Source: a virus
Length of the DNA: 31,277 nt
Reading direction: 5' to 3' (one strand)
IMG/VR virus record: IMGVR_UViG_3300031565_000226
Span: 1-31,277 of that record
Position numbers and translations under genes: made by a program. Position 1 is the stretch's first letter, and the number at the start of each line of letters is the position of its first letter. Below the pieces are notes generated by a model. That model saw nothing but the letters and a program-made list of their open reading frames with translations. It was not told the DNA's origin and did not search any database. This document shows, piece by piece, positions 1 to 31,277 of the stretch.

Positions 1-2
1 TC

Positions 3-1043
3 AGCGCACTGGATGAACTGGAAGACATAGATATAGGTGACCCGGACGCGCTCAAGCGCATATTGAAACGGTTCATCGCACGGGACAGATCCCTGAAAGC
101 TGGCACGTATCTTGCTACACATGTAGAGGACGATGACTTTGACCCGAGCATACCATACGCTATGCTGGAGGAGGCGGTCAACGCATCGGTAGTGCTGGAC
201 GCGGACGTGATAGATTTACATACTGCTCAGTCTCCGGCAGACCCCACTCGCACAGGCGTCATAGGGTTTGGCTTTTCGGACGAACTTGACAAACTACTAG
301 ACGGAGGTACCGCTAATGGGGAGCTTTCCTTATATGTTGCACCATCAGGCGTCGGCAAAACTTCTTTCCTATGGGGGAGTCTGGCCTACGCCGCCTCAAG
401 GGGCCGCGCTTGCTTGGGAATTACACTGGAGATCAACAGTCGCAAATGTATCCAACGGGTTGACCAATGGCTCACCGGCATGGATAAGTACGAACTGGCA
501 GCCAATCCGTTTGCTGCCCTCAAGAAGCGAGAAGGACTAGCAGGCAAAGTCTGGATCAAGGACTGGACTGCGCGGCAGCCTACAGTCGATGACATCCGTG
601 CGCTGATCCTTCAGATGCGGCAGCGCGGGCAGGCTGTGGACTATGTGATGATAGACTACATGGAGCTTGTGCGCCCAGACCATTTCAACATCAACCAAGT
701 CCGTCACGGGTACTCACAGATAGCCAAGTCCCTGCGCGTCATGAGCAAGGCCCTGGATGTCCCGGTCGTGTCCGCGTGGCAAACCAACAGAGGTGGTGCA
801 GACAAGCATGTGCTGTCTAAGACCGACGTTGGGGAGGACTGGGGAGTTATTAAGATTGCCGATATTGCGCTCGGCCTAAACCAGAACGCCGAGGAGCTGC
901 AGCAGAAGATTATGAGAGTCAATATTCTAAAGCAGCGGGAGTCTACGGCTAGGAGCCTAGTCACCATGCGCTGTGATCTTGATAGGATGGTTATCAAGCG
1001 TCCAGATGTAATTACGGACCCAGAAGTGGAGGAAGTGGCATGA
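3..1043 (+). CDS. DnaB-like replicative DNA helicase, 5'-partial
   Basis: The reading frame is open from the window edge (base 3) and has no upstream stop, so the true start lies outside. An internal TTG at 63 is only the first start-like codon in view. Counting residues from that TTG, a RecA-fold ATPase core is clear: Walker A GVGKT at 96-100, the DnaB-type TLEIN with a likely catalytic Glu near 123, Walker B VMIDY near 195-199, and a VPVVSAWQTNRGG strand near 233-245. DnaB-family proteins with this core are hexameric 5'-3' helicases that unwind DNA at the fork; here it should serve phage DNA replication in the cytoplasm. The stop overlaps the next start as ATGA, implying translational coupling. 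A RadA/KaiC-type ATPase is the main alternative, but a DnaB-type helicase fits the motifs and phage context better. Confidence 0.85.
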   Translation, partial: SALDELEDIDIGDPDALKRILKRFIARDRSLKAGTYLATHVEDDDFDPSIPYAMLEEAVNASVVLDADVIDLHTAQSPADPTRTGVIGFGFSDELDKLLDGGTANGELSLYVAPSGVGKTSFLWGSLAYAASRGRACLGITLEINSRKCIQRVDQWLTGMDKYELAANPFAALKKREGLAGKVWIKDWTARQPTVDDIRALILQMRQRGQAVDYVMIDYMELVRPDHFNINQVRHGYSQIAKSLRVMSKALDVPVVSAWQTNRGGADKHVLSKTDVGEDWGVIKIADIALGLNQNAEELQQKIMRVNILKQRESTARSLVTMRCDLDRMVIKRPDVITDPEVEEVA

Positions 1044-1369
1044 GTGAGTGGAAAGAAATCACGAAGATGCTGGGAAAGTGGAAGTTGCTGCACGACAGGA
1101 TAGCGATCTTCCCGGACAAACCAAAGGACACTTACGGGAATGGCTTGATCGCACGGCCCATCATCGCGCAGAATGCGCCCCTTTCTGGGGTAGTGGTGGC
1201 CCTGGGAACGGACAAGGAGAACTTGCCAGATGGGCTGAAGCTTGGGCAACGGGTGTTCTTTAACAAGTACAACATTGTAGAGTTTCAGTTCACGACTGAC
1301 GATAACACAGATTTTGTGGTGACTGTGCTGCACTCGCGGGATCTGTACTGGTTTGAGGATTCAAAATGA
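1040..1369 (+). CDS. GroES-like co-chaperonin (phage-encoded)
   Basis: The 109-residue protein follows the GroES pattern in order. It has LHDRIAIFP at 17-25, a mobile-loop region with a GLIA tripeptide-like segment at 35-38 (the counterpart of the GroES GIVL contact with GroEL), GVVVALG at 50-56, LKLGQRVFFNKY at 66-77, and a C-terminal VLHSRDLYWFE strand resembling the GroES end. GroES forms a heptameric lid on GroEL. T4 gp31 shows that a phage lid can replace the host one to fold the capsid protein. No GroEL-type gene is in the window, so the partner would be the host chaperonin. The protein is about 12 residues longer than E. coli GroES, with additions at the N-terminus and near 82-92. It is coupled by ATGA overlaps to both neighbours in the replication operon. 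Confidence 0.8.
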   Translation: MSEWKEITKMLGKWKLLHDRIAIFPDKPKDTYGNGLIARPIIAQNAPLSGVVVALGTDKENLPDGLKLGQRVFFNKYNIVEFQFTTDDNTDFVVTVLHSRDLYWFEDSK

Positions 1370-1974
1370 AAGACGTAAAAGGTACGCTCATAATCGGCCT
1401 GGACCCAGGCGTTACGCGCTTCGGGGCGGTCGCGATTGATGACCAGAGAGGAGTGCCGGTGGCCTGGGCTACGTTCCATAGTGCTGGTAAGGCTCATAAG
1501 AAGCGGGCTACATATCATCGGGTAGTGTCCCTGTCGGAACAGGTGGTGGCGTGGGCCAAGTCGATCACGCAGGGTTATCGGCATGTGGGCATTGTGATTG
1601 AGAAGCCTATATATAACAGCAACGCCAAGTCATTCGAGATCCAGTGGCGTTTGTTCCAACAGGTTTTGACATTCCTGCGGCACATGACTGCTCCGGACTG
1701 GTTCCTGGAGGTGTCAAACGGGACCGCAAAAAAATGCGCCACCGGAAACGGCAACGCAAGCAAGACAGATATGGTGTGTGCCAGCCATTTCGACGGGCCA
1801 GGGTACGATAGGGAGGACCAGGAGGCTCTGGCAGACGCGGAAGCGATAGCCAACTGCTGGTTCGTTGGATCAGAGGACGGGCGACCTATGGGGGCGTACA
1901 GTCCACTGTCTAAGGCAGATTCCTGCCACCCTGGCCCAGTTATTCAAGGAGGCGGGGATGCTAAAAATAGTTAA
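1366..1974 (+). CDS. RuvC-type Holliday junction resolvase
   Basis: The 202-residue protein has the RNase H-fold resolvase signature. IIGLDPGVTRFG at 9-20 supplies the first catalytic Asp (D13), IVIEKP at 76-81 supplies Glu79, and the acidic helix EALADAEAIA around 153-162 resembles the C-terminal RuvC DxxD helix. RuvC enzymes cut four-way junctions symmetrically; phage versions debranch replicated DNA before packaging. It is the last gene of the rightward operon and starts at an ATGA overlap with the co-chaperonin gene. The stop is at 1974 and the operon's probable terminator lies further right, at 2081-2108. An A7 run at 1728-1734 inside the gene is part of a terminator for the opposing operon. 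The C-terminal 30 residues after the catalytic helix look disordered. Confidence 0.85.
   Translation: MKDVKGTLIIGLDPGVTRFGAVAIDDQRGVPVAWATFHSAGKAHKKRATYHRVVSLSEQVVAWAKSITQGYRHVGIVIEKPIYNSNAKSFEIQWRLFQQVLTFLRHMTAPDWFLEVSNGTAKKCATGNGNASKTDMVCASHFDGPGYDREDQEALADAEAIANCWFVGSEDGRPMGAYSPLSKADSCHPGPVIQGGGDAKNS
1728..1757 (-). terminator. Intrinsic terminator of the leftward late operon, inside the resolvase gene
   Basis: Read on the minus strand, GCGTTGCC (1757-1750), loop GTTTCC and GGTGGCGC (1743-1736) form an 8-bp stem, followed by A and seven T (1734-1728). Three of the pairs are G-U wobbles. On the plus strand the same positions become A-C mismatches, so the hairpin is stable only in leftward RNA. 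It lies about 250 nt after the last late gene stop at 2005. Confidence 0.65.
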
Positions 1975-2004
1975 GTGTAAGTATAGGCACGGGCGGGAGT
2001 GTAG

Positions 2005-2370
2005 CTACTTGACCTTAACCATCTCGCGCCCAACGTAGACACCAAGAGCAAACAAGCCCACCTTAAACACAGTAGAATTGCCCAGCTTCTCGATAAAGCT
2101 GGGTTTTTCTACGTCATTTCGCTGCATTAATATGCTGATGGTATTGGCCTGAATAGCTGTGTCGCGCTCTAACAGTTCAATTTCTCCAGTAAAAAGTACC
2201 AGATCCTGAGCAAGGAGGAGCGCAGCAGCTTCATAGTCACCATTAGTTTTGCCGAGCGCATGGTCAACCAGTGCCTCCGCGTCTTGTGCGTATACGTTCG
2301 CGCACATCATCAACGCGCTCAACAATAGGCTTGCTGCGCTTAACCTCAAGCTCTTTCTCAGCCACATCAT
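2005..2370 (-). CDS. Exported small protein, outer-spanin candidate
   Basis: The 121-residue product has a signal peptide (basic MMWLRKSLRLS, hydrophobic core, probable VYA cleavage near residue 28) and a second hydrophobic stretch near the C-terminus (about 98-116). It starts inside the 3' end of the upstream 76-aa gene in another frame (107-bp overlap) with a GGAGG 9 nt before the ATG, so it is a genuine overlapping gene. The arrangement matches Rz/Rz1 spanin pairs, which fuse inner and outer membranes at lysis. However, the Cys in SALMMC is not preceded by the usual small residue of a lipobox, the protein is not proline-rich, and a C-terminal hydrophobic segment is unusual for Rz1. It could instead be another lysis accessory protein. 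A rightward terminator is buried in its sequence. Confidence 0.5.
   Translation of the reverse strand: MMWLRKSLRLSAASLLLSALMMCANVYAQDAEALVDHALGKTNGDYEAAALLLAQDLVLFTGEIELLERDTAIQANTISILMQRNDVEKPSFIEKLGNSTVFKVGLFALGVYVGREMVKVK
2081..2108 (+). terminator. Intrinsic terminator of the rightward replication operon, inside the last late gene
   Basis: CCCAGCTT (2081-2088), a 7-nt loop and AAGCTGGG (2096-2103) form a perfect 8-bp stem followed directly by TTTTT (2104-2108). The T-run exists only on the plus strand, so it should stop transcripts coming from the resolvase gene, which ends at 1974. It is embedded antisense in the coding sequence of the 2005-2370 gene. Confidence 0.8.
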
Positions 2371-2494
2371 TTAACAGATCCTCCTCCCGCTCCAGCCCTT
2401 CCAGCTTGGCCTTCTTAAAGCCCCACCTGCGGCCTGCAAAGTAAATAGAGATGAGGCCCAAGACTGCTAGGATTGCCCCCCATATCTTCTTCAT
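2264..2494 (-). CDS. Small membrane protein, inner-spanin candidate
   Basis: The 76-residue protein has an N-terminal membrane segment (about residues 5-20, IWGAILAVLGLISIYFAG). A highly charged helix of about 50 residues follows, likely coiled coil, with a basic C-terminus. Type II single-span proteins with a periplasmic coiled coil are typical inner-membrane spanins (Rz). The gene begins at an ATGA overlap with the stop of the exported 357-aa gene, and its 3' end encodes the start of the next gene in a second frame, the classical overlapping spanin layout. No enzymatic motif is visible. The family itself cannot be recognised from sequence, so the call rests on topology, overlap and the nearby endolysin. 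Confidence 0.5.
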   Translation of the reverse strand: MKKIWGAILAVLGLISIYFAGRRWGFKKAKLEGLEREEDLLNDVAEKELEVKRSKPIVERVDDVRERIRTRRGGTG

Positions 2495-3564
2495 TCTACA
2501 TTCACCTGCAGACTTTCAGGGTAGGACATGGTTTGTGTTTGGCTACTGCCGATTGTTACTGGTCCCCATCCAGTTGTGTTATGGTTCCCGCTGGAGTCTA
2601 TAACAAAGATATAAGCAGTTTGTCCTGCGGTAAATGTTCCAACATTAAAGGTGAAGGTTAAGCTGCCATCAACCCAGGTGCCATAGGGAATTTGGATCTC
2701 TCGGTGCGTACAATTCGCAAAGCTTGATTCGTTTCCAATTTCTATACGAGCGCGAGTGATATCAATATAAACTTCATCCCAATAGCCCCAGGCCGTAACG
2801 GGGCCATACTGATCGCCCATATATGAAGAAATGAGTACATGAGTAAAGCAGCAGTTAAAGTCAAATGAGGCGTCGGCATGATTTCCGATAAGGGCGTTAT
2901 TCCTGGAGGTATACCAGAACCCACCTCCAGAAGCATGTTTGCCGTTGAACTCCCATCGCTCCCACCCCTGGCCGTATGGTATACGGTTATCTGTTAGATT
3001 AAGGGCCCCGTTGCTGCCATCCATTTCCTGGCCGCTACAGTTTTTTACGTTGCCCCACATATACGGGCCATAGGGTGGATTTGGACCCCAGCCATTTCTA
3101 AAGACGGGGCCATTGGCTGTCCACACAGCATCAGCGATATTGATGAACTTCATGCTGTGAACATTATCTACTCCCTGAATCGTCCCCCTGAAATACCCAG
3201 AGAAATATATCTCTCCGCCATTGCATCCGTTCGGAAAGTTTATAGCATCTAAAACAGAGTCTCCAACTGGTCCCTGTTTCGACGATAGGTGGCCGGAAAC
3301 TCTTGGGGAATCACTGGAATATGTTGGCCAGACACCGTCATAATCTATGAAGGTGTAGAATCTTGAATCGTGTATTTCTTGGCCGTTTGTTCCGTTCTCC
3401 CAATCTCTATAAAGCCACGGCTCCGCTGGAGTTTTGACCCCAAAATCTGTACCAATCAACTGTACTTGCTCGCCTTGGACATATACTCCGGTAACACTTG
3501 TTATGTTGGGTACCCCGTAACACAGCACAGGCAACAACGCGAAAAGTAATATTAGCCTCTTCAT
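2491..3564 (-). CDS. Exported IPT/jelly-roll protein, copy A
   Basis: The 357-residue protein opens with a signal peptide (MKRLILLFALLPVLCYG). An IPT/TIG-like start follows (ITSVTGVYVQGEQVQLIGTDFG, the I..G....G..I.I.G..FG pattern), then a long aromatic- and Gly-rich middle. The last 97 residues begin with YWDEVYIDI, a strand typical of concanavalin-like jelly-roll folds, and then form an Ig-like beta sandwich. The first 20 and the last 97 residues closely match the 375-aa gene at 4611-5738, while the middles differ. This is the pattern of proteins that swap a binding domain between constant ends. It probably binds glycans at the cell envelope or outside; no catalytic motif is seen. It lies between the holin candidate and the spanin pair, joined by ATGA overlaps on both sides, a strange place for a 1-kb fibre-type gene. 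Confidence 0.6.
   Translation of the reverse strand: MKRLILLFALLPVLCYGVPNITSVTGVYVQGEQVQLIGTDFGVKTPAEPWLYRDWENGTNGQEIHDSRFYTFIDYDGVWPTYSSDSPRVSGHLSSKQGPVGDSVLDAINFPNGCNGGEIYFSGYFRGTIQGVDNVHSMKFINIADAVWTANGPVFRNGWGPNPPYGPYMWGNVKNCSGQEMDGSNGALNLTDNRIPYGQGWERWEFNGKHASGGGFWYTSRNNALIGNHADASFDFNCCFTHVLISSYMGDQYGPVTAWGYWDEVYIDITRARIEIGNESSFANCTHREIQIPYGTWVDGSLTFTFNVGTFTAGQTAYIFVIDSSGNHNTTGWGPVTIGSSQTQTMSYPESLQVNVE
2498..2533. repeat. 36-bp repeat, 3' end of copy A
   Basis: This matches 4618-4653 in 33 of 36 bases, in the same orientation. It encodes the conserved C-terminal residues of the two paralogous exported proteins. Confidence 0.8.
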
Positions 3565-3565
3565 T
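3530..3565. repeat. 36-bp repeat, 5' end of copy A
   Basis: This matches 5704-5739 in 33 of 36 bases, in the same orientation. It covers the start codon and signal-peptide coding region of the two paralogous exported genes. Confidence 0.8.
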
Positions 3566-3767
3566 TTTCGTCCACACCGCTCTTAGACTTCTGCACTTTA
3601 TCAAAGGCAATTCCGCCAAAGTGTACGGCACTGACACCCAGCAAGGCAATTTGTGCGTTGGCCGAAATGCCTCCACCGGAAAACTTGTTTACGATTTCCA
3701 CAGTAAACACTCCGAGAATAGCTACGAGGTAGGCGACTAGCCTACGGGAGCCGATCATATTAGTCAT
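3561..3767 (-). CDS. Two-span membrane protein, holin candidate
   Basis: The 68-residue protein has two hydrophobic segments (about 9-28 and 37-55) separated by a Gly/Ser/Asn turn, short termini, and a charged tail (DKVQKSKSGVDEK). This is the usual form of a class II holin, which would make lesions in the inner membrane and release the endolysin to the periplasm. The endolysin at 4054-4365 has no signal sequence and so needs such a protein. The gene overlaps both neighbours by ATGA. Holins share little sequence, so the call rests on size, topology and position. The single-span 97-aa protein upstream is the alternative holin, in which case this one could be an antiholin. Confidence 0.6.
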   Translation of the reverse strand: MTNMIGSRRLVAYLVAILGVFTVEIVNKFSGGGISANAQIALLGVSAVHFGGIAFDKVQKSKSGVDEK

Positions 3768-4057
3768 TTTGTGTCACCTTTTTCTTGTTCTTCCTGAAGC
3801 CACTGTTTATAATTCTCTTCCAAAGTGTGCTTGTCTGAATTAATCCTTACTTCCCGCTGTAAGACAGTAAGAATGTCTGTCGTCAGTTCTAGCTGTGTTG
3901 AAAGAGCCAAGTCATTAAACTCACGTTTAAACTGCTCATCTTTAAGCTTAAATTCTATACTGGTTTTCCAAGACATGGCTGCAACGATAAACGTCAGGGC
4001 TAAAATTATATGGCTTATGCTTATCTCTGAGTTGAACTTTAACTTTGGTGCTGTCAT
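3764..4057 (-). CDS. Single-span membrane protein of the lysis cluster
   Basis: The 97-residue protein has a short N-terminal tail, one membrane segment (about 15-31, SHIILALTFIVAAMSW) and a long charged helix (about 33-97) likely to form a coiled coil. It lies between endolysin and holin candidates with ATGA overlaps on both sides. Possible roles are a one-span holin or pinholin, an antiholin, or an inner-membrane spanin. Its topology resembles that of the 76-aa protein at 2264-2494, so the cluster carries two proteins of the spanin-like form. No motif decides between these roles. Confidence 0.45.
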   Translation of the reverse strand: MTAPKLKFNSEISISHIILALTFIVAAMSWKTSIEFKLKDEQFKREFNDLALSTQLELTTDILTVLQREVRINSDKHTLEENYKQWLQEEQEKGDTK

Positions 4058-4365
4058 TTGACCTCTCCATGCTCAAGACTATAGTGATTACCGTCATCAA
4101 ACCTCCCACCCCACGTTCCGCCTATACTCTCCCAGTACTCTCCCAATGGTTTGTGGTCCTCAGTTGTTGTGAGATACTGCCCGTCTTTGAATAGATTAAG
4201 ATCAATTGCCAATCGCTTCCTGTGCAGGGAGTTTACGTGCCCATAGCCACAGCCTGAAGGGCGATAGGCGTCTCCAAATGTAAGTCGATATCCGAGTTGC
4301 TCTGCGTGCAGGATCAGCAGAGCCACCATGTGGACAAGCTTACTCTGTTTCTCCCGGAGGATCAT
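4054..4365 (-). CDS. M15-family peptidase endolysin
   Basis: The 103-residue protein matches the zinc peptidase M15 pattern. It has a GDAYRP segment at 31-36, SLHRKRLAIDLNL at 46-58 with zinc ligands His48 and Asp55, and FDDGNHY at 89-95 with a likely catalytic Asp91 and zinc ligand His94. M15 phage enzymes cut peptide bonds in the peptidoglycan stem (L-Ala-D-Glu or D-Ala-D-Ala type). The length is near that of a bare catalytic domain, with no cell-wall-binding domain, as is common in phages of Gram-negative hosts. No signal peptide or SAR segment is visible, so export depends on a holin. The 5' end overlaps the previous gene by 26 bp and the stop overlaps the next start. Confidence 0.85.
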   Translation of the reverse strand: MILREKQSKLVHMVALLILHAEQLGYRLTFGDAYRPSGCGYGHVNSLHRKRLAIDLNLFKDGQYLTTTEDHKPLGEYWESIGGTWGGRFDDGNHYSLEHGEVK

Positions 4366-4606
4366 AAAATACCATCCTGTCTGTTATCGCCCCAATAGGA
4401 ATGGCATGCTCAGAAGCCCAGGTGTCTGCCCGGTAGTCATATCCAGCACCAATTTTAAGGTACGTAGAGGTCTCTTCTACAATGTGGCCACACGAATAGC
4501 ATTCAACAGGCTGTAACAACCTATTATAATCACTGCCCCATTGATCGTCCTTGTTTATGTCTTCCCACCACACTCCAATAAGAGGGGCGTTGAGCGGTGT
4601 TGGCAT
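4340..4606 (-). CDS. Conserved-looking small protein with a CxxC motif, unknown function
   Basis: The product is 88 residues from the ATG at 4606, which has GGAG 7 nt upstream. An in-frame ATG at 4621 would add five residues but its only SD-like sequence is too close. The sequence is rich in Trp, Tyr and acidic residues and holds one CYSC pair near residue 36, perhaps half of a metal knuckle. No signal peptide or membrane span is seen. It lies between the exported 375-aa gene, whose stop at 4611 is just upstream, and the endolysin gene, which it overlaps. I do not recognise the family. Its position suggests a lysis-associated or fibre-associated role, but nothing in the sequence proves either. 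Confidence 0.6.
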   Translation of the reverse strand: MPTPLNAPLIGVWWEDINKDDQWGSDYNRLLQPVECYSCGHIVEETSTYLKIGAGYDYRADTWASEHAIPIGAITDRMVFYDPPGETE

Positions 4607-4610
4607 GATG

Positions 4611-5738
4611 TTACTCCACATTCACCTGCAGGTTTTCGGGGTAGGACATGGTTGGTTCTTGGCCGGAGCCTACAGTAACACGTACACCTTCATCTGGAGG
4701 ATTATTGTCAGCATCAATGACAAATATATAGGCATGTTGTCCGGGTGTAAATGTGCCCACATTGACCGTGAAAGTTAACTGCCCGTCTGTCCAGGTATCT
4801 CTTGGTATCTGAATTTCTCTGTTATTGCAACTAGTATAACTTATATTATCCCCCATCTCGACCCTGGCCCATGTATCATCTACATATACATCGTCATAAT
4901 AAAGTTTAACCGTATGTCCAGCCGGGACATTTGAAAGATAAGCACCTATCATAAACCGATTTAGTGTTAGACCGCCAGAACATTCCATGTGAGACCCATT
5001 TATCGGATAAGTATCACCAGATTGAAAAAAGTCATTATAATTTATTGTTGTTAAAAGATATGCGTCTGGAGTGTCTAGGGAGCCTTTATCAAACACAAAC
5101 TGGAAGTCATTCCATTGGTGGTTATTGAATGTAGCAGTATATTGTGTTCGTTCGCCGGAAAACCCGCAATCAAGAACTTCGTATCTAGCCCATCGGTTAT
5201 TCCCACTTCCAGTATTGCCATCAAACTCAGCTACAAGTTGTACTTCTGGGTCATCACTGTAGTTCCCGGTTGATGGGTACCAATACATCAACTTTACTTT
5301 GGATATCTCGCCGGGTGGAGGAGGATAGTTGGTTCCCCAGTCAAACCAAATTTTTCCTTTAACAAAACATTTTTGGTCTGTTATAATCGCGCCGTCTGTG
5401 CGCATTGTTTGGAAATCATATCCATCAAGTGAACGCTCACCACAGAATTGACCCACGGGCGTTCCGTCACGCGTTTCATTAACAGAATATTCTGGCCAAC
5501 AGTAAGTATTTGCACTATAAGTAATATACCACCCATCCTCGTCCAGAAGCTCACCAACAGTTCCTCCGTTAAAGTCAGCCCATCGCTTTGGAGCGACAGG
5601 ATTTTTTATCCCAAACCCAGATCCAGTTATAGTGATGCTTTCTCCGTCAACAATGCTGCCAATGACAGGAGCATCAATAACAGGCACTCCGTAACAAAGT
5701 GCTGGCAACAACACGAAAAGTAATATTAGCTTTTTCAT
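4611..5738 (-). CDS. Exported IPT/jelly-roll protein, copy B
   Basis: The 375-residue protein starts with a signal peptide nearly identical to copy A (MKKLILLFVLLPALCYG). An IPT-like segment follows (SIVDGESITITGSGFGIKNP, about 28-47). The central region differs from copy A. The shared C-terminal block starts near residue 280 with YYDDVYVDDTWARVEMG and ends in an Ig-like sandwich. The DDVYVDD strand and the surrounding Gly/aromatic pattern suggest a concanavalin-like lectin or polysaccharide-binding jelly roll. It should be exported through Sec, so it is either a periplasmic or extracellular glycan-binding protein or a fibre with an atypical leader. It is coupled by ATGA to the Fn3 gene upstream. 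With copy A it flanks the endolysin and holin genes. Confidence 0.6.
   Translation of the reverse strand: MKKLILLFVLLPALCYGVPVIDAPVIGSIVDGESITITGSGFGIKNPVAPKRWADFNGGTVGELLDEDGWYITYSANTYCWPEYSVNETRDGTPVGQFCGERSLDGYDFQTMRTDGAIITDQKCFVKGKIWFDWGTNYPPPPGEISKVKLMYWYPSTGNYSDDPEVQLVAEFDGNTGSGNNRWARYEVLDCGFSGERTQYTATFNNHQWNDFQFVFDKGSLDTPDAYLLTTINYNDFFQSGDTYPINGSHMECSGGLTLNRFMIGAYLSNVPAGHTVKLYYDDVYVDDTWARVEMGDNISYTSCNNREIQIPRDTWTDGQLTFTVNVGTFTPGQHAYIFVIDADNNPPDEGVRVTVGSGQEPTMSYPENLQVNVE
4618..4653. repeat. 36-bp repeat, 3' end of copy B
   Basis: This is the partner of 2498-2533 (33 of 36 bases identical, direct orientation, about 2.1 kb apart). Recombination between the two would remove the endolysin and holin genes. 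Confidence 0.8.
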
Positions 5739-5739
5739 T
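5704..5739. repeat. 36-bp repeat, 5' end of copy B
   Basis: This is the partner of 3530-3565 (33 of 36 bases identical, direct orientation). Confidence 0.8.
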
Positions 5740-8080
5740 CTACCTCAATCTCCAGGTATGGGCGGTACATTTTCTCTTGTTCAGATCCTTGTGTCCCGTT
5801 ATCGTAGAAGTTCACGTATACCTGGCCAGGATTTGTGGAGGACAGAGACCGGAACGTGAAGTAAAACAGCAGTGGCTTGCCCGCATCGATCTGCGCCTGC
5901 ACCAATTCCGTAACATCAAGGTTGGTGAAGGTGCCGGGTCCAGGTAGATTTTCGGCGGCAAAGTCTGCGTACAACCCGAACCAATCCCGGTTGTCGTTCC
6001 AGGATGTTTCCGGGTCCACGGACCATGCAGTAGTGGTGCTTTGTGCCGAGTTTACGTAACTTATGTCATGTGCTATGCCCGCGCCTGCGGTCACCCACTC
6101 ATCTAAGACATCGCTCCCGGTGCAGTTGTACACCTTCAGCGTGTCTATATTGGAATAGGTTTGGTTGAGGGGCCTGTTGGCCGAAGCTACGTGGAGCACT
6201 GCGCTGACTACAGTTTTGCCCGCAAACAGAGTGCCGTCCCCAAAGCGGAAGAATGGATTCGACCTGGACGTTCCTCCCCCGCTGCTGAAGCTGAGACATC
6301 CCGGCGCGTACTGCGGGAGACTTATGTGATAAGAGGACATCGGCAGGGCGTAGGCCGGGTCGTACTCCGTGCTGTTATCGTTGCCCCATACCACAGTAGC
6401 GTTGGTCCTGTCCGAAGTGCGCCTGTCCATGGTGGCCATGAAGTTGTCTACGTGGACCCAGTGTCCAGTCGGCTCGTACAGTGTGGAGTCCAGCGCTGAG
6501 GTGTAGTTGCTGAGGATGAATACCCCGGACACAGCGTCGGGGTCTTTTCTTCCGCCTTGAAAATCCACAAGTGTTAGACCACCACTATCATTAACATTTT
6601 GTGTGGCAGCGTTATCTTTAAAGTCCCACGGGCTTGACATGGATAATAGGGCGTCAGTAGACAGACCTGTTTGCCATTCATAAAGCTGCACAAATTTAAA
6701 AGTAGAGTCGCCTACTGTACTTTCCCAGTCATCTCCACTGTTAGGGGTTACCCAAGTTAGCCCTCCTCCATTATAAGCTACCTGTATTCTTGAGATTGTG
6801 GGCTCATTTGTGATTATTGATGCAACAACCTTAACATCTGCTATGTTTGTAGTGTCTGTTGTGGCACCAAACATGTGAGCTTTAGAGAGGTCCAACGCAG
6901 GTTCTGTTACATCTGGGTCAGGAATATCTTGTGCAATATAAATATCTGAGACAGAGTTTGTCCTTACTGTGGCTGTGCCATCGCTGGCGTGCACTTCGTA
7001 GAATATTTCTACTGCTTGGTTGTAGTAGGGCTCATCAATGTCGTAAGTCTCTGGAGACTGGTCGGGGCCTCGGTAGCCTCGCAGCTTATATCGTTCCACC
7101 CCTCGTCTGGGTGGGACCAGGGCATGGGCATTATCTAAGGAATGATAAAATGTAGTGCTGTCTCCTGTAAGAGTATTGGACACCACCTCCCAGTTTCCGC
7201 TGCGATTGTGCTCACGCCATAACCAAACGGAGGTCGGCAGCGGCAGTCCTGAGTCATCCCAATCCCACGTAATTGTGATAGTGCTGTCGGCATCCCATAC
7301 TGGTGCTGGGATAGGAGTCTGGTAATTTACCCAGTCTTGCCAGCTGTATCTGTTGGCTGTAACAGGATGTCTGGCGAAATCCCAGTCCGCGAAAAATGTA
7401 CTTCCAGTGTCGGCAGGAACGTGATAGAGTGGGTTGGAATTATAGTCCGAAGTTATGCCCTCATATCCAGCCCATGAGATTAGTTTAGTCCAGCAATCCG
7501 TATTGACTGATACGCGGACTTCAACATTAAGACTGTCCGGGTCGCCGCGTCGAGAGATAAATACGTCCGCGCTGTCAACTTGGGCGGTCAAAGATTTCGT
7601 GAAGTACACCGGCTTGTCCGCAGGAAGCGGATCAGTTGTTTCATCCACTTGGTTACTGTGGGCGGACTCGTTTCCGTCCCAATCTACTGCGGTGATCTCA
7701 AACAAATACCGAGTGGATGGTTCCAAGCCAGCGTTTGTATAGGTTTGCTCTGGCCCTGGTTGGTGATACCACTGACTGACCCAAACAAGGCCACTCCCAC
7801 CGTAAACATCTCGGTAGACCTTGTAAAATGCTATATCGTCATCTGTATTGCTGTCCCAAGTGAGGCACATCACTGTCGCTCCGCATGGAGCAGCATTAAG
7901 TTGTGTGGGCACAGCCGGTGGAGTCGCATCGACAGGCGGCGTGTAAGTCATATCGGATAGCCCGCCTATGCGGACGGGAGCATCCGGAACGCCTGGATGC
8001 GTGCCGATAAAGTACGGCCCGGAGCCCATCAATAGGAGGCTTGTGGCAAGAAACAGTGTGAATAACAGTATTCTTTTCAT
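5735..8080 (-). CDS. Exported Fn3/DNRLRE-like multidomain protein
   Basis: The 781-residue protein begins with a signal peptide (MKRILLFTLFLATSLLLMGSG). A fibronectin type III domain covers about 53-148, with the typical VPTQL, LTWDSNTDDDIAFYKVYRD and YLFEITAVDWDGNES strands. Several beta-rich domains without clear identity follow, one of them Fn3-like with TITWDWDDSG. The last 180 residues or so resemble a DNRLRE-type carbohydrate-associated domain: FRFGDGTLFAGKTVVSAVLHV, then LDVTELVQAQIDAGKPLLFYF, ending YRPYLEIEVE. No catalytic signature is seen. Such architecture is common in secreted polysaccharide-active proteins of environmental bacteria and rare in virions. An AGGA about 7 nt before the ATG supports the start. 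It is coupled by ATGA to copy B downstream. Confidence 0.65.
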   Translation of the reverse strand: MKRILLFTLFLATSLLLMGSGPYFIGTHPGVPDAPVRIGGLSDMTYTPPVDATPPAVPTQLNAAPCGATVMCLTWDSNTDDDIAFYKVYRDVYGGSGLVWVSQWYHQPGPEQTYTNAGLEPSTRYLFEITAVDWDGNESAHSNQVDETTDPLPADKPVYFTKSLTAQVDSADVFISRRGDPDSLNVEVRVSVNTDCWTKLISWAGYEGITSDYNSNPLYHVPADTGSTFFADWDFARHPVTANRYSWQDWVNYQTPIPAPVWDADSTITITWDWDDSGLPLPTSVWLWREHNRSGNWEVVSNTLTGDSTTFYHSLDNAHALVPPRRGVERYKLRGYRGPDQSPETYDIDEPYYNQAVEIFYEVHASDGTATVRTNSVSDIYIAQDIPDPDVTEPALDLSKAHMFGATTDTTNIADVKVVASIITNEPTISRIQVAYNGGGLTWVTPNSGDDWESTVGDSTFKFVQLYEWQTGLSTDALLSMSSPWDFKDNAATQNVNDSGGLTLVDFQGGRKDPDAVSGVFILSNYTSALDSTLYEPTGHWVHVDNFMATMDRRTSDRTNATVVWGNDNSTEYDPAYALPMSSYHISLPQYAPGCLSFSSGGGTSRSNPFFRFGDGTLFAGKTVVSAVLHVASANRPLNQTYSNIDTLKVYNCTGSDVLDEWVTAGAGIAHDISYVNSAQSTTTAWSVDPETSWNDNRDWFGLYADFAAENLPGPGTFTNLDVTELVQAQIDAGKPLLFYFTFRSLSSTNPGQVYVNFYDNGTQGSEQEKMYRPYLEIEVE

Positions 8081-8090
8081 CTTTTATCCT

Positions 8091-11000
8091 TTATTCCGTC
8101 GCCCTCTTCCAGCCGCCGCCCCGCCGTAGGGTGTCGCCTGCGGCGGTGTATACGATTAAAGGCCATGGCTGGTTATTAGATCCCCAAGTGGCTACGTGCC
8201 ATATAAGCTTTGCGGTAACTACCCCGTGTTCTGGACTTTGAAAGGTGCAGCTAAGTGTGTCGCCGGTTGAGCTAAACACCGGATCAGTCAGCCTTTCACC
8301 TAGATTTAGGTGTTCGGTCGGGATCGTTGGGATTTTGACGGATGGCAATGCTTCGGTATAGCTGGACACGCCGAGTCCCATGCTGGCAAGAATCTCAGAG
8401 GTCGCACCTGCATTATATACCACATTAGTTTGATAGAGGGTAATTGGATATCGCGTTCTATTGGCGCCCCATGCCATGTGCCGTTGGGGGCGGTTGATTA
8501 GGGACCATAATGTCGCGCCGTGCGTTGTGGTCGGATATATTTCGGTATATCTCTCATACATCCCGCCATCGAAGTATGCGATAGTCCCGCCGGGGGTTGT
8601 GCCTGTTCCGGCGTCGTTGTTAGCCACGAATAGGAACGTACTGTCGCCGTAGGCCGCACGGAAAAGTCCGGGGATGCTTTTAACAACCTCCTGATATCTT
8701 TCTTCCTCAGTCAGACCTGTATCCCCCCCAACTGGGTCCGTCCAAAATGGATCAGTTCCAAAGGCTATTCCGTCTTCGTCCATGTCCAGGTTAGCTACCC
8801 CTTGGTAAACAACACTGGGATAATCGTCACCACTGAGCCAATCCCCGAAAACGCCAACATAACCAAGGCCGGGGTCACGCTCTTTCATCCTGTCGGTATA
8901 GAATATTGCCAGGGTGTCATAAAGCCCTGGGGCAGTGGGGTTCCATAGGTAATTGCCTTGTCTGTCGTTATGTATCGCTTTGTCCCCACTTGCCGTCCAC
9001 ATGAACCAATCAAGCTTGCCGTCAGTGCCGCCCGGGGTCCCGTCCGGGGGGCCATCAGTGTGCCTAGCGGTCATTTCCCACAAGTCTTGATAAATGCCGC
9101 CTGCCGTCACCCAGGTTTGTCCAACCCCATACATCCAGGCGTATACCAGGGCGATTATATCTGGATTGCGTGTCCGAAGGGCCGTGACAAATCCGTCGTA
9201 TTTATCTTTTTGTAAATAGTTGTGTTCAGTTATCCAGACATCGAACACCGCTATGGAATCATATTCGGCGGTGGTTATCGGGTCAGCGCATACATAATTT
9301 GAATTTGCCCCATAAATAGGCAGGTTCAACTCCGGAATAGCTGGATCCGCCGCCGATTCCGGCGTAGCGTCTACCTGGGCGCTTGGTATTGATTCGTTCC
9401 CGTCGGTGTCAATGGCCGTTATGTGGTAATAATAGGTACTGTCAGCGACAAGGCCGGTGTCCTGAAACCACGGCAATGTATGCGTATCTACTACCCAAAA
9501 TGGATCGGTCCCTGGGTCAATGGACCTATAAATATTATAATAGGATAGGTCGTCCTCTGTATTTTGTGTCCATGTCACAGTATTATAATACCCGGATCCA
9601 AACTCGGTGCCGTTGACCCCATTGGCCGCCGCCCCGGTCACCTGATCCGGCGGAACCAGATAATCGCGGCTGAGTCCTCTAATAAATCTGCCGTTCATGC
9701 CGTCTAGTAAATACCAAACTTCTTCGTCGGCCCTGAACTTAAAAGAATCCTCTTGCGCGTAAGCCGCCGGTGTTTGCACGGGTGATGCCCATTGCTTCAT
9801 CCAGCGGGCGGCCTCACTGTAGAACATATAGGGGTCGCCATAGGAATCTATAACATCGAGTACTGCCGAAAACTCTTCATGCTCCATACCTCCCGCAGGA
9901 TATCCTGGAAATGATTTTGTCTCATGGACAAACAAAGAAAATACACCGCGCCCCTGGGCTCTGATGTTTTCGATATAACTTTTGGTTTTCAGGGTCGTCA
10001 TTTCTAAATCAACCGGATCAGTCGGATCACCAACAAGGTCAGTAACACTGAAGAGATTTCCTGTGAACATCAAATTCCTAGCATCTAGCGCCCTAGTCTG
10101 CCGGATAAAGCCGTATGTCGTGTCCGAATCTGCTGGGCGACGCCCCACGGTGTAATGAGTCATCCCACCGCTACTAGGGTCTACTAGATTTCTTGTTACT
10201 GACGGCCCTCTATACGCGGCATAATCGTGATAAGCCAGGGCCTTGGCCGCTGTCGGGCCGTAGGGATCGACGGCATAAAGCAGGGTCTTGCCCCAATAAG
10301 GGTCGGCCCTCATGTCTACGCCGAGGGAGTCGGCCACATAATACATCCACTCAGGATCAACTTCAAAGAGCAACTTATCCCACTGGGTGGCATTGGCCGA
10401 AAGGAGGGTAGGGTACATCCCGTCCGTGTACTCGCCAATGACGGTGCTATCTCCGAAATCCTCCAGCGGTGTATGGTTGAAGGTATGGTTAGCAAACTCT
10501 ATGATCCCGGCCTGTCTGGCTGACAGGATGTCGCCGGGAGATATATAACCTACGTCCTGTTCTGTTAGATTTTCCGTCATGCCAAGAGTGTACTTGCCCT
10601 TGCCCCTGGCCGTGAACGTATCAATCCATGCGGTGTTGATTCCTACATTGCCGTCATCGGTTTGCAATACTACGGCAAAATCCAAGCCATTTGGGAAAGG
10701 TGCCTGATAAAGGCGATCAACGTACTGGACGACAATATAGGGGCAATATTTATCATAGGTTGCATGGCTGGTATTTTGCCAGGAATAAAAGTTCATAGCA
10801 TTATTGGACGCGCCCCAGTCGTGTAAAGAAACGCAAATTCCATTATTGACTGCCCCATTTACTGCGGCCTGGAAGCAATTAAACAAATCAAGATCATATT
10901 CAGTATATTGCGGCAGGGAACTCCCTGCACTGGGGAGCCCCGACCAGTCGGAATAATCGCCAACATCCCAGAACCATTCACGATCATTCCACTCGGGAGC

Positions 11001-11954
11001 CCATGGCCCCGCATCGGCGGCTGGATATCCCTCTGTATTAAGTCCGGCAACCTGTACCCGCCAAGTAGCATGAGCAAACCTTGTGTGCCCTGAAGATGGA
11101 GCCGTTATTCCTACGGACCCATACCAGAGGGAGTCGCCAGGAATGGTCATAAGGGTGGCACACATGGAGTCCTGATTGGCCGTATAACTTGTGGCGGAAT
11201 AAATTCTTTTGGCTGCGGCCATGGTCAATTGACTGTTGGCCGGAACCCACCGGCTTATATCTAGGTACATTAATTCGTGCCGAGATCCCAGTGCGCCTCC
11301 AACAACATTTTTCTTATTCATTTCCCATCGGTAGTCTTGTCCATCTGGCGCGTATAACACTTGTCTAACCCAGCCGTTAGCATCTATGGTAGAATACTTT
11401 ACATAAGGCGAGGTGGTATCTATCATGGACCACGCGAAGTCGTTGGCCGCGTCCGAGAGGTCTACAACAGAATCCGCCAGCGCGATCCAAGCGTCGAACT
11501 CTGAGTGGTCATGAGACTCTACTGTCGGATAGGCCGTAAAAACGATAGTTACCGTATCGCCGGTCCATACTGATGGGATATCCGGAGGTGGTGGCCAAAC
11601 TTCGCTTGGTCCACCGTACCAATACAGGTCCAATGTAGTAGGAGTCACATCCAGCTTTGTAACATATACCATGTTACATTTTATATTGACCGGCACAGAG
11701 AATCCATCCCGCACGGTAACAACGGAATCTCCGTTGGCCAAGTAGACTCTTTCATTTTCTCGCCAGAAACTTGTGGTCAAGTCGCCACCAGTGCTAACAA
11801 TATTTATTTTCAGCCGATCATCTATCAAGTTGTTCATCCGAATTAATTGCCCGCCAGTATGCAAGGCCCCAGACCATGCCCCAGGATTCCGCCGGTCAGC
11901 GAAGGCCGGAAGGGCCAACACCATCAACATGAATGTCAGTATAAATTTATTCAT
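8091..11954 (-). CDS. Exported polysaccharide deacetylase-Fn3-glycosidase-like fusion
   Basis: From the ATG at 11954 the protein has 1287 residues and starts with a clean signal peptide ending AFA|D near residue 19. An upstream in-frame ATG at 12011 would bury this leader, so 11954 is preferred. In order: a module of about 100 residues shared with the next upstream gene (NPGA 23-26, SFWR 62-65, YWY 111-113); a DNRLRE-like region to about 420; a NodB/CE4 polysaccharide deacetylase region with a TDDG motif near 432-435 and HTFNH near 490 (canonical DD and HxxxH metal ligands); an Fn3 domain at about 768-865; a TIM-barrel-like region at about 870-1210 resembling uncharacterised glycoside hydrolases; and a final beta domain. 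CE4 enzymes remove N- or O-acetyl groups from glycans. The likely target is an envelope, capsule or biofilm polysaccharide. Which domains are active cannot be settled by eye. Confidence 0.7.
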   Translation of the reverse strand: MNKFILTFMLMVLALPAFADRRNPGAWSGALHTGGQLIRMNNLIDDRLKINIVSTGGDLTTSFWRENERVYLANGDSVVTVRDGFSVPVNIKCNMVYVTKLDVTPTTLDLYWYGGPSEVWPPPPDIPSVWTGDTVTIVFTAYPTVESHDHSEFDAWIALADSVVDLSDAANDFAWSMIDTTSPYVKYSTIDANGWVRQVLYAPDGQDYRWEMNKKNVVGGALGSRHELMYLDISRWVPANSQLTMAAAKRIYSATSYTANQDSMCATLMTIPGDSLWYGSVGITAPSSGHTRFAHATWRVQVAGLNTEGYPAADAGPWAPEWNDREWFWDVGDYSDWSGLPSAGSSLPQYTEYDLDLFNCFQAAVNGAVNNGICVSLHDWGASNNAMNFYSWQNTSHATYDKYCPYIVVQYVDRLYQAPFPNGLDFAVVLQTDDGNVGINTAWIDTFTARGKGKYTLGMTENLTEQDVGYISPGDILSARQAGIIEFANHTFNHTPLEDFGDSTVIGEYTDGMYPTLLSANATQWDKLLFEVDPEWMYYVADSLGVDMRADPYWGKTLLYAVDPYGPTAAKALAYHDYAAYRGPSVTRNLVDPSSGGMTHYTVGRRPADSDTTYGFIRQTRALDARNLMFTGNLFSVTDLVGDPTDPVDLEMTTLKTKSYIENIRAQGRGVFSLFVHETKSFPGYPAGGMEHEEFSAVLDVIDSYGDPYMFYSEAARWMKQWASPVQTPAAYAQEDSFKFRADEEVWYLLDGMNGRFIRGLSRDYLVPPDQVTGAAANGVNGTEFGSGYYNTVTWTQNTEDDLSYYNIYRSIDPGTDPFWVVDTHTLPWFQDTGLVADSTYYYHITAIDTDGNESIPSAQVDATPESAADPAIPELNLPIYGANSNYVCADPITTAEYDSIAVFDVWITEHNYLQKDKYDGFVTALRTRNPDIIALVYAWMYGVGQTWVTAGGIYQDLWEMTARHTDGPPDGTPGGTDGKLDWFMWTASGDKAIHNDRQGNYLWNPTAPGLYDTLAIFYTDRMKERDPGLGYVGVFGDWLSGDDYPSVVYQGVANLDMDEDGIAFGTDPFWTDPVGGDTGLTEEERYQEVVKSIPGLFRAAYGDSTFLFVANNDAGTGTTPGGTIAYFDGGMYERYTEIYPTTTHGATLWSLINRPQRHMAWGANRTRYPITLYQTNVVYNAGATSEILASMGLGVSSYTEALPSVKIPTIPTEHLNLGERLTDPVFSSTGDTLSCTFQSPEHGVVTAKLIWHVATWGSNNQPWPLIVYTAAGDTLRRGGGWKRATE

Positions 11955-12324
11955 ACCAATACGCATCCACAAGAACGGTGTTGTCGTAGCCCTTGAGTGA
12001 GATGAGATCACACTTGATCGTGACGGGATATATCAAGTTCATCGGGATCGACACAACGGTATCCCCATCTGCAGTATTGTTGAGCGAGACCCTTTTCCAC
12101 GTCCCAGACCCTGCATCCCAGCGCCAGAAGGACGCATAGAATCGACCCTCTGTACTCACCAAAAATATGTCGCGAGACATAGTTGGCTGCGTGGTCCAGT
12201 TTGCATTGAGCAGAATTTGGGAGCCGCTGATGGGCGCATCTATTGATAGCGCCCCTGGGTTGGACTGTCCGATAGCCAAGGAGGCCGTGAGGATCATCAG
12301 GCCAATGAGTAGAAACTTCTTCAT
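11947..12324 (-). CDS. Exported single-module protein related to the N-terminus of the deacetylase fusion
   Basis: The 125-residue protein has a signal peptide with probable cleavage AIG|QSNPGA near residue 19. One beta-rich module follows, aligning with residues 20-115 of the next gene: NPGA (22-25), VSTEG (56-60), SFWR (65-68), DTVVSI (88-93), PVTIKC (100-105) and YWY (122-124). The match includes the leader position, so the small gene looks like a free copy of the large protein's N-terminal module. The family is not recognised; a binding or assembly role is possible. Its start forms TAATG with the stop of the 1297-aa gene, and its 3' end overlaps the next start by 8 bp, so the three are translationally linked. 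Confidence 0.65.
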   Translation of the reverse strand: MKKFLLIGLMILTASLAIGQSNPGALSIDAPISGSQILLNANWTTQPTMSRDIFLVSTEGRFYASFWRWDAGSGTWKRVSLNNTADGDTVVSIPMNLIYPVTIKCDLISLKGYDNTVLVDAYWYE

Positions 12325-15300
12325 TATCTGGTCCTTTCTTTCCGCTCAGCCTCTTGAGCCGGGTGGATGTTCAACTTGTTACTCTGCATCAACCGCATGA
12401 TTGCAGGGATTTCTTGTGCCGATACCGCATTGCCATACCTCTGGAACAAATTCTCCAATGTAATCTCCACGCCTAATTTGTTTAGTTCAACTGCTAGTTT
12501 GGTTATCAAAGCTCTGTCTGGTGGCTCTCCTGCTTGCGCTGCCCGACGAAATTCATCCGCTAATTCCATCTGTTTGCCAGCCGCCTCATTTGCCCTTTTC
12601 CGAATGGCATCCATTTTCTTTCGTTCGATACGGTCTATTACACTTGGCATGTGAATCATGACAGCAACTTGTTCAGAACTAGCGAATCCATTCGCGATAG
12701 ACATTTCACGTTTTCGGACTAAATGTCCTTCGTTATCCAAGATGGGAATCTCCTCCCCCTTGAGAGCTTTTATCATATTTTGGCCGCGCTCGTGAGCAGT
12801 AAAGAACGGGATCATGCTTTCGGAAGCATCTAGCCATTCCTTCTTTCGTTCCCTACGGGTGACCGGCGGAGTGCTCGGCAAGATACTGCTACCATACTTT
12901 ATGGATGCTGTGATCCAGTTCATCGGGATCGACATGCCTTCGTCCACAGGATTTCTAAAGTCAGGAACTCCAATATAGTCATCCAGGTTTACTCCAAGAT
13001 GCTCCGCCATCTTAGATTGCCATCCCGCATACATGATATAATCAAGAAGATATCCAGGATTTTTCAAACTGTTATTGAAAATAGTTTCAGTTTGCTTGAA
13101 CGGAAAAAGGGTAAACTGCGTGAGCAAGGTGGATCCAGTTCGCGACCCTTTGCTAAACCACAGAGGCTTACCCATCCAGCCAAAGACATGGTTCATGTCC
13201 CGCGTGTCTCGCAAGGCCATGGCCACTACCTCATTAGCCATATTAGGTGGCAGTTCTCCTAGGGATCTAGCCCCCATTTTCTGAAGCTGTGCACTAATAG
13301 ACGCGTGCATCGTAGTGCCCCGGATAAAGGATTCTGCGTCTTGGATTGACGGCATTGGAGTGCGTGCCCGAGACACAATCTTGGACGCCATGCCCTCAAA
13401 TCCGTCGAACATGCGCTCCACTTCATCGGTGGACCCTGTGATCTTGCCCATCAGTCTACCTTCAGGCGTCATCATCTTGGCCATGCCGCCCAGGGTGTTC
13501 AGGGCTCCATACCCCGGTGTCGTGGAGTTAATCGCCTGTACTGTGGACATAACAAAGTATCGCGTGCTACCGGATAGTACCGAAGAATACGACGCTAGTG
13601 ATAATGTGGCGGCGGCAGGTCGTGCCCAAGGGATAGAGAACGGCGAGCCCTCTAAAGATTTAAGAACTTTCCTAGCTAAAGTTGGCTTCCCCAGTAGGCG
13701 CTCATTAATTGATTCTCCATATCCATTTAGCCATCCCATCGTCTCCGGATGGGGGCTGTTATTGATGGCCTCTTTGATGCCAAGACGAACCTCTTGGATG
13801 AGCGGGCGCACATGCACTTCGTGTGCTAGAGACTTAAAGTAATAGTCAAACGCTGCGGCAGCATCCTGTTTATACAAAGATTTATTGGCTACACGAGTTT
13901 TGAGAATACCGGGGAGAAACTGATTTACGCTGGTCCCCTGGAATAAATATGGTGTGTAGCCTTCATTGAAGAAATTCTTGTCCACCATGTGAGTTATGTA
14001 AGTGCTGATCTTTTCCCCAGGGTTCAGCCCCAGGGTTTGAGCAGCCTCATCCATGATGGCTTTCGCTTTGGGCACAGCCTCCAGCATTTCTTTTGTGGCC
14101 GACTGCTCAAGAATCTCCCGCTCAACGTCCGGGATATCATCTAGTAACTGGAAAAAAAGCTTATTTTTCTTTTTATCCAGCGTCAAATCTCGAACAACGC
14201 CCCCAACTCCAGATGCATCTATAACGCCACCCTTCATCTTGGGGCCATAGATGCCAGCGTCGTGAAAAACATTGGCCATCGCATGCGTGTATCTCTGGAC
14301 TGTAACATCGGCATCCCGCAGCCCACCTTGGATTCGCTGCCCCACTAATGGTGCATGCTGATCGAGAACTCGCCAAGATTCCCGGAACCACCGATCAAAT
14401 ACCATTAGGGCTTTTGGCCGCATGACAATAGATTTAGGGTACAATGTGCGAGCGGACACCTGATACCACTTGTCACCAAATTGGCTGGTGGCAAAATCTC
14501 CAGCATCCGTCAATTCCCGGCGGGGTCCGGATGGCCACTTAACTCCGTAGTCTGCAGCAGTGCCTTTTAGCGTGCCAGTCTCTCGCACGTATTTGATGTT
14601 ATCAGATATTTCTTTTAGTTGTTTGTCCAGGTCTTTAATGTCTTTAGCTAAAGTTTTCTTGCCATTTTTCAGGGCTGCTATGGCGGCCTTCTTCTCCGCC
14701 GGATCTGTTAATTGTTCTGCGGCTTTCAATCCATTGGGAATGTCATCCAGCTCTTTAGTCATGTCGTCAATATGATTGAGCATGGCGTCCTGAGCGTCCT
14801 CAAATTCCTTGACGACTTTCTTCACTCGCTCAGTTGAAGCCATAAATCTGCCATTGGCCCCAACTCCATCAATATCAGGGGCCGGTAAATTAGTGGATGT
14901 TTTCGTGCCATTGATTGGCATGTTTGTATGCACTAATACATCATCAAGTGGATCAGCTCCCGCAATAACAGCTCCCGCAGTTTCTGCTGCATGTTCGGCC
15001 TGATCGGGACCAGTTATGGCGCGTTGTAATTGCTCGTCAACATCTTCAAATTTGGGTTTAGGCCGAGTAGAAGTAGGATAGTCTGTCAGGGCTTGCTTGC
15101 GCTGTTCTGCTATTCTTATCCGCGACTTTGTGGCTGTTCCTTTTTTGGGGATAGTAATATTCTCTGGTCGATTGAGGGGCACTTGGTTGGCCAAGATATC
15201 GTCGCCGCTGCCTCCGATTCTTAATTTCAATTCTGAATCGAGGAAAGCTTTTGTTTCATCAATTTTCTTGAATAGTCGAGCAGTTTGTTCCGGATTAAAT

Positions 15301-16217
15301 TTACCCCGATTTGCTCGATTGAACAACCAGTCCTGAAGCTTATCTTGCATTGCTCGGGCTGCCACAAGATCGTCAACCTGTCCAGACTTGGCCGCTATCT
15401 TGGCAAGAGCCTGTGCCTTTGCTGGGACTGGCCCGATCCTGCGGAAAAGATTGTGCATCCGGCTGAATATACCTGCATTCGCAGCATAGGTTGCAGGATC
15501 TGTCATCATGTCAACAACCATATCAGCGGTATGAAATGCCGTGAGCATGGCTCCACGTCCGGTCAGCCCGATTGTTGGCATCCCGCCCGGTATAACTGGT
15601 GGACTTACAGCAGAGACAACTGACCCTTCGCCCATTATTCTATTGATGTCTTCGTCCGTAATTACAAAATCTGAGAAGTCCTGGCTGCTATCTAAAGCCT
15701 TCAGGAATGAAATGTACTTGTAATCCAACTCAGGATTATTCGCCCACTCTTCCGGTCGGAGATACCCAGGTACAGCAGTGCGCCAGTCCTCCTCGGCAAG
15801 CATGTGTGTCAGCAGTTGGTGTGGAAACACAACAGACTGCACCACTCCCTGGAATCCAGCCATTGTCGCACGTCCAGCAGCCTTGGCCCCAGATACCCAC
15901 CAACTATCCCCACCTGTCTCGTCTGCGAGCATGGCGTTAAGAGTGTCGAACGGATCTTCCGGACCAACCTCCTCAACGAACTTCATGCCTGCTTGTTCCT
16001 CGTTGAACCCTATAGGCACATAGCCGTAGTCCTCCAAGTCCTGGGCCACCAGCCCAGACTTCATGTGCTCGCTGACAGCAGCCTCTGGATCTGCTTCCAA
16101 GCCCATCGCGCCTAATTCAAGGTCACTGAGCCCGGCTTGCAACTGCGCGGTTTGAGGGTCCATACCGGAATCTATATAATCATCGTATGCGGATTTCCTA
16201 CTATAGAGGTCGCTCAT
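12324..16217 (-). CDS. Very large internal virion / DNA ejection protein candidate
   Basis: The 1297-residue protein has no signal peptide. It is mostly helical, with a Lys/Asp-rich coiled coil around residues 520-550 and amphipathic stretches in the C-terminal half (about 870-1090). It is the third of three consecutive genes after the tailspike region, as T7 places gp14, gp15 and gp16, and its size is close to that of gp16 (1318 aa). Such proteins are packed in the capsid core and form the channel that carries DNA across the envelope. No lytic transglycosylase motif was identified, although gp16 of T7 carries one. The call rests on size, composition and gene order. No strong SD precedes its ATG; only a GGAG about 13 nt upstream is visible. 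Confidence 0.6.
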   Translation of the reverse strand: MSDLYSRKSAYDDYIDSGMDPQTAQLQAGLSDLELGAMGLEADPEAAVSEHMKSGLVAQDLEDYGYVPIGFNEEQAGMKFVEEVGPEDPFDTLNAMLADETGGDSWWVSGAKAAGRATMAGFQGVVQSVVFPHQLLTHMLAEEDWRTAVPGYLRPEEWANNPELDYKYISFLKALDSSQDFSDFVITDEDINRIMGEGSVVSAVSPPVIPGGMPTIGLTGRGAMLTAFHTADMVVDMMTDPATYAANAGIFSRMHNLFRRIGPVPAKAQALAKIAAKSGQVDDLVAARAMQDKLQDWLFNRANRGKFNPEQTARLFKKIDETKAFLDSELKLRIGGSGDDILANQVPLNRPENITIPKKGTATKSRIRIAEQRKQALTDYPTSTRPKPKFEDVDEQLQRAITGPDQAEHAAETAGAVIAGADPLDDVLVHTNMPINGTKTSTNLPAPDIDGVGANGRFMASTERVKKVVKEFEDAQDAMLNHIDDMTKELDDIPNGLKAAEQLTDPAEKKAAIAALKNGKKTLAKDIKDLDKQLKEISDNIKYVRETGTLKGTAADYGVKWPSGPRRELTDAGDFATSQFGDKWYQVSARTLYPKSIVMRPKALMVFDRWFRESWRVLDQHAPLVGQRIQGGLRDADVTVQRYTHAMANVFHDAGIYGPKMKGGVIDASGVGGVVRDLTLDKKKNKLFFQLLDDIPDVEREILEQSATKEMLEAVPKAKAIMDEAAQTLGLNPGEKISTYITHMVDKNFFNEGYTPYLFQGTSVNQFLPGILKTRVANKSLYKQDAAAAFDYYFKSLAHEVHVRPLIQEVRLGIKEAINNSPHPETMGWLNGYGESINERLLGKPTLARKVLKSLEGSPFSIPWARPAAATLSLASYSSVLSGSTRYFVMSTVQAINSTTPGYGALNTLGGMAKMMTPEGRLMGKITGSTDEVERMFDGFEGMASKIVSRARTPMPSIQDAESFIRGTTMHASISAQLQKMGARSLGELPPNMANEVVAMALRDTRDMNHVFGWMGKPLWFSKGSRTGSTLLTQFTLFPFKQTETIFNNSLKNPGYLLDYIMYAGWQSKMAEHLGVNLDDYIGVPDFRNPVDEGMSIPMNWITASIKYGSSILPSTPPVTRRERKKEWLDASESMIPFFTAHERGQNMIKALKGEEIPILDNEGHLVRKREMSIANGFASSEQVAVMIHMPSVIDRIERKKMDAIRKRANEAAGKQMELADEFRRAAQAGEPPDRALITKLAVELNKLGVEITLENLFQRYGNAVSAQEIPAIMRLMQSNKLNIHPAQEAERKERTR

Positions 16218-16226
16218 AGTAAGGCA

Positions 16227-17675
16227 CTACTCCAGTACATTTTCGTCTGCCACTACATCGGAACGTCCTGGTGCGGCTGCACCATACTCGGTGTAATCTT
16301 CTTTGTTAGTTGCAATAAGGGCAGCAGCTTGCTCATATATTTGAGCTTCTGATAGCCCAGAAGCAGTCGTCTTTGCCCTGATTCTATCTATGGCCTTATT
16401 CCGAATTGCTTTATAGCCATCAGTTCCTGGCGCGAATCCGGTGTTATTGATAATCGATGCGCGAAGGGAGTCGAGTCTGCCACCTGCAATACTTTTGTTA
16501 GCCTCCATAGTAAGAGCCCTAGAGTCTCGCATTAGTTCATTAGTTGTGTCCACGGCCCAAGTTGCTGGCAGCTCAGGCAGAGTTAACCCTTTCAACATAA
16601 TGTTCTTTTCGGCCATTACAGCTAATTGTGTGGCATATACATCAGAACGCAGCTTTACCTCGGCTTGAGATGTTCCAGCAAATCCCCACGATTCGGCCAT
16701 TTCTTGCGCGATAGCTTTTTGTTCTGGATCATCCATAAATCCTATGGCTTCCGTAATAGTTGGAGATGCCAATACATCATAAGTCCCATCTGTATTAGTT
16801 TTCGTTATAGTCTTTGCTACAAAAACTTCATTCAGGGCCATTTGTGCGGCCCGATCTTTGTTAGTAAGTTCTTGTGGCGACAATAAAGCTTTCAGATTTC
16901 CTAGAACCTGTATGGGGTCTGCTCCCCCAGCGTACGCTATTTGAGCATCAATTTGGCTACCACCAGTTACTTTGGTTGCTACTGTGCCAAGGATTTCCGA
17001 CAGCGTAACACTGCCCTTTCCAACCATCTCAATCATGTGGTTGATTTCCTCGTTTGTTAGGTTGGCTCCGGGTATCCTGGTTTTGATTAACAGCTTAGTA
17101 AGCTCGGTTGCAGTCTCTTCATTATCTGCTTCGGCCAAAGCCTTTTCGATTATAGCGGCGTAGTTTTCTAATTTCTCCTGGCTTTTTCTACTAGCATCCA
17201 GCCTATCCCAAGCAAATTCATCCGGGAAGTTAAGAAGATTTGACAGCTGTGCGTTGGTAGCCCCATCTTGCAAGAGGTGTGCAGCTATATATAGTTGTGG
17301 ATTATTGCCAAATAAATCCCGCCTACTTTTTAATTCCACTAACTCATTATCAATTTCCTTCTGCTTGGCATCCATCAAGGTTTTGGTGGCAGATCCGACA
17401 GCCTGTGACTTTGCGCCCTTGGACGCAGCCATCTCCCCCGGAGACTCCAGCAGGTCCAGCCCAGTGATTAATCCCGCCGCCTCTGGAGATCCAGCAGCCA
17501 GCGCAGCAGCACTGAGGCCAAGTTTCATCAGAGACCTCGGGTCTGTCAAAGTCTGCAGAAAGCTCTTCTCGTCCAGCCCCCGCGCAGCATCAAGTTGAGC
17601 CTGAGCCATATCTACTGGCGTGCTGTCTTTATCACTGTACTTCTTCTGGCGCTCTTTGATTAGGTCTTTAGCCAT
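16227..17675 (-). CDS. Internal virion / ejection protein candidate (second)
   Basis: The product is 482 residues from the ATG at 17675, with a GTG at 17687 adding four residues as an alternative. It is Ala-rich and helical, with a Gly/Ala/Leu amphipathic segment near 50-75 (LGLSAAALAAGSPEAAGLI) and long charged helices after that. No enzymatic motif is seen. The 8-bp overlap with the stop of the 217-aa gene and placement before the 1297-aa gene match the T7-like order of ejection proteins. It is likely a structural component carried in the capsid and released with DNA. The family is not recognisable by eye. Confidence 0.55.
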   Translation of the reverse strand: MAKDLIKERQKKYSDKDSTPVDMAQAQLDAARGLDEKSFLQTLTDPRSLMKLGLSAAALAAGSPEAAGLITGLDLLESPGEMAASKGAKSQAVGSATKTLMDAKQKEIDNELVELKSRRDLFGNNPQLYIAAHLLQDGATNAQLSNLLNFPDEFAWDRLDASRKSQEKLENYAAIIEKALAEADNEETATELTKLLIKTRIPGANLTNEEINHMIEMVGKGSVTLSEILGTVATKVTGGSQIDAQIAYAGGADPIQVLGNLKALLSPQELTNKDRAAQMALNEVFVAKTITKTNTDGTYDVLASPTITEAIGFMDDPEQKAIAQEMAESWGFAGTSQAEVKLRSDVYATQLAVMAEKNIMLKGLTLPELPATWAVDTTNELMRDSRALTMEANKSIAGGRLDSLRASIINNTGFAPGTDGYKAIRNKAIDRIRAKTTASGLSEAQIYEQAAALIATNKEDYTEYGAAAPGRSDVVADENVLE

Positions 17676-18321
17676 TACTGCCACCACCCGGCCTTGGAAT
17701 TAGATTTGCGAGGCCAGCAAGCTCACCCATTGTGAATCCAGAAGTCTCTTCCGTGCCCGTCCCACTGGCAGTCCCAGTGGTGTTGGTATTGGACAGGCGA
17801 GTGCGCAAGAAAGCATCAAGCAGTGGATTGGCAAAGGAGCTGAACATTCCGCTGGCCACGCCCTGTCCCTGCAACCGAGTCTGCGCCAATTGGAAAGGCA
17901 GATTCAACTGTGCGCTGGCCACGCCGCCAGCTCGCCTGCCCTCAATGTCCGCCAAGGTGTTCCGAAACTCACTCCCCCTACGGCCTACCTCAGTATTCTC
18001 GATTGAGGAATCCTGGATGCCACGCTTGGCCAAGTAGTCCTGGTTTTTCAGCATGATATCCTTGAAGTCTGACTCTGCACCACGCCGCTCCTGCTGCGCT
18101 TGCTGCCCGAAAGCCTCTTGAATATACTGCATAGCTTCCGGCGGGATATCAAATATATTCCCTGCTGTGATGTTGGAGATGTCTCCAAACTGACCGGCAG
18201 TCTGCCCAGCCAACCCCGACAACAGTTCCTGCAGGCGCTGCTCCTGGGAGGAGACTGCTCCGGTTCGGGTGCTGCCCGTACTCTGTTGCGTCTGGGTGCT
18301 CTCCGTTTTCTTAGTTCCCAT
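17668..18321 (-). CDS. Internal virion / ejection protein candidate (first)
   Basis: The 217-residue protein has a Thr/Gln/Ser-rich N-terminus, a helical centre with many Gln and Arg (QQAQQERRGAESDFKDIML, about 73-91), and a Gly/Thr-rich C-terminus ending LIPRPGGGSNG. Low-complexity ends around a helical core are usual in small podovirus ejection proteins such as T7 gp14 or P22 gp7, though no direct sequence match can be claimed. It has AAGG about 8 nt before the ATG and heads the group of three ejection candidates. Confidence 0.5.
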   Translation of the reverse strand: MGTKKTESTQTQQSTGSTRTGAVSSQEQRLQELLSGLAGQTAGQFGDISNITAGNIFDIPPEAMQYIQEAFGQQAQQERRGAESDFKDIMLKNQDYLAKRGIQDSSIENTEVGRRGSEFRNTLADIEGRRAGGVASAQLNLPFQLAQTRLQGQGVASGMFSSFANPLLDAFLRTRLSNTNTTGTASGTGTEETSGFTMGELAGLANLIPRPGGGSNG

Positions 18322-18332
18322 CTTTGTACCTT

Positions 18333-18713
18333 TCAGAGTACGATAACTGACTGGGCGTATGGACCATCCAATGCTCCCAGCTTGCTGTCAATTCTAAGCG
18401 CCTCCCGGTTATCATAATGCACACAAGACCTTATTTGCTTGACGCCCATCTTCTTTAACACATAACATCCTCTGATGATTAATCGTGCGCCCAAACCAGA
18501 TCCCATGTATTTCGGGGTCACCGCCAAGTAATCCGCGAAGGCTATGTTGCCCGACCGCGCTGCCCACACGACCCCCTGTACTCCCTCGTCATTCTCCGCC
18601 AGAAGAACGATCCCGCCTATCTCTGTAAAATCCACCTGATGATAATATCCAGTAGATGCTACGCAAGCGGAACACGCCTCCAAATCTTCCGGCTTTGCGA
18701 TTCTGTATTGCAT
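18333..18713 (-). CDS. GNAT-family acetyltransferase
   Basis: The 126-residue protein shows the GNAT core. Motif A is LAVTPKYMGSGLGARLI (about 63-79), with the acetyl-CoA pyrophosphate loop of the R/QxxGxG/A type here as YMGSGLG. It is preceded by the beta strand VQGVVWAARSGNIAFADYLAV and followed by NREALRIDSKLGA (motif B region). GNAT enzymes transfer an acetyl group from acetyl-CoA to an amine. Small GNAT genes occur in the structural modules of many podoviruses, where the substrate is usually unknown. Its 5' end is joined to the upstream stop as TAATG. Possible targets are a virion protein or a host protein; nothing in the sequence decides. Confidence 0.8.
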   Translation of the reverse strand: MQYRIAKPEDLEACSACVASTGYYHQVDFTEIGGIVLLAENDEGVQGVVWAARSGNIAFADYLAVTPKYMGSGLGARLIIRGCYVLKKMGVKQIRSCVHYDNREALRIDSKLGALDGPYAQSVIVL

Positions 18714-19072
18714 TACAGTATATATGTATGATTCCCAGATGCCTGTACTGGGGACGCATAAGCTGTGATGGACGACGCAGCATAGTCGTTAGTGCTGTCA
18801 ACATACAGCAAGTTACTGTAGCCGTAGGACACTAAAAACTCTCCACTGCCAATATTGACTATATTTAGATCATAAGCATAGACAGTACCAACAACCGTTG
18901 TGTATGTCTGAAGTGTAACTGCTCCAACAACCAAAGATGTTGAGGTACTTGCAGCTTTGGCGTGAATTCGTAAAGACACGGAGTCCCCTACAGCGGGCAG
19001 CTTCGGAAGGTCTATCGTTGCTTCTGCAACATATTCGACCCGTGGTGTGGTTTCAGATAATTTTGTTCTCAT
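18713..19072 (-). CDS. Small beta-rich structural protein, unknown
   Basis: The 119-residue protein is rich in Val, Thr, Ser and Tyr with alternating patterns typical of beta sheet. It has no signal peptide, membrane span or Cys. It lies between the tailspike and the GNAT gene, joined to both by TAATG stop/start overlaps, so it is co-translated with virion genes. A small tail accessory or spike-associated protein is plausible. The family is not recognised. Confidence 0.5.
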   Translation of the reverse strand: MRTKLSETTPRVEYVAEATIDLPKLPAVGDSVSLRIHAKAASTSTSLVVGAVTLQTYTTVVGTVYAYDLNIVNIGSGEFLVSYGYSNLLYVDSTNDYAASSITAYASPVQASGNHTYIL

Positions 19073-20262
19073 TAAAATCCCCAGTTCAAGCCGACCACAT
19101 CTGGGTCAGTTGCAGTTACTGTCACGCCTGCTATGCAGGTATTACCCACGAAGGTCGAAATCCAGGCGGCATCAATCTCTACGGCAGCCTCGAAGATATT
19201 GCTATTGATTGTGTTAGCAGTGCCGGAGACCCTGGTGACTGCACCCCGGAAACTGTTGCCGCAGAACATGCTTGCAGTAGTGTCAATCTCTAAGGTGCTA
19301 TTAAATGTATTCCCCGTAATTGTACTGCGCTGTACTGCAATAGTAGCTGGATCTAAGATAGTATTCCCAGTAATAGCACTATTGATATAAGATCCCAGTT
19401 CCATACAATTTCCAGCCGTCACGTCCATGACGTTACCCGTTATGGATAACTGTCCGAAACTAGAGCTAGTCGTAGAGCGGTCACTGTAGATACAGGGCGC
19501 ATCCCCACCAGAGAAGGAGTTATTTGATATTACTACTTCATGACAGGCTGTGTCAGCGTCTCCACCAAGTTCAATATTGTTCCCATCCACAGAATCAAAG
19601 GTGTTGCCGTCGACAACCGAATTCACTAGGTTGAGTGCTAAGATAGCTTGCTCACTACAGAAGGCAAAGAAATTGTTAATGACGCGGGCATTCGCCGTCT
19701 GCTCTCCGCTACCACTAAACGAGATGCCTGGGCCAAGGATAGCCGAGAATGTGTTGTTATCAAATGCAGCGCCTTGGTTATCGTTCACAACTATACATGG
19801 GATGAGCGTTGTACCGCCAGTGATCTGCACGCCAGTCATGCGAAAATTGCTGCCCGTGCATTTTATTCCATACAGTGTAGCTGTCCCGCTGATTGTCAAG
19901 ATACTTCTACCGGAAGATCCAAGAATGCTTACATTGTTGGCAGTGATTAGCTCATTAGAAGCAACTGGGACACTCTCAGGATCAATGACAATCGTTCCGC
20001 CACCAGCAGAGTTGACCTCGGCAATTGCTTCCTGGAGAGTGAACGAATCATTGACATGATACTGCTCAAAGAATCCAGCAATATTAGTAATGCTGTACCC
20101 ATTCATGTCAATGTCGCCCTGCGCTACCAGGGGCCAGACAAGACTGGATGCAGCGATATTGCCACCAGCTATTTCAGCGCTTACTGATTCTCCAATAGAA
20201 TTAAAGTCCTCGGCAGCGGGCACTTCATCGTCTACAAAGACATGAATATTAAGTAATGGCAT
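19072..20262 (-). CDS. Tailspike with right-handed parallel beta-helix
   Basis: The 396-residue protein has an N-terminal head or virion-binding part (about 1-70) with the fibre-type segment GDIDMNGYSITNI. A long array of short rungs rich in Asn, Gly, Thr and Val follows, including VINNFF, VVDGNTF, VISNNSF, ITGNVM, ITGNTI and ITGNTF. Regular N-x-F/I ladders of this sort mark pectate-lyase-type beta-helices, used by phage tailspikes to bind and often cut host surface polysaccharides. Catalytic residues cannot be assigned by eye. No signal peptide is present, in contrast to the exported proteins further left. It follows the nozzle gene with a 2-nt gap. Confidence 0.75.
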   Translation of the reverse strand: MPLLNIHVFVDDEVPAAEDFNSIGESVSAEIAGGNIAASSLVWPLVAQGDIDMNGYSITNIAGFFEQYHVNDSFTLQEAIAEVNSAGGGTIVIDPESVPVASNELITANNVSILGSSGRSILTISGTATLYGIKCTGSNFRMTGVQITGGTTLIPCIVVNDNQGAAFDNNTFSAILGPGISFSGSGEQTANARVINNFFAFCSEQAILALNLVNSVVDGNTFDSVDGNNIELGGDADTACHEVVISNNSFSGGDAPCIYSDRSTTSSSFGQLSITGNVMDVTAGNCMELGSYINSAITGNTILDPATIAVQRSTITGNTFNSTLEIDTTASMFCGNSFRGAVTRVSGTANTINSNIFEAAVEIDAAWISTFVGNTCIAGVTVTATDPDVVGLNWGF

Positions 20263-20264
20263 CT

Positions 20265-22502
20265 CTAATCCTTTTCGTGTCCGTCAACATGGAAATCAAG
20301 TTCCCAGCGACTAAACTTAATCCACGGCGCATTCGTTAAAATTTCGTACTTTATGGACAGACTGCGTTTATCTATAGGGAACTCCAACACCATTGGCTGT
20401 AAGTCCGATTTTATGTGGCTTTGATCAACTGTATAAGTATCACCAATCAATGGATGATCTGGTAAACATAACTTTTTTGTTATGGTTTCCCAATCTCGAT
20501 CTTCTGCTTTCCACCTGAAAGTTACATCCCAGTTGCCTGTTGGCACAATTTTCAACCGAAAGTTTTTCCATGATTTTTTCATGGAGTCTAGTTTGGGATC
20601 TATGCTGCGGCCAGTTATAATTGGTGAAGAGATTTTAATCGTGTCTGTGTTAGAAACATGTGAAGTCATGAATTTAACGCGGCCATCGTATGTGCCAATA
20701 GCTACCATATCTTGTGTTGGCCTTGTCAGGGTCACTACGCGCATTGATGCACATTCTTCTCGCCAAGGCCCCGACCATTTGTTGGACTCAATGTTTAGCG
20801 CGTAGATAACTCCAGGACTTTCTTCCCCAGCTTCTTCTGAGTGGAATAATACTGTGTTCCATTTTGGAAAATACACCATTTTGCTGTCGTATAGTTTTTC
20901 TGGAGTCAGCATACGGCCAGATGCGTGGCCCGTATCGAATAGTTCTCTAGCCAAAGTTGAGACTCTCTGACCCTGGATATCTCCGTACTTGTCAGTTGTC
21001 TGTGCTGAAGATATACCGTCTTTGCTTAATAGCCAGTAATCATTGTAAACATCCACGCCACACTGAGCGCCATCAGCACTGATTGCTGCAGTTAATCTCC
21101 GCCGCTCAAAGTCGCGAGGAGACATCCCGGTCACTAGCCAGACAACATCGGTGGATACCATGAGCATTCCGAAGAAATCTCCGGATAAAAAGCGCACTCT
21201 TGTTTTGTCATCACCTGGAAATTCGATAAAGCCAGCATCGTCCTCGGCATCTTCTGTTGCCTTAATATTTGGGTCGTCGGGATTCCACCACAAGTTTGGT
21301 TGCCGGTCCCCGGAATAATAAGCGCGTAGTTTGTGATTAACATCTCCAGCCCCCCAAAGACGGTTGGCATATTCTGTGGTAAATCGTATGTCTGGAGCTT
21401 GGTCTAACTTTTCTATTACTCCACCATCATATTTATAGACTTCTGTTTTACGGCTATTGTCCGCGTAATTGCAGATAATTGTGCTGCCCCGAAACTTGGA
21501 GAACCGGGTCTTCTCCCTAGATAGTGGCGCTATCGGAGTCCAAACACCACGCAGAGCATAATCAATCCAGAGGTACTTCTTGCCCGCTGCCAGTAAACTG
21601 AACGTATCATTAGCGGAAGCGGCCTTGGGCTCGCGCACAGTCTGGAGGTCTGTAATTGCTGGAGAGTAATATGGCTTGCTGTCTTCGCTTATGTAGTAAC
21701 TATCCCGCAGAATAAAAGAGGAGAGTAAAATCGAATAAGGCGTTAGTTCTAAGGTGTCATCACTTTTTGCAGTAACTTCTACAAAGAAGTCTGCCGTGTC
21801 CGCAACGTAAGCCCACAAGCCCTCATCAATCAGCACGCCGTCTATAGATACTCTATAAGCTATGCCCCCAGCAGAACTGATATCAATGCGATGTGGAAGT
21901 CCATCTATAGCTATGTCTGTACCTGAAAGAGAAAGATAGGTGCCAACCCCAGTCTTTAGTGCTATCCCGGCAGATGTGATTGCTATCTCTTTTTGCTGGT
22001 CCGCTTTCACCGCAAACTTTATTGTGGCGAATTCTGCGGTTTCTAAAAACTTGGCCTGTAGTACGAAAGATAGAAAAATACTGCCATCAAAACCAACATC
22101 ATCATTAAACGTCTCATTGCCTACATACCCTCTTCTAGTAGTAGAAGATCCAGTTTCTCCTGACGCGGCCTGCCATCCAGATAAAACCAGCGTCCCATTA
22201 TCAAAGATCATAGACGTTGAATTGCCTACGGTTTCTACTTCATCCCAGTAAGTGCTGTTTATAATAAGCGCCTTGGAGATGTGCTCGCCATTGTTGGCAA
22301 CCGCCGCAGTAGGTTCGATAATCTGGGTTCCCCACTGCACGAAAGATGGGCGGCGAATCAGCGTTTTATTCTCGCTGTTAAAGGCACCCTCCATTTCCCA
22401 GAGTTGAGTTTCGTCCACCATATCTCGCGAAGCAGACAAGTCCAACCCAGATGTAAAAGGAGTCCCAGTTATACTAAGTCGTGATTCTCTGAGCTGTGCC
22501 AT
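20265..22502 (-). CDS. Tail nozzle / beta-propeller tail protein
   Basis: The 745-residue protein is beta-rich. It contains repeated segments typical of phage propeller-type nozzle proteins, for example RTTEYANRLWGAG-like strands in the centre, a DVYNDYWLLSKDGISSAQ segment, and WNTVLFHSEEAG followed by YALNIESNKWSGPW. T7 gp12 and P22 gp10 have this role: they form the tube under the adaptor and hold the packaged DNA. Length and position directly after the adaptor gene agree. Its start forms TAATG with the adaptor stop. Exact family membership needs profile comparison. Confidence 0.6.
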   Translation of the reverse strand: MAQLRESRLSITGTPFTSGLDLSASRDMVDETQLWEMEGAFNSENKTLIRRPSFVQWGTQIIEPTAAVANNGEHISKALIINSTYWDEVETVGNSTSMIFDNGTLVLSGWQAASGETGSSTTRRGYVGNETFNDDVGFDGSIFLSFVLQAKFLETAEFATIKFAVKADQQKEIAITSAGIALKTGVGTYLSLSGTDIAIDGLPHRIDISSAGGIAYRVSIDGVLIDEGLWAYVADTADFFVEVTAKSDDTLELTPYSILLSSFILRDSYYISEDSKPYYSPAITDLQTVREPKAASANDTFSLLAAGKKYLWIDYALRGVWTPIAPLSREKTRFSKFRGSTIICNYADNSRKTEVYKYDGGVIEKLDQAPDIRFTTEYANRLWGAGDVNHKLRAYYSGDRQPNLWWNPDDPNIKATEDAEDDAGFIEFPGDDKTRVRFLSGDFFGMLMVSTDVVWLVTGMSPRDFERRRLTAAISADGAQCGVDVYNDYWLLSKDGISSAQTTDKYGDIQGQRVSTLARELFDTGHASGRMLTPEKLYDSKMVYFPKWNTVLFHSEEAGEESPGVIYALNIESNKWSGPWREECASMRVVTLTRPTQDMVAIGTYDGRVKFMTSHVSNTDTIKISSPIITGRSIDPKLDSMKKSWKNFRLKIVPTGNWDVTFRWKAEDRDWETITKKLCLPDHPLIGDTYTVDQSHIKSDLQPMVLEFPIDKRSLSIKYEILTNAPWIKFSRWELDFHVDGHEKD

Positions 22503-23413
22503 TACCGTCTCCTGAACGCGCCGTGAAGCGCACCCTGGGTTCTGATGCGCATGCGGTCCCGAGAGTTGTTGGGGTTGGCCCCGACTCTCAGAGCGTTCTG
22601 CAGCTTATCCGTAGAGGTTTGCACTGCGTTAGCGGAGTTCTCTACGTCACGCTGTAACATTGCGATACAACTATCCGCGATGTATAGGATGTATTTAACC
22701 GGGTATAAAATAGGATCAGTGCTAGTGGTTAGAGTAGGATGCTTCATTTGATATTCATACGAGATAGTACAGTTCTTGTCAAAAATACGGTCGAAATGTA
22801 CGAGCGGGTAGCCAGCAGAATCAAGCCCGTGAATTGTGAAATACCGCGCCTCTTCCTGTACTAGACCGAAACCATCGTTGAATTTCTCGGTGCGCATTGC
22901 TACTGGATCGAGTTCTTCGAGTTCTGTCCCCGTCCCCATATTAAGCATTTTCCCTAGCAGCAACCGGTCAAAGTCTGCGGGCAAAGAGTAAGTGTCTTGT
23001 CCCATGACAATGGTATCTCCAGAAGAACTTTCATCCCGCCATGCAGTATTGAACCCACAGATGCGCACAGTTGAAACTGTTGTAATTTTATAGATTGGCT
23101 TAAAGGCCCCTACCTGCACGATTTTTCCGACACTGTCTAGGATGCTAAAGAAGGGGTCAGCCTCATTTTCTAGTGTAACGCCTGCCGCACCAAAAGTAGT
23201 TGTTGCAAATGGGTCAGAAGTCTTCGGGGCATTTATAGCTAGATACCCAGTTTTGCGCAATTCTGGCCAGTTCTTGTCGTTCTGCATTGACGCGATAATA
23301 GTGTTAGTAACTTGAAGGATCTTTAGCCCTTCTGGTGTGGGGGCAGACACATCAGTTTCAGTGCCCCAACCGAGTTGACTGGATACAAGATTGACAAATT
23401 CCAGTGCTTCCAT
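22502..23413 (-). CDS. Head-tail adaptor (gp11/gp4-like)
   Basis: The 303-residue protein starts with a helical region (EALEFVNLVSSQLGW, then LKILQVTNTIIASMQNDKNWPELRK). It carries the YSLPADFDRLL motif near residue 147, a signature seen in many podovirus adaptor or tail-tube A proteins. The last third is helical and basic. Adaptors sit in twelve copies under the portal and receive the nozzle. Position between portal and nozzle genes, with TAATG junctions on both sides, supports the role. It is longer than T7 gp11 (196 aa). Confidence 0.65.
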   Translation of the reverse strand: MEALEFVNLVSSQLGWGTETDVSAPTPEGLKILQVTNTIIASMQNDKNWPELRKTGYLAINAPKTSDPFATTTFGAAGVTLENEADPFFSILDSVGKIVQVGAFKPIYKITTVSTVRICGFNTAWRDESSSGDTIVMGQDTYSLPADFDRLLLGKMLNMGTGTELEELDPVAMRTEKFNDGFGLVQEEARYFTIHGLDSAGYPLVHFDRIFDKNCTISYEYQMKHPTLTTSTDPILYPVKYILYIADSCIAMLQRDVENSANAVQTSTDKLQNALRVGANPNNSRDRMRIRTQGALHGAFRRR

Positions 23414-25698
23414 TAAACGTCACCGCCTTCCAGCGCCGATAACTCTCCGCCATAGCCAGCCAAACCTTGCGCCGGGTTCCCTGCAGAGGCAACCTGTGGC
23501 TGTCCGGAGCCCGCCATGCCCTGTTGTGACTGTTGTTTTTGCTGCTGCATCTTCTGTTGCAGGGCTCGCTTGTGCTCCTGCTCATGCACGTCGATCATGG
23601 CGATGGCACGCTGATTAGCAGTCTTGAACATTTCAGCCTTCTTGAATGATTCGATATATTTCAAGTGTGATTCATCCTCATCTACTGGCAGCACTTCAAC
23701 ATAGATACCTGCTAGTAATTGATACATCTCAGTTTCCTGCTGCCACGGAGGATGCGGGAAAGACCCCTCACCCGGCAAAGCTGGGATGATACTGTCGATC
23801 TCGCCAGTCTCTGAGAATGGTTCGGCAAACCTACGCATGAGATTCTGCTTGGCGCGGGGGTCACTCTGATACAGCGGATCATTACTAAGAACGGCGTAGA
23901 GCCGCTCGGCCAAGGATCTTTGGATGTCACGATTTACGCTGGTAAGACTACCAGAGAATTCGTACTGATAATTCTCGCGAAGCTCCCGAGGAGAGATCCG
24001 ACGAGGCTCAGGCTCGCCAGTCACATAATACCACTTGTCAATCCCAACATACCTTCCGTATAGAGAGATGACTTGCTTGACCATCTCTTTCCACGAGGTT
24101 GCTTGAGATTGCTCAACCAGACTGCTCAGCTTCTCTTCCGCAGCGTCCATGAGCGCCAGCGTGCCCCGCGCAGTGCGCGGTGCGTTCCGATAGTTGTTTG
24201 ACCCACCAACAGTCGGACTAAATGTCAAACTGTCAGCATAGCCACGCAACGTCTCGAAACTCGCATGGAATTGCGCTGCAGGATCTTGCATGAAATCTGG
24301 GAACTTGACTTGGTTTACGTCTCCTACTGGTATGCCCTCGCCGGGCTGGATACCATCCAGGAGCTTCGCATTTTCTGCTAGGCCAAATATGCTGTAAAGG
24401 AACCATGGAGTGGTCTTCAGGGTCATTCCATTGTTTACATCATTAATTGTCTTATTGAGCGATAAATTGATTCCGTAGAGGACTTCCGCCATACCAATGC
24501 CAAACACGCGGCCATCAATAGGAATGTACGTATCGTGAATAAATGGCCTGCGCCCGTGCGGGAATACTTCGTCATGATACTCTATCCCTACTACGACTCC
24601 GAGGTTGTCCAAAATGTGGAGGATCACATCAATAGGTTCGTCTTCGTCATCCAGGTATTCTTTCGTGTAAACCTCGTAAACTAGAACTTTGTTCGGGTCA
24701 ACTTTTCCATCCCCCGTAGAAAGCTCTTTACCAGTGTTTGCAGATTCGCCAACGATTCTATCCTTTTCCAACTCCCCAATAGCTTCGTCATCGTTTTGTC
24801 TTTTAGTCCCTTGAGCAAAGGCTATATCCTTGTCAGAGATCTGCCATAAACCCTTCTTCTTTTTGCGCTTCAAGTCTGCTATGGAATACCACGTCTTATG
24901 GGCTACCCAGTCGGCAGTCTGCAGTGATTTGGTTCTGGAGGGAAAGATAAGATCCTCGATATCAACATTCTCGCAGACTGGGCTGTCACTCTCGATAATG
25001 TCACGATGGACTTTAACTTCTAATTCCCCCATCTTTTCGCCGGGATTGATGTAACAAGTAGCAGTAAAGGGCAAACCAGCCTCTATGAATTTCACTTCAT
25101 ACTGATTGCCCTTTTTCTTTGTAGCCTTATAGAATGAATTATCTGGGTCACCTATGGAGAATATCTCCGCGAAAATCTCATCTGAACTCTTATCCTCTAA
25201 TGGTCCGTCCTCCTCGTATTGAACTGTGCCTGCGAGTGTATGAGTTTCTATAGTTCTGCGCCATTTGCGCACCCAGCGGATCTTGCCGAAAGCTGTGCCA
25301 TCCAGGAATCTATTCCGGTTGAAGCCCTCGAAGAACTCGTAGAACATCGGGATGTCATTGCGAAAGGCCCAGGAGGCGAAGGTCTCGACGTGCTTAGCCA
25401 TATTAGTGTCAGCCATGCCATTAGGCTTGCGGACGTTCACGAACGGCTCTGCTCGCCACATAGCTGAGACAACCTTGGGAACGGCTGTTTCGATCTTGTC
25501 GAGAATGAGTGGCAGGTGGATGTCCGATGCGTTCTTGAATGGAGTCACGGAGTCGAACCCGCCGGGCTCTTTGTTGTATAACGCACGCAGCTTTTCCCGC
25601 TTTGTGATGACCTCATTGCGGTATGTCTTAGTCTGGCTGATGCGGTCCTCATAGTAGGCACCGCGCTCTTTGCGCCACTTTAATGGCATCTTTACCAT
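23413..25698 (-). CDS. Portal protein
   Basis: The 761-residue protein matches large podovirus portals in size (P22 gp1 is 725 aa) and layout. It has an N-terminal helix with RNEVITKREKLRALYNKEPGGF, a wing region with VPKVVSAMWRAEPFVNVRKP, a central FIHDTYIPIDGRVFGIGMAEVLYGINLSLNKTINDVNNG segment of the portal stem type, and a long Gln/Met-rich C-terminal helix (HEQEHKRALQQKMQQQKQQ) as in a portal barrel. Twelve copies form the DNA channel and terminase dock. It lies directly after TerL, overlapping its stop by 7 bp. An ATG at 25689 is an alternative start. Confidence 0.85.
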   Translation of the reverse strand: MVKMPLKWRKERGAYYEDRISQTKTYRNEVITKREKLRALYNKEPGGFDSVTPFKNASDIHLPLILDKIETAVPKVVSAMWRAEPFVNVRKPNGMADTNMAKHVETFASWAFRNDIPMFYEFFEGFNRNRFLDGTAFGKIRWVRKWRRTIETHTLAGTVQYEEDGPLEDKSSDEIFAEIFSIGDPDNSFYKATKKKGNQYEVKFIEAGLPFTATCYINPGEKMGELEVKVHRDIIESDSPVCENVDIEDLIFPSRTKSLQTADWVAHKTWYSIADLKRKKKKGLWQISDKDIAFAQGTKRQNDDEAIGELEKDRIVGESANTGKELSTGDGKVDPNKVLVYEVYTKEYLDDEDEPIDVILHILDNLGVVVGIEYHDEVFPHGRRPFIHDTYIPIDGRVFGIGMAEVLYGINLSLNKTINDVNNGMTLKTTPWFLYSIFGLAENAKLLDGIQPGEGIPVGDVNQVKFPDFMQDPAAQFHASFETLRGYADSLTFSPTVGGSNNYRNAPRTARGTLALMDAAEEKLSSLVEQSQATSWKEMVKQVISLYGRYVGIDKWYYVTGEPEPRRISPRELRENYQYEFSGSLTSVNRDIQRSLAERLYAVLSNDPLYQSDPRAKQNLMRRFAEPFSETGEIDSIIPALPGEGSFPHPPWQQETEMYQLLAGIYVEVLPVDEDESHLKYIESFKKAEMFKTANQRAIAMIDVHEQEHKRALQQKMQQQKQQSQQGMAGSGQPQVASAGNPAQGLAGYGGELSALEGGDV

Positions 25699-27200
25699 GT
25701 GTCTCTCATTCTTGCTAAGTGGTGTACTAGAGCGTGATACCGTGCTCGTGTCATCACAGCGTACCTGATACAGTCGATACAGTCATCATTTGTTTTCAGA
25801 GGTTTCTCGATAGAGTCTGCTCCGGATGCTTGTGTTTGAACCGAGTCGGGTTGCCAGATAAAGTTCTGGAGTTCGTATCCAACCCGGCGGCAGGTGTTGA
25901 AGACAATGAGATCAGGCCCGGTGTCCCAGTCGTATTCTTCTTTGTCATCGCCTAGCATCTCTTTGATGCGGTCTATACTGGCGAGATATCCTATCTTTTG
26001 TGCCGGACCAAACATGATGCCATGATTCGCAAAGGTAGATAGGATAGTTTGGCCAGAAGTAAATTCCTTGGTGTTCGCGGAAGTGTCGATCAGCCGCAGA
26101 ACAACTGGTTCGCTTTCTGGCCCTTGTCGCCATACGCCTCGTTTGTCTTGCTCCCAGTTCTCCAGGGTCTTGATACGCTCGGCTGCAGCTTTGGCGGTGT
26201 GGATACTAGAGTCGTACATGTCCCGATAGATGTACCATTTATTGTGTGGCGAGATTGCGATCCAGACGACAGCTAGAGGCTTCTTCCCTGCTGGGTCTGC
26301 CACCATAATACGGGGCCAATCATCCGGGATATCAAAGGGATCGACGAAAAAAGGCGGTCGAGGTTTCCACGTATCAAATACTGCACCAGCCAAATGGGCG
26401 GGTTTGCCGTGTAGTCTCGCCGCCACTTCGTGCGGTTTTAGAGTTTTGATGAAACGATCTACCGCAGCATCTTCGAGATATCCTCCGCGCGACTTGCGAT
26501 TGTCTTCGACGCTGATTGAGATTAAATCTATGTCAGAGCCTGGGAGGCTAGCTTCCTGCATAAGTTCGGCCATGAAGAAAGATGCTTTGATGGGCGTGGC
26601 CTGAATCCACGCTATGCCGGAGAAATCAATCAGACCACGCGTGAGCGCGATCCACATGTCTCTTCGAGCTGGCTCATCACTACAGACGAACTGGCCTGAA
26701 CACCCTTCCATTGATGCAACCGATTGCTCTTGTGACAGAACATGGATGACTGACCCATTCTTAAAGTTTACTGATACTGGGTGACCAAGATTATTCTTCT
26801 TGATCGTAGCCACACCTTTAGGCAGCCACTCCTCCATCTTGGGAATAAAGACCTGTGTGCCCGCGACCTTCAAGTTCTCTAGTAAATGATACCCTCTTAT
26901 GGGTGGGACCATTGGCTCGCCATTTGCCAGCCGAACTATGCGATTTTCATCATCTAAAGGAAGCCAGGGACGGTAGCCAAGGCAGCACGATATTTCTTCC
27001 ACCGTCCCTCTTACTGATTTGCCGGAACGGTTACTGCCGAATAGCAGTCTAGTTTGTGCTTTGCTCTCGGTAAACTTCTTCTGATTGCCGAGATCCTTAA
27101 AGGTCGCTATCTTGTTTTGCTTATAGTATTGCTCTGCCTTGGCTAGTTCTTTTTCGAGGGCCAGCAGCTCTGCCAGTTCTTTGTCTAAAATCTCTGCCAT
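25692..27200 (-). CDS. terL: Terminase large subunit
   Basis: The 502-residue protein has the ATPase motifs in order: Walker A GSNRSGKS at 55-62, Walker B FVCSDEP at 171-177, and a coupling segment IQATPIK at 199-205. The nuclease part has VADPAG with Asp302, LIDTSA with Asp372, and NDDCIDCIRYA with Asp472/473 and Asp476, the expected RNase H-like metal ligands. TerL drives DNA into the procapsid at the portal and cuts it. GGGAGG about 10 nt before the ATG supports the start. It is separated from the small-subunit candidate by about 3 kb that includes the capsid genes, an unusual order. Confidence 0.93.
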   Translation of the reverse strand: MAEILDKELAELLALEKELAKAEQYYKQNKIATFKDLGNQKKFTESKAQTRLLFGSNRSGKSVRGTVEEISCCLGYRPWLPLDDENRIVRLANGEPMVPPIRGYHLLENLKVAGTQVFIPKMEEWLPKGVATIKKNNLGHPVSVNFKNGSVIHVLSQEQSVASMEGCSGQFVCSDEPARRDMWIALTRGLIDFSGIAWIQATPIKASFFMAELMQEASLPGSDIDLISISVEDNRKSRGGYLEDAAVDRFIKTLKPHEVAARLHGKPAHLAGAVFDTWKPRPPFFVDPFDIPDDWPRIMVADPAGKKPLAVVWIAISPHNKWYIYRDMYDSSIHTAKAAAERIKTLENWEQDKRGVWRQGPESEPVVLRLIDTSANTKEFTSGQTILSTFANHGIMFGPAQKIGYLASIDRIKEMLGDDKEEYDWDTGPDLIVFNTCRRVGYELQNFIWQPDSVQTQASGADSIEKPLKTNDDCIDCIRYAVMTRARYHALVHHLARMRDTW

Positions 27201-27232
27201 TAACGGCCAGCCCTCCCTTCAATGTTGGGTCT

Positions 27233-27256
27233 GGGGGACATTAAAGCATGCCCCCC
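27233..27256 (-). other. GC-rich hairpin between capsid and TerL genes
   Basis: GGGGGACAT and ATGCCCCCC form a 9-bp stem with one mismatch around a 6-nt loop (TAAAGC). No T-run follows in the direction of transcription, so it is not a normal intrinsic terminator. It lies 14 nt after the capsid stop and 33 nt before the TerL start and may limit read-through, mark RNA processing or protect the 3' end of the capsid mRNA. Confidence 0.5.
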
Positions 27257-27269
27257 ATTACGTCAAGGT

Positions 27270-28193
27270 CTAAGACCCTGCACTTCCGACACAACCCCTT
27301 GGATCCCACACAGCCGTAACTGCACGGAACCGAGCGCCAATTTGAACCCCACCTTTGACATAGTCAACTTCTGACCAATTCTCGGGGGCGATTCTAGTGT
27401 ACCAATTCAAATCGTGTGAATCAGCCAGCAGGAACCAGGCTTCAGGATCAGTGAAGTAAGGAGATTCAATGGTGGTCAAACCCTGCGTGAACATGGGATT
27501 GATATCATTGAAACCAGTTACTGCTTCGTCGGTAGTGTCAATCCCGATCTTCTGTGCCGAACCCAGGATAACCTGAGTGAGCCATTTTGAAGCTGGATTG
27601 ATAAGAATCTTGGAAGCAGTCTGCATGATAGGAATGTTCCGGTCATCGGTCATATTCTCAAGGGCCAGGATAGCAGCCTCAAGACCAGCCTGACTAATGT
27701 CAGCCGCGCCCAAGAGGTTACTATATGTGGTCCCTACAAGGTTAACGTGACTGGCTGAAAACAGTGCAATCCCGTCAGGAGTAAGCACCGTGGAGAAGCC
27801 ACTGTTGAGCATATCGTGCCCCAGAACCTCCATCGTTGCGCGTCCGGAACGCAACATCGCAGGCAACCGGTTGGCGATGATACCATCACCCTGGTCGTCT
27901 TCGATAGCTTCCTGGGATACCATGTGACGCTGCGCGTAGGTCAAGACCTTTGCACGGGCCACTGGACCCTGGATTACGTCGTCTTCAAAAGCATCTTGCA
28001 GTTCAGCCTTCTCCGCCCAAAGGCCGAGACCACTGACTGACGCCATGTCAATCCATCCACCTTTTGCGGACTTCATATTCAGGAATTGGGAGAATTTAGT
28101 TTCCTTCTCCTTGAAACCCATGCCAATTACTTCTTCGAGGTACGGTTTACGTCCCGCGTAAAAGTTATCTAATGCTGTACGATTAAGAGCCAT
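27270..28193 (-). CDS. Major capsid protein (Mu gpT-like type)
   Basis: The 307-residue protein resembles the HK97-fold capsid group related to Mu gpT. An N-terminal region with KFSQFLNMKSAKGGW is followed by LTYAQRHMVSQEAIEDD, then ALFSASHVNLVG, a stretch LEAAILALENMTDDRNIPI, and SKILINPASKW, and it ends with a beta-rich GVQIGARFRAVTAVWDPRG. It is the most strongly expressed-looking gene of the operon: a full AAGGAGGTGA lies just before the ATG. No long N-terminal scaffold domain is present, so a separate scaffold is expected; the 29187-29756 gene is the candidate. Confidence 0.85.
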   Translation of the reverse strand: MALNRTALDNFYAGRKPYLEEVIGMGFKEKETKFSQFLNMKSAKGGWIDMASVSGLGLWAEKAELQDAFEDDVIQGPVARAKVLTYAQRHMVSQEAIEDDQGDGIIANRLPAMLRSGRATMEVLGHDMLNSGFSTVLTPDGIALFSASHVNLVGTTYSNLLGAADISQAGLEAAILALENMTDDRNIPIMQTASKILINPASKWLTQVILGSAQKIGIDTTDEAVTGFNDINPMFTQGLTTIESPYFTDPEAWFLLADSHDLNWYTRIAPENWSEVDYVKGGVQIGARFRAVTAVWDPRGCVGSAGS

Positions 28194-28198
28194 TTAGG

Positions 28199-28208
28199 TC
28201 ACCTCCTT
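28199..28208 (-). promoter_or_regulatory. Full-length Shine-Dalgarno of the capsid gene
   Basis: AAGGAGGTGA complements the 3' end of 16S rRNA over ten bases. It overlaps the stop codon of the decoration gene and has 8 nt between GGAGG and the ATG. It implies strong capsid translation and a host that uses canonical SD pairing. Confidence 0.85.
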
Positions 28209-28713
28209 AGGCGGTAGGTTCGATATCAAAGTAATGGAATGTTCCGCGTACCAGCTTGACTAATGCTTTAGTCGCAGCTCCGTCCACGGTTTGGGAAAGT
28301 CCCGTGACCTGGAAAGGCGTCTCGGCGGTAGGAGTGGCTAGTGCGGGAAGGTCAACGGTGGCAGTACTGAGCTGTCCGTTAGTTGAAACGGTAACGGCCT
28401 TGAGAAGCACCCAACCGCCAACATCGGTAATTACAGCAGTAGTATCACCAGTGACTTCATAGATAACATCCGGGTCATTACAGATAATCAAATCCGTAAC
28501 GACACCAGGAGTAGCAGCTACGTGATGCATAGCAATACCAGCAACTCCGCCCTCGCCTGACGGCGTCACATCGGACGCAACGGCATATCCACCAACGATG
28601 GATACGGCTGCAAACCTCGCAACCGCGGCCCCATCAGCGGCCACCTTCACAATCTGATAAAATTTAGGATGAGTCTTGGGGACAAAACCCATCGCGGGAT
28701 CTTGAATGGCCAT
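28207..28713 (-). CDS. Head decoration / capsid-associated protein candidate
   Basis: The 168-residue protein is rich in Ala, Val, Thr and Gly with beta-type alternation. It begins MAIQDPAMGFVPKTHPKFYQIVKVAADGAAVARF and ends with TKALVKLVRGTFHYFDIEPTA. Proteins of this length and composition directly before a major capsid gene are often capsid decoration proteins of the DUF2190 or similar type. That assignment is from position and composition, not a firm motif. GGAGG 5 nt before the ATG gives a good start. The 73-bp gap upstream (28714-28786) holds no convincing promoter or terminator. Confidence 0.5.
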   Translation of the reverse strand: MAIQDPAMGFVPKTHPKFYQIVKVAADGAAVARFAAVSIVGGYAVASDVTPSGEGGVAGIAMHHVAATPGVVTDLIICNDPDVIYEVTGDTTAVITDVGGWVLLKAVTVSTNGQLSTATVDLPALATPTAETPFQVTGLSQTVDGAATKALVKLVRGTFHYFDIEPTA

Positions 28714-28786
28714 TACAGCCTCCTTGGTCGATTATTTATTGTCTTTTCCTTTGTTAAACGTGGAGGCAATCGGCCTACCTTTTTGT

Positions 28787-29194
28787 CTACCTATCCTTGG
28801 AAGAGATATAGATTTCACGCTGCTTGCCGAGATTTCCTCCGACTGCTCGCAGTCTCTCGTCAGCTTTGTCTGTCATAGCCTTCCGATAGGCATCACAATC
28901 TTCTTTTTTCGCATAGGCCAGTAGTAACTGGCTGCCGCGCCTGAAGTAATTAGAACTTCCTTCACTTGGTCCGTATTTATCTGGTGCTTTCTGCATCTGC
29001 TCCAGCACCTGTTGTCCAAATTCACTATCTTTCTCGACTGCTCGCCAGTGCCGCCAAGTCTGCATTGCAGTACGGGCATCCGGGTTCACCCAGCGAAATT
29101 CGTACCCTGGGATGGTGAAGTCGATAGCAATGGGGCTAGTAGTATTGAATCTAGTTTGATTAACGGATTGGATCTTAGGAACTCGCTTAGCCAT
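28787..29194 (-). CDS. Phage structural-region protein of unknown function
   Basis: The 135-residue basic protein has a FTIPGYEFRWVNPDAR segment near 27-42, resembling the YRWVN pattern seen in small proteins encoded near phage capsid genes. A region YGPSEGSSNYFRRGSQLLLAYAKKED follows, then a Lys/Arg/Glu-rich helical tail. No catalytic or membrane feature is visible. The gene overlaps the scaffold candidate by 8 bp (ATGGCTAA) and has a purine-rich GGAGGAGGG SD. A role in capsid assembly is inferred from position only. Confidence 0.55.
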   Translation of the reverse strand: MAKRVPKIQSVNQTRFNTTSPIAIDFTIPGYEFRWVNPDARTAMQTWRHWRAVEKDSEFGQQVLEQMQKAPDKYGPSEGSSNYFRRGSQLLLAYAKKEDCDAYRKAMTDKADERLRAVGGNLGKQREIYISSKDR

Positions 29195-29756
29195 TGTCTG
29201 GCCCTCCTCCCGCTTCTGCTCTCTTAGCGATACGGGCTCTGGTTTCTGGGTTGTTTATGTCGATAAGGCCCTCAAAGGCTTCTGCGATCTTGCCAGTTTT
29301 TTGCAAAAACTCCTCCCCAATTCCGGGTTTGCCTTCGCTGGGATGTCCTCCCTCGCCTGCACCGATGGTTTCCATGGGATCTGTGCTAGATTTCCTGGGT
29401 GTGAACCCAGCGGGCAGCAGACCCATCTCGATTCCTATCCGGTTAGCTGTGTTCGAGAGCGCAAATGGGTCATTGAGTGCGTTTGGATTTGTTTCCATCT
29501 CCTCGTTGACCCGCGCATAGAAGTCGGACTCCTTATCTTTGAGTTCCGGCCAGTCCCGAAAGGCTTTATCGTCGAACTTCTTGCCTTGTTCGAGCGATTT
29601 GTAGTTATCCATGGCCCGATGGACTGCTTCATCCACTTGTTTCTGGGCAATAACTGCTTTCAGCCTGTCGACATCAGCCGGATTAGCCTCAGACAAATCC
29701 TGCGACGCCATCCAGGCGATAATTTGGTCTGCACTGTCTTTGATAAAGTCAACCAT
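29187..29756 (-). CDS. Scaffolding protein candidate
   Basis: From the ATG at 29756, which has GGGAGG 8 nt upstream, the product is 189 residues. An in-frame start at 29804 would add 16 residues but lacks this SD. It is acidic and helical in the first half (AVIAQKQVDEAVHRAMDNY, WPELKDKESDFYARVNEEM) and has a Gly/Pro-rich linker near 115-145 and a short basic helix near the C-terminus (NNPETRARIAKRAE). Charge layout, length and position shortly before decoration and capsid genes fit a scaffold. The small-subunit terminase is a weaker alternative. Confidence 0.45.
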   Translation of the reverse strand: MVDFIKDSADQIIAWMASQDLSEANPADVDRLKAVIAQKQVDEAVHRAMDNYKSLEQGKKFDDKAFRDWPELKDKESDFYARVNEEMETNPNALNDPFALSNTANRIGIEMGLLPAGFTPRKSSTDPMETIGAGEGGHPSEGKPGIGEEFLQKTGKIAEAFEGLIDINNPETRARIAKRAEAGGGPDNG

Positions 29757-29958
29757 CGTCGTCTGCCTCCCTATTTTTGAATTCTGCGGCCAGCAATTGC
29801 GCAAATTGTGCGATTCCGACGCCCTTACCGGTGATTAGTTTCGCCTCAAAGAAGTCATTTGACTTATGCACCGTATTCGCCAACTCAATCTGTATGCGTT
29901 TCAGCGATTCATCCACACATTGCTGGATTACGTGGGTAATGTCGTCTTTTGTGAACAA
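29749..29958 (-). CDS. Small helical protein with TTG start, unknown
   Basis: The likely start is TTG at 29958, because GGGAGG lies 6 nt before it and it begins 1 nt after the stop of the upstream small gene. The upstream ATG at 30000 lies inside that gene and has no such SD. The 69-residue product (L/M-FTKDDITHVIQQCVDESLKRIQIELANTV) is helical and ends in an acidic tail EADDDG. The stop overlaps the scaffold candidate's start by 8 bp. No family is recognised; its place suggests a packaging or assembly accessory. Confidence 0.55.
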   Translation of the reverse strand: MFTKDDITHVIQQCVDESLKRIQIELANTVHKSNDFFEAKLITGKGVGIAQFAQLLAAEFKNREADDDG

Positions 29959-29959
29959 T

Positions 29960-30112
29960 TTAGCCTCCCTTAGCCTTCCGCGCCTTACGTCGGCGCACAT
30001 CTTCTGCGATTTTCTTTGCTTTTTCGCGTGCTTTTTCGCGTTGTTCCTTGCTCATCAACTTAGTTGGACCATATTTCTTGGATCTGTGGCCAGTAGGTTT
30101 GGGTTTAGGCAT
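29960..30112 (-). CDS. 50-residue very basic protein, unknown
   Basis: This gene is easily missed because of its size. It runs from an ATG at 30112 with AGGAG 7 nt upstream to a TAA at 29960-29962. The product starts MPKPKPTGHRSKKYGPTK and continues with Lys/Arg/Glu-rich helix (SKEQREKAREKAKK, then EDVRRRKARKAKGG). More than a third of its residues are Lys or Arg. It could bind nucleic acid, terminase or capsid interior. Its 3' end contains the SD of the next gene, so the two are tightly linked. No homologue is claimed. Confidence 0.6.
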   Translation of the reverse strand: MPKPKPTGHRSKKYGPTKLMSKEQREKAREKAKKIAEDVRRRKARKAKGG

Positions 30113-30175
30113 TAGTACTCCTAGTAAATGTGCGGGAGCGGGGCCAAACAGGAGGAAGAGGGAGGATTCTTCCGG

Positions 30176-30829
30176 TCAACTGTCTGACCCCGACTCCTCA
30201 CGTTCCAGCAGCTCAAAGTCAGCCGGAATCTCAGTGTCAGTATTGACCTTATCTTGGAACTCTATGATCCTAGCCTGCAGTTCTCCTGTAACTAAGTCAG
30301 CTTTCACATTAGTAAGATACTTAATACGATCCTGAATGCTCCCTAGTAGCTGCGCAAAGTCTGCTGGACCTATCAATTCTGGAGATTCCCCCCTAAGTGA
30401 ACCAGCTTTATCATTTAGCACCAGAGATTTATCTATAAGTATAGCAGCCTGAGTGGATAACTGGAGACTATTTGGCCCAGAATGCTGTACTCCAGTAATG
30501 TCACCATTAGCGTTACGCTGGACAATTCTATCATGAGTCATACTATCTGGAGTAATATGATCCAATGCTTCCATTGCTTTTTTAGATACTAAGCCCGCTA
30601 ACTCTTCTAGTGCTCTAGCTCTAGCCTGCTTGACTCTATCAGGATTCTGTGGTGCCCATACATTACATATGTGATATATAGTAGAATAACCTAAATTAGT
30701 TTTATCTGCTATTTCATTGTAAGTAAGTCCCATTGATTTCAACTGAACACAGGTTTCTTTTACTGAATTCAATATTCGTCTTTTATTTTTATCTTTTGGT
30801 CTGCGAGATCTATGTCTATATTTGCTCAT
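30176..30829 (-). CDS. Terminase small subunit candidate with helix-turn-helix
   Basis: The 217-residue protein has a very basic N-terminus (SKYRHRSRRPKDKNKRRI) and a helix-turn-helix at about 25-57 (ETCVQLKSMGLTYNEIADKT, then GYSTIYHI). A long helical region with ARALEELAGLVSKKAMEALDHI follows, and the C-terminal end is acidic. HTH followed by an oligomerisation helix is the plan of terminase small subunits, which recognise the phage DNA and regulate TerL. It is the first gene of the late operon, with AAGGAGGT before the ATG. A late transcription regulator with the same HTH is the alternative, since TerL is 3 kb away. Confidence 0.55.
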   Translation of the reverse strand: MSKYRHRSRRPKDKNKRRILNSVKETCVQLKSMGLTYNEIADKTNLGYSTIYHICNVWAPQNPDRVKQARARALEELAGLVSKKAMEALDHITPDSMTHDRIVQRNANGDITGVQHSGPNSLQLSTQAAILIDKSLVLNDKAGSLRGESPELIGPADFAQLLGSIQDRIKYLTNVKADLVTGELQARIIEFQDKVNTDTEIPADFELLEREESGSDS

Positions 30830-30965
30830 TCCCTTTTTACCTCCTTTTTTATTTAAAGGGAAATATTTCCTTTTTTTATAAATTAGATATAATGAAAAGT
30901 AAATTAATTTAATAAATCAAAAATCAAATAGTTAATAGATTAGTTATCTAACCCTCTATACTATA

Positions 30966-30994
30966 AGTATACACCCGATTTTCCAGTTTGTCAA
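30966..30994 (-). promoter_or_regulatory. Near-consensus sigma70-type promoter of the late operon
   Basis: Reading leftward, TTGACA (30994-30989), a 17-bp spacer and TATACT (30971-30966) give a near-perfect housekeeping promoter. Transcription would start near 30959, leaving a leader of about 130 nt to the ATG at 30829. The -10 and start region coincide with an inverted repeat TATACT-ATA-AGTATA (30957-30971), a possible repressor site. It is the only clear promoter seen for the whole late operon. Confidence 0.75.
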
Positions 30995-31140
30995 CACTTT
31001 TTTTCGGCCAGCTGTGTAAGTTATTTGTTTCCAGGAAAAGAAAGTTTCTTCAGGCCCACATTTTTAGGGGCAAAAACCCTGCGGAAAAGCTGTGTATTAG
31101 ATAACACCCTTGTAAGCTGTTATTTCTCGACGAAACATCA

Positions 31141-31154
31141 AAAAATAGTACCTG
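31141..31154. repeat. Left arm of a 14-bp inverted repeat
   Basis: AAAAATAGTACCTG is the exact reverse complement of 31252-31265, 97 bp away. Its GTACCT core occurs again in the dyad at 31245-31258. Confidence 0.7.
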
Positions 31155-31173
31155 CTTTTGGATTATGTTAAGT

Positions 31174-31204
31174 GGCGAGTAGCGTTTCCGAAACGGCATG
31201 CGCC
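31174..31204. promoter_or_regulatory. 31-bp dyad, candidate protein-binding site
   Basis: The inner arms CGTTTC and GAAACG (31183-31188, 31190-31195) and outer arms GGCG and CGCC (31174-31177, 31201-31204) are exactly symmetric about base 31189. No T-run follows within 20 nt on the plus strand, so an operator or origin element is more likely than a terminator. Confidence 0.45.
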
Positions 31205-31244
31205 ATAGGAGGTTAGCCTATACATGCAACATTTTCGTTGAACT

Positions 31245-31258
31245 GTACCTACAGGTAC
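31245..31258. promoter_or_regulatory. Operator-like GTACCT-AC-AGGTAC dyad
   Basis: Perfect 6-bp arms flank a 2-bp centre. The dyad lies between a TTGAAC (31238-31243) and a TATTTT (31259-31264), which might be a weak rightward promoter with a 15-bp spacer. The right arm is part of the 14-bp inverted repeat partner at 31252-31265. Confidence 0.45.
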
Positions 31259-31277
31259 TATTTTTATGCAACACTTT

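Follow-up and report, generated by a model that had tools for sequence, protein, structure and literature searches.

Tailed phages are taken to produce their fibres, and to attach them, inside the cytoplasm. T5 Llp and Cor are small receptor-masking phage lipoproteins acting on outer-membrane proteins. Lack of a signal peptide has even served as an indicator of phage origin (PMC6199706). The Kayvirus protein Tgl carries an AXA-type Sec leader, is encoded near the lysis genes and has been shown to be exported (PMC7150955). The GH32 levan enzymes of Bacillus phages SP10, phiNIT1 and SPG24 are devoid of the signal peptide present in other members of their family (PMC4595243). PblB of streptococcal prophages is a tail-fibre-like surface adhesin, with a signal peptide predicted in one strain and a release linked to phage-induced permeabilisation (PMC4508584). 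Finally, in the MAT fibres of Bdellovibrio, encoded in the predatory bacterium's own genome and not by a phage, a signal peptide precedes a conserved MAT N-terminal beta domain (PMC10769870).

The window analysed here is a 31,277-nucleotide stretch of viral DNA (IMG/VR record IMGVR_UViG_3300031565_000226). The five starts proposed in an earlier note (12324, 11954, 8080, 5738 and 3564) were all found on the minus strand, as ORFs of 125, 1287, 781, 375 and 357 aa respectively (Table 1). In our judgement the chances are evenly balanced that they form a block of late, glycan-directed proteins, modular in the manner of tail fibres, that leave the cytoplasm by Sec and act on host surface glycans. 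The block shares with the depolymerase/deacetylase tail fibres and tailspikes of the T7 gp17 slot its position after a gp16-like gene, its modular build, its conserved N-terminal segments and its glycan-type domains. However, the known fibres and tailspikes have no Sec leader (0 control virion proteins called), whereas the block proteins do. As with Tgl and other secreted phage lytic enzymes, AXA-type Sec leaders are found on genes near the lysis genes, but Tgl is a single cell-wall lytic enzyme and the present locus encodes a set of fibre-type glycan proteins plus a leader-less endolysin. The GH32 enzymes, predicted to be free phage-encoded enzymes directed against host exopolysaccharide, differ from the block proteins by having no signal peptide. 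PblB is likewise a tail-fibre-like phage protein found at the surface, but it belongs to Gram-positive prophages and is not a set of glycan enzymes. The MAT fibres may be likened to the block in their layout only. The resemblance to Llp and Cor would lie in the proposed role, an exported phage product hiding the receptor from virions; unlike these small lipoproteins, the block proteins are large, of glycan type and without a clear lipobox.

Table 1. Leader-bearing block and neighbouring features of the window.
Feature	Coordinates	Strand	Remarks
121-aa putative exported protein, probable lysis accessory (o-spanin position)	2005..2370	-	Predicted leader and C-terminal hydrophobic segment
Rz-like i-spanin	2264..2494	-	PHROG 1026, E 0.0026
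357-aa paralogue of the 375-aa protein	2491..3564	-	Predicted leader about 3514-3564; within lysis cassette
Two small genes (68 and 97 aa) with one TM segment each	3561..4057	-	Holin-like by size and position
M15-type endolysin without leader	4054..4365	-	Pfam PF13539 7.4e-7; PHROG endolysin 3.7e-5
375-aa IPT/jelly-roll protein	4611..5738	-	Predicted leader about 5688-5738
781-aa protein	5735..8080	-	Predicted leader (weak cleavage site); short conserved N-terminal segment; Fn3; C-terminal region without assigned family
1287-aa protein	8091..11954	-	Predicted leader about 11898-11954; N-domain resembling the 125-aa protein; NodB-type deacetylase region; Fn3; C-terminal region
125-aa jelly-roll protein	11947..12324	-	Predicted Sec-type leader about 12268-12324; directly after gp16-like gene
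1297-aa gp16-like gene	12324..16217	-	Assigned from its location and length; defines the slot
Beta-helix protein lacking a leader, a further fibre/spike candidate	19072..20262	-	PF13229 1.1e-8

Leaders were called with a simple rule-based caller, not SignalP. A Sec/signal peptidase I preprotein is characterized by a positive n-region, a hydrophobic core of 8-12 residues and small residues at -3/-1. Sec/SPase I-type leaders were called on 5/5 block proteins, in each of which a K/R n-region is followed by a hydrophobic core devoid of charges and by a cleavage motif of small residues, such as PAFA|DRR. The Sec leaders described in the earlier note are supported, although that of the 781-aa protein is the weakest, a 24-residue uncharged run without a clear cleavage site. 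Elsewhere in the window, calls were limited to three lysis genes of membrane type (2264, 3561, 3764) and the 121-aa gene (2005-2370), and the same rules flagged none of the head, tail, internal and replication genes with proper starts. In six control phages (T7, lambda, phiKMV, P-SSP7, HXX_Dennis and 50 kb of PS6), 7/237 ORFs were flagged (3%), none of them encoding a virion protein. The 5/5 leaders of the block are therefore far from chance. The long hydrophobic run of the 781-aa protein and the location of the proteins in the fibre slot might still suggest uncleaved N-terminal anchors of ordinary virion fibres, serving for instance in trimer or tail attachment without export. We consider this very improbable, since AxA-type sites recur (PAFA|D, AFA|Q, AWA|Q, ALA|V), the cores are short and the n-regions positive, a Tat-like leader is present in another block of the IPT family, and the control virion proteins show nothing similar. 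Oxidative folding was rejected as a reason for export: even and odd cysteine counts were 18/21 for leader proteins versus 54/70 for the background, with no even bias, and the cysteine pattern typical of periplasmic proteins was absent from the leader proteins.

The slot after the gp16-like gene, as the earlier note had placed it, is occupied directly by the 125-aa gene in the window and in three relatives, L014, L016 and L021. The counterparts in these relatives, homologous or positional, bear leaders and retain AxA-type sites while being only 18-38% identical to the window protein; the gp16-like gene itself is conserved at 45/28/24% in relatives. The N-terminal segment of the 781-aa protein is common to a 733-aa protein of L014, and such segments are conserved across proteins with unrelated bodies. 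MW202637, a complete genome whose portal is 21% identical, has the same layout. The five genes had been described as consecutive or nearly so and as preceding lysis, which does not apply to 2491-3564: this gene is part of the lysis cassette, where it comes after the M15 endolysin (4054-4365) and holin-like genes and precedes the spanins. Its product is 33% identical to the 375-aa protein over 407 columns (E 4e-49). No profile match was obtained for the 68- and 97-aa holin-like genes, and the endolysin is a gene separate from those of the leader proteins. According to position and sequence inspection, the 121-aa gene has a leader-bearing counterpart of similar size in L016 (9318-9659).

The domain assignments of the earlier note were upheld in part. 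Fn3 in the 781-aa protein scores 24.9 bits against a Pfam PF00041 cut-off of 25 (E 2.5e-5) and matches solved Fn3 structures with phmmer (1.6e-5). In the comparison with known tail-fibre families, the only match from the window was that of an Fn3 region to the tail protein family phrog_1696 (6.6e-8). The deacetylase of the 1287-aa protein is below the curated cut-off of Pfam PF01522 (17.8 bits against 23.1, E 0.003-0.02), which by that test is resemblance to a NodB-type deacetylase and not membership. Its DD and HxxxH metal motifs are nonetheless in place (QTDDG at 432, HTFNH at 490), and the catalytic motifs are kept in the window, L016 and L071. IPT/TIG in the 375-aa protein is also sub-threshold (Pfam PF01833, 14.9 bits against 20.9, E 0.027). 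The DNRLRE and glycosidase labels had no match in the profile libraries, no cell-wall hydrolase match was found on the leader proteins in Pfam or PHROG, NCBIfam gave no useful match, and the C-terminal region of the 1287-aa protein was assigned to no family. The jelly rolls were recovered in the predicted structures. The model of the 125-aa protein (pLDDT 82.5) is a generic jelly roll, with a best Z of 10.5 at 9% identity, from which no function follows. The model of the 375-aa protein, of low confidence (pLDDT 61.6), is lectin/polysaccharide-lyase-like and matches folds of the concanavalin/PL7/PL14/PL18 type; a cyanopodophage tailspike appears at rank 40, and unrelated proteins are matched in their binding domains. 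Overall, the glycan-type nature of the set is supported.

The block also recurs in metagenomic phages, where the earlier note had proposed to look for it. The IPT/jelly-roll family, which accounts for two block proteins, is leader-bearing in about 13 lineages that have essentially nothing else in common in gene content; its members often stand in runs of 2-5 leader genes adjoining lysis genes. Residues 173-1283 of the 1287-aa protein are homologous to a leader-bearing 2011-aa protein of L071, a contig in which an enzyme of this type and an IPT domain are fused in one polypeptide. Relatives of the 375-aa and 1287-aa proteins in IMG/VR were found only by alignment-based search; single-sequence searches there returned none, and tblastn of the 1287-, 781- and 375-aa proteins against 50,697 phage records gave no match. 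Phage members of the IPT family without a signal peptide exist (L065, L076, L078, L079), and export is therefore not essential to this module. Cellular members bear leaders as well, the family being found widely among the secreted proteins of Elusimicrobia, Desulfobacterota and candidate phyla, in some cases within polysaccharide clusters. This distribution would fit captured host genes carried as cargo, helping the infected cell to degrade polymers, with no role in release, superinfection or the virion. However, in several lineages the block belongs to the late virion-lysis unit, it persists in divergent relatives, and fibre modules are part of it; late expression would also leave little time for a metabolic benefit, so that we regard cargo as improbable. 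Recent capture as the sole origin was rejected, given the retention of the 125-aa gene across divergent relatives and the fibre modules in the same type of block.

Tail-fibre modules are indeed present on leader proteins in L024, L072 and L026, with relatives in other phages that have no leader. An IMG/VR scan with the L069 fibre matched only its own contig. The L024 protein matches PHROG tail-fibre families at 1e-16 and contains collagen repeats; in HXX_Dennis and StM171, genes with matching leader-less modules carry a tail fibre annotation; and in MW202637 and L072 the leader sits directly before fibre-like N-termini. Together with the T7 gp17-like slot and the conserved N-terminal segments on unrelated bodies, these observations bring forward the main rival explanation, in which the proteins are virion fibres: receptor-binding appendages would leave by Sec, wait in the periplasm and join the tail after lysis, and so be neither titrated by nor acting on glycan precursors inside the cell. 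The earlier note had proposed this mechanism alongside the secretion of enzymes and binding proteins, and the occurrence of such leaders on tail-fibre modules in other phages renders it less far-fetched. However, the window encodes a leader-less beta-helix candidate fibre, whose match to L021 is limited to the N-terminal 148 residues, several of the block proteins resemble enzymes, secreted members of the IPT family also occur in cells, and we know of no tailed phage that assembles fibres from the periplasm. We hold exported virion fibres to be possible but doubtful. The broader proposal, that several unrelated tailed-phage lineages export real receptor-binding fibres via Sec, or perhaps Tat, and finish virion assembly outside the cytoplasm while the cell lyses or afterwards, is put forward equally tentatively.

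We favour late export of glycan-directed proteins that act on the host surface. The leaders, which are conserved, the slot, the modules in common and the occurrence of leaders on fibre modules in unrelated phages are read directly from the sequences. The block proteins would be translated along with the virion and lysis proteins and pass through the host Sec pathway, with signal peptidase I cleaving the leader. Acting outside the cytoplasm before or at lysis, they would bind, deacetylate or cut host surface glycans in the periplasm, on the cell surface and within the burst. Host glycans would probably be masked or stripped, and the most likely benefit would be receptor masking or destruction, so that fewer progeny would be trapped on the dying cell's capsule, EPS or debris and superinfection would be reduced. 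Translocation, cleavage, enzymatic activity, final location and benefit are what we infer from these features. Against the favoured reading count the phage members of the IPT family without a signal peptide, the unclear cleavage site of the 781-aa leader and the absence of a cysteine pattern typical of periplasmic proteins. In addition, release at lysis needs no leader, and N-terminal segments of fibre type point to attachment to some structure, possibly the virion.

No earlier description of a leader-bearing block of fibre-type genes was found in the literature searched. The occurrence of such glycan-directed genes beside lysis genes in about 13 otherwise unrelated lineages fits poorly with the picture of cytoplasmic fibres, and their sequences suggest that phages may send some of their surface-recognition proteins out of the cell ahead of the burst. 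If the proteins are exported, phages either alter the host surface from inside prior to lysis or build their virions partly outside the cytoplasm. Either, if true, would change how receptor-binding and depolymerase genes are recognized in metagenomes, and how superinfection and release are viewed.

The window is an IMG/VR virus record of 31,277 bp. Its minus strand is a single late region, in which head, tail and internal genes and a gp16-like gene are followed by the block of five leader genes (products of 125, 1287, 781, 375 and 357 aa) and then by the lysis cassette. The five ORF starts (12324, 11954, 8080, 5738 and 3564) agree exactly with those of the earlier note. Block genes overlap by a few bases at several junctions (12324/12324, 11954/11947, 5738/5735), an arrangement that makes co-translation with the virion and lysis genes probable. 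A GNAT-type acetyltransferase-like gene lies amid the virion genes and is kept in all relatives (64/40/44%); Pseudomonas phage PfAn1 and phiKMV carry a GNAT-like gene similarly placed near internal virion genes. The window also contains adjoining GroES-like, DnaB-like helicase and resolvase-like genes, a trio found again in the related phage L016.

Coordinates of features in the window and in contigs found by the searches.
Sequence	Feature	Position	Strand	Basis
Window	Terminase large subunit	25692-27200	-	PHROG profile
Window	Portal	23413-25698	-	PHROG profile
Window	Major head protein	27270-28193	-	PHROG profile
Window	gp16-like gene, 1297 aa	12324-16217	-	Name from size and position only
Window	Leader-less fibre candidate	19072-20262		
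Window	GNAT-type acetyltransferase-like gene	18333-18713	-	
Window	Gene for 121-aa product	2005-2370		
Window	GroES-like co-chaperonin gene	1040-1369	+	Inspection
Window	DnaB-like helicase gene	63-1043		
Window	Resolvase-like gene	1366-1974		
L016	GroES-like, DnaB-like helicase and resolvase-like genes	9656-11862		
L069	LamG-like protein, 265 aa	6322-7119	+	
L075	Two leader-bearing paralogues	6485-6880, 9591-10010	+	
L088 (MW202637)	Late gene, 489 aa	33494-34963	+	

Leaders were called by a rule requiring a net positive n-region, and an uncharged core of 8-12 residues with a mean Kyte-Doolittle value of at least 1.9 that is closely followed by small residues at -3/-1; among known exported proteins, OmpA and LamB were called and PhoA was missed. 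All five block proteins were flagged, as expected from the Sec-type leaders proposed in the earlier note. The 121-aa product was flagged too, and the other flags in the window were confined to three short membrane-type lysis genes. None of the window's head, tail, internal or replication genes was flagged with its proper start; one became flagged when an internal start was chosen. In the six control phages (T7, lambda, phiKMV, P-SSP7, HXX_Dennis and the first 50 kb of PS6) 7 of 237 ORFs were flagged, namely T7 Rz, lambda Rz, lambda Lom, RexB, a 103-aa PS6 ORF and two antisense HXX_Dennis ORFs, with no virion protein among them. Because the control rate is only 3% per ORF, five leaders out of five are not due to chance, the paralogy of the 357- and 375-aa genes being allowed for.

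Portal searches returned two near-identical contigs, as well as relatives that share 69%, 52% and about 50% identity; for the gp16-like protein the values are 45%, 28% and 24%. In the related phages L014, L016 and L021 the gene that follows the gp16-like gene encodes a leader-bearing protein of 125-129 aa (cleavage motifs PAFA↓Q, AWA↓Q and SALA↓V). These proteins are 38, 24 and 18% identical to the 125-aa protein, the L021 counterpart being assigned mainly by position and similarity to L014 (reached by 1/1000 shuffles). More leader genes lie downstream. Their products are, in L014, a 733-aa protein that weakly matches BNR; in L016, a 620-aa protein of deacetylase type and a PKD/IPT protein of 451 aa; and in L021, a protein interrupted by the contig end. 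In MW202637, a distant relative with a complete circular genome (portal identity 21%), the 1598-aa gene is immediately followed by a 111-aa leader gene, with others further on. Leaders, slot, conservation, modularity and recurrence are read directly from the sequences; from these leaders, the block proteins are predicted to be translocated and cleaved. The 489-aa late gene directly after the 111-aa gene of MW202637 has a lipoprotein-like leader (LLLGAMGC); some block products may be membrane-anchored.

The block is modular. The 1287-aa protein has the 125-aa domain again at its N-terminal end (E 9e-11; mature parts alone, 0/1000 shuffles), and the two proteins of 357 and 375 aa are paralogous. 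At their mature N-termini the 781-aa protein (PYFIGTHPGVPDAPVRIGGL) and the 733-aa protein of L014 match (0/1000 shuffles), the bodies being unrelated. Contig L071 has one leader-bearing 2011-aa protein that aligns to the 1287-aa protein from residue 173 to residue 1283 (24%, E 2e-42), keeps QTDDG and additionally contains a domain of the IPT/jelly-roll family, to which the 375- and 357-aa proteins belong. One leader protein of L066 joins a beta-helix region resembling an L021 protein to an IPT-family domain. Such module shuffling is typical of receptor-binding proteins.

An alignment search of IMG/VR with the IPT/jelly-roll family gave 22 loci. Leader-bearing members occur in the window clade, L023, L024/25, L026, L063, L064, L066, L067, L069, L071, L072, L075 and L077, contigs that share essentially no genes at E 1e-5, block proteins aside; members in L065, L076, L078 and L079/80 lack a leader. 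The leader-plus-domain block that the earlier note proposed to seek in metagenomic phages does recur, many contigs having leader-gene runs adjoining lysis genes, where lysis labels come from size, position and sequence reading rather than profiles. Thus labelled, L077 has four leader genes followed by a holin-like and an M15-like gene, and in L026 and L023 holin-like genes come after four to five leader genes. L069 combines Sec leaders with one Tat-like RREFIKK leader. Among phage genes it is unusual to find, as for the LamG-like protein of its leader block, a product that starts with a Tat-like signal (NRREFIKKTYQIGGLAALYSLGL). The two L075 paralogues (49% identical), with other leader genes between them, lie among head-tail morphogenesis genes, not adjoining lysis genes.

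Several leader proteins contain fibre modules: in L024 there are matches to PHROG tail-fibre families (1e-16) and to collagen repeats, L072 has a CBM_5_12-like module, L026 and L023 show repeats in common with phage fibre genes, and a 177-aa protein of MW202637 has a fibre-like N-terminus immediately after the leader. Corresponding modules without a leader occur in HXX_Dennis, PfAn1, ctNMl277 and Mesorhizobium phage Lo5R7ANS. The IPT family also has cellular members, secreted and with leaders, in Elusimicrobia, Desulfobacterota, candidate-phylum bacteria and archaea, in some cases adjoining polysaccharide genes; phages and cells have evidently exchanged modules. In two contigs of a candidate phylum, Candidatus Moraniibacteriota (L029 and L041), genes with leaders, some of them of the IPT family, stand in long tandem arrays; these may encode surface proteins of the cell or belong to a mobile region that escaped detection.

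Among the functions previously assigned to the block, Fn3 domains in the 781- and 1287-aa proteins were supported, and the 125-aa jelly roll gave a confident model with uninformative structural neighbours. The deacetylase region of the 1287-aa protein scores below the Pfam threshold but keeps both metal motifs; the DNRLRE and glycosidase labels found no confirmation. A low-confidence model of the 375-aa protein suggests resemblance to concanavalin and alginate/ulvan-lyase folds, and an L016 homologue matches Polysacc_lyase_14 at E 0.0013, below that family's cut-off.

Searches of the open PMC literature, which largely leaves out subscription papers and preprints, turned up no description of tail-fibre-type proteins with Sec leaders as a class in tailed phages. 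Near precedents come from Bdellovibrio, with its exported phage-like fibres (PMC10769870), from Kayvirus, whose lytic enzyme Tgl is secreted (PMC7150955), and from a pneumococcal prophage PblB, for which a signal peptide was noted (PMC4508584). Phage hypervariable proteins are stated to be without the signal peptides found on bacterial ones (PMC6199706). The GH32 enzymes of SP10-type phages have no leader (PMC4595243), which suggests that mere enzyme release at lysis does not need one. A leader kept though unnecessary for release points to work outside the cytoplasm ahead of lysis, or to a need for separation from cytoplasmic glycan precursors. The former would suit block proteins that mask or strip host glycans, the latter exported fibres that are added to virions afterwards. 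The fibre reading is the less likely of the two and would be the more surprising. We favour, at about an even chance, the reading in which the exported block proteins would mask or strip host glycans, since the window has a separate leader-less fibre candidate, the set resembles glycan binders and modifiers, and no tailed phage is known to us that assembles fibres from the periplasm.
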